From: Zea mays
Taxonomy: Eukaryota; Streptophyta; Magnoliopsida; Poales; Poaceae
Assembly: GCF_902167145.1 (NCBI RefSeq)
Contig: NC_050097.1
Location: 44,748,095-44,812,094 of the forward strand
DNA length: 64,000 bases
Direction: 5' to 3'
Below are positions 1 through 64,000 of the stretch, in pieces. The notes beneath the pieces are model-generated. The model saw only the letters and a list, made by a program, of their open reading frames with translations. It was not told the origin of the DNA and made no database searches. Made by a program: the position numbers and the translations under genes. Positions within the stretch are counted from its first letter, which is position 1. Each line of letters opens with the position of its first letter.

Positions 1-473
1 CGTCCACTAATAATAAATACCTGACCAACTAAAAGCAATTGCTTTGACCTTAACCCTACATAAAGCTAGTCCACCTCAGCTAAATGGGACATTTGTTGAG
101 TACGTTGATGTGTACTCATCCTTGCTTTCACAAAACACCAGGTTGCCTTTGGTGCAATCTATGCTCAGGTAAAGAAGGCGTCGAGGCGGATCTCCAGGAA
201 TTCCAGGACTTCGACGAGTTCGAGGATTAGGCTAGCGACCTCCCCGAGTCAGCTGCCTGTGGTGGGTTTGTTTACGTTGGCTACGTTTCTATCCTGTGTA
301 TTTTGATTATATTATGTAAATGACTCTAGTCTTTCATATTATTACTTACTCTTTATTGTTATTCGAAGCATTGTGCTATGATGAGTCATTTATGTAATCG
401 TTGTGTACGTGAATTTCTGATCCTGGCACATACATGGTTCGCATTCGGTTTACCTTCAAAACCGGGTGTGACA
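1..473 (+). repeat. 3' end of a long Gypsy LTR (cut by the window edge)
   Basis: The segment ends in GGGTGTGACA, the same terminus as the solo LTR at 22798-27622. The preceding 50 bases match that LTR in layout, including GATCCTGGCACA and an AAAC-GGGTGTGACA end. Upstream lies the same order of motifs as at 27240-27460, with a CTCA-CCTTGCTT stretch. It is therefore the 3' part of a Del/Tekay-type LTR whose start lies before the window. No coding sequence is seen in it. Confidence 0.6.
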
Positions 474-1332
474 CGGGGCTGGTGTCGGACGAATACGGGG
501 ATGAGGCACCTGCTCCTATGACCTTTGCCGAGAATGGGGTAGCGTAGAGGTGGATGCATGAGGAGAGAGAGAAAATAAGTAGAATGGAGAACGAGTTGGT
601 GGCAACTGAGGCGAGGACCATCATTATCGTGTGGAGGTATAGATGACCAAATGGGCCGTGTCTAGCGAGCCGGCCCGAGAAACGACTCATTTAATAGTGT
701 CTGGGCCAACCCTTCACGAGCGTCGTATGGTGCTTGGGCCGTAGCCTCGGCCCGTAGTGCTGACCCGGCCCGACACGATTATTTTTTAATTTTACAAAAA
801 AATCATATATACATATGTATAATTTATATTCAATATTATAAACACCTGAACATCAAATTATGTAAAAGTTCCATGTATCAAATGGTTTACGGATTATTAA
901 GATTAATGGTCACCCTTCCGGTCTTTACTGGATCCACTGAGACAGTCTTTTAGCTACAAAACTTATCAAAACACATCTACGAAATAAAATGTGAGGTGAT
1001 TTTATGTGAAGTTACTTGACCATCTATAATGATATAGAATTGATAGCTATGATCAACTCTCATGATATAATCGAAGCTTTTGATTTGGTTGATCATTGTA
1101 GAAGCAAATTATTTTTCTGTTAAAGTTAATTAATATACAATTATATGGTGCAAGTTTTTTTATTAATTTATTATATATGCTACATTAGTATACGCATGTG
1201 TATATATCCTATGATATTTTCCCACCTATAATATTTGATAAATTGTTCGGCCCCTCGCTTCTATGTTGTAATACTTGCTCCGCCCCAGGTAGAACTCTTT
1301 ATATTCCAGTTTTTGTGCAAATAATTCTTTAA

Positions 1333-1370
<38 letters not shown>

Positions 1371-2155
1371 AGATAATCTCTATGTGTGGAGTAAAATGAG
1401 AATTTTTTTATTTCTGGCCCTTAATTCATTCGAGAAAATCACTTCGTGAAACCAGTGTAGCATAAAACTGTTTGGCATTCTCAGATTTAGCCTAGCCTCT
1501 ACACAAATGGAGGGGGTATACTCTGAACCTGGAACTCTGCAAGGTGTGGTGAAAATAAGACACATATATTTACCGATATTAGTTCCTTCTTTATGGGACA
1601 AAAGAACTACATGGAATCTTGGATAACCCATATCTGAACATTTAACATTTATATCAGAATACTTAAAATCGGATTTCTGATATGTATATAATTAAGACAC
1701 ATATCAATATTTGACATATCTAATATGACCCCTATCTAGTCTCGAGATATGATTAAAAAAACAGATATGAGAAAAAAAAATGATACGGTATCACTGATAC
1801 TTGTGTGTGCGATATCCCGTTTCTCACTGCCAGGGGTACTCCTGCTAGTTGCATGTATGATTGATGTATCCGAAAGTTGGGTACGAAGCGTTGTCCTAAA
1901 CGTCCAGCAGGGAGATTATTTATATTGTTTATTTGATCGCGAAAATATGTCAGAGTTTACCGAACTGGCGCTTCTTCTGGTACCTGACAAGATCCCAGGT
2001 TTATTCTGACACTTTGGAACGAGCAAACTTTTAAATACTAAAGTGTAGATGGTAGACTGTTTGAACCGACTACAATTTGATTATAAAATACATGCCAGCG
2101 ATACCCATGTTGCATGCGACATCACTCCATTTCCTTTTGCCTTCACAACCAACAT
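474..2155. other. AT-rich intergenic sequence, no gene seen
   Basis: No ORF here has recognisable domains; the longest are under 110 codons and look like chance. A GGCC-rich block at about 650-780 resembles debris of a non-autonomous DNA transposon. The rest is AT-rich and non-coding in appearance. Confidence 0.5.
1336..1367. repeat. (AT)16 microsatellite
   Basis: An uninterrupted run of 16 AT dinucleotides lies in AT-rich intergenic DNA. Confidence 0.95.
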
Positions 2156-2560
2156 AGGGCTGGGAGCTCCGCTTCCAAGCCGGTTCGAACTCAAAGCGAC
2201 TCACGACCCTCAAACGAGCCAATTCGAGCCTATTTGTCGAGCTCGTTTTTTAGCGAACCGAATCCAGCTGACTCGTTTTAACACGCGAGCCGTGTCAAAT
2301 CAACTAATTTATAGAATAATGACGAATATTAGATTATTTTATAAATAATAGCTTGTTTTTTAGCTTTTTGATGATAAATATATTATTATTATAATTTAAA
2401 TTACTCATAATGTTGAATAATAATTCTATATTTCAAAATTTATATAATGTTAATTTACTAAATAAGAAATGGCTCGTGAGCCGAGTCGAGCCGGCTTGTG
2501 AGCCAATATCGAGCCGGGCCTGTTTAGTCACTGAGCCATTTTCGGCCATAACCAACATGT
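2156..2560. repeat. GAGC-rich repeat, probably a DNA-transposon derivative
   Basis: Two blocks dense in GAGCC, GAGCTCG and CGAGCC (about 2165-2300 and 2468-2555) flank an AT-rich core. On opposite strands the blocks are partly complementary, which suggests a decayed inverted-repeat element. Similar wording recurs at 63810-63935. Exact ends and a target duplication could not be fixed. Confidence 0.35.
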
Positions 2561-2589
2561 ATGTAGTTACTAGCATGTAAATTTTGGAC

Positions 2590-3115
2590 TTCTTTGAATA
2601 CACTAGAATTAATAGTTAGTTGGTTAACTATTAGTTGATTTTAGCTAAGTTGAACCAGCACTAAAGTAATAGACACTTAGAGTACAACTAATAGTTCGAT
2701 GGACTATCTAAGGGCTAGTTTGAAAGAAGAGAATTAAGAGGATTGAGGGAGCCGAAATTCCCTTACGCCCCGTTTGGATCATTAGAATTGAATTCCATTC
2801 TAATAATAGTAATTTAGTCATATATCAATTAAGCTAATTCGTTTTTATGCAAAATATATTTATATATTATTATTAGCAAGATATCGAAGATATTTATGTG
2901 CTATATTTTTATTATAGATGAGTGGAACGAAGACTGTCATATAAGTACTAGAGTAGAAACAAATTCTAGTAATGCATAAAATCATTTCCTATCCTCCATC
3001 CTATGAATTTGAGATAGTCTTATATCTGAACTTTGGAAAGTGATGGAATGCCAAATTCCAAACTAAATAAGTTATTTTATTAAGTGAATTCCAATTCCTT
3101 TAAAATGAAGGGATC
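2590..3115. mobile_element. Left arms of nested MITEs
   Basis: From the inside out: a MITE starts at 2766 (CGCCCCGTTTGGATC) and its other end lies beyond the LTR element (…GGATCCAAACGCACCG to 15167). TTA flanks it at 2763-2765 and 15168-15170. It sits in a second short element whose left arm starts at about 2712 (GGGCTAGTTTGA) and whose right arm ends at about 15229 (TCGAACGGGC). A third set of arms (TAGTTAG-type at 2600-2700; TAGCTAAAAACAGCTAATAG at 15253-15273) may enclose both. The inner MITE is about 360 bp once the LTR element is removed. TTA targets and short inverted ends fit Tourist/PIF-type MITEs. Confidence 0.55.
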
Positions 3116-4789
3116 TGTCGGCGTTTCGAGACCGGGGGGTCCCTAAGCCGACGAGTGAATGTCGCTGCGTGCCCCAGCCCAGATGGGTCGACGCGAGGCC
3201 GAGCGCGAAGGGGGGAAGTGAGGTGGCCGGAGATGGGCGTGAGAGAGTTGGAAATCACGCGGCCTTCGTGTTCGTCCCGCGCCCAGGTCGGGTGCGCTTG
3301 CAGTAGGGGGTTACAAGCGTCCACGCGGGAGAGGGAAGCGAGCGGCCCCAAGAGAGCGCCTGTCCCGTCCTCGTCCCCGCGCGGCCAACCCTCTCTAAGA
3401 GGGCCCTGGTCCTTCCTTTTATAGGCGTAAGGAGAGGATCCAGGTGTACAATGGGGGTGTAGCAGAGTGCTACGTGTCTAGCGGGGGAGAGCTAGCGCCC
3501 TAAGTACATGGCGATGTGGCAGCCGGAGAGATTTTGGCACCCAGCTGGTGTGATGTCGTGGCCGTCGGAGGAGCGACGGAGCCTAGCGGAGGGACAGCTG
3601 TCGGAGCGGTTGAGTCCTTGCTGACGTCCTCTCGCTTCCGTAAGAGAGCTGGGAGCCGCCGTCGTCATAGAGCATGCGGGGCGCCATCATTGCCTATCTG
3701 GCGGAGCTAGCCAGATGGGACGCCGGTCTTGTTCTCTGCGGCCCGAGTCATCTCGGGGTAGGGTGATGATGGCGCTTCCTGTTGACGTGGCTGGCTTGCG
3801 CCCTAGGCTGAGCGACGTGGAGGCTCCTCCGAAGCCGAGGTCGAGTCTGTCTTCCATGGCCGAGGCCGAGTCCGAGCCCCCGGGTCGGGCGAGGCGGAGG
3901 TCATTCGGCAGGGGCCAGGGCGGAGTCCGAGCCCTGGGGTCGGGCGAAGCAGAGTTCGTCGTCTTCTGGGGCTGAGCCCGAGTCCGAGCCCTGGGGTCGG
4001 GCGGAGCGGAGTTCGTCGTCTTCTGGGGCTGAGCCCGAGTCCGAGCCCTGGGGTCGGGCGGAGCGGAGTTCGCCGTCTTCCGGGACCTAGCCCGAGTCCG
4101 AGCCCTGGGTCGGGCGGAGCGGAGTTCGCCGTCTTCCAGGACCTAGCCCGAGTCCAAGCCCTGGGTCGGGCGGAGCGGAGTTCGCCGTCTTCCGGGACTT
4201 AGCCCGAGTCCGAGCCCTGGGTCGGGCGGAGCGGAGTTCGCCGTCTTCCGGGACTTAGCCCGAGTCCGAGCCCTGGGTCGGGCGGAGCGAAGTTTCCTAT
4301 GGTGCCTTTGGCAGGGCCTGACTGCCTGTCAGTCTCACTCTGTCAAGTGGCACTGCAGTCGGAGTGGCGCAGGCGACGCTGTCCTTTTGTCAGGCCGGTC
4401 AGTGGAGCGGCGAAGTGACGGCGGTCACTTCGGCTCTGTCGGGGGGCGTGCGTCAGGATAAAGGTGTCAGGCCACCTTTGCGTTAAATGCTCCTGTGATT
4501 CGGTCGGTCGGTGCGGCGATTTAGTCAGGGTTGCTTCTTAGCGAAGGCAGGGCCTCGGGCGAGCCGGAGATGTGTCCGCCGTTGGAGGGGGGCCTCGGGC
4601 GAGACGGAAACCCTCCGGGGTCGGCTGCCCTTGTCCGAGGCTAGGCTCAGGCGAGGCATGATCGAGTCGCTCGAATGGACTGATCCCTGACTTAATCGCA
4701 CCCATCAGGCCTTTGCAGCTTTATGCTGATGGGGGTTACCAGCTGAGAATTAGGAGTCTTGAGGGTACCCCTAATTATGGTCCCCGACA
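3116..4789 (-). repeat. 3' LTR of element 1
   Basis: It is 1674 bp, the same length as its partner at 13478-15151. It contains seven copies of a ~57-bp tandem unit at about 3906-4290. On the minus strand a TATAAAAGG box lies at 3415-3423. Confidence 0.95.
3906..4290. repeat. 57-bp tandem repeat inside the element 1 LTR
   Basis: The phrase TCCGAGCCCTGGG (one copy TCCAAGCCC) recurs seven times at 56-58 bp spacing, each followed by GTCGGGCGGAGCGGAGTTCG. The same seven copies are in the other LTR at about 14268-14652, so the array predates this insertion. Confidence 0.9.
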
Positions 4790-4802
4790 GTAGCCCCCGA
4801 GC
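4790..4802 (-). other. Polypurine tract of element 1
   Basis: On the minus strand the sequence GCTCGGGGGCTAC runs directly into the LTR start TGTCGGGG. This is the expected plus-strand priming site. Confidence 0.75.
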
Positions 4803-6738
4803 CTCGAAGGGAGTGTTAGCACTCGCTTGGAGGCTTTCGTCGCTCTTTTTTGCAAGGGGACCAGCCTTTCTCGGTTGCATTTTGTTCCGGTGGGTGCGCG
4901 CGAGCGCACCCGCCGGGTGTAGCCCCCGAGGCCTCGGAGGAGTGGTTTCACTCCTCCGAGGTCTTAATGCCTTGCGTAACGCTTCGGCCGGCCTGGTTGT
5001 TCCCTCATGCGAACTAGCCGTAGCCCGGGTGTACGGTCGGGGCCCAAGTTCTTGGGCTGGTATGTTGACGCTGTCAACGGTTCGGCCAGAGCCGGGTTTG
5101 CGAGAGCAGCCCCCGAGCCTCTGCACAGGGCGAGAGGGCGATCAGGGACAGACTCGGCTTTTTTACATACGCCCCTGCGTCGCCTTTCCGCAAGGAGGAG
5201 GGGGGGAAAGCGCCATGTTGCCCTCGATGGGCGCCGAACATGGTGTCTCCAGTGAGTTGCAAGCGGGTAATCCGAGTGGACGTCCGTGCCCCGTTCGTTA
5301 GAAGTCGGCTAGGGGCCCAGAGGCACGCCCAAAAGTACCTGCGGGTGATCTGCCGGACCCGGTCCCCTGGCGACGGGGTCCGAGGGCTCGATGCCTCCCT
5401 CTGATGGGATTCCGTTACAAGATCGCTCCCGCTAGTCTCGGAAATGTCCTAGGGTACCTCGGGAGCGCAGCCCGAGCCTTGGTTATGTATCGAACGTACC
5501 CCTGGTCATCCCTCGCTCGGCGTCTGAGGCGGCTGTGAACCCTTCGGGGGCCAGCCTTCGAACCCCTGATCAGTAATGGGCGCGGAGCCCGAGTAGCCTG
5601 AGGCGGCCGTGGAACCCTTCGGGGGGCCGGCCTTCGAACCTCTGACCAGTAGTGGGTGTAGGGCCCACGCGATCTGAGGCGGCTGTTGAACCCCTCGGGG
5701 GGCCAGCCTTCGAACCTCTGATCAGTAGGGAGGCTCGGAGCCCGGTTCCTTCACGGGGAAGGATCCTTTTCGGGGTATCCCCCTTTCCCCGGTCCCTGTT
5801 GCAAGAGATAGAGAAAGAGGAAAAAAGGAAAAGGATACGAAATCGAACGACGCGGCGTACCTTTTTTGGCGCGGTTATTACGGCGAAGGTGAAGCGTCGC
5901 CCGCTTCTCCTGCCAGAAGCGCCGCCTGTCCCGCCGCGGAGTTAATGCGACGGGGCGAGTTGTTGGCGGGGCGGCCGTTGCGCGTGCGCGAGCCGTTCGA
6001 GGAATGGATCACGGGCGCGTTGTCTTCACGCCGTGAGAGGGGGTTCTCTTGCTGCCCCCGGATGGGACGTGAGCTTGGCTGACGACGTGACCGCTGCTCC
6101 CGCCCGCCTGCCACCGTCATTACTGCCGGCCCACTTTCGGCCGCATTGACCGCCGCGCCAGGCTGGCGCTGTTGGGTCGCCTCGAGTCGCGGTATTGGTT
6201 CCGCAATCGAGGAGGCGAGGTGGTGGCGCAAGCGGCGGTGCAGTTGCTTGCATGAAGCATCCGGCGCGCCGGTTGCGTGACGCGTGGGCCTGGGCCTCCA
6301 GGCTGGGCGCGTTGGGAGCCGGAGAAGCGCGTCCACTTGGCGCGGTTGCATGCCGCCTGCATGGCTGCCCGCCTCTTTCGCCCGTTGGTCTGGGCAAAAG
6401 TGGAGGGTCACTTGTAACCGCTGGGCGGTTGTGTGCACCACGCGCGGCGGTTTGGCTTCTCCTGCTCCGAGCCGGTTTGCATGACATGCGGGACCCAGCC
6501 CCCGCGTCGCAGGGGAGGGCCTTGGAGCGTGTTGGAGGAGACTCAGCCCGTGACGGATGGGGGCGCAAGTAGGGAGAGTTGCCTTTAAAAGGAGGGCGAC
6601 CCCTTTCGGAAGGCGACCATGTCTTCTCGCTCCCTTATGCATCGCGTCTTTCCACCTTCCAAGCCCCCAGATGGGGGATACCCGCCGTCTTTTCGCCTCA
6701 TCGTTGGAGGAACGCAACTCTGTGGGAGTTGGTACCTT
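4803..6738 (-). other. Non-coding 3' spacer of element 1
   Basis: The region lies between the integrase end and the 3' LTR. It is GC-rich and has several overlapping open frames on both strands, but none shows a domain. It includes the tandem array at 5524-5750. On the plus strand a TTTAAAAGG box at about 6585 precedes ATG at 6619. This is the place where the other two Tat-type elements in the window carry an antisense gene; none is recognisable here. Confidence 0.6.
5524..5750. repeat. 75-bp tandem repeat, three units
   Basis: CTGAGGCGGC begins units at 5524, 5598 and 5674. Each continues with an AACCC(T/C)TCGGGG(G)-GCC block and a CTTCGAACC(C/T)CTGA block. It lies in the spacer between the integrase and the 3' LTR of element 1. 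Confidence 0.85.
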
Positions 6739-8295
6739 TCAGCCATCGTTCGGCTTCAAGGAAAATTTCAACGCAGAGGGGGTTCCCCCCCTTTTAGCCC
6801 CCGAGGGAGGGTCGGGCTTTGCCGAGGCGAGGCCGACCCTTCCTTGATGACTAAACTTTGCGTGGGTGCGAGGTATATGAACAACTTGAAAACATCTTAA
6901 GGGTAGAAACGACGTAGCTGTTGGATGTTCCAAGCGTTGCCTATAGACCTCGCCTTGACTGTTGGCCAGCTTGTACGTTTCGGGCTTTAGAACTTTGGCG
7001 ATGACGAATGGCCCCTCCCAGGGGGGCGTGAGCTTGTGCCTCCCTCGGGCGTCTTGCCGCAGCGGAAGCACTAGGTCGCCCACCTGGAGGTCTCGGGGCC
7101 GGACCCCTCGGGCGTGGTAGAGTCGCAGGGACTGCTGGTACCGCGCCGAGTGTAGTAAGGCCTTGTCCCGAGCCTCTTCCAGCTGGTCCAGCAAGTCTTC
7201 TCGGCTAGCTTGGTTGCTTTGATCGTTGTAGGCCCTCGTCCTCGGGGAGCCGTATTCCAGGTCAGTGGGCAAGACGGCCTCGGCCCCGTAGACCAGGAAG
7301 AATGGCGTGAAACCCGTGGCTCGGCTCGGCGTTGTCCTCAGGCTCCAGACCACCGAGGGGAGTTCCTTCATCCATCGCTTGCCGAACTTGTTGAGGTCGT
7401 TGTAAATCCGAGGCTTGAGCCCTTGTAGAATCATGCCATTGGCACGCTCTACTTGCCCATTCGACATGGGATGAGCCACGGCGGCCCAATCCACCCGGAT
7501 GTGGTGATCCTCGCAGAAGTCCAAGAATTTTCTGCCGGTGAACTGGGTACCGTTGTCGGTGATGATGGAGTTCGGGACCCCGAAGCGATGGATGATGTTG
7601 GTGAAGAACGTCACCGCCTGCTCGGACCTGGTGCTGTTCAGAGGTCGGACCTCGACCCACTTGGAGAATTTGTCGATGGCGACCAGCAGGTGCGTGTAGC
7701 CCCCGGGCGCCTTCTGCAAGGGGCCGACGAGGTCCAGACCCCACACAGCAAAGGGCCAGGTGATGGGTATCGTCTGCAGAGCCTGAGCGGGCAGGTGGGT
7801 CTGCTTCGCATAGATTTGGCACCCTTCGCAGGTGCGGACAATTCTAGTGGCGTCAGCCACCGCCGTTGGCCAGTAGAAGCCTTGCCGGAAGGCATTCCCG
7901 ACAAGGGCTCGAGGCGCCGCGTGATGGCCGCAAGCCCCCGAGTGTATCTCTTGCAGGAGTTCCTGACCTTCGGCGACGGAGATGCATCGCTGGAGGATGC
8001 CCGAGGGGCTGCGGTGGTAGAGCTCCTTCTCATCGCCCAGCAAGACGAACGACTTGGCGCGTCGCGCTACCCGCCGAGCCTCGGCTCGGTCGAGGGGTAG
8101 CTCTCCTTGGCGGAGATATTGCAGGTACGGGGTCTGCCAATTTGGATCAGGCGTGGCCCCGCTCCGCTCCTCCTCGATGCGCAGTGCCTCGCCCTCGGAG
8201 GCCGAGGGTACCTCGGGCTGAACCGAGGGCACCTCGGGCCGAGCTGAGGGTGCCTCGGGCTGTGCCGAGGGTACCTCGGGCTGGACCGAGGGCGC
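6739..8295 (-). pseudogene. Element 1 integrase region (pol C-terminal part)
   Basis: This open frame of about 500 codons encodes the retroviral-type integrase that inserts the element's cDNA into host DNA. Order: a linker with 7-residue repeats (PSVQPEV type, 8207-8300), an HHCC zinc module, then the DDE core. Catalytic residues are all present: D in GLDLVGPL (~7731), D in ITDNGTQF (~7545-7566) and E in NGQVERANG (~7435-7461). The normal C-terminal domain follows (VGDLVLPLRQ, WEGPF) and ends about 6880; the last ~45 codons look like read-through. No chromodomain is seen. It lies one frame off the RT-RNase H part because of an apparent 1-base change in the G run at 8356-8363, so it is not translated as one polyprotein from this copy. 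The domain itself is intact. Confidence 0.9.
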
Positions 8296-8300
8296 CTCAG
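8207..8300 (-). repeat. 21-bp coding repeat in the RNase H-integrase linker
   Basis: Four to five copies of a 21-bp unit encode seven-residue repeats of the form PSxQPEx between the second RNase H and the integrase. Such linkers vary in copy number between copies of an element. Confidence 0.75.
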
Positions 8301-10189
8301 GCTTGGGCGTGTCGTCGATCTTGACGGAGGGTTGATGCAGATCCCGGGAGAAGACGTCCGGGGGGAACCGTTGTTCGCCCCGAGGCTATTTTTGCCAGCT
8401 CGTCCGCAGTCTCGTTGTAGCGCCGAGCGATGTGGTTAAGCTCGAGCCCGTAGAACTTGTCTTCCAGGCGCCGAACCTCATTGCAGTAGGCCTCCATCTT
8501 CGGGTCGCGGCAGTGGGAGTTCTTCATGACTTGGTCGATGATGAGCTGCGAGTCACCGCGGGCGTCAAGGCGCCTGACCCCTAGCTCGATGGCGATCCGC
8601 AACCCGTTGACCAGAGCCTCGTACTCAGCCACATTGTTGGACGCCGGGAAATGGAGGCGTAGCACATAGCGTAGGTGTTTCCCGAGGGGCGAGATGAAGA
8701 GTAGGCCCACGCCGGCTCCCGTCTTCATCAGCGACCCGTCGAAAAACATGGTCCAGAGCTCCGGTTGGATCGGAGCCGTCGGTAGCTGGGTGTCGACCCA
8801 TTCGGCTACGAAGTCCGCCAATACCTGGGACTTGATGGCCTTCCGAGGGGCGAACGAGATTGTCTCGCCCATGATTTCCACCGCCCACTTTGCAATCCTG
8901 CCCGAGGCCTCTCGGCACCGGATGATCTCCCCCAGGGGGAAGGATGACACCACAGTTACCGGATGAGACTCGAAGTAGTGTCGCAACTTCCGCCGTGTCA
9001 GGGTCACTGCATACAGCAGCTTCTGAACTTGTGGGTAGCGGATCTTGGTTTCGAACAGTACCTCGCTGACGAAGTAAACCGACCTCTGAACGGGCAATGC
9101 ATGCCCCTCTTCTTGCCTCTCGACCACAATCGCGGCGCTAACCACCTGAGTGGTCGCGGCGACGTAGACCAAAAGGGCTTCTCCGTCAGCTGGAGGCACC
9201 AAGACAGGCGCCTTTGTGAGGAGCGCCTTCAGGTTCCCGAGAGCTTCCTCGGCCTCAGGGGTCCAAGCGAAACACTCGGCCTTCCTTAAGAGGCGGTACA
9301 GAGGCAGACCTCTTTCGCCGAGGCGTGAGATGAAGCGGCTCAGGGCCGCGAGACATCCCATGACCCTTTGTATGCCTTTTAAGTCCTTGATGGGCCCCAT
9401 GCTGGTGATGGCTGCGATCTTCTCCGGGTTGGCTTCGATGCTCCGCTCGGAGACGATGAACCCCAAGAGCATGCCCCGGGGCACCCCGAAGACACACTTC
9501 TCGGGATTGAGCTTGACGCCTTTCGCTTTGAGATATCGGAATGTCACTTCAAGGTCGGAGAGGAGGTCGGAAGCTTTCCTCGTCTTGACTACAATGTCAT
9601 CGACGTAGGCCTCGACCGTGCGACCGATGTGTTCGCCGAACACATGGTTCATGCACCGCTGATACGTCGCGCCCGCATTCCTCAAACCGAACGGCATGGT
9701 GACATAGCAGTACATGCCGAAGGGCGTGATGAAAGAAGTCGCGAGCTGGTCGGACTCTTTCATCCTGATTTGGTGATACCCTGAGTAGGCGTCGAGGAAG
9801 GACAGGGTTTCGCACCCAGCAGTGGAATCCACGATTTGATCGATGCGAGGCAGAGGGTAGGGAACCTTCGGACATGCTTTGTTGAGACCAGTGTAGTCTA
9901 CACACATCCGCCATTTCCCCCCTTTTTTTCTCACAAGCACAGGGTTGGCAAGCCATTCGGGATGGAATACCTCTTTGATGAACCCTGCTGCCATTAGCTT
10001 GTGGATCTCCTCGCCTATCACTCTGCGCTTCTCCTCGTCGAATCGGCGCAGAGGCTGCTTGACGGGTCGGGCTCCGGCCCGAATATCCAGCGAGTGCTCG
10101 GCGACATCCCTCGGTATGCCGGGCATGTCCGAGGGACTCCACGCAAATACGTCGGCGTTTGCGCGGAGAAAGTCGACGAGCACTGCTTC
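8297..10189 (-). pseudogene. Element 1 reverse transcriptase and two RNase H domains
   Basis: About 630 codons. The RT copies element RNA into DNA. Its fingers/palm motifs are present (YPLPRIDQIVD, FLDAYSGYHQI, MPFGLRNAGATYQ) with intact YVDD at 9596-9607. A first RNase H follows (LLVYVAATTQVVSAAIV), but the expected catalytic Asp of the usual Gypsy domain is replaced by Ala-type residues. A second RNase H follows (MFFDGS at ~8738, AEYEAL, RGDSQLI, ETADELA) with D, E, D, D all present. A second, functional RNase H of archaeal type is known from Tat-lineage elements. The frame is the same as gag-protease, separated only by TAG at 10190-10192. It ends early through the frameshift near 8360. Confidence 0.93.
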
Positions 10190-13100
10190 CTATTTGGGGT
10201 CGAGCCCGGAACCGATCCGGATCTGCTTGGAGGTGTCGCCACTGGGGTCGAGAGGGACGGCCTTGACCGTCTCCACTGGCTCGAAGTTGCCGGCATGGCG
10301 CTTCACGTCTGCCACCTCATTGGAGAGGCTTTCCAGGTCGGCGATGAGGGCCTCGGACTCGGTGAGGGCCTCGGCGTACTCCACGCACTCCACGTCGCAT
10401 TCGAACGCGTGTTTGTACGTGGGGCCGACGGTGATGACCCCGTTGGGGCCCGACATCTTGAGCTTCAGGTAGGTGTAGTTGGGGACGGCCATAAACTTCG
10501 CGTAGCATGGCCTCCCCAGTACCGCGTGGTAGGTTCCTCGGAACCCGACCACCTCGAACGTCAGAGTCTCCCTTCGGAAGTTGGAGGGCGTTCCGAAGCA
10601 GACGGGAAGGTCGAGTCGTCCGAGGGGCTGGACGCGCTTCCCGGGAATGATCCCGTGGAAGGGCGCAGCGCCTGCTCGGACGGAGGACAGATCGACGCGC
10701 AGGAGCCTGAGGGTCTCGGCGTAGATGATGTTGAGGCAGCTGTCCCCGTCCATAAGGACCTTGGTGAGCCTGACGTCGCCGACGACGGGGTCGACGACGA
10801 GCGGGTATCTCCCCAGGCTCGGCACGTGGTCGGGGTGGTCAGCTTGGTCGAAGGTGATGGGCTTGTCGGACCAGTCTAGGTAGACTGGTGCCGCCACCTT
10901 CACCGAGCAGACCTCCCGGCGCTCTTGCTTGCGATGCCGAGCCGAGGCATTCGCCGCATGCCCACCGTAGATCATGAAGCAGTAGCGGACCTCGGGGAAC
11001 TCTCCTGCTTGGTGATCTTCCTTCTTGTCGTCGTCGCGGGCCCTGCCACCCTCCGCGGGTGGCCCGGCCCTGTGGAAGTGGCGCCGAAGCATGACGCACT
11101 CCTCAAGGGTGTGCTTGACGGGCCCCTGATGATAGGGGCACGGCTCCTTGAGCATCTTGTCGAAGAGGTTGGCACCTCCGGGGGGCTTCCGAGGGTTCTT
11201 GTACTCGGCGGCGGCGTCGCGTTTCGCTTGCGACTTCTTCTTGCCTTTCTTCTTGGCGCCGCGCGGAGTAGACGCCTCGGGAGCATCTTTCGATGGGCGG
11301 CCCTGGGGCTGCTTGTCCTTCCAGAAGATAGCTTCGACCGCCTCCTGGCCAGAGGCGAATTTGGTGGCGATGTCCATCAGCTCGCTCGCCCTGGTGGGGG
11401 TCTTGCGACCCAACTTACTCACCAGGTCGCGGCAGGTGGTGCCGGCAAGGAACGCGCCGATGACATCCGAGTCGGTGATGTTGGGCAGCTCGGTGCGCTG
11501 CTTCGAGAATCGCCGGATGTAGTCCCGGAGAGACTCTCCCGGCTGCTGCCGGCAGCTTCGGAGGTCCCAGGAATTCCCGGGGCGCACGTACGTGCCCTGG
11601 AAATTGCCGGCGAAGGCTTGGACCAGGTCATCCCAGTTGGAGATCTGCCCCGGAGGCAAGTGCTCCAACCAGGCACGAGCGGTGTCGGAGAGGAACAGGG
11701 GGAGGTTGCGGATGATGAGGTTGTCGTCGTCCGTTCCACCCAGTTGGCAGGCCAGGCGGTAGTCTGCGAGCCACAGTTCCGGTATCGTTTCCCCCGAGTA
11801 CTTTGTGATAGTAGCCGGGGGTCGGAACCGGGTCGGGAACGGCGCCCGTCGGATGGCCCGGCTGAAGGCCTGCGGACCGGGTGGTTCGGGCGAGGGACTC
11901 CGATCCTCCCCGCTGTCGTAGCGTCCCCCACGCCTGGGGTGGTAACCTCGGCGCACCCTCTCGTCGAGGTGGGCCCGACGGTCACGATGATGGTGCTCGT
12001 TGCCGAGGTGGCCCGGGGCCGCAGGCGCGGTGTTGCGCGTGCGCCCGGTGTAGACCGAGGCTTCCCGCATGAATCGGGAAGTCGCGGCATGAGGTTCCGA
12101 GGGGTATCCCTGCCTTCGGGAGGCAGAGCTCTCGGCCCGTCGGACCACAGCGCCTTCCAGGAGATTCTTGAGCTCTCCCTGGATTCGCCGACCCTCGGTG
12201 GTTGATGGCTCCGGCATCGCGCGGAGAAGCATCGCTGCTGCGGCCAGGTTCTGACCGACCCCACTGGATGCGGGTGGCGGCCTGACCTTGACATCGTTGG
12301 TGACGCGGTGCTGGAGACCCTAGGGCAGGTGACGTATTTCTCCGGCCGGGGGTTGGCCCGCCCATGCCTGCCCGACATCCCGGCGGATCGGCTCAAGCGC
12401 TCCTGCTCCCTCGTCGAGCCTGGCCTGTGCCCCGCGGACTTGCTCGAGCTGTGGGTCATGACCCCCCGCCGGAACGGGGACCACAGCTAGCTCCCGTGGG
12501 ATGTCAGCGCGAGGCACCGGCCTAGGGAGATCACCGTCCTCCGGCATGCCGAGATGATTGCCTTCGGAGGGATCCCCTAGATCGACGTGGAAACATTCGC
12601 GGCTTGGGCCGCAGTCCTCGTCGTCGAGGCTACGGCTACCGTCGGAACAGTCGGAGAGGCAGTAGTCACATGCGGTCATGAAGTCCCGCATGGCACTGGG
12701 GTTGCCAAATCCAGAGAAATCCCAACAGATGTTGGGGTCGTCATCTTCCTCGGGCCCAGAGGGCCCGTAGGTCGAGACGTCCGTCAGCCGGTCCCAAGGC
12801 GACCGGATGCGAAACCCCAGAGGGTTTGAACTCGCCTCTACGAGAGCGCCCGCCAAAGCAAGGTCGCTAGGCGGGTTGAAGCTGAGTCCAAATGACGTAG
12901 GATGGGAATCGGTCGGTACCTTTCGGTCGACGAGCAGCGACATAGTCACGTCGGGGACTGATTGCACCGCCGTCTCGGGTACGAGGGCGACGTCCTGCAA
13001 GCTCTCCGCGAGCGCACTGGCGTCGTCCACTTGCTCGGGATTGGCGTGTCGCGGGGAGACGGCGCTCGCCTTCGTCTCAAACGCGAGGTCGACGCCCGAC

Positions 13101-13417
13101 GCGCTCCCCGTTGGGGCGCTGGGGACGTCGACTCGCTCGACAGCCGACGAGGCGCGGCCTCCCGCTTGGCCTTGTTTGCCCCGCCTCCTCCTCCGTTGGC
13201 GGGGGAGAGGACGGGGCGAGCTCGAATGTTGTTCTTCCACCACGCGGGGAAGACGTCGTCGATTCCGCCGCCGGCGGGCGGGCTGTCGGCCGCCATTGTC
13301 GTTGTCGCGCGGCGGTGGAAGGAGTATCATGTCGTAGCTGCCGTCGAAGGACATGAACTCAAGACTCCCAAAACGGAGCACCGTCCCGGGTCGGAGAGGT
13401 TGCTGGAGACTGCCCAT
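10190..13417 (-). pseudogene. Element 1 Gag and protease
   Basis: Gag forms the virus-like particle and the protease cuts the polyprotein. The start at 13417 is about 60 bp after the LTR and next to the PBS. The first ~365 codons are low-complexity and Arg/Pro/Asp-rich, and end at TAG 12320-12322; the same frame continues to 10190. The central Gag fold is clear (PELWLADYRLAC, ARAWLEHLPPGQI, SWDLRSC, ESLRDYIRRFSKQRTELP; ~11330-11900). A Lys-rich stretch follows, then a knuckle of form CX2HX5HX4C (CPYHQGPVKHTLEEC, 11095-11140) in place of CCHC. The retropepsin region holds MDGDSCLNIIY (~10725-10755) and a later VLGRP motif. A terminal TAG at 10190-10192 separates it from RT in the same frame. 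Confidence 0.9.
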
Positions 13418-13457
13418 CTGGAGCTTGACGGGAAGTTGTTCGTCAACACGCAGCAGG

Positions 13458-13475
13458 CCCCTACCTGGTGCGCCA
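13458..13475 (-). other. Primer binding site of element 1
   Basis: Two bases after the 5' LTR (minus strand) lies TGGCGCACCAGGTAGG. The Grande-like element has nearly the same site (TGGCGCGCCAGGTAGG at 27653). The priming tRNA was not identified. Confidence 0.8.
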
Positions 13476-13477
13476 AC

Positions 13478-15151
13478 TGTCGGCGTTTCGAGACCGGGGG
13501 GTCCCTAAGCCGACGAGTGAATGTCGCTGCGTGCCCCAGCCCAGATGGGTCGACGCGAGGCCGAGCGCGAAGGGGGGAAGTGAGGTGGCCGGAGATGGGC
13601 GTGAGAGAGTTGGAAATCCCGCGGCCTTCGTGTTCGTCCCGCGCCTAGGTCGGGTGCGCTTGCAGTAGGGGGTTACAAGCGTCCACGCGGGAGAGGGAAG
13701 CGAGCGGCCCCAAGAGAGCGTCTGTCCCGTCCTCGTCCCCGCGCGGCCAACCCTCTCTAAGAGGGCCCTGGTCCTTCCTTTTATAGGCGTAAGGAGAGGA
13801 TCCAGGTGTACAATGGGGGTGTAGCAGAGTGCTACGTGTCTAGCGGGGGAGAGCTAGCGCCCTAAGTACATGCCGATGTGGCAGCCGGAGAGATTTTGGC
13901 ACCCAGCTGGTGTGATGTCGTGGCCGTCGGAGGAGCGACGGAGCCTGGCGGAGGGACAGCTGTCGGAGCGGTTGAGTCCTTGCTGACGTCCTCTCGCTTC
14001 CGTAAGAGAGCTGGGAGCCGCCGTCGTCACAGAGCATGCGGGGCGCCATCATTGCCTATCTGGCGGAGCTAGCCAGATGGGACGCCGGTCTTGTTCCCTG
14101 CGGCCCGAGTCAGCTCGGGGTAGGGTGATGATGGCGCTTCCTGTTGACGTGGCTGGCTTGCGCCCTAGGCTGAGCGACGTGGAGGCTCCTCCGAAGCCGA
14201 GGTCGAGTCTGTCTTCCATGGCCGAGGCCGAGTCCGAGCCCCCGGGTCAGGCGAGGCGGAGGTCGTTCGGCAGGGGCCAGGGCGGAGTCCGAGCCCTGGG
14301 GTCGGGCGAAGCGGAGTTCGTCGTCTTCTAGGGCTGAGCCCGAGTCCGAGCCCTGGGGTCGGGCGGAGCGGAGTTCGTCGTCTTCTGGGGCTGAGCCCGA
14401 GTCCGAGCCCTGGGGTCGGGCGGAGCGGAGTTCGCCGTCTTCCGGGACCTAGCCCGAGTCCGAGCCCTGGGTCGGGCGGAGCGGAGTTCGCCGTCTTCCG
14501 GGACCTAGCCCGAGTCCGAGCCCTGGGTCGGGCGGAGCGGAGTTCGCCGTCTTCCGGGACTTAGCCCGAGTCCGAGCCCTGGGTCGGGCGGAGCGGAGTT
14601 CGCCGTCTTCCGGGACTTAGCCCGAGTCCGAGCCCTGGGTCGGGCGGAGCGGAGTTTCCTATGGTGCCTTTGGTAGGGCCTGACTGCCTGTCAGTCTCAC
14701 TCTGTCAAGTGGCACTGCAGTCGGAGTGGCGCAGGCGGCGCTGTCCTTTTGTCAGGCCGGTCAGTGGAGCGGCGAAGTGACGGCGGTCACTTCGGCTCTG
14801 CCGGGGGGCGTGCGTCAGGATAAAGGTGTCAGGCCACCTTTGCGTTAAATGATCCTGCGATTCGGTCGGTCGGTGCGGCGATTTAGTCAGGGTTGCTTCT
14901 TAGCGAAGGCAGGGCCTCGGGCGAGCCGGAGATGTGTCCGCCGTTGGAGGGGGGCCTCGGGCGAGACGGAAACCCTCCGGGGTCGGCTGCCCTTGTCCGA
15001 GGCTAGGCTCAGGCGAGGCATGATCGAGTCGCTCGAATGGACTGATCCCTGACTTAATCACACCCATCAGGCCTTTGCAGCTTTATGCTGATGGGGGTTA
15101 CCAGCTGAGAATTAGGAGTCTTGAGGGTACCCCTAATTATGGTCCCCGACA
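13478..15151 (-). repeat. 5' LTR of element 1
   Basis: It is 1674 bp and about 98.7% identical by eye to the 3116-4789 copy. The minus-strand promoter has TATAAAAGG at 13777-13785. It includes the 57-bp array at about 14268-14652. TG...CA ends and the GGATC duplication at 15152-15156 close the element. Confidence 0.95.
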
Positions 15152-15300
15152 GGATCCAAACGCACCGTTATTTAATTTTAAATAGAAAGAGGATTTTAGC
15201 TCTCTCAGTTCCTTTACTCTCGAACGGGCTATAAGGATGTTTAGATACCTCTAGCTAAAAACAGCTAATAGTGCGTCCAAATATAGCATTAGTCGGTAGA
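15152..15300. mobile_element. Right arms of the nested MITEs
   Basis: Continues the sequence broken at 3115: the inner MITE ends at 15167, TTA follows at 15168-15170, the second element's right arm ends near 15229, and a TAGCTAAAAACAGCTAATAG block follows. See the entry at 2590-3115. This lies 230-380 bp beyond the stop codon of the EIL gene. Confidence 0.55.
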
Positions 15301-15533
15301 GCTTGAGTTTTCTGGTTCTTCAGTTCCAATGTTTTAAAGTTTCTGGTGGAGTGATTTTAGTCGATTCTTACAGAGAGCACGGTAATATACAGATCCGACT
15401 TATTTGTTGGAGGTAATAATTAAAACAGGCATAAAATAATCAACATAGCACAACACTTGCTGTAGCTAGACTTGTACGAATCTAATACCTGGAGTAGTTG
15501 CTAACCGACTCACCAGTCACCGCTCTATAATCA

Positions 15534-17132
15534 TCAGTCGTAAACCCCCCACTGCCAAATCGGACTGTTTGGGAAGTCAGTCATGTCCACGACATCAGCG
15601 ATTCCCAGAAGACTGCTGAGCATGTCATCGTCGTGCACCGCCGACCCGTCGGGCAGCGTGGTCCCGCCGCGCTGTAAACCTTGGAGCATGCTATCGTGCG
15701 CCACCGGCGGAGGCTGTGTGGTCTCAGCGACGGCGATACTGCTATTATGCTGCCCTCCGTCTCGGACTGCCACCGCGTCTTTCGCCTCGTGCTCGCCATC
15801 ATCGGTCCCCTGCAGGCAGCGGTAATAGAGCTTCATGAGCTCCTCGATCGAGCTGCGGTCGGCGTAGGGCACGCAATCTATGTCCGGAAGCGGCAGCAAC
15901 TCCTTGCCGACGTCGACGCCGCTACTGCCCGTGTGCCCGGGGCCGCCGACCTTGCGCTTGCGCTTCTCGACGTGCGCTGCCGCCATCGGAGAATCGCCAC
16001 CGGCGTCGGTGTCGGGGCCACCGTCGTCGTCCTCTTCCTCCTCGAGCGGTGTGATCTGCAGCGCGCGCTGCGCGTGGCGGTCCAGCGCCTCCTCCTGGGT
16101 GATGACCTTGGACCAGGTGTCGGCGTCCCTGGCGCTCATCTTGTGCTGCAGCCGCTTGGACTGCCAGACGAGCTTGCGCATCTGGTCGAAGCGCGGGCTG
16201 AGGTGCTTGATCACGGCGCTGAGCAGCGAGATCTTCCAGGCCTTCTTGAGGTCGTGGGGCTTGCGGTACGGCGGCGGGCCCTGGTGCGCCTGCGCCTCGC
16301 CCTGCGTGCCCCACCAGGCCTCCCGCCCCGTGGGCCACCACGGCGGCGCCAGGCCGCGGTCCAGCGGGAAGCTCCGCTGCGGGGGCTCGCAGTGCTGGAT
16401 GAGCGCCGACAGCAGGGACCCCAGCGTGCTGTCCTGGATGTCGTGGAGGCCGTGCAGGAAGGACGCCGCCATCGGGCTCCCGGGGTCGTCCAGGCCGGCG
16501 GCGGCGGCCACGGACAGCGCCAGCGGGCCCGCCCGCTCGAACCCCACCTCGTCCTTCCACCAGCCGCGGAGGCTGTCGGAGGAGCCGGACACGGGCACGC
16601 CGGACTCGTTCACCACGCCATACACGAACCCGCGCGCGTTGCACGCCTCCATCATCTTCAGCATGTGCCGGATGACGCCGTCCTGCGCCCGGAGCATCGC
16701 CTTGCGCCGGTACCGGCTCTCGGGCGACTCCTGGTGGTCCTTGGCCTGCTGGAGCAGGGCAGACGCCGTCGCCGGGTGGTCGTCAGCAAAGGGATGGAGA
16801 TGGAGCGGGAGCTGGGCCTCGCGGTCGCGGCCCGAGCGGCCCTCGAGCTTCATGAGCAGCAGCTGGTCCTTCCACATGCGCTTCTTGAGGTCAGCGATCT
16901 CGATGGACTCGGAGCCCGACTCGGAGTCGCTGAAGAACTCCTCCTGGCTTTCGGGTTCCTGCTGGTCAGCGGCGGTAGCATGGTGGTGGTGGTGGTAAGG
17001 ACCGGCGCCCAGGACGGCCTTGCCCTTGCCCGTGTCATTGTTGTCGTCCTTGTCTTCGTCCATGGTCGTTGGCTTGTTGGGAGGATGGGAAGGCTTCTGA
17101 TAGTAGTCGATGCTTTCGCAGTAGTTCTCCAT
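15534..17132 (-). CDS. EIL: EIN3/EIL-family transcription factor
   Basis: This uninterrupted single-exon ORF of 532 codons is a plant EIN3-like nuclear DNA-binding protein. The family controls ethylene responses, and some members respond to sulfur deficiency. The EIN3 DNA-binding domain spans about residues 80-350: basic region ([15 protein letters not shown], 82-96), the hallmark [15 protein letters not shown] (148-162), [24 protein letters not shown] (187-203), [20 protein letters not shown] (234-253), PPWWPTG (263-269), [14 protein letters not shown] (287-300) and the IKHLSP block (308-313). An acidic run (364-370), a likely nuclear signal EKRKRK (389-394) and a less conserved tail follow; residues 47-51 are a His run. 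The start has A at -3 and G at +4; Met24 is a possible alternative. Length and an intact frame argue for a working gene. Which EIL subgroup it belongs to is not settled from sequence alone. Confidence 0.95.
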
Positions 17133-18972
17133 GATAATGTGGTTTGGCTACGATCGTGTACTCACTCGTGCGTGTAGTGACTGATATGACTGAGAAAAGA
17201 TGGTGGGGGCACTGGCCACTGGCCACGCTCGAGCTCGCCTAAAAAGGTGCCGCGGAACCTCTCCGTGGCGCGGAGAAGGTTGTAGAACTCGCCGTGGCAA
17301 CGCCTCGGAGGCGGAAGGGCCACCGTGCGTCGCCTTGTTAGGGAGTATAATATCGCACTTCAAATTACTAGCATGCACGTGCTAGGCTGGCTCTAACTCT
17401 CGTCAATTTACCCTTAGCTAGTTAGCTTTGCTGCAGATCACTTTGAACTGATGGTGGCAGCCATGGCGCCGATCGACATGCCTATTTGCTTTAGATTAAA
17501 GCCCATTATTTAGACTGGTGCAGCTATAATCTAAAAAGACAACTATTTAGACTGGTGCGGCTGCAATCTAAAAAGACAAAAATATTGTATAAGAAGTAGA
17601 AGCCTATACGTATTAAAACCCAGCAAACATCAGTATGGACTGTAACTGTAGCAGACATGTCTTTTCTGTATACTGACGACGTGATCCTTGACCAAATGAC
17701 CATATACCTGAATACCTGATCGACGATTTCAGAAACCCAAGAAGAAGGCGGACGGCGGCGGAGCCGGCAGTGACCAATGGAACCATGACCAGTTGAGCAC
17801 TAGAGTGTAGAAGCTTCCTTACGGTACGGCGCTAGTCTGGCAAACATCCAACGACTACCACCACGACAACAGAAGCGATAATATATCATTCACGTGATCA
17901 CGTCCCGCGTCCGCGTGCATGTTTCCGACGACGTACGTACGTAGCGCGCGGCGGTCGCACGCAATTCTGAGACGGATCATCAGCTTACAGCATGCTGCGC
18001 GCACTGTGCGGCCGGCGTAGTATGGCATGGACGACGTCACGGACGTCACGGTCGACGCGTGGGCACGACGGCGGAGCTTAGCTCTGTGCATGCGCGCCAT
18101 TTTGCCACGATTCCATGCCGCATTAGCGTCGTCGCTGACGTAAGGAATAAGCTTCTTACGGAGTAAGAATGCAGGGGCAGTGCCAACAATACTCGAGTTT
18201 TTTTCCACATCACCAAGAAATCGCGTGTGCAGGAACTATACAACATTCGACCCTAAAACTATCCACGTGGGGTCCATCCTCATCTTCTGTCCAATCCGTT
18301 TAGTTCCTTGACCAGCCTGATAGTGAGCCGCCGCCGCCGCGTAGTGACGAGCAGCTACCGGCGGCGGCACGGGGAGCACCAGCCAGCAACGAGATGCGCG
18401 TTCGCCAAGGCGTGCCAGAGCGGGCGATCGCGCGCTCGGCATGCATGCAGCGGCCGCTGCCCGCTGGCGAGGCTTTGGCTGCATAGCCGTGTGCAGCGAG
18501 CGAGCAGCGGCCAACAGCAGAGCGGATAGTAGCGGCCAGCAACCAGCATCAAGGCGTGCGCGACGAGCAACAGCGGCCGGCGAGGCACGACTTCAGAGCG
18601 CGGCCGAGCGCACACACTACACGCGGCAGGCGTCACCGCGTCAGCGAGGAGTGCAACCGGTGGGACCCACGAGACTACGACGAGAGGGAACTCCTCGCCC
18701 CCAACAACGTAAATTGAGTATTTGCCAGAGTATTCGATCGTACAGTAATCATTGGTGTTCTCAGTGCTCACAGCATTATCCGGTCAAGAATCTGTGCAGC
18801 CGCCAAATAATCATGTGATGTTTGCATTTGCACAGTTGCATTTGCAACAGCAACCACTCCTTAGTGGACTCCTCTCTCTATTCTTCTCATTTTCAACTAT
18901 CTAGTAGTTGACTTGGTTAGACACCTCTTAGGTTTGCCATAGGAGAGCACGTTAGAGATTGTCAAGTACTAC
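17133..18972. promoter_or_regulatory. Upstream region of the EIL gene, no other gene seen
   Basis: The ~1.8 kb above the EIL start is single-copy in appearance. It holds GC-rich stretches (17930-18080, 18330-18620) whose short ORFs have no domain. No convincing TATA box was found close to the start; ATATTATAC on the minus strand near 17346-17354 is a weak candidate. A 37-bp tandem duplication lies at 17507-17580. Confidence 0.4.
17507..17580. repeat. 37-bp tandem duplication
   Basis: Two adjacent 37-bp copies (17507-17543 and 17544-17580) share TATTTAGACTGGTGC and AATCTAAAAAGACAA and differ at only a few positions. They lie about 400 bp upstream of the EIL start codon. Confidence 0.9.
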
Positions 18973-19204
18973 GGGGGTGTTTGGTTCTGTGGACTAAAGT
19001 TTAGCCCGGGTCACATCAAGCGTTTAACTTTCAAATAGGAGTATGAAATATAGACCCAACCAACTGTACTAGATTCGTCTCACTTTTTAATCTTCGGCTG
19101 AGAAATTAGTTTTATAATCCGACTACATTTAATACCCCGAACGGAGATTCAAACATTCGATGTGATAGGGGCTAAATTTTAGCTGGGGCAAACCAAACAC
19201 CCCC
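18973..19204. mobile_element. Tourist-like MITE, 232 bp
   Basis: It begins GGGGGTGTTTGGTT and ends with the inverted copy AACCAAACACCCCC. The flanking 3 bp are TAC on both sides (18970-18972 and 19205-19207). There is no coding capacity. Such ends are typical of PIF/Harbinger-derived MITEs of grasses. Confidence 0.85.
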
Positions 19205-19524
19205 TACGTCTGTTTCCGAATATTTATTATCCACTAGTTCATTTTTGAACTAATCGACGATAAATAAAAAAACGGAGAGAGTAATTAGTTATAGGACTAG
19301 GGATTCAAGTGCAACGTAGTAGAAGTGTGCGTCTTTGAGTTCTTGGGTAGTTAATATGGGAAAGTGAATGTCAAAGCTTGTTACTACTTGGTGTTTAACA
19401 TCACCCAGATGCCTTGGTGTTTGAGGCTAGTGTTCCTTTCTTTGTGGCGATTACTGGAACGTCCAAGAAGCTTTGTGAGTGGTTTGAACCTATCTAATCT
19501 AGGAATGGACAAGGAATACTCTTA
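19205..19524. other. Intergenic sequence between MITEs
   Basis: Nothing coding or repeated was recognised here. Confidence 0.4.
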
Positions 19525-20023
19525 GGACTGATTTAGTGACCAGAGAATTGGAGGGGATCCATGGAGAGGAGATCACTTGCTATTTAAAATTGAGGGCCTT
19601 GTTTGGGAACACTTTATTTTCTTAGTCCCAAGATAATACCATGATTTTTATGCATACCACAGTATTTTATAACAAAAGGTGTTTGGAAGCACATCTAAAA
19701 ACTCTGTATTTTAAACCATAGTTTTACCAATACCACACTATTTTGGGGTCAAAAAAACTTTGGTCTGGACCAAAGTTTTTGGCTTGCAGGCTTGCACGCA
19801 GCTATAGTCTTCTCTTCTCCTACACTACAACTGAAATATTGTCTCCAAACAGGTGTTGGATTGGACTGATGTAAAATATACCATAGTTATGTGTTATAAC
19901 ATACAATAAAATGTGGTATTATAAACTATAGTTTTGGGAAACAGAGTTCCCAAATGGGTCTTGAATAGCAAGGGATTTCCTCTCTCATGGATCCCTTCAA
20001 TTCCCTGGTCACCAAACCAGACC
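19525..20023. mobile_element. MITE with long inverted repeats, carrying a second MITE
   Basis: It begins GGACTGATTTAGTGACCAG and its other end, read inverted, is GGTCTGGTTTGGTGACCAG. The arms match over about 65 bp. TTA flanks it at 19522-19524 and 20024-20026. The middle (19594-19960) is a separate insertion. Confidence 0.8.
19594..19960. mobile_element. Inner MITE nested in the 19525-20023 MITE
   Basis: Its ends are GGGCCTTGTTTGGGAAC and, inverted, GACCCATTTGGGAAC. TGA is present on both sides. It separates the two arms of the outer MITE. The terminal bases are diverged, so the exact borders may be off by a few bases. Confidence 0.6.
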
Positions 20024-21456
20024 TTAGTGGACTTTAGGCCTTGATTGTCGTGTAGAGCTTAGTAGTGAATGCTTCAGTCTTAACTAGGTGGTGTGGTAGC
20101 ACCTCAACACCACAAAACAATTTGATCTCTTCTTAAAACTGCATTGGCCCCAAGTGGATTTTGGTGTATTAATGTCACACAATTTAGAATCTAACAAGTT
20201 CTATGATACATAGTTATAGTTGTCAGGCACACATGAAAAGTTGTGTATACTTGTGCATCAAATGAGAGTCCTCAATTGTTCTGAATTTGAAGGCTTCAAA
20301 CTCAATGCATGGAAGGCTTGTTATATTTTTTTGAGTTTAAGAAACTTGTATCACCAAGACGTGTGCAAATTCTTGTTGCAAATAGTGCTCAAGTAACTCA
20401 AATAAAATATACTTAAAAGAGCACTAAAGCTTAGCACTAGACACTTAGTTTAGTGTTTGGAAGTCTGCCATATTGGAAGTCCTGACCCTAGATTGGAAGC
20501 TCTGATGTATGTCAAAATCCTAGAAGAAGCCACGTTAGATTTTAAGTCACTGCCAGGTCAGAAGTTATGACCCTCTGTTGGAAGTTCTCTTTGTCTAGTG
20601 TAAGAGGTTTTTGGCATTAGAAGTTTCAAGATTTTTAGAAATCTTGAATTTCGTAGTAACAGTTAGAATCGAAGGTGAGTATAAATATCTTCTCCCCTCT
20701 CCTTTCAAGTATCACCTCGAACATTTACTTTGGCCACCCTCAATTCAAAGCTCCTATAGAGCATTCAAGTCTCCTTCCACTTTCCTTCTTTCTCCCCAGA
20801 CTTAGATTTCAAACAAGGGTGAGCGGCTGAGAGAAAAAGGCAACTAAGCTTCATCTTTTTCGTTCAATGCTTTAGTTTTTCATCTAGTCATTACACTTTA
20901 GGCATCGTCCATCTCTGTGATGCATGATTATCGCTACACCACCTGCACCAATAGCGTATATCAGTCAAGTGATTAGAGTTCCATTGCACCTATAGTTGCC
21001 ATACCTTTAGTGTTAGGGCCTGTAGATATAGTAGCACATGTGGCTAAGACCACAAAGACATTACCTTCCTTGGTGGCTTCATTAGACCCCCCCACACACA
21101 TCCCTTCTCTTCCTCTAGTTAGCCTATCAACGTTTGAGGCATAAACAACTCCTTCTAGACATATGAATACTTCATCAGATTTAGATGAGGATGCTCTAGT
21201 GACTCAGTTCAAGTTCACACCTCACCCTCTATTTATTGGCACAAATGTATCTTCTCCACCTTAGGACCCTTAGGTTTTTGACCTATTTTGTTGCTTGATG
21301 TCAAAGGGGAGAGAGAAGAGTGTATATGTGAGGGGGAGTGCAAGAAAAAGTGGGAGTCATGAGTGAGAAATACATTTATTTTTTTATTTTACATATGTTT
21401 TATGTGTGATACTCTCATATGCATTATCTTCCATATGCCCATGCATTGTATTATAT
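20024..21456. other. Degenerate repetitive sequence, no gene
   Basis: The stretch 20450-20640 repeats the theme TTGGAAGT(C/T)CTGA several times, a style seen in old LTRs. A TATA-like GTATAAATAT lies near 20679-20688. The ORFs are short and broken. It may be remains of an old retroelement, but no family could be assigned. Confidence 0.3.
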
Positions 21457-22202
21457 GTAACGCCTGAGGTGTTTATTTCTCGTGCGACGACGAGTACAGA
21501 CTTAAGCACGGGATATCGGTGAATGTAAGGGCCACTAAGTTCTAATTATCTTCGTCTATCACGATTTTGATATCGTGTCTGTCTCCATCTGTCTAAATTG
21601 TCCTAATTTATTTTGCAAAATTCAGACTTTAGTAATCTTCCAAAATATTGAATCCAATATCGTTTGGGTTGAGCCATCGACGTCTTGCCCAAACTCTAAT
21701 CCTTGAAATCGGATCTGGCTCCTTAAACTTCATTTGAAATTCTTTCACGCTTGTGTTGCATGTGTCTCTCTGTGTCCTGGCATCGTGGCACATGGCAGGT
21801 GCTAACTGGTGTCTGGACAACGCACAACCTCTCGCCCACGTGAATGATGCGTGACGTCGCTTCCGAAAGGATCACAATTTCGATGCCGCATTGATCTCGC
21901 GTATTTATTTCGCGATATGTCGAGTCTTGTGTCTATTTAAAATTTATGGATTAAGAGAACATGAATTTGGAATCCCGACCCACTCTTGTGATTGTTGTCC
22001 GAAGCAAATATTATTAGAACTCGACGACAACAATATTGATGCAAAATTAAATCGAACCGAGATAACTAGAACCGAACTGAGTATTTGTAATTAATCTATT
22101 TCACTGTCTATAACTATGGAAATTTGTCTGATCCCGAAAACACATACCATTGTAAGCGCAGTCCAAGAACATTATAATTGATATTGTTTTGATTGGTCTG
22201 TT
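21457..22202 (+). repeat. Left part of an old long LTR-like sequence
   Basis: It starts TGTAACGCCTGAGG, the typical beginning of a long Gypsy LTR, and is broken at the insertion site of the Grande-like element (CTGTT at 22198-22202). The sequence continues after 57449. Confidence 0.4.
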
Positions 22203-25200
22203 TGTGGGGGACAGATATCCCTTGGATCCAATAGAAGGTAAGAAGACCTTGCAAGAGGCTTTAGTCCTGTTATCTCGCTAGGCCATCCCTTCGTGGGCTA
22301 GGAGGAAGTTGCTGATGGAGTGGGCCGACACGAGAAAGAAGCAGACTCAGGCCCAAGCGATCTGCTAGACTTAAGCGCTATCCAAAGCGCCCACTCGACT
22401 TTCCCGCGCGCAGCGCCCTTGAATATCGTAACAGATTAGGGATAAGTCGGCAAGATTATAGGAAGATCAGTTCAATCGGTTCACTATTATTTAGGAACAT
22501 ACCATCATCACATACGCATGTAGTGCCCCACGGTCGAATATATAAGGCCTAGGGGGTACTCCATCATTTTCAATCAGTGACCAACCCATCTCACTAGTTT
22601 CTCTCCATTCCGGAGAACTCTTCTTGTAACCCACCACATAAAGATCTACACCAGAAAGTAGGGTATTACGCCTCTCCAAGCGGCCCGAACCTGTAGAAAA
22701 TCGCCTGTCGTCCCTCGTGCATCTCGCACGAACCATTAAGTTACAGTCAACAGCATCGTCCTACCTAAGAGCACCGCAAGGGGTAACCCTGGGTGTGTGT
22801 AACACCCTAAATCTAGCAAATGCAAACAACCCTATTTGAATTGTTAAATTTCAGTAGAAAGGAGAAATATTTATATTTTCAAATAAGGAAGCATTGATTT
22901 GAAGGATTTCTTGAATAGATAAAATTACCAAGTGTTTGTTGCAATCATGCCGAAGCATATGTTTTGTTTGAATTGATTTGCAAATCCAATTTATAGATTT
23001 GATCTTGTAAAGAAAATCTAATTTTTCAAAACAATAATGAATTGCTAAAATAAGGTTTACGGAAAATATGTATATTAATAATTTTAGTTTATAATGCTAA
23101 TTAGGGTAATAAGTTTTTCATTTAATTGTGTGTCATTTATTTGCATTTGGAATAATTTTGATTGCGCACGATTGGTTTTTGAATATTTAATAATATTTCT
23201 TCTTAAATGAAAATTCACAAAAATAATATAATTATTAATCAAAAAAATATTATATTTATAAATAATTTTGGGTTAATTTTTATAAATTTTAAGGGTTATT
23301 TATATTTGTATTTCGAAATTAGAAAAGGAAAAAAACAAAAAACAACAAAACCTAACTAACCCTAATCTAATCGGCCCATTAGGCCCAACTAGAGGGAGCC
23401 GCGCCCTGCTCCCTAACCTAGCCGCCGCACGCCGCCCCTGCTTCTCTCCCTGGCCGCTGCCACTTCTCTCTCTTCCCCTCTCTCCTGCTCTCTCCCAGCG
23501 CGCAGCTGCCTGGCCGTGCACCCACCCCGAGCGCGCCCCTGCACGCGAGCAGACCGAGCCCCGACGCCGCCAGAAGCCCGACGCCTGGCCGAGCCGCGCA
23601 GCCACCCAGCCTCGCCCGCAGGAGCCACGACCCCGCCGCGCCGAGCAGCCCCTACCGCGCGCTGTCCTGCACCGACGCCGCGACACCGAGCTCGCCCGAG
23701 CTGCAAACCGTCCCGCGCGACCGTCCGCTTTAATGGAGATTTAACTCGTCCGTTCCTCTTTCTCCCCATTCCTCTCCCCGTTAGTGGTGATAATGGCGAC
23801 GTTAATGGCTTTAAAGACCGCCGTTTCTCTCCCCGTCTCTCCCTCTCCCCTCCCTCTCTCTATAAAGCCACGGCCGAAGCCCTTCCTCTACATTCCCCTG
23901 CTCGCCATCCCTCCTCTCGCATACTGTGTTTGTTGTGCGTGCTGTGCGCCGCCGTCGCTCTGTGTCCACGGATGCCAGTGCCTCACCGACGACTGCGCCC
24001 ACATCGACGTGCAACGACGAAACTCGCCCCGTGCCGGAGCCTCTACTGCCCTGCTTGCTGCTGTGCGCTCAGTTTTGCTAGCCATACTCGCTGTCGTGTG
24101 CCTCATCGAAGCTTCTCTCTGGTGTATGGGCGACTCTCTCCTCCACGACCGGAACACCACGTCGAGCCCCTGTTGTCCACACATCGGCTCACCGACACGT
24201 CTCTTCGGAGATCGCTCGCCGTCGTTCAGCTCGTCTTGCCATTGACATTCTTGGTACGCCGGAGCTACACACCCGTCGTACCGAGCCTTCACCTTACGCC
24301 CGTTCGTCGTCGTCCGTTCACCACAAGGTTGAAGACAACCCAAATGTTTTTATTAACTCCAAAATCACAGTTTGAATTAATTCATTAATTTGGTAATTAT
24401 TTGTTGTGATTTAGAATTCATGTATGTGAACGATTGATTTTTAGTATCCGTGCAATGAATTAGTATATTAACCTTATTCATATTATTTGTTTCCAATTGT
24501 TTTAGAATTTAAGATTTAAAAGAGGAATGACGGAATTTAGTAGACCATGTGTTAGTGATGAAAACACTAGATAAATAATATCTTAGTTATTTTTTCTAAA
24601 AGTTATATACATAAGTTCATTTAAACCCACTAAATAGATAATAAAAGCTTCTCTTAACATATAATTAGTAAGTGGTATAGAATTCATAACAATACAAATA
24701 TTATAGTACAAACAGTGGTTTAATGTATTATTAGGTGTTTTGATTATTAATGACATTTTCTTTAGAAAGAAAAGATAGAACTAAAATGAAGATCACTATT
24801 CATAGTTTAAATAACTAGGTTATATTTAGTTTATTTCTATAGAATTTGTTAAGTCATTACAACTAGGCCACGTATATTTAGTCAGATAAAAATATATTTC
24901 ACTATTCATAATAAATATATTCATAAGTATAGCACTTAATTACTTAGGATAGTAAAATGCTCATTTATGTCATAATAACCATGAATAGGTTATTAAAAGT
25001 CCCATTTAGTAATTTATAATTAATTTTTGGTATATTAATATCAGAAGAATTATAAATAAACAATTTTTAGTTATACGTATAAATTCTATTTAGAAAAGAA
25101 AGGAGAAAACATAAAGAATAGAGTTTTCTAAAAAGATACTAAAATAATAGAATTGGTGTTCATATCTTTAAAATGATGATATATCGGTTTGAATATAGTT

Positions 25201-27650
25201 TTCTCAACAAATATAGATTTAGTGTTTTCTTAATAGAATGATAATTATTTATTATCCCTTCACATAAAACTCATTTAGTCTCATGTTTAAGTACTCATAA
25301 TCATATGCTTTACAATAGAATTATGTCACATAACTATTCTAATAATAATGGCTTAATTAAGTGCTCACACCGTCATAACTAAAATGATAGTTAATAATAT
25401 ACCAATGAATATAGTATTCATTTCAAATGATTTAGGTCACATGTCCCTAAATTGAAACTAAATATAATCAATAGATTATTTATATTTTCTCATAATTTAA
25501 TAATTAGACTTATATTTCAATCTGTCCATAACTAGTAATGTAAGCATGATTAATCCGTTCATCACATTTAATCCATATTATTTATATCATTTAGTGGTCC
25601 CTAAAGGATAAAATAAAGAAAATTAGTGTTCATGTCCTTTTTATAATTAAAATGTTAGTTTACATATTTGTTTTGTATATAGCTTTCTTAACAAAGAATA
25701 TAGGACATGTAGTTTCTAATAAAAATAAAATATAGTTGTTTGTTCATTGTCTCCTACATAAAAGTTCATTTAAGGCATATATCATAACTTTCCATAAATA
25801 TGTGTTTAATAATAATGATCTTTTTCATATAAAACCTATTTAGACTTATCATAAGTGATTGGTTAACAATATTTATAATACGTTCCATAATGCTTCTAAA
25901 ATTAATAATGTATTTCATAACGCATTAACCTTAGATATATAACATATATCTTTTCTAAAAAGATAAAAAGGTTTAATATTGTTATAACGTGTTTTATCAT
26001 CTTATAAACCCTTTATCTTAGACGTATCGCGTATGACGTTTTATAAAAGATTAAATAGGTGAACTTAATATTTGTATATTTTAATTAAGATATTTAAGCT
26101 CATGTCCTATTTTATAAAGTATAGATCACACGTTTTTGAAAAGAATACCTTTTTATTATAACCCTTGCGTGTAATGTTTTTGAAACGCGAACGCTCTTTT
26201 CGTTAGGCTTTCTTTTAGCTTTACGTATGGTGAATGTTGTATGTTATTGAGTGGTGTTTGTTTCTTCTTGTTTGTTTGTGTGATATTTAGTGATTGATCC
26301 CAAATTTGAGAATCAAGATTCAAGAACCTCAAGTTTTCTATAAACAAGGCAAGTAGACTTCTCCCTCTGCATATTCTGTTTGATCCCAAACAATACATGT
26401 AATAAAGTTTATTCTTGGATATATATATATGCATAATTTGATGTGTTACCTATTCAGATACACCTAACCTTTGCAACCTTATTCCTTGTTAACCTGAGTT
26501 TTGATCTAATCAAGTAGCTATGCTATTGCTACAACTTTAACTTTATGATGTTACTCCAACTGATGATATCAATGTTCCAAATGGTAAGTTTATATTATTG
26601 TTGTTAATCCGATGATTAAACAAGATCATATTGTGATAATTGGAACATGGAGTGACCACCCGAGAAAACAGTGCAACCACGAGTGCTATCATGGCTCTAG
26701 CTTTGGTAATTAGCTTTATATGCTTAGTGCCTAGCAACCTTACTTGAAATATGGGCAAGAGGGGGACCGGTGGTGGTGGCAGCCCACGTTAACATGGGGA
26801 CGTATTCTTGGCTAAGGTACCTCACCCAGGGGGCCTCCACCATCGACTTAAACCTTAGCGGGTTGCTTAGTATTAAGAGTATTCTGTGAAATCCTCATAG
26901 TGGATCCCTAGCCACTCACCTCGGAAGTGTTTACGGGTTTTGGCCGACCTAGGCTAGAGGGGATACACGGCTTGTGGGTAAAGTTGTACCACCTCTGCAG
27001 AGTGTAAAACTGATATATCAGCTGTGCTCACGGTTATGAGCAGCTTGGACTCCTCATATGATAATTGAACTTAAAGATGGAAATAAATCGAGATCCGATG
27101 ATCTGCCAATGGTTTGCTTAAGTGGTTTCACTTAAGTGTTTTTGATATACTCTTGTACCTTTGTTTAATGGAAATACTTGGGATTCACACTTATTAGTAA
27201 GACATGTGTTGTTAATAAAATGTTGACCAACTAAAATGCTAACCACATTTAACTTTAGCCTTACATTGTTACCTTGCATTTTCCCCCACTTGCTGAGCCC
27301 CGACCATAAGTGAGCTCACCCTTGCTTAATTTTGATCAGAAGTTGCAGATGAAGTTATGATGCTGAACTCCATGGATGCTAGTCTAGTGATACCCCTGGT
27401 CATCTTCCTGTGGATGGATGTCCATGTCTCACTGTACTTTGATGAATAAAGGTTAAGACATTATGTCTGTTCAAAGTGTAATATGTTAATATAATCGTTA
27501 TCTACGCTTTTATGCATTGTTCTTTTGATATATTACACTTGTGACGTCAACATATGTGTGAAAATAGATCCTGGCACACATATGCTATGCACCCGGCTCT
27601 GCCCTGGGAAACGGGTGTGACAGTGTGTGGTCGGGCTCCAAACACCGACA
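22203..27650 (+). repeat. 5' LTR of element 2, split by a solo LTR
   Basis: The parts 22203-22797 and 27623-27650 make 618 bp after one GTGTG duplication is discounted, exactly the length of the 3' LTR. A TATATAAGG promoter box lies at about 22539-22547. Confidence 0.93.
22798..27622 (+). mobile_element. Solo LTR of a Del/Tekay-like element inside the element 2 5' LTR
   Basis: It is 4825 bp, from TGTAACACCC to GGGTGTGACA (inverted terminal bases), with a perfect 5-bp duplication GTGTG at 22793-22797 and 27623-27627. No PBS, polypurine tract or gag/pol frame is seen inside, so it is read as a solo LTR left by recombination between two LTRs. A TATAAAG box lies at 23861 after a pyrimidine-rich stretch. 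A block at 26740-27080 has phrasing typical of Del/Tekay LTRs. The end at 1-473 belongs to the same broad family. The GC-rich ORFs at 23500-24390 are not convincing genes. Confidence 0.85.
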
Positions 27651-27652
27651 GC

Positions 27653-27670
27653 TGGCGCGCCAGGTAGGGG
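27653..27670 (+). other. Primer binding site of element 2
   Basis: TGGCGCGCCAGGTAGGGGG follows the LTR by two bases. It is nearly identical to the site of element 1. The priming tRNA was not identified. Confidence 0.8.
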
Positions 27671-28131
27671 GTGTGTCGTTGATCCAAGCTAGCTCAATGG
27701 TTGTTACTTCCCAGTGCAAGATCGCTCTTCGCCCTGGATCCGTGTTCTGCTTTGGGACCATCTTGTACATAGCAGATGAGAAAGGAATTCTGCACCGCAT
27801 AGCAGATCCGCCGGGGAAGAAGTTTTCCTCAGAAATCCCTAGGAAAACCGGAACAAGACAATAGGCAACGCGGCCTCCTGTACTTCAGGCGAAGACTACT
27901 GCTTGCAAGCCGAGAATCGGGAATTTACCCGCCCAAAGGACTCCGCTGCCCACTTCGCCCACAAGGGAGTGGACGCGGATTACAAGAAAGAAATAAGCAA
28001 GCATTCTTAGAAAAAGGACAGAGCTCCACCGAGTTATCTTTCCGACACCTTCGCCCTCAAAGGAGGACGGAAAGGAACTCACCATCACAGCAACTCCTTT
28101 CTACCCCGACATCCTCTTCATCAGGGGGAGA
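27671..28131 (+). other. Untranslated leader of element 2
   Basis: The region lies between the PBS and the first plausible Gag codons. Only short ORFs without domains are present. Confidence 0.5.
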
Positions 28132-29666
28132 TTGGAATCGTCTCTCGTCTCCGACGATGAGCCAACCATGCCGGGGGAAGAACCTCCCCAGCGAGAGGCT
28201 CGACGACGAAGGAACAGACGCCGGAATATTCGACGACATCACGAAGCTAGGGAGCGGGACCCAGCGCAGCCCGTATCTCGAGATGATGTTTCGGAAGTGG
28301 GAGAGACCCCCGACGAGCGCGTACACCGAGAAAAGTGGAACTCTCGCCGACGTGATCGCCGACAAGCTCAGGACCGAGACCGAGAACAAGCCAAGTAGGG
28401 CACAAGGTTACGCCGAGAGAATCCCCTCTTCGCTCGAAACCTGAACCCTGACTTTGCTCATGCAATGAACACGCCGAGCGAAGTTGGAGGAGTGCTGGCT
28501 CAGATAGCTGATGGCCTCCCACGAACTCCGGACGCTGAAGGTTATCAGCAACTACTTACTCGGGCAGCTAACCACCTTCTGCCTATCACTCATCCCCCAA
28601 GCGGCTTACGACACGCCATCAACAGTCGGTGGGATGCGCGGAGCTCCATCAACGCTTCGCGCAACCGACGACATGAAAATAAGATAAGGCACCGGGAGGA
28701 ATATGACCAGGACCACGGCGTCCCGGCTCAAAGTCACGCCACTCGAGTTGAGTCAGCTGTAGCCTCAACTAGTGGCCCAATCCAGGGGCGGTCGAGACGA
28801 CACATCACCGACTCCCCTCCCCGGGATCGGCACCATGAACGCCGACAGGAAGACACATGTGGAGTCTCCACGCTTACTCCGCGTCTCCGGGCCATCCAGT
28901 GGCCCCCAAACTTCAAAGTCTCTAACGTCGACAAGTATGAGCCTAAGCAGGACCCGGGGGGCTGGTTGGCCATCTACACGACCGCCGCCCGGGCCGCCGG
29001 GGCAACAGAAGACGTGATGACAGCATATTTGCCCATCGTCCTTGGGCAAGATGCACTGCAGTGGCTACGACATTTTCCCTAACACTGCATCGACGATTGG
29101 AGTGACTTTAGTCGGCGTTTCATTGCCAACTTCTAGTCTCTCTCTGACAAGCCAGCGCAGCCATGGGACCTCAAATCCATCAGGCGCCAGGGCGATGAAA
29201 CACTTCGGTCATACCTCAAGAGGTTTCATACCATGAGAAATCGTATCCCCGAAGTCACCGAGGCAGCGGTGATTGAAGATTTCTACCGGGGATCCAATGA
29301 CTCGGCCTTTGTCCGAGCCATACTACAGAAAGCATCGACCACCTTTGAACAGTTGTTCAAGAAGTGGACCTCTACATCACCACTGACGAGCAGGCCCAGG
29401 ACCTCATCGGAGGAACGAAACCTGCACCACCGGTGCCACGACGCGACGCGAATCAGCAACCTGACATGCGCTGGGAGAAAAGGCCACGTGAAGAGGTACA
29501 CGCCACCGGACCACCCGTCGCTCGTGCCCGAGGGGCGCCCCGCGGAGGCGAGCGGACGCTGGATGACATCCTCGACGCCCAGTGCCTGTACCACAAGGAC
29601 ATGCGCCACACCCTACGGAATTGCAAGGACTTCAAGCACTCCGTCGGACATGGCCGATCGTTCTAG
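28132..29666 (+). pseudogene. Element 2 Gag, broken
   Basis: This is the capsid protein region of the Grande-like element. The frame opens at about 28132 with an Arg-rich N-terminus and is stopped by TAG at 28396-28398. It continues in the same frame through the Gag core (PGGWLAIYTTAARAAGA, DALQWLRHFP) to TAA 29080-29082 and TAG 29134-29136, then on through an ETLRSYLKRFHTMRNRIPEV block. A 1-base frameshift near 29355 moves the rest to another frame. There the knuckle CLYHKDMRHTLRNC (CX2HX4HX4C) appears, followed by TAG at 29664-29666. His replaces the second Cys of a normal CCHC knuckle, as in element 1. Confidence 0.8.
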
Positions 29667-29799
29667 CCTCTACCAGCTCCCCCACCACGAGGAGGGCCTG
29701 GCGAGCCCAGGCAGCCTCAGCAGCCAGAATGGCGAGGGGGTGGAGCATTCCCACGCGTTGACAGGGAGGTCAACGTCATCTTCGGAGGACACGGGTCGC

Positions 29800-30569
29800 A
29801 GGAGAACAGAAGGCAACAGAAGCTCAATGACCGGCAGGTCCTAGCAACAACCACCAGTGCCCCAACTCCTTATTGGTGGTCGCAGCATGCAATAACCTTC
29901 AGCCGAGCAGATCAGTGGCTCAACTTCGACCATCCTTGCAAGTACCCGCTCCTCGTTGATCCGGTGGTCTGTGAGAGCAGGGTAAAGAAAGTACTAGTGG
30001 ACGGGGGAAGTAGCATTAACGTTACCTTCCCCCGAATGCTTCTAGCCTTGGGGGTCGCACTCAAAGACCTCATTGAGTCATATGCTCCTTTCTTCGGCAT
30101 CGTGTCGACTGAAGGGGAGTACCCACTCGGACACATCTACATGCCCGTCACCTTCAGAACTCCGAAGAACTACAGAACCGAGTTCCTGAGGTTCGAGGTA
30201 GCACGTTTCGACTGCGGATACAATGCCATCATCGGCAGGCCGAGACTGGTGAAGTTCATGGCCATTCCGCACTACTCGTACATGATATTGAAGATGCCAG
30301 GACCTCAAGGAATCATCACCATGCGTGCTGACTTCCAAGGCACCGCGGAGTGCTTTCGGGGAGCCATCCAAGCGACCCTCACCGCCAGGCCCCTGATAGC
30401 TCCTCTCATGCAGGAGGACACCAAGCCAGAGGAAGGCCTCACAATACCCGCTAATGAAGCTCAAGCAGTGACCTCTATACGGCCGACTAAGGAGACTAAA
30501 AGGATCAACCTAGGATTTGCCGATGAGTGCAAGACTGCTATCATCAGTTCTAGCCTTGACGACAAATAG
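29800..30569 (+). pseudogene. Element 2 aspartic protease region
   Basis: The frame is open from the end of Gag to TAG at 30567-30569. It contains the retropepsin-type motif KVLVDGGSSINV (29988-30023), a later NAIIGRPRLVKFMAIPHY block, and the acidic C-terminal extension usual for this group. The enzyme would mature the Gag-Pol polyprotein. The closing TAG sits between protease and RT in the same frame, at the same place as the TAG in element 1. Confidence 0.8.
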
Positions 30570-32687
30570 GAATGCGCGCTCATCCGGTTCCTGCAAGATA
30601 ACCGAGACGTATTCGCATGGCAACCTGCAGATATGCTGGGAGTCCCGAGAGAACTGGCCGAGCACAAATTGAAGGTCTATCCTCAAGCTAGGCCGATTCG
30701 ACAGAAGCTACATCGTTTCACGTCTGACAAAAGAGAAGCTATTCGCACCGAGCTAGCCCGCTTAATGACTGCAGGGTTCATTAGGGAGGTGCCGCATCCC
30801 AAGTGGCTAGCAAATCCCGTTCTTGTACTAAAAAAGAATAAAGTGGATTGGCACATGTGCGTTGACTATACTGATCTCAACAAGCATTATCTGAAGGATC
30901 CCTTCGGGCTCCCTAGAATAGATTAGGTGGTTGATTCGACCACTGGTTGTTCTATGTTGTCCTTCCTAGACTGTTATTCTGGATACCATCAGATCAGCTT
31001 AGCAAAAGAAGATGAGGAGAAGACTGCTTTCATCACCCTATTTGGAGCTTTCTGCTATACCTCCATGTCGTTCGCCCTCAAGAACGTAGGAGCAACTTAC
31101 CAGAGAGCCATTCAGACATGCTTAGCCGACCACTGGGGCAAGTGAGTGGAAGCCTATGTCAATGATGTGGTGATCAAAATAGAAAACTCAGAAAAGTTCA
31201 TTGAAGATTTACAGCTGGTCTTCAACAGCTTGACACGCTACCGGTGAAAGCTCAACCCAGAAAAGTGTGATTTTGGAGTATCGACAGGAAAGTTACTCGG
31301 ATTCATTGTCAACCACCAAGGGATTGAAGTTAACTCGGAAAAAATCGAGGCCATCATGAGAATGGAAGCGCCACGATCACAGAAAAAGGTGTAGAGGCTT
31401 ACGGGATGCATGGCAGCCTTGAGTAGGTTCATATCAAGGCTAGGCAAGAAAGGCATGCCATTCTACAAATTGCTCAAAAAGGTGGACAAGTTTCAGTGGA
31501 CCACAGAGGCGCAGGAGGCTCTAGAGGCACTGAAAAAGTTCCTGACTACGCCACCAGTACTCAAGCCACCACGCCGAGTTGCGCCGAGTCAACCAGTAGA
31601 AGATCTGTTGCTATATATCTCCTGCACGACTCACGTGGTAAGCACCACGTTAGTAGTCGAGCGGGCAGAGGAAGAACATGCATACCCGGTGTAGCATTCG
31701 GTCTACTTCATTAGCGAAGTCCTTGGGCCCTCGAAGATGAGGTATCCTCAAGTTCAGAAGCTGCTATATGCGGTACTTCTAACCGCTCGCAAGCTCCGTC
31801 ACTACTTTGACGACCACAAAGTCATAGTAGTCATAGGATTTCCGATAGGGGACATTCTCCACAACAAAGAAGCTATTGGAAGGATAGCCAAGTGGGCGTG
31901 CGAGCTAGGAGCTCACGACATAGAGTTCCAACCTCGCACGGCAATAAAGACCCAAGTGCTGGTTGACTTCGTATCAGAGTGGACCGAGCACCAAGTCCCA
32001 GACAACCCAGAGATTACCGAAGTATGGAGAATGTACTTTGATGGCTCGTTGAAGCTGCAAGGAGCGGGTGCAGGGGTTCTCTTTATTGCTCCTGGGGGTG
32101 AACAACTCAAGTATGCACTCCAGCTACTATTTCCAACATCAAATAATGTAGCAGAGTATGAAGCACTGATCCACGGGCTAAGTATCGCCGTATCACTCGG
32201 CATCAAGAAACTGATGGTATATGGAGATTCGCTAGTGGTCATAAGCCAGATAAACAAAGACTTGGATTGCTTGACTGATTCCATGGACAAGTACTGTGCA
32301 GCCGTGCGAAAACTGGAGGACCAATTCGAAGGATTGGAGTTCCGTCATGTGGAAAGAGATCACAACGCAGCAGCAGACGCGTTGTCGAAGCTAGGATCCA
32401 GTCGGGCCCAGGCTCCACCTAGGATCTTCGTCCAAGAAATATCACAACCAAGCATCCTCTCAGATCAGGTGGAAGAGTGCAACACCTTGAGCCAACCAGA
32501 GTCGGACCCCAATGATTGGAGAGAACCTATCATCAGGTATATAAAAAATCAAGAAGAACCGGATGACAAGGTTGCAGCAGAACGCATTGCAAGGCAGTCG
32601 GCTCACTACACCATCATAGGGGATTTACTGTACAGAAGAGGTGCGGCAGGAGTCCTCATGAAATGCATTCACTCGGCCGTCGGGAAA
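30570..32687 (+). pseudogene. Element 2 reverse transcriptase and two RNase H domains, inactivated
   Basis: One frame runs from the protease TAG to TAA at 32688-32690, with further stops at 30924, 31143, 31245, 31392 and 31692. RT motifs are recognisable (VLVLKKNK, FLDCYSGYHQI, NVGATYQRAI). The catalytic tetrad reads YVND at 31155-31166, the first Asp codon having become AAT. The first RNase H (LLLYISCTTHVVSTTLV) lacks the usual catalytic Asp. The second keeps its acidic residues (MYFDGS at 32034-32048, AEYEALI, YGDSLVV, AADALSKL). The layout is the same as in element 1. This copy cannot make active RT. Confidence 0.9.
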
Positions 32688-32690
32688 TAA

Positions 32691-33754
32691 CTGTTAGATG
32701 AAATCCATGCCGGGCAGTGCGGAGTACATGCAGCATCCAAGACTCTGGCCGAGAAGGCTTTCAGATCTGGTTTCTATTGGCCAATAGCGAAGAGCGACGC
32801 TGCCGAGTTAGTCTAGAAGTGTGAGGCTTGTCAATTCTTATCAAAGCAACAACGCCTACCCACACAGTAGCTGCAGACCATTCCTGTAACATGGTTGTTT
32901 GCATGCTGGGGGCTGGACATGATTGGACCTTTCAAGAAAGCTCAGGGAGGCTATACTCATATACTAGTTGCCACTGACAAGTTCACAAAATGGATAGAGT
33001 ACAAACCAATCGCTTCTTTGACCTCATCCAAAGCAGTGGAATTCATACAAGACATAATATTCAGGTTTGGGATACCAAACAACATCATCACCGACCTAGG
33101 ATCCAACTTCACCAGCTCTGAATTCTTCTATTTTTGCGAGCAGCGGAGCATCCAGATTAAGTATGCATCAGTAGCACACCTAAGAGCCAATGGCCAGGTA
33201 AAAAGAGTCAACGGAATGATACTAGAAGCACTCAGGAAGAAAGTATTTGACAAAAGTGAAAAGCTTGCAGGAAAATGGATCAGGGAGCTGCCATACATGG
33301 TCTGGAGCCTGAGAACTCAACCCAGTCGAGCTCTGCATGGAAATACCCCGTTTTCATGGTTTATGGATCAGAGGCAGTGCTGCCCGCCGACCTAATCTTT
33401 GGGGTACCAAGTTTAACTTTCGAAAGCATAGCTGAAGCAGAAGCAACCAGGCTAGAAGATATTGATGTACTGGAAGAAGAACGATTAAACATAGTAATTT
33501 AGTAGGCTAGGTACCAGCAGACCTTGAGGCGCTACCATGATTAAGCTGTGCGGCACTGATCCTTTGCAGTGGGAGACTTGGTCCTTCACCGAATTCTAAC
33601 GGGGGAAGGGCGGCACAAGCTATCACCACTATGGGAGGGACCGTTCATCATATCAGAGGTCACTCGGCCAGGATCGTACCGGCTTACTCAGATGGACGAC
33701 ACAGAAGTGGGGAACTCATGGAACATAGAACACCTCAGAAAATTCTATCCTTAG
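32691..33754 (+). pseudogene. Element 2 integrase, inactivated
   Basis: It starts after TAA 32688-32690 with the HHCC zinc module (IHAGQCGVH ... KCEACQ), interrupted by TAG at 32814 and 32868. The core follows: D in GLDMIGPF, D in IITDLGSNF, but the catalytic Glu of the usual NGQVER motif is Lys here (AAA at 33201-33203). A frameshift at about 33338-33352 moves the rest (VYGSEAVLPADLIFG) to another frame, which has two TAG codons in a row at 33500-33505. The C-terminal block (GDLVLHRIL, LWEGPFIISEV, NIEHLRKFYP) ends at 33754. Confidence 0.88.
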
Positions 33755-33883
33755 CGAGGCCTCAAAATTCTTGAAGGAGCATTGTACTTTGTAATCTGAG
33801 GGCTTCATCATCAATAAAGTTTTCATTTTCCAAAGACATTCAGACTCTTGACTTACAGCTGATTGGGTTGGACTTGAAATCAG

Positions 33884-34440
33884 CACACTTACTTGACTAA
33901 GGGTGACCACTATACCCTGCCAACGGAGCAATTAGCTTAAGTCGGCGATGACATGCTCACGCTTACTTGACTAAGGGTGACCACTATACCCTGCTAACGG
34001 AGCAATCGGCTTAAGTCGGCGACGACTTAAGTCGATGCGACATGCTCACACTTACTTGACTAAGGGTGACCACTATACCCTGCTAACGGAGCAATCGGCT
34101 TAAGTCGGCGATGACTTAAGTCGGTGCGACATGCTCATGCTTACTTGACTAAGGGTGACCACTATACCCTGCTAACAGAGCAATCGGCTTAAGTCGGCGA
34201 TGACTTAAGTTAGTGTGACATGCTCACACTTACCTGACTTAGGGTGACCACTATACCCTACTAACGATCTAAGATGGTGCAATATACTCCGACTTACTCT
34301 ACTTAGGGTGACCACTACACTCTACCAGCAAGGCGATCAACTTAAGTCGGAAAACGCCTTTAAGCTAGCATGGTACACTTGTTTTCACGTTGTCTAGGGT
34401 GACCACTGTACCCTAACAACGAAATAATCAACTAAGATTA
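33884..34440. repeat. Minisatellite, ~88-bp units, between the convergent genes of element 2
   Basis: CTTGACTAAGGGTGACCACT and variants recur about seven times. Middle units are 88-89 bp (starts near 34041, 34130, 34218) and outer ones are shorter or diverged. Units also share TAACGGAGCAAT, CTTAAGTCGG and GCGACATGCTCA. The array begins 130 bp after the end of pol and stops about 170 bp before the end of the antisense gene. Confidence 0.9.
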
Positions 34441-34607
34441 AAAGCACTTCAGGAAAAAAGAACATCTTACTTGCTAGTGCCAAAGGCGCTTTCCGACACC
34501 CTGTTCACAGAATAATCGAGTTCTAACACAGCTGTCACATAGAATTCATATTACATCTATCTTCCAAAAGAGATGCTAACTCGATAAAAAAGGTGTTTTG
34601 CAGGACG

Positions 34608-37251
34608 TCACTGCGTCGAAACATCTTTGCAGATAGTGTCTTTCATAAATACAACGGAAGAAGAGGGACGGCTTGCAGCATCAGGCGCGGCCTTGACATC
34701 AGCAACAATATCGTCAGGCACCACGACGCTGGGTCTCCTCATCAGGATCCGTCCAATGCGAACGTCTTTATCCATAGCCCCGTCGCGCTGGGCCTTCAAT
34801 ATGACGCAATTGTCCTCTAGAGTTTTAACAGCCAGTTGAGCGGCCTCTAGCTCCTGCACGACAAGCTTCTTGGAAGCACGCAGATCCTTGATGGTGGAGT
34901 CTTTGGTCGACAGCAATTGCCCAAGTCGCATAACTTCATCTTGAGATACCTGCAGCTCATGGCGATGATGGTCTAGGTCAGACATGGTGAAGCGGTGGCT
35001 CCTCTCTAGGATGGTTAAGGAGTTACTGGTGTCACGGTACAGCCTGTCTAGATTGTCGCTAGAGGCAACAAGTGCTCGTTTCTCCTCCTACAAACAGAAA
35101 ACAAAAGTCAGCACCAAGGCAATAATAACAGAGCAGGGTCAGCCAGGGAAATTTACCTCGTGTGCCATCTTTTCAGAATCAAGCTGGGCATTCAAAGAAG
35201 AGTTCAGAGAGCGTGCACTGTCCAGAAAGGCAGAAGTCTAGGCTAAGTCAGTCTGACTCTGAGAATACTTCTTCTTAAGGTCAAAGCATCATTGAGCCAT
35301 ATCTGACAATGCAGCTGAAAGGGAATGTGTGATTAAAGATAAGTTGATCAATTAAAGCAGCCAAAGAAACTATAAGCTCACTAACTAGCATTTGACGCCT
35401 TTAAATCATCTATCTGTTTCTGGAGCAACAAAGGATTCCACTGCATCACAGATAGAGCTTATTCGGGAACAGTGGCGCCGCAGGACCTCAACTGGGCAGA
35501 TACTCCGTCAACAAAATCCTATGGTCATAGGTAGATGAGCAGAAGAAAGATAATTCGCTAGTACAAACAATATTGAACAAAAGACCAACTCACCTGGAGA
35601 TTAGAAAGGAACAGCGGAAGACCCAAGGTAGGAGGAGCTGGAACATGGCTTGACAAGGGAAGATCAGCAGGAACAACCTGGAGAACACTATCCGGGGTGA
35701 CCTCAGTCCCACTAGCAGACAGTAGGATCCTTGTGTCTGGCTCGCCGACCTCTAAGGCGACTTGTCCAGTTGAAGCCGTAGAAGCACGAGCTGCCGTCAC
35801 CCCATCAGACCGAATTGGGGATGACCCGATGTGGACGTCCATGGAAGTATTAGAAAGAGAGCATGCCTGAACATTCTCGGGGGCTGGGTTGCAGCTTGCA
35901 CTATCCACAAGGGCTGGATCACTACCAGCAACACCCTCGGGGGCTAGGTATCTGCCAGCGCCACCCTCGGGAGCTAGGTCTTCTGCAGCAGCCACTTCTA
36001 AAGCTGAAGGTCTCTCAGCCACCTCCATGCGAGTCGGATAACTCAAATCAGTGTTTCTGCATGAAAGACTGCCCTCCAAGGTCGACGATGCGCGAGACAC
36101 CACTCGGGTTACCTCTTGCCCGGCAGAATCAAGCAATGAAGGCCCACCATCTGGGACCTCTGAGCAGACGACTGGGGTATCAGCTTCAGGAGGCTCTGAT
36201 AGTATGTCTTCAGGAATGACCTCCTCCAGTGCTTGATCAAAATCTGATATTGAAAGCTCTTGAAGACTGATGAGTGCCAATAGAGCTGGAGAGAGAGTAT
36301 CGCTACCCCCCTCGCTACCTCTATAGTGCCAGTTGTTCTTGCGGGTTAGTGGGACTTCTTCTTCTTCCTCTTCATCCTCGTCAAACATGCCGCCAGTAGC
36401 CTGCGCATCATCACAACCTTTGGCGTCAACCTCAGGGATGGCGTCCGCCGGGACATCATCAGGAATCGGTACAGAAGGACCGACATCCTGATCCAAGCAT
36501 GACAGTCGCTGAAGTCGCCTTTTCTTATTTTCCCCTCGACAAGTGCAGTCGGGCGATTCACTCAGCGTGAATGCTTTGGGCGAGCACCTTCAGGTTTCTG
36601 AATCTCTGCCTCTTCACCAAATTCTTGCCCAGTCGTGATGGCCATCGTCTCGGTTCGGGTAGAGTCGGACGATTCCCTGGCCAACAGGCTAAGCACGACA
36701 TCCATCTTAGCATCATCAGTGCTAGCTGGTATCTCAAAGTGAGTCTGCCTCTCATCCTTAGAAAGGCTCCGAAGTGGAGCAATCAAGGCCTCAATGTCCT
36801 CAGGAGAGGGTCGCACTCTATGACCCGGGCTACCGTCACGAGCAGGAGGATTGGAGACAAAATCAGAGAATGGCCTATTTGGCGGTAGGTTCCACGTAGA
36901 ATATGCCACAGGAGCACCAGTATTTGAGACTCTACCCCTCAAAATCATGTCCAGTCGACTCAGCAAATCTTCGTTGGGAATTCTCCTGTTCGTAACCCAG
37001 GTGGAATCATTGACAGCGCTATACAAGACAGAGCGAATGTACGTCCAGACTGCAGCGGACAACCCCTGGGAGTCATCCGAGTCATCAGACGACGCTGGGG
37101 GAGAAGCGGGAGCCAGCGATCCCTCAGACCCGGAGGAAACTTCCTCCTAGTACTCCGAATCGCCAAAGTCCTCCGAGGGAGGACTTGGGGCGCGCTTCCG
37201 CTTGTCGCCAGCACGGCGAGGCAAGCCTTGACCTCTCTTGCCTTTGCCCAT
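34608..37251 (-). pseudogene. Antisense, intron-containing gene of element 2 (resembles Grande gene 23 in position)
   Basis: Four exons on the strand opposite gag-pol: 37251-35594, 35518-35386, 35314-35157 and 35087-34608. The three introns (35519-35593, 35386 to 35315 side ending at 35385, and 35088-35156) are 75, 71 and 69 bp with GT-AG ends; the first donor is CAG/GTGAGT. Joining by these sites keeps the phase at every junction, although stops occur within exons. The protein would start MGKGKRGQGLPRR at 37251, be Ser/Asp/Pro-rich with a basic start and an acidic EEDEEEEEE-type stretch, and end in a coiled-coil C-terminus (DLDHHRHELQVSQDEV ...). No known enzyme domain was recognised. Damage: TAG 37147-37149, TGA 36562-36564 with a frameshift just after, TAA 35459-35461, and two stops in exon 3. 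A TATA box lies 83 bp upstream. Confidence 0.8.
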
Positions 37252-37861
37252 GGTTGGTTGGAGAAGAAGAGAAAGGTAGAAGAAAGCAACAGATGATCGA
37301 AGGATGAGTGAAAAGAACAACGGTGCAAGCAGGCTATTTATAGAGGCCGGGGGTGACCGTCCACTTTCTACTACGCTCGCCGAGTAGTCACAAGTATTGA
37401 ATAAGCAATTCAAGCCACCTGAAAATGAGTCAGGCAGTAGGCGCCGCTTCGCGTAACACGGCACCGTTTGGACCAAGGTCAACTACTCGGGCAGTATGAT
37501 TACACCCCACGGTCACATCAAGTTACTACTCTAGGATAGTGTGCTAAATGCTCTGCGTACCAAGACACCCCTTGGTCACACCCATTGGGGGTGTAGCCAG
37601 GAATTTTCAAAAGATTTTCTAAAGAAGTCATATCCATACAGTATACACAATGAATGTACTACAACAAAAGGAGGAGATCGACAGAGATCAGAGGAAATCC
37701 AAATATAGCTATTGAACCACAAGTTTAATCAGCAGAGGCATTGAAGCACAGAGAGGGGTGATGTCTAGCCAAGAGCCATCTACCAAATGTCAAATCTATC
37801 ACCGATCAAATAAATTTCAGACCTAACAAGGCGTGGACAGATAATGTTGCTTGAATTCACA
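37252..37861 (-). other. Promoter-side spacer of the antisense gene of element 2
   Basis: It contains the TATA box at 37334-37343. Beyond that are AT-rich sequence and a CACCCATTGGGGGTGT phrase that recurs in the nearby tandem array. No gene is seen. Confidence 0.5.
37334..37343 (-). promoter_or_regulatory. TATA box of the element 2 antisense gene
   Basis: On the minus strand the sequence is CTATAAATAG, a perfect plant TATA consensus. It lies 83 bp above the ATG at 37251 and directs transcription into the antisense gene. Confidence 0.75.
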
Positions 37862-37987
37862 AGAGCATGAGATGAAGACAAAATGCTGATTTCTAAAGCA
37901 TAATATGAAGATCTTCGAGTGGATTATTTTCAAAAATCCACTCAAAGCCTCGAGGGCTACACCCATTGGGTGCACCTTTGATGCACC
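37862..37987. repeat. Second tandem array of element 2, left part
   Basis: Shares ATGCTGATTTCTAAAGCATA, GTGGATTATTTTCAAAAATC and ACACCCATTGGGTGCACCTT with 56397-56740. Element 4 inserted in it at GCACC (37983-37987). Confidence 0.85.
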
Positions 37988-38670
37988 TGTTGGTCCCTTG
38001 TTCTCAAATGCTATGAATCAAGAACAAGGCAATATAAGTGTTAATGGTTAAAGACCTTCGTCCTTCGAAGCGTTATCTCCCTTAGGATATAATGATCTCC
38101 AGACGAAGGTTATGAAGGACATACCTTCATTATCTCAATATGTAAGAGTATAAGCAGGAATATATGACATAAAAAGAACATGAATAATTGTATTGAACCA
38201 TTAGATTATCAATATTCTCATTAAATGATCATGAACAAACATTAATGATATTAAGTTACATTTATATCTTCGACTTGACAGAAGGTAAGAATCCAAGAAT
38301 GACGTGTGAGTGATTACAAGTCAACGTGAACAGTATGGTGTTACTGTTCATCTACTTATAGGCACAGGACGCAGCCTGGGTAAAATTACATCCATGTCCT
38401 TGACATTTACTATTGACTAAGGAATAATCTGTCGAGGACTAAGCGGTCTTTTCCCCTTTAGGTCGGTTTCATTCTCTATCACCGTCTTTGTGCTAAGCCA
38501 AAGCTTCTCCATCCACAGCTTCGGAACTGGTTCATCCTTCTTCCAGACCGTGTCTTTCATGCCGTGCACTCCTTTATCTCAAAGCCGAAGGTTCCTGTGA
38601 CAGTATATTATACTTGGAAAGCATGTTAGTCGTGTTTTTGAGGACCTTCGGAAGACGAAGGCCCCCAACA
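37988..38670 (-). repeat. 3' LTR of element 4
   Basis: It is 683 bp. It is followed on the minus-strand side by the polypurine tract GCGAGGGGCTAC (38671-38682). The promoter-type CTATAAGTAG, read on the minus strand, lies at about 38352-38361. Confidence 0.93.
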
Positions 38671-38944
38671 GTAGCCCCTCGCAGTATTAATTTGTTATGT
38701 CTAACAAATTCAGACTGCGACACGAACGATGGCCTTTAGTCGAAGGTCCGAAAAAACACCTTCCCTTCGCTAGAATAGCGAAAGTCAATGACAGATGGGG
38801 CCCACCAAGTTGCAATGCACTAGGCATATAAATAGAATCCCCCAGCGACAGCATTTGCTACGCCATTTTTGTTGCTTGTGTTATTTTCTCAAATTTTTAA
38901 TTCTCTTGTTGCCAACTTTCGTGATATACGCAAGTGCTTGTTGC
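38671..38944 (+). promoter_or_regulatory. Promoter and leader of the element 4 antisense gene
   Basis: The segment starts at the polypurine tract. It includes a perfect hairpin AATTTGTTA...TAACAAATT (about 38689-38711) and a TATA box TATAAATA at 38826-38833, 112 bp before the ATG. Transcription from it runs away from the 3' LTR, opposite to gag. Confidence 0.7.
38826..38833 (+). promoter_or_regulatory. TATA box of the element 4 antisense gene
   Basis: TATAAATA in the context GCATATAAATAGAA, 112 bp above the ATG at 38945. Confidence 0.75.
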
Positions 38945-39598
38945 ATGTCTAAAGAGAAGAAGGTGTCTGAGGAGAAGAAGGTTGTGGATCCTTTTCTTGC
39001 TGGGTTTTACGAATCTATGGCAAAAACAAATACAGAGAAGATCACAAAAGAAATGATGGCAGATTTGTCTGAAGATTCTGACGATAGTGATGACTATGAT
39101 GTGGAAAGTGGGGATGAAGATTCTGAAGACCGGCCCTGGCGGCCAAGCCATACCATCTTTGGAAAGTTGACCATTAAATAAAGTCAAATTGATGCCATGA
39201 AGGGAAGATACTTCCGTGACATGTCTATTGTGAGGGTTGGATGGGATAGCACCGCCCCTACTCCTGAAGAAAATGAGGTTGTTGTCTACATAAGCTTTAT
39301 GAAGGCGGGTCTTCGGTTCCCATTGAGCAAATTTTTGGTTGAAGTGTTGAAGATATTTCAGATATTTCTTCATCAAATTACTCCTGAAGCTATAATCAGA
39401 ATGGGGATATTTGTTTGGGCTGTGAGAAGCCAAGGGCTGGAACCGAGTGCAAAGTATTTTTGCAATATGCACGAACTATTGTACGAGACGAAGGCCACTG
39501 GCAAAGAGCAGTATCACAACAACTTCGGTTGTTACGGATTTATTGCTCGTCCCAATGCAAGCTACCCGGTTCCAACATTTCAGAAAAGGTGGCCCAGG

Positions 39599-42343
39599 TG
39601 TAACATCCCAAAAATTCCAACCCGAGGTTTGGAACCCTAATCTCCTGACCCCCCTTTATCTCTCCCTAATTTCTCCCTCATAGGACATCTCATCATATGC
39701 ATACACCTTGATAGTTAGAAGCACCTCACATAGATGATTATTTTTTAGCACCTAAGATTATTTAGCTAATTATTTGTTCAAAAGAAAAAGGGGATAAAAG
39801 AAATAGAAATAGAAAATAGAAAGGAAATAGAAAATAGAAAAGAAAAAGGAAAAAACTTCTCCCCCCGGTTGGGCCGTTTCTGGCCCAGCTCCCTCCCGCG
39901 CGCCCCCCTTCCCCCGGCCCATGCGGCCCAGCTCCCTCCCGCGCGCCGCGCCGCTCTCCCCCGCTGACCGGTCAGCCCCACCCGTCAGCCCGCACCCCCT
40001 CGCTCTCTCGTGATCTCTCTCTAGCGAGCGGGCCCCGCCCGTCAGCGCCTTCCTCGCGTCCGTGACCGGGGCTAGCGACGCGATCGCCACTGGCCACTGC
40101 CCGCTCCGTCGCCTCGCCATTATCGCGTTCACCAGCTCGGTTTGGCGCCTTGCGTCTGCCCGAGCCATCCCGTCGTCACCACTGTGCACCACCATCTCCG
40201 CTGTGGCGAGCTCGCCGGGGCACGCCCCCTTCTCCGCCCCGGGCGCCTATAAAAGGGCTGCCCCGAGCTCCCCAATTCCCCACCCCGGCCTCGACCATCT
40301 CCTCCCCCTTCCCCCGAGCTCAATTGAGCCAGCGCCACCGCCATCTCCATCTCCGGTGAGCCTCTCCTTCCCCTATACGTTGGGTTCTAGTTAAATTAGT
40401 TTAGCCCTTGAGCTCAACCACTTCACCCCAAGCACGGCACACCGTTTTCCCCTTGCCTATTGCACCGTTGGCCTCGCCGGCGACCTAACCGCCGCGAGCG
40501 CCCGCCACCGCGCCATGGACCGGCCACCCCAGGCACCCTCTGGCCAAATTGGCCCCTCCACCATAATCCCCTACCCCCGCCCGTTCCTCGCCACCACTCC
40601 CCCATCGCGGAACCGGAGCCCCGACGAAGAACCGCCGCGGGGCTTCACCATCGGTCGAGCCCCGGCCGGTTCGCCCCCCCGTCACCGCTCCACGCCGTTA
40701 CCCCTCCTCTCGCTGATGCGTGGGCCCGCACCCACGGTGTCCGCCGTGCCGTCGCCACTCCTCCGCGGGCCGGCTAGGCTGCCTGCCCCGCGCGCGCCCG
40801 CCTGCGCTCGGCTGGGCCGAAATTCCCCCCGGCCTAGCTAGCTGAGAATTCCTTTTTCTTTTTCCTTTTCCCATTTCTTTTTCCCATTTTCATATATGTA
40901 TTTATATGCTGATATTTTATGCACAAAAAATAGTTTAAATAAATTATAGGGTACAAAAATAATAATGTATAATAATTGGCACACCCCACCAAGTCACCAT
41001 GATTGATGTATTGTTCCTTATCTATGTTTGTTAGCGGAAGAGGGATCCGATCCTCCAGAATTTATAACTCCGGAAGAAGGGCAGGAACCCGACCCCTCCG
41101 AGATAAATCTTTTGTGCCAGGAAAGCTTCGATGAAGGCAAGTCCATCCTTCCCTCGATGCATAATTTACCTATTCTTTCTACCACTACCTAAGCCGGGAT
41201 TAAGGGATGAAATATTTGCATTGTGAGCAGAGAGATATCCCGCATTAACAAACATCTTTTGAGTACAAAATGTGGGATGGGAAAAGGGCAGTGGTTTTGA
41301 CTAAGCGATGTTTTCAAAAAGTGTGCGATGAAGGGTATTCACCCTCATCACCTTGTGAGTGGGATGATCAGGGACTCCCTGGTTTAGGGGAGGGCCTAAG
41401 GGGATGGCTCAACTGGTTTAGGTGTGAGCAGAAGGATTGTCCCCTCATATAAGGACTGGTTTGTCATCCTTCAGTACCTGTACTCATGATAAGTACAACC
41501 ACTCAAGACTGTATGGGCAGTCACTCAATCTGAACTCGTACGGTCCAACCCTAGGGTTATGAAGGCTGGGGAGCACTGGGAGGATAAGGAGGGGGGATGT
41601 TTTGTCCGGTTGGGCATGGCGGTGGCCTGACTCCTTTCGGTATAACCGTTAAGGTTAGGACTTGCGAGGAAAGAAAGAGATTCAGATTCGGATCTCATTG
41701 GCCATGAGATCACAGAGCCGGACTAGTGGGTAAAGTGTACCCCTCTACACAGAGTTCAAACCTATTCGAATAGTCCGTGTCCACTGGTATGGACGAGTCT
41801 GATGTGGTATGACAATTAGTGTTTTACAAAACTCCGTGAACAGGGAAATGTGTGTGAGTGTGTTTTTGGAAATGAAAATGATGCCACGGGAGCAGGAAGC
41901 TCAGTGGTGGTTGAGTAATGTGTTATTTCTATTTCCTTGGGAGAAACCCTAAAAGTACTGCCTTTCAATGAGAAAAAGAAGAGTGACTTCAACTCCACCA
42001 TATAAAGCATGTATGATATAGGTCCCTTTCTCCTTACGGGAGCAGGATGGGCTTGTGGAATACCTAGTGTATTCACCCAGATTTATTTATGTTTTTCAGC
42101 AGCTGAAGACTTCTTTTCTGCTATGCTTGATTGAGGGGCTGTGTCTGCACCCAGTTCTGCCTGTGGCTTGGGCTAGTTTATCTTCTACTGCGCTTTGTAT
42201 TTCTGGCTCTCTCGAGCCTGTACTCTGGTATTGTAATAACTTTTATTCGAACTCTATACTATTTGAAGTAAGGAATGTGGTTACTAGCCTCCTGGGACTA
42301 GTAATTGTATCACATTTGAGTCCCAAAGGATCAAGACGCTTCA
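39599..42343 (+). repeat. 5' LTR of element 3
   Basis: It is 2745 bp. The TATAAAAGG promoter box is at 40248-40256, after a very GC-rich stretch. GC-rich ORFs inside it are present in both LTRs and show no domain. Confidence 0.93.
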
Positions 42344-42345
42344 GG

Positions 42346-42358
42346 TGGTATCAGAGCC
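42346..42358 (+). other. Primer binding site of element 3
   Basis: TGGTATCAGAGCC follows the LTR by two bases. It is complementary to the 3' end of plant initiator tRNA-Met. Confidence 0.95.
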
Positions 42359-42484
42359 ATAGTACTGGCCGTAGATCGCAGCCTGGACCTTAAAAGTTTG
42401 CCTTAACAAGAAAACACCTCTTACCCCAAAAAAATCTCCTCTCCTTTCCCCTGATATTAACAGACCCTTCTTTTCTTCTACCAG

Positions 42485-43338
42485 ATGGAAGACTCTTGGG
42501 TCATTAGGACATCCTACTGCTCAGAGGAGGAAGGATTCTCTCATCTTTTGCGGAGTTGCGCGCTTCGCATGGGGATCCGCAAGAAGCCGGAATATGTCTG
42601 GAAAGAATACCGCGAAAACGAAATTGAGAAGTGCTCTATGGCAGTCTACCTGGGAGAAAGCGAAGCTACCCAAACCACCCTTCTTTCCAAGTCACCTTCA
42701 CTATACACCACTTCCCAGACACTTGCCAAAATGTTGCTCAAAAAGCCCTCTGACAATTATGCCAAAACTACAACAAGGAGGTTTTTGAAACCCCCCTTTG
42801 TTACTTCCCACCTAGCAACAAAAATACCCCCACCTAGAGGAAAAGACTTCAGGCCCTGTCAGGAAGAGATCCTACCGAAGATGACCCCACCATCGTCTAC
42901 ATGGTCGGATATCTCCGCGCTCTCGATAACCACTATGATGACCTTCCCTCCCACTGCACCCACCTAAACTCCCGGGTGGAAAGCTTAGAGCAGCAGGTCA
43001 AGGAACTTAAAAAGGAGAAGGCATCCCTTCAAGAGTGTCTCGATATGGCAGAAGGCGAAGAGGCCAACACTCGTGAAGCTTACCGAACCCTGAAGATGGA
43101 TTACGATAAGAAGCTGAAGAAGCTCGCCCCCACGAAGAAAATCCAAAAGAAGACCAAGAGCCAAGGATGCCAGACTGAGCGGAAGAAGAAAGCCCCTCCA
43201 GCTCCACCTCTCCCCAGGATAGAGAATTTGTCCGTTGTCGAGGATATGTCCCTAGCTAGCCTTGATGACCTTCTCAAGGAATTTGGTGACACCTTAGAAA
43301 AGGAGTTCGGAAGTACCTTAGAAAGTGCTCGCGTGTAG
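42485..43338 (+). pseudogene. Pre-gag ORF of element 3, broken, coiled-coil
   Basis: A separate coding region lies between the PBS and gag. The first part (42485 to about 42665) reads MEDSWVIRTSYCSEEEG and EYVWKEYRENEIEKCSMAVY. A frameshift at about 42665-42690 moves the rest to the frame that ends at 43338, with TGA near 42748 and TAG near 42834 on the way. That frame holds HYDDLPSHCTHLNSRVESL, a clear heptad coiled coil (about 42960-43130), a Lys-rich stretch and an acidic tail (LDDLLKEFGDTLEKEFG). It stops 112 bp before the gag ATG. No known domain was recognised. Gag and pol motifs are absent, so it is an additional protein of this element family. Confidence 0.6.
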
Positions 43339-43450
43339 TGCGACTTGTGGTAACTGTATGCTTGTATTGAACTGGTGTAATGAATAAAATAACTTGGTTG
43401 AAAAAGAAATTTGGCATATGCATAGTAGTAACTCTCTCTCCCCCTGGCAG

Positions 43451-44601
43451 ATGGCTTCGGATAAAACCACGCCTACCGCCTCCGGGATTGGAGCAGGGTT
43501 TCCCCTACGAGCTGAAGGAGAAGCCGGTGGAGAAGGGAGTGAGACCCACCTCCCTGCACCTCCGGAGCTGCCCTTAGATTTAGCCCAAGTTCTAGCCAAC
43601 CAAACCCGACTCATTGAGGTCCTCACTAGAAGTCTGGAGACTCAACGCCCGAATGGTGGAAGACCACAAGATAGGATGGGAGATTTCCTGAGGCTCAAGC
43701 CTCCCACATTCGCTGGATCCAGCAATCCCCTCGATGCTGATGACTGGCTGCGCACGATTAAAAGGAAGTTAGAAGCCATCGGATGCCCAGAGAATCACCG
43801 TGTTCAATTGGCTGCTCATCAACTTTCCGGGATGGCCCTAGCTTGGTGGGATACCTTCAATGCTGCCGTCAGAGATGCTACCTGGACAGAGTTTGAAACT
43901 GCTTTCCGAGAACACCATGTGCCCCAAGGGATCGTTCAGCTCAAGGAAGATGAATTTTGGGAACTAACTCAGGGAGGAAGATCTGTCAACGAGTACGTGC
44001 ACAAATTCACAGAATTAGCCCACTACGCGCTTGATGACATCAGCACAAAAGCCAAGAAGATGGCCGCTTCTTGAAAGGGCTCAGACCAGAACTCAAGACC
44101 ATCCTAGCCAGCCAAGATTTCCTTAGCTTCTCGCACCTCTCAAATAAAGCCATACAAGTGGAAAGGGAAAGGGAAGAAGAAAAAGGTCACCTCAAGAGGA
44201 AATTCCAAGTCCTCCGAGCTCAGCAGCAAGACCGGCACCAGAGAACTCGATCTTTTGGGTTTCCACCCAAGGGACCAAGCTTCAATAGACCAGCTAGACC
44301 CACTCTGTCACGTTTCAGTCAGCAGAGTTAGAGCTCCTTTCAGGCCCCCTCAGTTGCGAGTAACCAACCACCAGCAAATGCTTGTTGGCACTGTGGAGAC
44401 CCCAGTCACTTCAAGAACAACTGCCCCCAGTTGAAGGCATCAGGACCTACTTACTCCAACTCGGTGAATGGCCCCAAGAATACCTCAGCACCCGCCCCCA
44501 AGGCGCCCTCCTCTATCAGCCAGTAGAACAAGACCCAGTATCAAGGAAGGGCACGAGTAAACCACGTCGATGCTCAGGAGGCTCAGCAAGCTCCGGGAGT
44601 A
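43451..44601 (+). pseudogene. Element 3 Gag, broken
   Basis: The start MASDKTTPTASG at 43451 is the first Met before the Gag fold. Core motifs are present: FLRLKPPTFAGSSNPLDADD, LSGMALAWWDTF, FREHHVPQGI, VNEYVHKFTELAHYA. A 1-base frameshift at about 44055-44065 leads to an early TGA. The other frame continues with GLRPELKTILASQDF and TAG at 44329. A perfect CCHC knuckle CWHCGDPSHFKNNC lies at 44383-44424, and TAG follows at 44524. Downstream the frame runs directly into the protease. Confidence 0.88.
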
Positions 44602-46404
44602 GTGCTCGGTGAGTTCCTCGTTGAATTTACTCCCGCTACAGTACTTTTTGATTCAGGAGCATCCCATTCTTTTATAGCCACCAGTTTTGTGGAAAAGCAT
44701 GGCATTTGCTCTACCCACCTAGAAATCCCCTTGGTCACCCAAACCCCAGGGTCAGACCTTCTATGCCAGCTCAAATGCTCCCAGGTCAGAATTCTTTTAA
44801 GTGGGGTAGTGTTCTTAGTAGACTTAACTATCTTGCCATCCCAAGGAATTGATGTGATCTTAGGGATGGATTGGCTAACCAGGCACAAAGGCATCATAAG
44901 TTGCGCAAACAAGACAATCCTTCTCACAGACCACCAAGGAAAGTCAGTCTCTTATCAGGCTCAGCCACCCGCCAATGATCCAATGGTGTTTAATCTAGCA
45001 ACAGAAAGCATGTCAGTGATAGAAGAATTCATGGATGTATTTCCATAAGAGTTGCCAGGAATGCCGCCAGAAAGAGAAGTGGATTTCTACATAGACCTGA
45101 TCCCTAGTATGACACCCATCGCAAGGAGACCAAACCGCATGGCTCCTACCGAGTTAGCAGAATTAAAACTCCAGATCGCAGAGCTTCAACAAAAAGGGTA
45201 CATCCGTCCCAGCTCATCCCCTTGGGGAGCACCAGTCCTTTTCGTCACTAAAAAGGGTGGAAGTATGAGGATGTGTATTGATTACCGATCTTTAAATGAA
45301 GTTACAATCAAAAACAAGTATCCACTCCCTCGAATCGACGACCTCTTCGACCAGCTTCAAGGAGCCAAATGTTTCTCCAAGATAGACCTGAGGTCTAGTT
45401 ATCACCAACTGAGAATCAAGGAAGCGGATATTTAGAAGACGACATTTGTCACCCGGTACAGACAATATGAGTTCACAGTAATGCCTTTTGGACTGACGAA
45501 CGCACCCGCCTTTTTCATGAACCTCATGAATAAGGTATTAATGGAAGAACTGGATAAGTTTGTCGTAGTCTTCATTGACGACATCCTTATCTACTCCAAG
45601 AATCGCGAAGACCATGAGCGTCACCTCTGGGTCGTCCTCGGAAGACTCAGGGCACATTAACTCTATGCTAAGCTCAGCAAATGTGAATTCTGGTTAGAAA
45701 AGATAGCCTTCCTTGGGCATATCTTGACATCAGAAGGAATAGAAGTGGACGCATCCAAGGTGGAAGCAGTATCAAAATGGAAGCAGCCATCCAACGTCAG
45801 TTAAGTTCGAAGCTTTCTGGGAATGGTAGGATATTACCGTCGCTTTATCAAGGGATTCTCCAGCATAGCAAGATCTATGACCGAGCTCCTCAAGAAAGAC
45901 AATAAGTTTGTGTGGACCCCGAAGTGTGAGGAAAGTTTCCAGATCATAAAAGAAAAGCTCACGGCCATGCCCGTTTTGACACTACTGGATATACACCAGG
46001 ATTTTGTTGTCTTCTGTGATGCTTCAAGGCAAGGCTTAGGGTGTGTCCTGATGCAAAATGAGAAAGTTATTGCTTATGCATCACGCTTACTCAAGCCGCA
46101 TGAGCAGAATTATCCCACCCACAATTTGGAATTGGCAGCCATAGTGCATGCCCTGAAAATATGGAGGCACTACCTAATTGGGAACAAATGCCACATCTTC
46201 ACCGATCACAAGAGTCTAAAATATATCTTCACTCAGCCAGATCTCAACCTCCATCAGAGAAGATGGCTAGAACTGATCAAAGATTATGACCTTGAGATCC
46301 ATTATCACCTCGGAAAGGCCAACGTGGTAGCAGACGCCCTCAGCCGAAAACCTTTCGGGATGAAGGGGATCAACTTTTTAGAAGACTGGAAGAAGGAATC
46401 AGCT
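44602..46404 (+). pseudogene. Element 3 protease, RT and RNase H
   Basis: One continuous frame with stops TAA 45046, TAG 45433, TAA 45658, TAA 45802 and TAG 46405. Protease: VLFDSGASHSFI (~44644-44680) with the D-S-G active site, and [73 protein letters not shown], with catalytic FIDD at 45571-45582. RNase [16 protein letters not shown] (~46006), [27 protein letters not shown] and ADALSRKP, with all acidic residues present. This chromovirus has a single, normal RNase H, unlike the Tat-type elements here. The order and lengths are normal for the group. It would need the stops read through to be made. Confidence 0.92.
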
Positions 46405-46407
46405 TAG

Positions 46408-47841
46408 CTGAATGCATGTCTGGGAAACAACGGTAGCCTAGAAGTCAAACCAATGTTAGAAGACCTCATATGCAAAGCTCCACGCCTGGACGCAGAAACA
46501 ACAAGACTTATGGCAAAAGCTCGCAAAGAACAACTTCCGGACCTCAGGACAGATGAACAAGAAGTCCTTTGGTTCAAGAACCGTCTGTGTGTACCAAAAG
46601 GAGAAGCATGGGAAGTCCTGCTCGATGAAGCTCACAACTCAGCCTACTCCATCCACCTAGGAACCACCAAGATGTACCTAGACCTTAAAACCAGATATTG
46701 GTGGAGAGGGATGAAGAAAGAGATAGCACAGTATGTGGCCCGGTGTGACACTTGCCAACGAACAAAAGCCGAGCACCAGAAACCTACGGGCCTATTGCAA
46801 CCCCTCCCAGTGCCCGAATGGAAGTGGGAGGAAATAGGCATTGATTTTGTAACCGGACTACCCCAGACGCAAAAAGGGAACGACTCTATCTGGGTAATAA
46901 TAGACCGCCTCACCAAGGTAGCCCACTTCATCCCAGTGAAAACTACCTTTGGAGGAGCCACCCTTGCCCGGATTTATCTTAAAGAGATAGTCAGACTCCA
47001 TGGCATTCCAAGGAAGATAGTGTCGGACAGGGGAACCCAGTTCACCTCCAAATTTTGGATGAGCCTTCAGCAAGCTATGGGCACCAAGTTAGACTTCAGC
47101 ACTGCCTATCACCCCTAGACAGATGGTCAGACAGAAAGGGTCAACAAGGTCCTTGAAGATTTATTAAGAGCCTGTGTGTTAACATTCGACCGAAACTGGG
47201 AGTCCAGTTTGCCTTATGCAGAGTTCTCATATAACAATAGCCATCAGGCCAGTATCAAGATGTCATCGTTCGAAGCATTGTATGGACGAAAGTGCCAGAC
47301 CCCTCTCATGTGGTCCAACGTAGGGGAAAAGACACTGGAAGGACCTGCCTTTGTTAAAGAGGTTGAAGAGAAAGTTGCCCTGATCCACAAAAGTTTACTT
47401 GAAGCTCAGAGTTGGCGGAAAAGTTATGCGGACAATAGGCGGAGAGAACTCAGATTTGAAGAAGGAGACTTCGTCTACCTCAAGGTCTCCCTGATGCATG
47501 GTGTCAAAAGGTTCCAAGTGAAAGGAAAGCTAGCACCGCGATTCGTCGGCCCCTATCCCATCATTGGTAGAGTGGGACCCACAACATACCGTCTTGAATT
47601 ACCAGAATCCATGTCTGATATCCACAGTGTGTTTCATGCATCCCAGCTCCGCAAATGGCTGCAAGTACCAGAAAGTCACATCGAAGAAGAGACAATCCAG
47701 ATTCAGAAAGACCTTCATTACCGAGAAAAGCCAATAAAGATTCTTGACTCAGCAGTCCGAAAGACCCGCAACTCAGAAGTGAAACTCTGTAAAGTTCAGT
47801 GGAGCAGAGAAGGAGAAGAGGAAGCAACCTGGGGAAAGTGA
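46408..47841 (+). pseudogene. Element 3 integrase with chromodomain
   Basis: It follows RNase H in the same frame after TAG 46405-46407. HHCC zinc module at about 46627-46765 ([12 protein letters not shown] ... CDTCQRTK). DDE core: D in [11 protein letters not shown] (~46840), D in IVSDRGTQF (~47023), E in TDGQTERVNK (47131-47142), all present. TAG at 47116-47118 sits just before the TDGQTER motif. The C-terminal GPY/F-type module has APRFVGPYPIIGRVGP, followed by a C-terminal chromodomain (YREKPIKILDSAVRKTR, VKLCKVQWS, EEATWGK) that ends at 47841. The chromodomain would bind modified histone tails and steer insertion to heterochromatin, which fits its position in a stack of repeats. Confidence 0.92.
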
Positions 47842-47908
47842 GGACTCTTTGAGGAGGGAATACCCTTACCTTTTCTCGAGCCCTGTCTGAATCTCAAGGG
47901 CAAGATTC

Positions 47909-47926
47909 CTTTAAGTGGGGTAGGTT
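47909..47926 (+). other. Polypurine tract of element 3
   Basis: TTTAAGTGGGGTAGGTT runs directly into the 3' LTR start TGTAACATCC. Confidence 0.8.
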
Positions 47927-50683
47927 TGTAACATCCCAAAAATTCCAACCCGAGGTTTGGAACCCTAATCTCCTGACCCTCCTTTATCTCTACCTAAGTT
48001 CTCCCTCATAAGACATCTCATCATATGCATACACCTTGATTGTTAGAAGCACCTCACATAGATGATTATTTTTTTAGCACCTAAGATTATTTAGCTAATT
48101 ATTTGTTCAAAAGAAAAAGGGGATAAAAGAAATAGAAATAGAAAATAGAAAGGAAATAGAAAATAAAAAAGAAAAAGGAAAAACCTTCTCCCCCCGGTTG
48201 GGCCGTTTTTGGCCCAGCTCCCTCCCGCGTGCCCCCCTTTCCTCGGCCCACGCGGCCTAGCTCCCTCCCGCGCGTCGCGCCCCTCTCCCCCGCTGACCGG
48301 TTAGCCCCACCCGTCAGCCCGCACCCCCCTCGCTCTCTCGTGATCTCTCTCTGGCGAGCGGGCCCTGCCCGTCAGTGCCTTCCTCGCGTCCATGACCGGG
48401 GCTAGCAACGCGATCGCCGCCGGCCACTGCCCGCCCCGTCGCCTCGCCATTATCACGTTCACTAGCTCGGTTTGGCGCCTTGCGTCTGCCCAAGCCATCC
48501 TGTCGTCACCACTGTGCACCACCATCTCCGCCGTGGCGAGTTCGCCGGGGCACACCACCTCACGCCCCTTCTCCGCCCCGGGCGCCTATAAAAGGGCCGC
48601 CCCGAGCTCCCCAATTCCCCACCCTAGCCTCGACCATCTCCTCCCCCTTCCCCCGAGCTCAATTGAGCCAGCGCTGCCGCCATCTCCATCTCTGGTGAGC
48701 CTCCCCTTCCCCTCTATGTTGGGTTCTAGTTAAATTAGTTTAGCCCTTGAGCTCCGCCACTTCACCCCGAGCACGGCACACCGTTTTCCCCTCGCCTATT
48801 GCACCGTTGGCCTCGCCGGCGACCTCACCACCGCGAGCGCCCGCCACCGCGCCGTGGACCGGCCACCCTAGGCACCCTCCTGCCAAATTGGCCCCTCCAC
48901 CATAATCCCCTACCCTCGCCCGTGCCTCGCCACCACTCCCCCATCGCGGAACCGGAGCCCCGGCGGAGAACCGCCGCGGGGCTTCACCGCCAGTCGAGCC
49001 CCGGCCGGTTTGCCCCCCCGTCACCGCTCCACGCCGTTACCCCCCTCCTCTTGCTGACGCGTGGGCCTGCGCCCACGGCGTCCGCTGCGCCATCGCCGCT
49101 CCTCCGCGGGCCAGCTGGGCCGCCTGCCCCGCGCGCGCCCGCGCTCGGCTGGGCCGAAATTCCCCCCCGGCCCAGCTAGCTGAGAATTCCTTTTTCTTTT
49201 TCCTTTTCCCATTTCTTTTTCCCATTTTCATATATGTATTTATATGCTGATATTTTATGCACAAAAAATAGTTTAAATAAATTATAGGGCACAAAAATAA
49301 TAATGTATAATAATTGGCACACCCGACCAAGTCACCATGATTGATGTATTGTTCCTTATCTGTGTTTGTTAGCAGAAGAGGGATCCGATCCTCTGGAATT
49401 TATAACTCCGGAAGAAGGGCAGGAACCCGACCCCTCCAAGATAAATCTTTTGTGCCAGGAAAGCTTCGATGAAGGCAAGTCCATCCTTCCCTTGATGCAT
49501 AATTTACCTATTCTTTCTACCACTACCTAAGCCGTGATTAAGGGATGGAATATTTGCATTGTGAGCAGAGAGATAGCCCGCATTAACAAACATCTTTTGA
49601 GTACAAAATGTGGGATGGGAAAAGGGCAGTGGTTTTGACTAAGCGATGTTTTCAAAAAGTGTGCGATGAAGGGTATTCACCCTCATCACCTTGTGAGTGG
49701 GATGATTAGGGACTCCCTGGTTTAGGGGAGGGCCTAAGGTGATGGCTCAACTGGTTTAGGTGTGAGCAGAAGGATTGTCCCCTCATATAAGGACCGGTTT
49801 GTCATCCTTCACTACCTGTACTCATGATAAGTACAACCACTCGAGACTGTATGGGCAGTCACTCAATCTGAACTCGTACGGTCCAGCCCCAGGGTTATGA
49901 AGGCTGGGGAGCACCGGGAGGATAAGGAGGGGAATGTTTTGTCTGGTTTGGGCATGGCGGTGGCTTGACTCCTTCCGGTATAACCGCTAAGGTTAGGACA
50001 TGCGAGGAAAGAAAGAGATTCAGATTCGGATCTCATTGGCCATGAGATCGCAGAGCCGGACTAGTGGGTAAAGTGTACCCCTCTACACAGAGTTCAAACC
50101 TATTCGAATAGTCCGTGTCCACTGGTATGGACGAGTCTGGTGTGGTATGACAATTAGTGTTTTACAAAACTCCGTGAACAGGGAAATGTGTGTGTGAGTG
50201 TGTTTTTGGAAATGAAAATGATGCCACGGAGCAGGAATCTCAGTGGTGGTTGAGTAATGTGTTATTTCTATTTCCATGGGAGAAACCCTAAAAGTACTAC
50301 CTTTCAATGAGAAAAAGAAGAGTGACTTCAACTCTACCATATAAAGCATGTATGATATAGGTCCCTTTCTCCTTATGGGAGCGGGATGGCCTTGCAGAAT
50401 ACCTAGTGTATTCACCCAGATTTATTTATGTTTTTCAGCAGCTGAAAACTTCTTTTCTGCTATGCTTGATTGAGGGGGCTATGTCTGCACCCAGTTCTGC
50501 CTGTGGCTTGGGCTAGTTTATCTTCTACTACGCTTTGTATTTCTGGCTCTCTCGAGCCTGTACTCTGGTATTGTAATAACTTTTATTCGAACTCTGTACT
50601 ATTTGAAGTAAGCAATGTGGTTACTAGCCTCCTAGGACTAGTAATTGTATCACATTTGAGTCCCAAAGGATCGGGACGCTTCA
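47927..50683 (+). repeat. 3' LTR of element 3
   Basis: It is 2757 bp, 12 bp longer than its partner because of small indels. TATAAAAGG lies at 48587-48595. It ends ACGCTTCA, followed by the duplication CCGGG. Confidence 0.93.
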
Positions 50684-53172
50684 CCGGGGCATGGATGGAG
50701 GAATGATTTTATGTTAAGAATGATCTGATTGAAAGGGAGGACATAAAGGGGATTATTCAACGCCCCATCTGGTCTCGCTTCGGCCTTCGAAGGCCGACCG
50801 TGGCGATTGATAATGATGCCGAAGCATGTCAAAAGGCTTTCAGCAATGTCTGTGCTTTCATTGGCACAAGAGACCTGATCCAAGAGCACATAGCCTACAG
50901 GGTATGGCCATTTGTGGAAAACTTGGAGATGCCGAAGGAGACTGCTGCCGGGTCCAGCCAAGGTGGATTAGTTCGCTTGAAATACACCTTCAGATACAGA
51001 GACCATTTTGACAAACCAAACGACGAGTGGCTGAAATGTATTGAAGCTACTAGCGACAAGTTACTTGGGGCATATACCAGAGCCGAAGATGATGCTTTAT
51101 CCTTAGCCTTCGAAGGTCGGGGCAAGAAAAGGTTGAACCAAGTTTTTGATGCGATTGGTTTTGTATACCCTGATTATTATTACCCCTCCTGAAAGCAGGG
51201 AAAAAAGAGGAAAACTGCCACTTCGGCCATCTTTGTTGTGCCAAAGGGCAAGAAAATCAAGGTTTTGACCCACCGGCCAAGATATATTAAAACGGCCATA
51301 GTGCCAAAATTTGGTGAAGAAACATTTTCTGCTGCTGAAGCAGAACAAGCTGCTCCCGCTGCCCGAAGCACTGAGGAATCGACTATAGTGCCGAAGGTGC
51401 CTATAGTTGAGCCAGTCGAAGCCGTAGATGGGGCGGCCAAAAAGCTAGAGTTAGAAAAAACAATAGTGCTACCAGAAATTCTTAGCACACCGGCAGAAGC
51501 AGAATTGCCGAAGGTTGTAAAAGCTCCCGCCACAACTCCCAAGAGGAGAAGAATGGCTAGCGTGTTAGACGCCGTCATGGAGACAACAAGAGTATTGACT
51601 CCTGCTCCTGTAAAAAAGGTTGCCGAAGCTGCTACAGCTCATACTGAAGCCGAAGCCGGGCCCTTAGTGCCTGTTGAGATGAAGCCTGCCATAGCTGAGG
51701 AAAGGGCTGAGCAAGAATCTCCAGATATTGACATGGCTATGGAAAAGGAATTGACCAAAGGAGCTAAATCTTCTGCTCCTGAAGTACTGTCCGAAAAGCT
51801 TGACTATATTATTCGACATGCTTCGGGAAAAAGATTATCCGAAGAAGAAGTTTTAGAAGCCAAACACTATGCCCAGGAATTGAAATACCCGAAAGGGGCC
51901 TTAGTGTTCAACGACACGAACGAAGATGATTTCCTGTACTGTCTCCCGGACAACAAAGAGATATCCATCTGCCAGAAGATGGCCAAAAGTATGGGATTTC
52001 CGAAGCTCGAAGCTAGCCTCTCTGCCATGTCGAAGGATGACCTCGTGGACAGCCTTGCGTACAACAGTTTGAAGGTACAAAAGTTGTGAACTTAAAGTCT
52101 ATGAACTTGGCAATAAAGTCTTTTACTCTCATGCTAATCCTTCATCCTTTTCTGCAGGGCTTAATTCTTAGCAATGCCCTGAGGGCGCAAAAGAATGCTG
52201 AAGATGAAAGCTGCACGATAGCTCTTGGCAATCTTCGATCAGAAGTTAGTAAGTTGAGAAACGAAGCCTTAGAGAAGGACAAAATTCTACTCTCATTGGT
52301 GGATAAAGTGAAGGAAGATGAAGCGAAATTAAACATTCAATCCGAAGCTTACAAAGTTGAAATTGAAGACCTTTGGAAGAAACTTGCCGAAGCCAATGAA
52401 AATTATGCACTCGCAAAAGCTAGTCAAGAAATTAGTGAATGGTGGAAGACTAAGCTAGAGAAAAATGTTGAGGAGCTTCGTGAATCTAAGGAAAGGTGCT
52501 TCGAGAAATCCTTGGATTGCGTAAAAAATTGAAAACCAGCTTTGTCAAAGTGGGTGCTTATTCTTCTGAGGAAAATTTTATTCGGGGCGACCCCGAGGGC
52601 GTTATTGATTGGATAAGCGGGGAAGCCGAAGCTTTTGAATAAATCCTGAGCGATCACGGGGATATCTGTGCTTTCATCGGCGCTAGAGGAATTGTGGCTA
52701 TCTTGGAGAAGGCTGGTTGCGACCATGTTAAAGCTGCGGCCCAGGCTGAAGCCGCCTTCTCCATAGACGACACGAAAGACCCTTCGGCCGAAGCTACTTT
52801 GGTGGGCGGAAAATTCTGTTTTGATGTCTGGATGAACGGTGGCCGGGAATTGGCCAATGAAATCATAAAGATGAATGAAAAAGAAACCCATGAAGCCCGA
52901 GAAGAAGCTAGGCGAGCCAAAGAAGCTGCTGAACGCGAAAAGCGCATAGGTGTTGTTTTTGAATTTTAGCTTTGACGTTTATTTTCTGGCTTCGAACTAA
53001 TAGTTTGCCTACTACAGCTGAACTGTCGCCGCTGCCCGAGCCATACAACCCCCTAACCGATCCGGTCATGAAGGAAGCACTAGATATAATGAGCGTTGCT
53101 AACTCCATCGTCGACGAAGTCATCGACAAGCTGCTGAACGAAGCCGCAGAGAAAATACTTAAGGAAGATTAG

Positions 53173-53563
53173 ACTTGATTGTAATAATATTATGTAACAT
53201 TTGGTGTATGAAACAATTAATCAGACATGTAAATTGTTGTAATTTATTTCTTTGCGATGCATGAAATTTGCGCACATACCGTTTTTGAGCCTTCGGCGAA
53301 AAAACACCTTCCCTTCTTTTCATGCTTCGTAAAGAAAGAAGCCCCTTCTATGAAATTGTATTTCTCGAAGTTTGCTTCGTGCCTCAGCACATTTTTATTT
53401 AATAACAAAGTATTGCCGAAGATTTGCTTCGTATCCAATCTTTTTGTCGTTGATGCGATATGATGTATGATGTAATGTTATGCGTAATGATGTGATGATA
53501 TGATGCAAAATGATGGTGATGTCAAACACACACGCGCACGCGCCCACACTGGAACACTCAAGA
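53173..53563. other. 3' flank of the element 4 antisense gene
   Basis: AT-rich sequence with no gene. An ATGATG-rich stretch (53455-53520) and an (AC/GC)n stretch (53525-53550) lead into the minisatellite. Confidence 0.5.
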
Positions 53564-53997
53564 CTCTGCATCCCCTTAGGGATGTCTTTGGAGTCTTTAA
53601 GCTCTGCATCCCCTTAGAAACGACTTTGGAGCTTCTTCACCTTATATTTTGGTGGCATTAAAGCTCTGCATTCCCTTAGGAACGACTTTGGAGCTTCTTC
53701 ACCTTCTATTTCGATGGTATTTAAGCTCTGCATCCCCTTAGGAACGACTTTGGAGCTTCTTCACCTTATATTTCGGTGGAATTTTTGGCTCTGCATCCCC
53801 TTAGGAACAACTTCTGAGCAGAAAACTTACTCTGCGCTCCCTTAGGAACGACTTTTGTAGCTTTGGAACTTACTCTGCGTTCCCTTAGGAACGACTTTTG
53901 TAGCTTCAGAACTGACTCCGCTCCCTTAGGAACGACTTTCGATCTTTGGAATTTACTCCGCTCCCTTAGAAACGACTTTTGTAGCTTCGGGACTTTG
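53564..53997. repeat. Minisatellite between the convergent genes of element 4
   Basis: The core CCCTTAGGAACGACTTT and close variants recur about nine times. The first units are about 70 bp (CTCTGCATCCC ... GAGCTTCTTCACCTT). Later ones are about 53-56 bp (CTCCGCTCCC or CTCTGCGCTCCC ... TTGTAGCTT). It lies between the stop of the antisense gene (53172) and the end of gag (54228). Confidence 0.9.
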
Positions 53998-54227
53998 TTA
54001 AAAAAGAAGCATTCCACTCAACGGTATGAATATTGTTATTACATATCAGAATTCAGTCCTTCATGAAATGTTTTCCATATAAGAAAAAATAAGATTGCAA
54101 AAAAGATAAAGGTACACCAGATGTAGGATATTCTTTAGTAAATATGCTTGGATTTAGGCACAATGCTATTGACTGTGCGAGCTTCAGACTCTTCCCGAAA
54201 GTCGCGCTGCTGTTGGTGCCCTTCTGG

Positions 54228-55650
54228 CTACTGGTTTTGGGCTAGAGCAGGTGGTAGCGGTGGTGGTGGTGGGAGCTGGGCCCAGGAAGCTTGATAGTAA
54301 CTTGCCGAAGCGACAGAAGCCGTAGGTTGTTGATTACCTACGTACTCTGGAACATAAGGAGAGTAGCATGAAGCAGTATGTAGGACCTGCTTCGGCTGAT
54401 TCTGCTGTGTCTCAGCTTCGACAATCTCTTTTTGCTTCTGAATTGTGATTTTGGCATGTTCTTGTGGTATGGCCCTTGTCTTCACCGCAGAATAAGCAAT
54501 ACAGTCTTCTGGGTTGATCTCCGTACCTTCCTCTGAAGCCCCTGCTGCCTCTGCCCCTTGGGGCTGGTGGCCTGAAGGAGCTTTGCTATGACCCCGAAGA
54601 TTGGGAGCTGTGTTGCTGCCTTTGAGGTTGATTTCCTCTGTCATCACTTGGGTTGTAATTATGGATCGATCTAACGTGTCTGGGGTGAACTCTTCCTTCG
54701 AAGCCTCTGGTCATCTCAGAAAACCTGTATGCTTCTGCCCTTCTTTGGCGGAAATCATTATCAGCCCGGATGTACTCATCCATCTTCTGAAGAAGCTTCC
54801 CTAGGGTTTGTGGGTGTTTCCTGGCAAAATACTGAGCCGTAGGTCCTAGCCGAAGCCCTTTGATCATGGCCTCAATGACAATTTCATTGGGCACTGTAGG
54901 CGCTTGTGCTCTTAGACGCAGGAACCTTCGGACATACGCCTGAAGGTACTCCTCATGGTCCTGCGTGCACTGAAATAAAGCCTGAGCAGTGACTGGCTTC
55001 GTCTGAAAGCCTTGAAAGCTGGTAATTAGCATATCCTTGAGCTTCTGCCATGATGTGATTGTCCCTAGTCAGAGAGAAGAGTACCATGTCTGGGCCACAC
55101 TTCGGACTGCCATGACAAAGGATTTCTCCATGACTACAGTATTGCCTCCATATGAAGATATGGTTGCTTCATAGCTCATCAAAACCTGCTTAGGATCTGA
55201 GTGTCCATCATACATAGGAAGCTGAGGTGGCTTGTATGATGGGGGCCATGGAGTAGCCTGCAACTATGCTGCCAAAGGTGAAGCATCATTAAAAGCAAAA
55301 TTGCCATGACGAAAGTCATCGTACCATTCATCGTCATTGAATGAACTCTCTTGTCGAAGCTCTCTATGCTAGGGCCTTCGATCCTAGTCATCTTGAGTAA
55401 GATGACGCATTTCCTCAGCAGCTTCGTCAATCTTCTTCTGTAAATCGGCTAGGCGGGCCATCTTCTCCTTCTTCCTTTGTACCTGCTGGTGAATGATTTC
55501 TAGGTCCCTGATCTCCTGGTCCAGCTCCTCCTCCTAAAGTGTTGGGCTAGTAGTCTTCCTTTTCTGGCTCCTAGCTTTGCATAGTGTATCCTGATTAATG
55601 TCCAGTGGCTGCAATGCAGCCCCTAGCGCTGTTGTCTTCTTCGACGGCAT
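54228..55650 (-). pseudogene. Element 4 Gag, broken
   Basis: The start MPSKKTTALGAAL at 55650 is 58 bp inside the 5' LTR boundary. A charged, coiled-coil-like N-terminus follows with TAG at 55534-55536 and further stops. The Gag core is clear: YKPPQLPMYDGHSDPKQ, TWYSSL, then TGA 55069-55071, FQCTQDHEEYLQAYVRRF, IVIEAMIKGL and KLLQKMDEYIRAD. A frameshift near 54640 moves the C-terminus. In the alternative frame a knuckle CLFCGEDKGHTTRTC (CX2CX5HX4C) is readable at about 54458-54502. The Pro-rich end stops at 54228. No pol follows, so the family depends on another element's enzymes. Confidence 0.85.
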
Positions 55651-55690
55651 GACTAAGGTTGGTGCTTGCCGAAGGTGGTCGAATGAGTTC

Positions 55691-55707
55691 ACCGGAGGTG
55701 GGTGCCA
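55691..55707 (-). other. Primer binding site of element 4
   Basis: On the minus strand TGGCACCCACCTCCGGT begins one base after the 5' LTR. It differs from the site shared by elements 1 and 2. Confidence 0.7.
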
Positions 55708-55708
55708 A

Positions 55709-56391
55709 TGTTGGTCCCTTGTTCTCAAATGCTATGAATCAAGAACAAGGCAACACAAGTGTTAATGGTTAAAGACCTTCGTCCTTCGAAGCATTATCTC
55801 CCTTAGGATATAATGATCTCCAGACGAAGGTTATGAAGGACATACCTTCATTATCTCAATATGTAAGAGTATAAGCAGGAATATATGACATAAAAAGAAC
55901 ATGAATAATTGTATTGAACCATTAGATTATCAATATTCTCATTAAATGATCATGAACAAACATTAATGATATTAAGTTACATTTGTACCTTCAACTTGAT
56001 AGAAGGTAAGAATACAAGAATGACGTGCGAGTGATTACAAGCCAACATGAACAGTACAGTGTTACTGTTCGTCTATTTATAGGCACAGGACGCAGCCTGG
56101 GTAAATTTACATCCATGTCCTTGACATTTACTATTGACTAAGGAATAATCTGTCGAGGATTAAGGAATCTTTTCCCCTTTAGGTCGGTTTCATTCTCCAT
56201 CACCGTCTTTGCGCTAAGCCGAAGCTTCTCCATCCACAACTTCGGAACTGGTTCATCCTTCTTTCAGACTGCGCCTTTCATGCTGTGCACACCTTCATCT
56301 CAAAGCCAAAGGTTCCTGTGGCAGTATATTATACTTGGAAAGCATGTTAGTCGTGTTTTTGAGGACCTTCGGAAGACGAAGGCTCCCAACA
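55709..56391 (-). repeat. 5' LTR of element 4
   Basis: It is 683 bp, equal in length to the 3' copy. On the minus strand CCTATAAATAG at 56073-56083 is a good TATA box. It ends at 56391 next to GTACC. Confidence 0.93.
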
Positions 56392-56396
56392 GTACC

Positions 56397-56740
56397 CAAT
56401 AGCTTCTTAATCCCAGAAGATGAAATGCTGATTTCTAAAAGCATAATATGATGACAGAATGCTGATTTCTAAAGTATAAGATGAAGATCTTTGAGTGGAT
56501 TATTTTCAAAAATCCACTCAAAGCTTGGGGGATACACCCATTGGGTGCACCTTTGGTGCACCCAATAGATTCTTAATCCCAGAAGATGAAATGCTGATTT
56601 CTAAAGCATGATATGATAACAGAATGCTGATCTCCAAAGCATAAAATGGAGACCTTTGAGAGGACTGTTTTTGCTGAGTCACTCAAAGTTTAAGAGCTAC
56701 ACCCAATGGGTGCACCTTTCGGTACGCCCATTGGCAGAGT
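56397..56740. repeat. Second tandem array of element 2, right part
   Basis: About two more units of the array broken at 37987, of roughly 150-170 bp. Each has CTTAATCCCAGAAGATGAAA, GCTGATTTCTAAAG, a CACTCAAAG block and ACACCCA(T/A)TGGGTGCACCTT. It continues to the polypurine tract of element 2. Confidence 0.85.
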
Positions 56741-56815
56741 GGAAACCATGCCACATAACAAACCTACGAGCCGGACCTAGAATCTCTGGTCTGATTATTT
56801 CAAAATCAACTCAAA

Positions 56816-56826
56816 GATTGGGGGCT
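56816..56826 (+). other. Polypurine tract of element 2
   Basis: GATTGGGGGCT lies directly before the LTR start TGTGGGGG. Confidence 0.75.
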
Positions 56827-57444
56827 TGTGGGGGACAGATATCCCCCGGGTTCACTAGAAGGCAAGAAGACCCCACGAGAGGCTTTAGGCCTGTTATCTC
56901 GCTAGGCCATCCCTTCATGGGCCAGGAGGAAGTTGCTTATGGAGTGGGCCGACACGAGAAAGAAGCAGACTCAGGCCCAAGCGACCTGCTAGACTTAAGC
57001 GCTATCCAAAGCACCCACTCGACTTTCCCGCGCGCAGCGCCCTTGAATATCAGAACGGCTTAGGGATAAGTTGGCAAGATTATAGGAAGATCAGTTCAGT
57101 CGGTTCACTATTATTTAGGAACATACCATCATCACATACGCATGTAGTGCCCTATGGTCGAATATATAAGGTCTAGGGGGTACCCCATCATTTCCAATCA
57201 GTGACCAACCCATCTCACTAGTTTCTCTCCATTCTGGAGAACTCTTCTTGTAACCCATCACATAAAGATCCACACCAGGAAGTAGGGTATTACGCCTCTC
57301 CAAGCGGCCCGATCCTGTAGAAAATTGCCTGTCGTCCCTCGTGCATCTCGCACGAACCATTGAGTTATAGTCCATAGCACCGTCCTACCTAAAAGCACCG
57401 CAAGGGGTAACCCTGGGTGTGCAGTCGGGCTCCAAACACCGACA
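56827..57444 (+). repeat. 3' LTR of element 2
   Basis: It is 618 bp, with TATATAAGG at about 57163-57171. It is followed by the duplication CTGTT at 57445-57449. It differs from the 5' LTR at about 41 positions by eye, mostly transitions. Confidence 0.95.
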
Positions 57445-57449
57445 CTGTT

Positions 57450-60400
57450 TGCATCTCGTTTGGATTCAAATCCTAGATTTCATTGGTGTTTTCTTTTGTT
57501 GCAAATTGGAGAAGAAAAATCTGAATTTTTATCCTCTTCCTAGGCTGCCACCTCCTGTTTCCTAGCTTGAGCACGTCATCTCTCTAGAATATTTCTCAAC
57601 GCCTTCTTTCTTATTCTTTATCCTATCCACCGTCGTTCTCCTTCATTCTCATTTCTTGCACACTGACACCAGCCCCTCCTGCTGGCTGCCCCTTGCTCCC
57701 TCCCATGGGGCTCCCCCTGGATCCCTCTCCATGGCGTGGATCAGCCCCAGCTTCCCATGGATGTCGCCCTCCTCTCCCTGATGGCTGGCGTCTCCACTCC
57801 CTGCAGCAAGGACGCTTTCCTCTGCTCCCTGCTCTTCCTCCCATGGCCCCCCATGGTAAGCTCGCCATGCCTTTCTGCTCGTCCATGGTCTCTCCCCATC
57901 GCTGCATCTCTCCTGCTCACTTCCCATGGTGTGGACGTCGCCCTCTCCCTCACCTTCTAGTTGTGGTGCTCACCTTGGTCGTGCAGTAGCAGTAACCATG
58001 GAAACCCCTCTGGGACGCGCCCTCAGCATGCTCAATGATATGCTGCAGCGAGCTCCACCTTGATCTATGCCAACCCGGCCGCAAATCATCGAACCTTGGT
58101 GAGAACTTGTTCTTCTTCTTATGTTTATTCCTCACCAGTACATGTACTCGGCGTTGATTAAGTAGATGCTAACCGTGTGTATATTTGTGTGTTCTTGTGA
58201 GGAGGGGAACCCTTGGGACCGATGGTGAAGAGGTGAAGCCCATCCAACGTTTGTTAAATGTTCGATAGAAGGTTCGAACCAAAAGTCATCGTCGATCTTG
58301 TGATTTAGAGTTTGGTTTAGTTATTGTGATCTCCTTCGCAATCCATGTTAATTAACTTGTATGGTGGGATGGAATAGATGTATTGGTTGTGATGGTCATC
58401 TTGTTTATGTTCATGTTGTTATGGAGGTGTCAGATAATTGATGAAATGTCGTAGTTGGGTGCAAAAACATGATTGTGGTAGTTTGACCTTTGTGATTTGT
58501 ATTCTTGCAAAGGGACTTGACTTTGAAATATTGCAAATATGAATAAGGTATTCCTGACATGATTTTAGCCATCTCGTAGTTGTTACTATATTGCATGGAG
58601 GAGCTGTAGCTATAGTTTAAAATTTAAGTTAATCAACTTGGTAGGTTGTGGGGTTGTAATTTCGATACTTGCTCAGTTGGTCTCATCCTGGTAGCAATAG
58701 AAACACTAATGAGATGTTTATGATCTCAATAGGTCTCATTTGACTATGTTTTCCTTTCTTTGTTGTATAGTTCTTTTTTATCTGAGAATATCATATGTTC
58801 ATGATCTGCAGCTGAGCAAGTTTGTTTGTTCCTCTATGTTTTAACGATACAAGATATATTAATAATCTGCTAGCAGACAACCTGGTGTTGATAGTGTCGG
58901 GTTTATATTCATGCAGTGTAGTTCATATACGTGTTGATGTGTGGTCCATGGTAGTGTTGGGCAATCTGGATGCAAGCTGGAATGTGATTGTTTCTGTTTG
59001 AGTAATTCTCTCATATCTCCAAATTGCTATGTTCATTCATCTTGTTGTGATGGTGGTTTGGTTAGATTAATTTCACACTAGAATAGATGTTGCCTGCCTT
59101 ACATAGTGGTCTAGGCATTGAGGGTGACAATAGTATCTTAACATCTAATATGTATGATGTTCATATTGCATTATCTACACACACTATACGTTAGCTGTTT
59201 TGTAGCTTTGTTCTTCCTGAAACTTCCTATAGCACTGTCCTTCTCATGGCATATTTAGTGCTTGTTATTTGGACTGCATGTCCAGTTTTAGTTATGCAGG
59301 TAGTTTAGTGAAGTAAATTATGTTTTCTATAGAAGTTATATATATATAACTTGTAGCTAATCTATTTATCTTGCTTGTGTAAAAATTTCATGGCCATAGG
59401 TTTAGTAATTTGAAAGTTATGCTTCCCACAAGTCCAAAATCTGAATCTGTTCGAATTCTATACAGATTTCGAAAATGACCTTGTTTGCTTATGTTAAACT
59501 GAGAATTAGTCCTTAGTAATTATAGGAGAATTGTAGTACTTTTCTTAAGCTTTCCAAAAGTCTTAAATCACCATTTTTGGTGGTCTAGAGACCAAGTTAC
59601 AGCTGTTTGAACTATAGAGTCTGGATCTGTCCAAATCTGGACAGAATAGACTGTTTGTATTAATTGACCTCAATATACATTGAATTAACCTGAGGTGTTT
59701 ATAAATGAACTGTAGAAAATTCTATTAGGTTTCTAAAAAGTCTAGGATCACCTGATTTGGATGTATGAGACTGCAGTTATGGATTTTTGAACTGAGTAGT
59801 CGAATTCTGTCCAAATCTGGAAAGAATTTACGATTAGCACTGTTTGACATTTATAAATGTCGAATCTTGTTCTGATGGTAATACCAAAGATGTAGAGGAC
59901 TTTATAAGCTTTCCAAAAAGTCCTAGTTTACTATTTTTGGATGAATATCTTGTGAGTTATGAGTAAAACAAGTGACTACTGTGCTGCTGTCCAAAAATCT
60001 GCACGTGTTAAATTGATTGCTTGGAGTCATTCTTATTTGGCTAGGTAGGATTAGTCCACTCTTGATCCTTGATTGATGACAACTTCTTGCATATGAAGTG
60101 TTTATCAAAATGCCTTATTATATTGGAGTAATTCATTTCCTTATTAATGTTTGCTCTAGACTTAGTAATTGGGAAGAAAGTTAATGCTTTGATGTGTGTA
60201 TTTGAGTTAGTGACTATTTAGGCCTTGTGTGAGTATGGTGAACAAAATAATGCGAAAAAGGTTAGTAGACATATATATCTAGTATTATTGAGTTGGTTCG
60301 ATCGTCTTGTGTTTATAAGTGTGTTATAAGTGCCTGATACATGAGTTGGGTCTATTTAAGTGGAAAAGGGTGTGCTTGTGGTACTTAGAGGTAGATCAAC

Positions 60401-61000
60401 ATCTAGTACTTGTTTTTGAGTATTGCAAGCCATCGATGTTATATTCTAAGTATGTTAGAACTTGTTTAGTTAATGTTGCTTAATATTTAGTGTAGGTCCA
60501 TTTGATTAAAAAGTCATGCTTGAGGTAGAGTGAAGTGTATCCCATCTTTAGCTTCTTTATTAAGGATTGTCACTTAAGCTAGCATGTATTTTAAAACTTA
60601 TAATTGTTTTATACATTCAAATTGTAATATTTTTGAATCAATTTCTTTTGTAATCAACTCCGATGATATATATTCTAATCTTGTTATAACTTGTAAATGT
60701 TGTAACTTGTAACCATTTTGTAATAAAGAATTTCTGCTGCAAATGTTGGTGTGTGATTTGTGTTTACTTAATCCTGCGGCGATCTTGGCAATCATTGGTT
60801 TATCCGAGGTCCTTGGGACACTCGGACAGATCCTGTTAAGTTGTTTGGTACACATGCATAGCCGTCTGAGGTCGTTGGGACAAAGGCAGGTGCATGTGGG
60901 CTTGATAACTTAGGAGGTTCTGCGACATTATACACTTTGTGTTATTGCATATGTATGATACGGTTGTGATGTTGTAATAAGTCTTGTGTTTACTCAAATT
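57450..61000 (+). repeat. Right part of the old long LTR-like sequence
   Basis: It resumes the sequence broken at 22202. A pyrimidine-rich stretch (57530-57960) gives ORFs without domains. The block at 60760-60930 (CGAGGTCCTTGGGACACTCGG and similar) has phrasing seen in long grass Gypsy LTRs. The end could not be fixed; no second LTR or coding part is present in the window, so it may be a solo or truncated copy. Confidence 0.4.
59400..59995. repeat. Degenerate internal repeats in the old LTR-like sequence
   Basis: Four loosely similar units of about 130-170 bp each contain GCTTTCCAAAA-GTC or TTTCTAAAAAGTC, a CACCAT/ACTAT-TTTTGG block, AGTTA(C/T) and a TGTCCAAATCTGG-type ending. They are too diverged for exact borders. 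Confidence 0.5.
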
Positions 61001-62640
61001 CTATAACATGTCGCATGCCTAGTGGAGTGGAAAAGTTGGCACCGGACACGTACGCTTCCCCTAAAATTGTTAAGTGGGAGTAGGGTTATATAGATACTCC
61101 AATCCTTCAGGGCTTTCAATACCCCCAACTTCGCTTATTTTGGTGTCTTGCCCCTTTCAATACCTGAAGCATCCACTTGAGAGTGAGGAAGACCCTTTTC
61201 ATAGTGAGAATATTAGAGAAGTGATAATCATATAGTTAGCGACCTTATTAGTGCATAGAAAGTGACTTGTGTGGAACCACCACCCTCTTTAGACTTTACA
61301 TGGTCAAGTGAGGGTCTAGTGGTTGTTACTCTTCGTGATCGACACCATTTAGATAACTCGGTAGCGATTGAGAGTGTGGTGATCACCCGAAGAGTTTGTA
61401 GGTAATCCGACTCGATATTTGTACACGATTGTGAGAAGTCCACTTACTGAAGCAACGACAAACCAACTCGTAGAGCGACACCCTTACACGGGTACTCCAA
61501 TGAGGATTAGCGAGGACTGGGGACACTAACCCTTACTTTTATATTGTGTATTTATTTTTAAGCAATTCAATACAATCATTTATAATCTTAAAATGGTCAT
61601 GCTAATACACAGTTAAAAGTTATGGTGTGGAACTTTTGTTACATTAGACAATGAGGTGAAGTTGTGGAGTTAATTTACGCAATAAGTTTAAAGAAGTCTA
61701 ATACACTTCTTATCATGAATCGTGATTGTTTCGTAGTGCTTGGTCCTAAAAAAGGCATTTAGGCTACATAGTTTTCTATTAACCAGTCACATTATAATTA
61801 TATGGATAAAAGGGTGGCCAAGACAAATGTAGAATAATAGCTAGTTTTGTCAACTATTATTCCTAAGACCATCTCCAATACTAAGAGGCAAACTAGGGGA
61901 CACAGACAACCATTTGAGTCTAAGGTCGAAAAATGCATATACAATGACTCCAACAGTATAACCAATCGAGCTGAGGCATCCTGCGAATAGTTGGTTCGTG
62001 TGTTTACCATGATGAGTTCGTGAGTTCCGCTCCTGCCATCGCCATTCCAAAATCATTTCGTCGATGGTAAATGACCCCTTCGCCAAAACCCCTAGAACGA
62101 AGGCGCTATCCTCTCGATCTCCCAACAGGTGAGGAACCCATACGTATTTTGTTTTTGCACTCTCGCCCGTTGGCCTGCTAGCCGGCAATTCAGTTTACTT
62201 GCTCCCCCATTCGAATTGAGAGGAGATCGGTGTACTATGTACGACACGTTTTCAATAAACTTCTGAATATTTGGTTCGTTGGCTACAGTGAATATTTAGA
62301 ACTCTGATAGTTAGGAAAAATGTGGTGATTGATGGATGAACTTACAAGCTACCAAAACGAATGCATACTTGCATTGTCTTATGTTATATGTGTCATTCCG
62401 ATTGTTTGTTGCTTTGACAGCCAAGTGTTTCTTGACTGAAATTAGATTTGAAGGATTGATTTAAGTTGGTCCTCTTTGGACAATCACAACACCAAAAAAT
62501 AAAATTTCCTACAGCCAACTAACTTCCTAGGGCTTTCTAAAGAAACCGTAGGAAGTAATAACTTTCAACGGCAATTTTTGCCTCTCGGAAATAAAGGCAA
62601 CTTCCGACGGCTAGGAAGAGAGCTCTCGGAAATGAAGAAA
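61001..62640. other. AT-rich intergenic sequence, no gene seen
   Basis: Short ORFs without domains. Around 61862-62130 the sequence reads like the non-coding 5' part of a DNA transposon (AGACCATCTCCAAT, ACTCCAACAG), possibly belonging to the transposase that follows. Confidence 0.4.
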
Positions 62641-62657
62641 ACATCCGATGGCTAGAA

Positions 62658-63650
62658 ATGGCAAATGATATGGTGTGTGATTTTCTTGGACTCCTTGAAG
62701 ATGGCAGTTCTAGCGAGAAAGAAGAAGTTGCTACTATAGTGAGTAGAATAATGGGCCCAAACAAAAGAAGAGGTTCCATGTTGGGGCACCGTGTAATCGA
62801 TTGTGGTCAACAAATGGGTCATTTTAGGTTGTACAATGACTACTTTACTGATCAGTCTATGTACTCTGATGAGATTTTCACATACAGTACGTGTTTGTAG
62901 AACCTAGATTGATAATATTTAGTTATGTTGATGTTGCATTTTTTTTGAAATGATTGTCTAAATATTTACATGTTTCGAATGACGAAACAGATGTTTCTTC
63001 GCATTCTTGAGAAGATTAAGGTATAAGATGAGTATTTTGAGCATAAGATTGATGTTGCTGGAGTCATAGGGTGCTCGTCATTGCAAAAGATGACCGCAGT
63101 ACTACATATTCTTGCTTATGGAGGACCAGCAAATGGATTAGATGAGTATTTGAGAATGGGAGAAAGCACAATTATTGAAAGCTTGAAGCGATTCACAGAG
63201 GCTATTGTGAATGTATTTGGTGCGTCATACCTCAGAGCTCCAAACAATCAGGAGGTTGCACAATTACTAGCTAAAGTCGAAGAAGGGGTTTTCCCTAGAA
63301 TGCTTGAAAGTATCGATTGCATGCACTGGAGATGGGAGAAATGTCCAATAGCTTGGCAAGGTATGTACATAGGTCACTGTTAAAAACCAACTCTAATCCT
63401 TGAAGCTATCGCATCAAATGACCTTCAAATATGGCATGCATATTTTGGATTGTTGGGGTCCCACAATGATGTTAATGTGTTACATCGCTCGCCCGTATTT
63501 GATGACCTAGCATCTGGTAATGCCACCGAGGTTAACTTCACAATTAATGAAGACCAGTATAATATGAGATATTATTTGGCTGATGGGATCTATCTAGACT
63601 ATGCAACCTTAGTGAAAGCAGTATCCCTTCCTCAAAGGCGGAAGAAATGA
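62658..63650 (+). pseudogene. PIF/Harbinger-type transposase, truncated
   Basis: One reading frame in pieces. An N-terminal part (62658-62900) has GHRVIDCGQQMGHFRLYNDY. A ~70-bp non-matching stretch follows, then MFRMTKQMFLRILEKI from about 62970, a stop at about 63024, and ALQK-type helix SSLQKMTAVLHILAYGGPAN with DEYLRMGEST (63081 on). The nuclease core starts with D in SIDCMHWRWEKCP (~63315). After TAA 63381-63383, GSHNDVNVL carries the second Asp (~63455), followed by YYLADGIYLDYATLVK. The frame ends at 63650 before the third acidic residue, so the enzyme is incomplete. The family is the plant HARBI1/ALP1-like 'Plant transposon protein' group. Such enzymes mobilise Tourist-like MITEs of the kind seen at 18973-20023. 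Terminal inverted repeats were not found. Confidence 0.82.
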
Positions 63651-63809
63651 TTAATTGGACAGAATAGGGTCGGCGACACGCCAAGCGAAGTTGGCTAGAA
63701 CCGTATTGGAGGAGCAACCGGGTAGGTGACTGATGGAAACACCTCCTCCTGTTGGAGAGCGCAGATGGCGTCGCGAAGATAGCTAGGTCACCTATAGGGC
63801 AAAAAAAAG

Positions 63810-63935
63810 CTCAAGCTCAATGAGCCGGCTCGGTGCTTAGAACGAGCCCAGGCCGAACTTGTTTTTTTGGCTCAAGAAAACAATGAACCATCTCAGCTCA
63901 TTGCGGCTCACGAGTTGGCTCGTGGCTCGACCCAA
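63810..63935. repeat. GAGCC-rich repeat at the window edge
   Basis: Dense GAGCCGGCTCGG, GAACGAGCCCA, GCGGCTCACGAGTTGGCTCG phrases similar to the blocks at 2156-2560. Probably one end of the same type of DNA-transposon derivative; the other end lies outside the window. Confidence 0.35.
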
Positions 63936-64000
63936 CAACAATTTGTTACGTAAGATTCTAATTAGCATATATTGTTGGTACTAAATAGGATTAGTTTATG

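Follow-up and report, generated by a model that had tools for sequence, protein, structure and literature searches.

Grande-like element and its reverse-strand gene parts

The window, which is the whole 64-kb stretch of DNA analyzed, contains on its forward strand a Grande-like Retand element (22203..57444) with further insertions nested inside it. Its LTR pair is flanked by the TSD CTGTT at 22198-22202 and 57445-57449, and its own sequence comes to about 12.0 kb when the nested insertions are subtracted by hand. The 5' LTR (22203..27650, forward strand) measures 618 bp in two pieces, 22203-22797 and 27628-27650; an insertion with the duplication GTGTG, at 22798-27622, separates them. The 3' LTR (56827..57444) is on the same strand, also 618 bp long, and 93.4% identical to the first over 594 bp (K2P 0.070). 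The forward strand further carries a stop-broken gag-pol region (28465..33392), with an RVT_3-type RNase H within 31737-32687 (PF13456, E 8.3e-20) and an integrase core at 32895-33392 (PF00665, E 2e-10), and after pol a tandem repeat array (33884..34357) of six units, spaced by 89 bp in three of five cases. A nested LTR element occupies 37988..56391 (flanks GCACC and GTACC), upstream of the reverse-strand genes described below, and holds a further element nested inside it.

A passage in PMC6317226 gives the rule that Retand elements (Tat, Ty3/gypsy) have a second, archaeal-type RNase H between the RNase H and the integrase. The domain order of the window pol, RT_RNaseH, RVT_3 (PF13456), integrase core, fits this rule, with PF13456 as the probable archaeal-type enzyme. 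Another Retand trait, a long region between pol and the 3' LTR with antisense coding capacity, is also present. The 618-bp LTRs, the 12.0 kb taken with the segment deleted from this copy, and the maize-sized genome of 2.18 Gb fit Grande, for which a published table row lists an LTR of 631 bp and an element of 13.77 kb (PMC3091746). The Grande-1 primers have their best window matches in the 3' LTR at 56867 and 57340, colinear and about 495 bp apart, with scores equal to the best of 500 shuffles or one point higher; the match of the forward primer in the 5' LTR is weak (9).

Opposite to gag-pol, all on the reverse strand, lie the parts of two genes, which we call A and B. The TATA box of gene A, CTATAAATAG (37343-37334), is as perfect as the preliminary description had it. 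This motif has two exact matches in the window versus 0.14 expected, and the box is exact in 21 of the 25 copies of the element that cover it, with a pairwise difference of 0.039. The first ATG beyond it is at 37251, in agreement with the distance of 83 bp given earlier. From there the front of gene A (37028..37251), beginning MGKGKRGQ..., runs for about 75 codons with a stop at 37149-37147, the remainder being deleted in the window copy. At the deletion junction (37027..37028) it is fused to what remains of exon 1 of gene B (35594..37027), from which the TRP28 front has been deleted. This exon shows a third-position excess, a stop at 36564-36562 and a frameshift near 36532-36520. It is followed by intron 1 (35593-35519, 75 nt, phase 0), exon 2 (35386..35518, 133 nt, stop at 35461-35459), intron 2 (35385-35315, 71 nt, phase 1), exon 3 (35157..35314, 158 nt, stops at 35291-35289 and 35240-35238), intron 3 (35156-35088, 69 nt, phase 0) and exon 4 (34608..35087), which encodes a coiled coil and ends in the stop codon. 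The three introns thus have the lengths, GT-AG ends and frame-preserving phases first proposed for them. They are 42-46% T, the exons 23-29%, and they contain in-frame stops. The window copy itself is broken by five in-frame stops and one frameshift, absent from the preliminary description.

A deletion fused two genes in the window copy

The TATA box and the three introns had been taken to belong to one gene, in which the box at 37343 drives a four-exon mRNA that is read from the ATG at 37251 and spliced three times. The TATA box, the ATG and the introns are indeed real and conserved, and the frames of genes A and B are joined in phase in the window copy. The sibling copies argue against a single gene. 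We fetched 39 of them from the same 2.18-Gb genome, the best-scoring of the 40 that were scored among 1383 candidates. An extra 1.2-2.1 kb is present at 37027/37028, inside the supposed exon 1, in 26 of the 39, and in the copies examined in detail this segment consists of the gene A stop, a spacer and the start of gene B, MAPKRKRQS. In the stretches fetched for the remaining 13, no upstream part was found. There are conserved blocks behind gene A and ahead of gene B, and the junction is absent from all 39 copies, with no match crossing it. The TATA box and its ATG therefore belong to gene A and the introns to gene B, and a single gene is improbable. In the window copy, loss of roughly 1.5 kb by deletion has joined the gene A front to the middle of gene B's first exon, and because of this fusion the two appear as one TATA-driven gene.

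Gene A in copy L037 encodes 164 amino acids in one exon and is acidic, ending ...KASGKAPLV; two scanned gene-A pieces gave no domain match. Gene B has the start MAPKRKRQS, TRP28 (Transposase_28) in a long first exon, three introns and a C-terminal coiled coil. The MAPKRKR start is present in 28 of the 39 copies. Antisense TRP28 (PF04195), also a Retand trait, was found in three scanned gene-B pieces of siblings (E 7.5e-25, 5.9e-26 and 9.3e-23) and is missing from the window copy, where that stretch is deleted. We consider it very likely that the element in the window is a decayed Grande-like Retand copy whose siblings carry two tandem antisense genes, gene B being spliced, and that the deletion fused the two.

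Splice sites and reading frames among the copies

The donor GT is invariant (difference 0.000) in all copies that cover it, 30/30 for intron 1, 28/28 for intron 2 and 27/27 for intron 3. The acceptor AG is present in 23/30, 27/28 and 26/27 copies, respectively, intron 1 having the weakest. Conservation of the splice dinucleotides among copies had been proposed as a check on the exon-intron structure, and these counts uphold it. As 19% of the dinucleotides in the intron interiors are also at a top frequency of at least 0.96, one invariant donor alone means little. That all three donors are invariant, versus a mean top frequency of 0.82, is harder to reconcile with the idea that unrelated open frames in degenerate repeat DNA are connected by GT and AG through chance alone. 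The broken state of the window copy, the frequency of GT and AG in any DNA and the conserved interior dinucleotides would suit such an accident. Against it also stand the coding signature in each exon and the annotated proteins that lack the introns, and with the copies compared, chance linkage is ruled out and has next to no probability.

For intron 2 a further acceptor lies in frame 12 nt on, at 35303, and is used in the gene model of the relative P0210. We rejected it as the main acceptor, its AG having a top frequency of 0.75 versus 0.96 at 35315; the P0210 model uses it because the first AG is lost at that locus. Between the two acceptors, 20 of 28 copies encode A-L-S-D.

Variation within codons was compared among the sibling copies. 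The mean pairwise difference at codon positions 1, 2 and 3 is 0.111, 0.106 and 0.184 with the gene A front included, versus 0.148 in the introns; a comparison of exons with introns across copies had been called for. The third position is the most variable in every coding segment: 0.117/0.071/0.206 in exon 2, 0.125/0.079/0.161 in exon 3 (counted from 35302), 0.116/0.097/0.190 in exon 4, 0.086/0.094/0.192 in the TRP28 front of gene B and 0.150/0.191/0.294 in gene A. We rejected C-to-T decay as the source of this excess, which persists at sites with an A/T majority (0.149 versus 0.065, permutation p 0.0002), a control for base composition; at C/G-majority sites it is 0.214 versus 0.142 (permutation p 0.0002). 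Three pseudo-phases in the upstream control range from 0.093 to 0.105, and contrasts limited to transversions are weaker (p 0.016-0.017). At 0.100, the difference in the upstream DNA (37400-37800) does not exceed that at codon positions 1 and 2. No one stretch can thus serve as the neutral standard, and the argument rests on the contrast within codons. By this pattern of substitutions both reading frames, A and B, carry a signature of purifying selection. None of the 22 copies covering exons 2-4 is free of stops. An opposite-strand, intron-bearing, protein-coding gene within a Grande-like element, as originally described, is thus borne out by the copy comparison and the codon-position signature.

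Proteins annotated in maize are without the introns at these three positions, to within 12 nt, and contig-derived proteins are also without them. These intron-less proteins are from sister families and are 58-72% identical to the window exons, and the shifts of up to 12 nt concern the intron 2 acceptor and, in most, the end of exon 3. P0121 and P0210 both lack intron 1 at the same place. The locus encoding P0210 has introns in the same places, with the intron 3 acceptor beyond the stretch read. For intron 3, ten of the listed proteins were parsed as lacking it. A search among long proteins holding exon 4 had a single match, P0241, an ORF that passes directly from exon 1 to exon 4. DNA relatives were sought in viral_contigs and genome_contigs, with none found.

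Many listed proteins read through instead, 102 of the 120 running from exon 4 into intron 3, and 50 alignments have 13-25 extra residues at junction 3. This insert is hydrophobic, and the introns could be translated, with the intron 3 residues forming a perhaps membrane-spanning insert in some isoforms. Most such proteins, however, are contig ORFs called regardless of introns, which therefore select copies in which the intron has no stop. The insert also looks like an intron: of the 34 proteins with both flanks parsed, 32 have V (as GTN) first and 33 have Q (as CAG) last, and its interior is 48% identical, whereas the exon parts on either side reach 83% and 90%. The introns vary more than codon positions 1 and 2, and those of the window have in-frame stops. 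Translation of the introns is thus very unlikely, and the transcript of the window family is probably spliced, judging from the DNA of its copies and the annotated relatives.

A sequence that is copied via its own RNA should lose its introns. A query joining exons 3 and 4 was contiguous without the intron in none of 76 genomic matches (40 scored of 367 candidates). A query joining exons 1 and 2 had 65 matches, one of which, at query 33-95, crosses the junction. We rejected it as an intron-less copy, reading it as a chance extension because exon 1 is about one intron length (74 nt) upstream of exon 2. These searches agree with the earlier proposal that introns on the opposite strand survive RNA copying. 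The introns probably persist because they are reversed in the copied gag-pol genomic RNA and so cannot be spliced from it. As a separate observation, a match at C4:119982503-119982877, in which 375 nt cover residues 1-126, may represent a copy that lacks intron 1.

Promoters, products and known antisense genes

Gene B would be transcribed from its own promoter and spliced by the host. Alternatively, it could be expressed from the gene A promoter, either in a bicistronic RNA or in one from which alternative splicing omits gene A. A clear TATA box is present at gene A only; none was found for gene B. Nevertheless, behind the gene A stop lie a palindrome that is conserved and GAGTTTGTGTAACCCC (in the letters of L037), features that would suit a 3' end, and a conserved block with TTATAC, CCCACTTATACTCG in L037, is found about 115 nt upstream of the ATG of gene B. 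We regard a shared promoter as rather unlikely.

The preliminary description had coding-like sequence continuing through the junctions into a coiled coil, and this holds. Exons 2-4 have a heptad signal in the window (p 0.005, versus 0.69 for an exon-1 control) that 0 of 2000 shuffles reach in two relatives. The predicted structure of the spliced relative P0121 contains one helix of 195 residues (95-289) across junctions 2 and 3. That of the exon-1 region was poor (pLDDT 51) and was set aside, and a search of solved structures found no match. Of ten relatives scanned for bZIP, only P0129 had a match, to bZIP_1 with an E of 0.076, which fails its cut-off. With its basic K-R-K-R start and coiled coil, the gene B protein may be nuclear and dimeric. 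It may bind nucleic acid via TRP28 and help or regulate the element from the nucleus, by analogy with the antisense accessory proteins of some retroviruses.

HTLV-1 HBZ is one such protein, described in part of PMC7412551 as the product of an antisense gene with a spliced mRNA and a coiled-coil dimerization region. Gene B is similarly an antisense retroelement gene with a coiled coil and, presumably, splicing. HBZ differs in being from an animal retrovirus and in having an LTR promoter and a bZIP domain, and we do not claim shared ancestry.

Earlier publications describe both an antisense Grande gene that has its own promoter and antisense TRP28 ORFs of Retand elements. The former, gene23 (Gomez-Orte et al. 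2013), is described in passages of PMC7264820 and PMC11963269 as having its own promoter and a nuclear product. Like gene A it is in a maize element, opposite to gag-pol and between pol and the 3' LTR, and the position and the TATA box fit; those two passages mention neither introns nor a second antisense gene. Gene A, a small acidic ORF with its own TATA box, may be gene23. The product of gene23 is reportedly 23 kDa, for which the 164 amino acids of gene A in L037 are short.

The TRP28 ORFs of the Retand lineage resemble gene B in being antisense, between pol and the 3' LTR, and in having PF04195, and antisense Smc (coiled-coil) domains are noted in some clusters (Vicient 2025, PMC11963269). 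That survey counts ORFs of at least 600 bp, and the word 'intron' is absent from its main text. In gene B the TRP28 and coiled-coil frames are instead exons of one gene, which suggests that surveys with a minimum ORF length count the parts of a single gene as several ORFs. We found no report of introns in the Retand antisense TRP28 ORFs or the Grande antisense gene in the literature covered, which reports on the Grande gene through later papers. The introns of Ogre and EVADE are called notable exceptions among plant LTR elements in a passage of a December 2025 review (PMC12786077), and that of Ogre is placed in the sense RNA, between gag-prot and the remainder of pol, in PMC6317226. Whereas the Ogre and EVADE introns are in sense RNA, those of gene B are on the opposite strand and in an accessory gene.

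The family thus probably has two separately promoted antisense genes, one of them a four-exon gene that unites TRP28 and coiled-coil frames hitherto seen as separate ORFs and has kept its introns because they are on the uncopied strand. Three introns retained together with their reading frames are therefore indirect but strong evidence that the antisense accessory protein was of importance to the element. Capture of a processed sense message would have brought in a gene without introns, so gene B probably entered the element in reverse orientation or from DNA. The model of gene B predicts exact splice junctions.

Antisense genes in the window copy and its siblings

The window copy has a TATA box, CTATAAATAG, at 37343-37334 on the minus strand and no ATG between it and the one at 37251, as the preliminary description had stated. 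The 64 kb contain this exact sequence twice, with 0.14 expected; the other occurrence, at 56073, is within the LTR of a nested element. The three introns described (35593-35519, 35385-35315 and 35156-35088, minus strand) are also present, with GT-AG ends, lengths of 75, 71 and 69 nt and consistent phases. Their T content is 42-46%, versus 23-29% in the exons. Absent from that description were five in-frame stops and a frameshift that break this copy.

We searched the genome (2.18 Gb, 655 contigs), in which the window is C2:44748095-44812094, with 36560-37060 as query. The best 40 of 1383 candidates were scored and 39 copies besides the window were fetched; these best-scoring copies are decayed and unevenly covered, and each count has its own n. 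Their homology to the window breaks off near 37027 and resumes further on. In 26 of the 39 both sides were found, 1.2-2.1 kb apart; for the other 13 the fetched stretch yielded no upstream side. None of the 39 has a match crossing junction 37027/37028. Where it was inspected, this extra DNA contains the last part of an acidic ORF, then a spacer, then a second ORF whose start, MAPKRKRQS, was found in 28 of 39 copies. In L037, a sibling genomic copy, the acidic ORF from the ATG at 37251 codes for 164 aa ending in KASGKAPLV. The ORF starting MAPKRKRQS is continuous with exon 1 of the gene that has the introns.

The simplest reading of these alignments is two adjacent transcription units, gene A with the TATA box and the acidic ORF, and gene B with the MAPKRKRQS start and exons 1-4. 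A TRP28 domain (PF04195) was detected in all three pieces of the gene B ORF scanned (E 7.5e-25, 5.9e-26 and 9.3e-23) and in neither of the two gene A pieces scanned. Differences by codon position are 0.086/0.094/0.192 at the front of gene B, the coding signature also seen in the exons (below), and 0.150/0.191/0.294 in gene A, where it is looser. Downstream of the gene A stop two conserved blocks (L037 letters), the palindrome GACTCATAATGAGTC and after it GAGTTTGTGTAACCCC, lie between about 360 and 323 nt ahead of MAPKRKR along the gene; every base is kept in at least 90% of covering copies, and together they are perhaps the 3' end of gene A. Another conserved block, CCCACTTATACTCG (L037 letters), is about 115 nt ahead of the gene B ATG. 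In the window copy a deletion has fused some 75 codons of gene A in frame with the mid-part of exon 1 of gene B. The single gene first described, from the TATA box through three introns, is this fusion.

The antisense location, the TRP28 domain and, in Grande, a promoter of its own are already published. A survey of Retand elements, in whose main text the word 'intron' is absent, tallied the TRP28 and Smc domains that antisense ORFs encode (PMC11963269). Among plant LTR elements with introns, a December 2025 review singles out Ogre and EVADE as the notable cases (PMC12786077). Our literature search, whose reach did not extend to the 2013 Grande paper, found no reports of introns in Grande or Retand antisense genes.

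Conservation of introns and reading frames

Splice dinucleotides are conserved among the copies, with donor GT in 30/30, 28/28 and 27/27 for introns 1, 2 and 3. Acceptor AG is kept in 27/28 for intron 2 and 26/27 for intron 3, and is weaker in intron 1 (23/30). For dinucleotides in intron interiors the top frequency averages 0.82, with 19% of them reaching 0.96. Intron lengths are 70-76, 70-72 and 68-69 nt. The TATA box is exact in 21 of 25 copies and the ATG is kept in 25 of 26.

Mean pairwise difference at codon positions 1, 2 and 3 is 0.111, 0.106 and 0.184 (gene A front included), the third being the most variable in all six coding segments. It is 0.148 in introns, 0.000 at donors, 0.039 in the TATA box, 0.103 in the 5' UTR and 0.135 downstream; upstream DNA (37400-37800), at 0.100, is as conserved as codon positions 1 and 2, so that the case for coding depends on comparing positions within codons. 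Plant repeats decay through C-to-T change, and we therefore redid the test per base with gene A left out. The third-position excess is found at A/T-majority sites (0.149 vs 0.065) and at C/G-majority sites (0.214 vs 0.142), each with a permutation p of 0.0002. Three pseudo-phases in the upstream DNA gave 0.093-0.105, and the contrast with transversions only has p 0.016-0.017. These contrasts, base control included, show that the four exons have all evolved as protein-coding sequence, read in the frames given by splicing. None of the 22 copies covering exons 2-4 is free of stops, so the coding signal is historical.

A query with exons 3 and 4 joined gave 76 matches (best 40 of 367 candidates scored), none contiguous. 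With exons 1 and 2 joined there were 65 (best 40 of 114 candidates scored), and the one row across the junction, a candidate intron-less copy, was read as chance. At C4:119982503-119982877, residues 1-126 of the related protein P0210 are matched in 375 nt, a possible copy without intron 1. This candidate apart, the copies examined keep their introns, which supports the earlier reasoning that introns on the opposite strand persist. Retention would follow if only RNA of the gag-pol sense is reverse-transcribed.

Related proteins and the predicted product

A protein query from 36565-37146 gave 557 relatives (120 listed), and one from the end of exon 1 plus exons 2-4, with X at stops, gave 207 (120 listed). 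Among the 120 listed for the second query, 10 were parsed without intron 3 and 102 as ORFs running on from exon 4 into intron 3 sequence; 8 were unparsed, including P0125, by eye also without intron 3. Relatives without it include the annotated maize proteins P0121, P0126, P0128, P0148 and P0210, and B6SUY1 (P0129), presumably a cDNA-derived entry. Their identity to the window exons is 58-72%, and most have the end of exon 3 shifted 12 nt upstream. P0121 and P0210 align gaplessly over junction 1 as well. The genomic locus encoding P0210 (C1:173942599 on) has introns at the same places, in a stretch covering introns 1 and 2 and the intron 3 donor. Intron-less protein models of sister copies are already in the maize annotation, as uncharacterised proteins. 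In the sister-family proteins P0121, P0125, P0126, P0128 and P0129, exon 3 has an extra 18-residue coiled-coil repeat compared to the window family.

Of the 102 ORFs that extend into intron 3, 34 were parsable on both exon sides, most of them from one subfamily. The intron translation opens with V in 32 and closes with Q in 33, as expected from GTN and CAG. For the 34, identity is 48% in the intron 3 interior, 83% in the exon 3 tail and 90% in the exon 4 head.

The coiled coil proposed earlier is borne out by heptad periodicity, which reaches significance in exons 2-4 of the window copy (p 0.005) and in two relatives, but not in exon 1. The C-terminal part of P0121 is modelled as one helix (residues 95-289, mostly >90 pLDDT), predicted to span junction 2 (near residue 110) and junction 3 (near residue 173). 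The basic start MAPKRKR looks like a nuclear signal. DNA binding is predicted for TRP28 (Vicient 2025, PMC11963269), and a nuclear product is reported for the antisense gene of Grande (PMC7264820). We infer that gene B encoded a nuclear dimeric accessory protein. HBZ of HTLV-1 is the nearest in kind, with no kinship (PMC7412551).

The host element

The element has 618-bp LTRs, identified as a matching pair, at 22203-22797 plus 27628-27650 (5') and 56827-57444 (3'), and CTGTT flanks it on either side. The LTRs differ by K2P 0.070, which at a rate of 1.3e-8 gives an age of about 2.7 million years. A domain scan of the window placed an RVT_3-type RNase H upstream of the integrase core on the plus strand. 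This order fits the Retand clade, in which that arrangement is described (PMC6317226). Once nested DNA is subtracted the element is about 12.0 kb; Grande is 13.77 kb with a 631-bp LTR (PMC3091746). Published Grande-1 primers have a stated product of 500 bp (PMC6022724). Their best window matches, at 56867 and 57340, are colinear and about 495 bp apart, each alone scoring no more than equal to the best of 500 shuffles or a single point higher; in the 5' LTR the forward primer matches only weakly. We call the element Grande-like.

About 4.8 kb of inserted DNA (22798-27622) interrupts the 5' LTR; it begins TGTAACACCC, ends GGTGTGACA, has the duplication GTGTG and looks like a single long LTR-type unit. 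A nested LTR element at 37988-56391 has 690-bp matching repeats (94.9% identical) and flanks GCACC/GTACC; inside it is a further element with 2.75-kb direct repeats (39599-42343 and 47927-50683). The direct repeats at 3115-4790 and 13477-15152 (1.68 kb, 98.7% identical, with short tandem repeats within) are probably a younger LTR element. A tandem array of six units that share a conserved AGGGTGACCACTATACCCT-like core lies at 33884-34357, between pol and the antisense gene.
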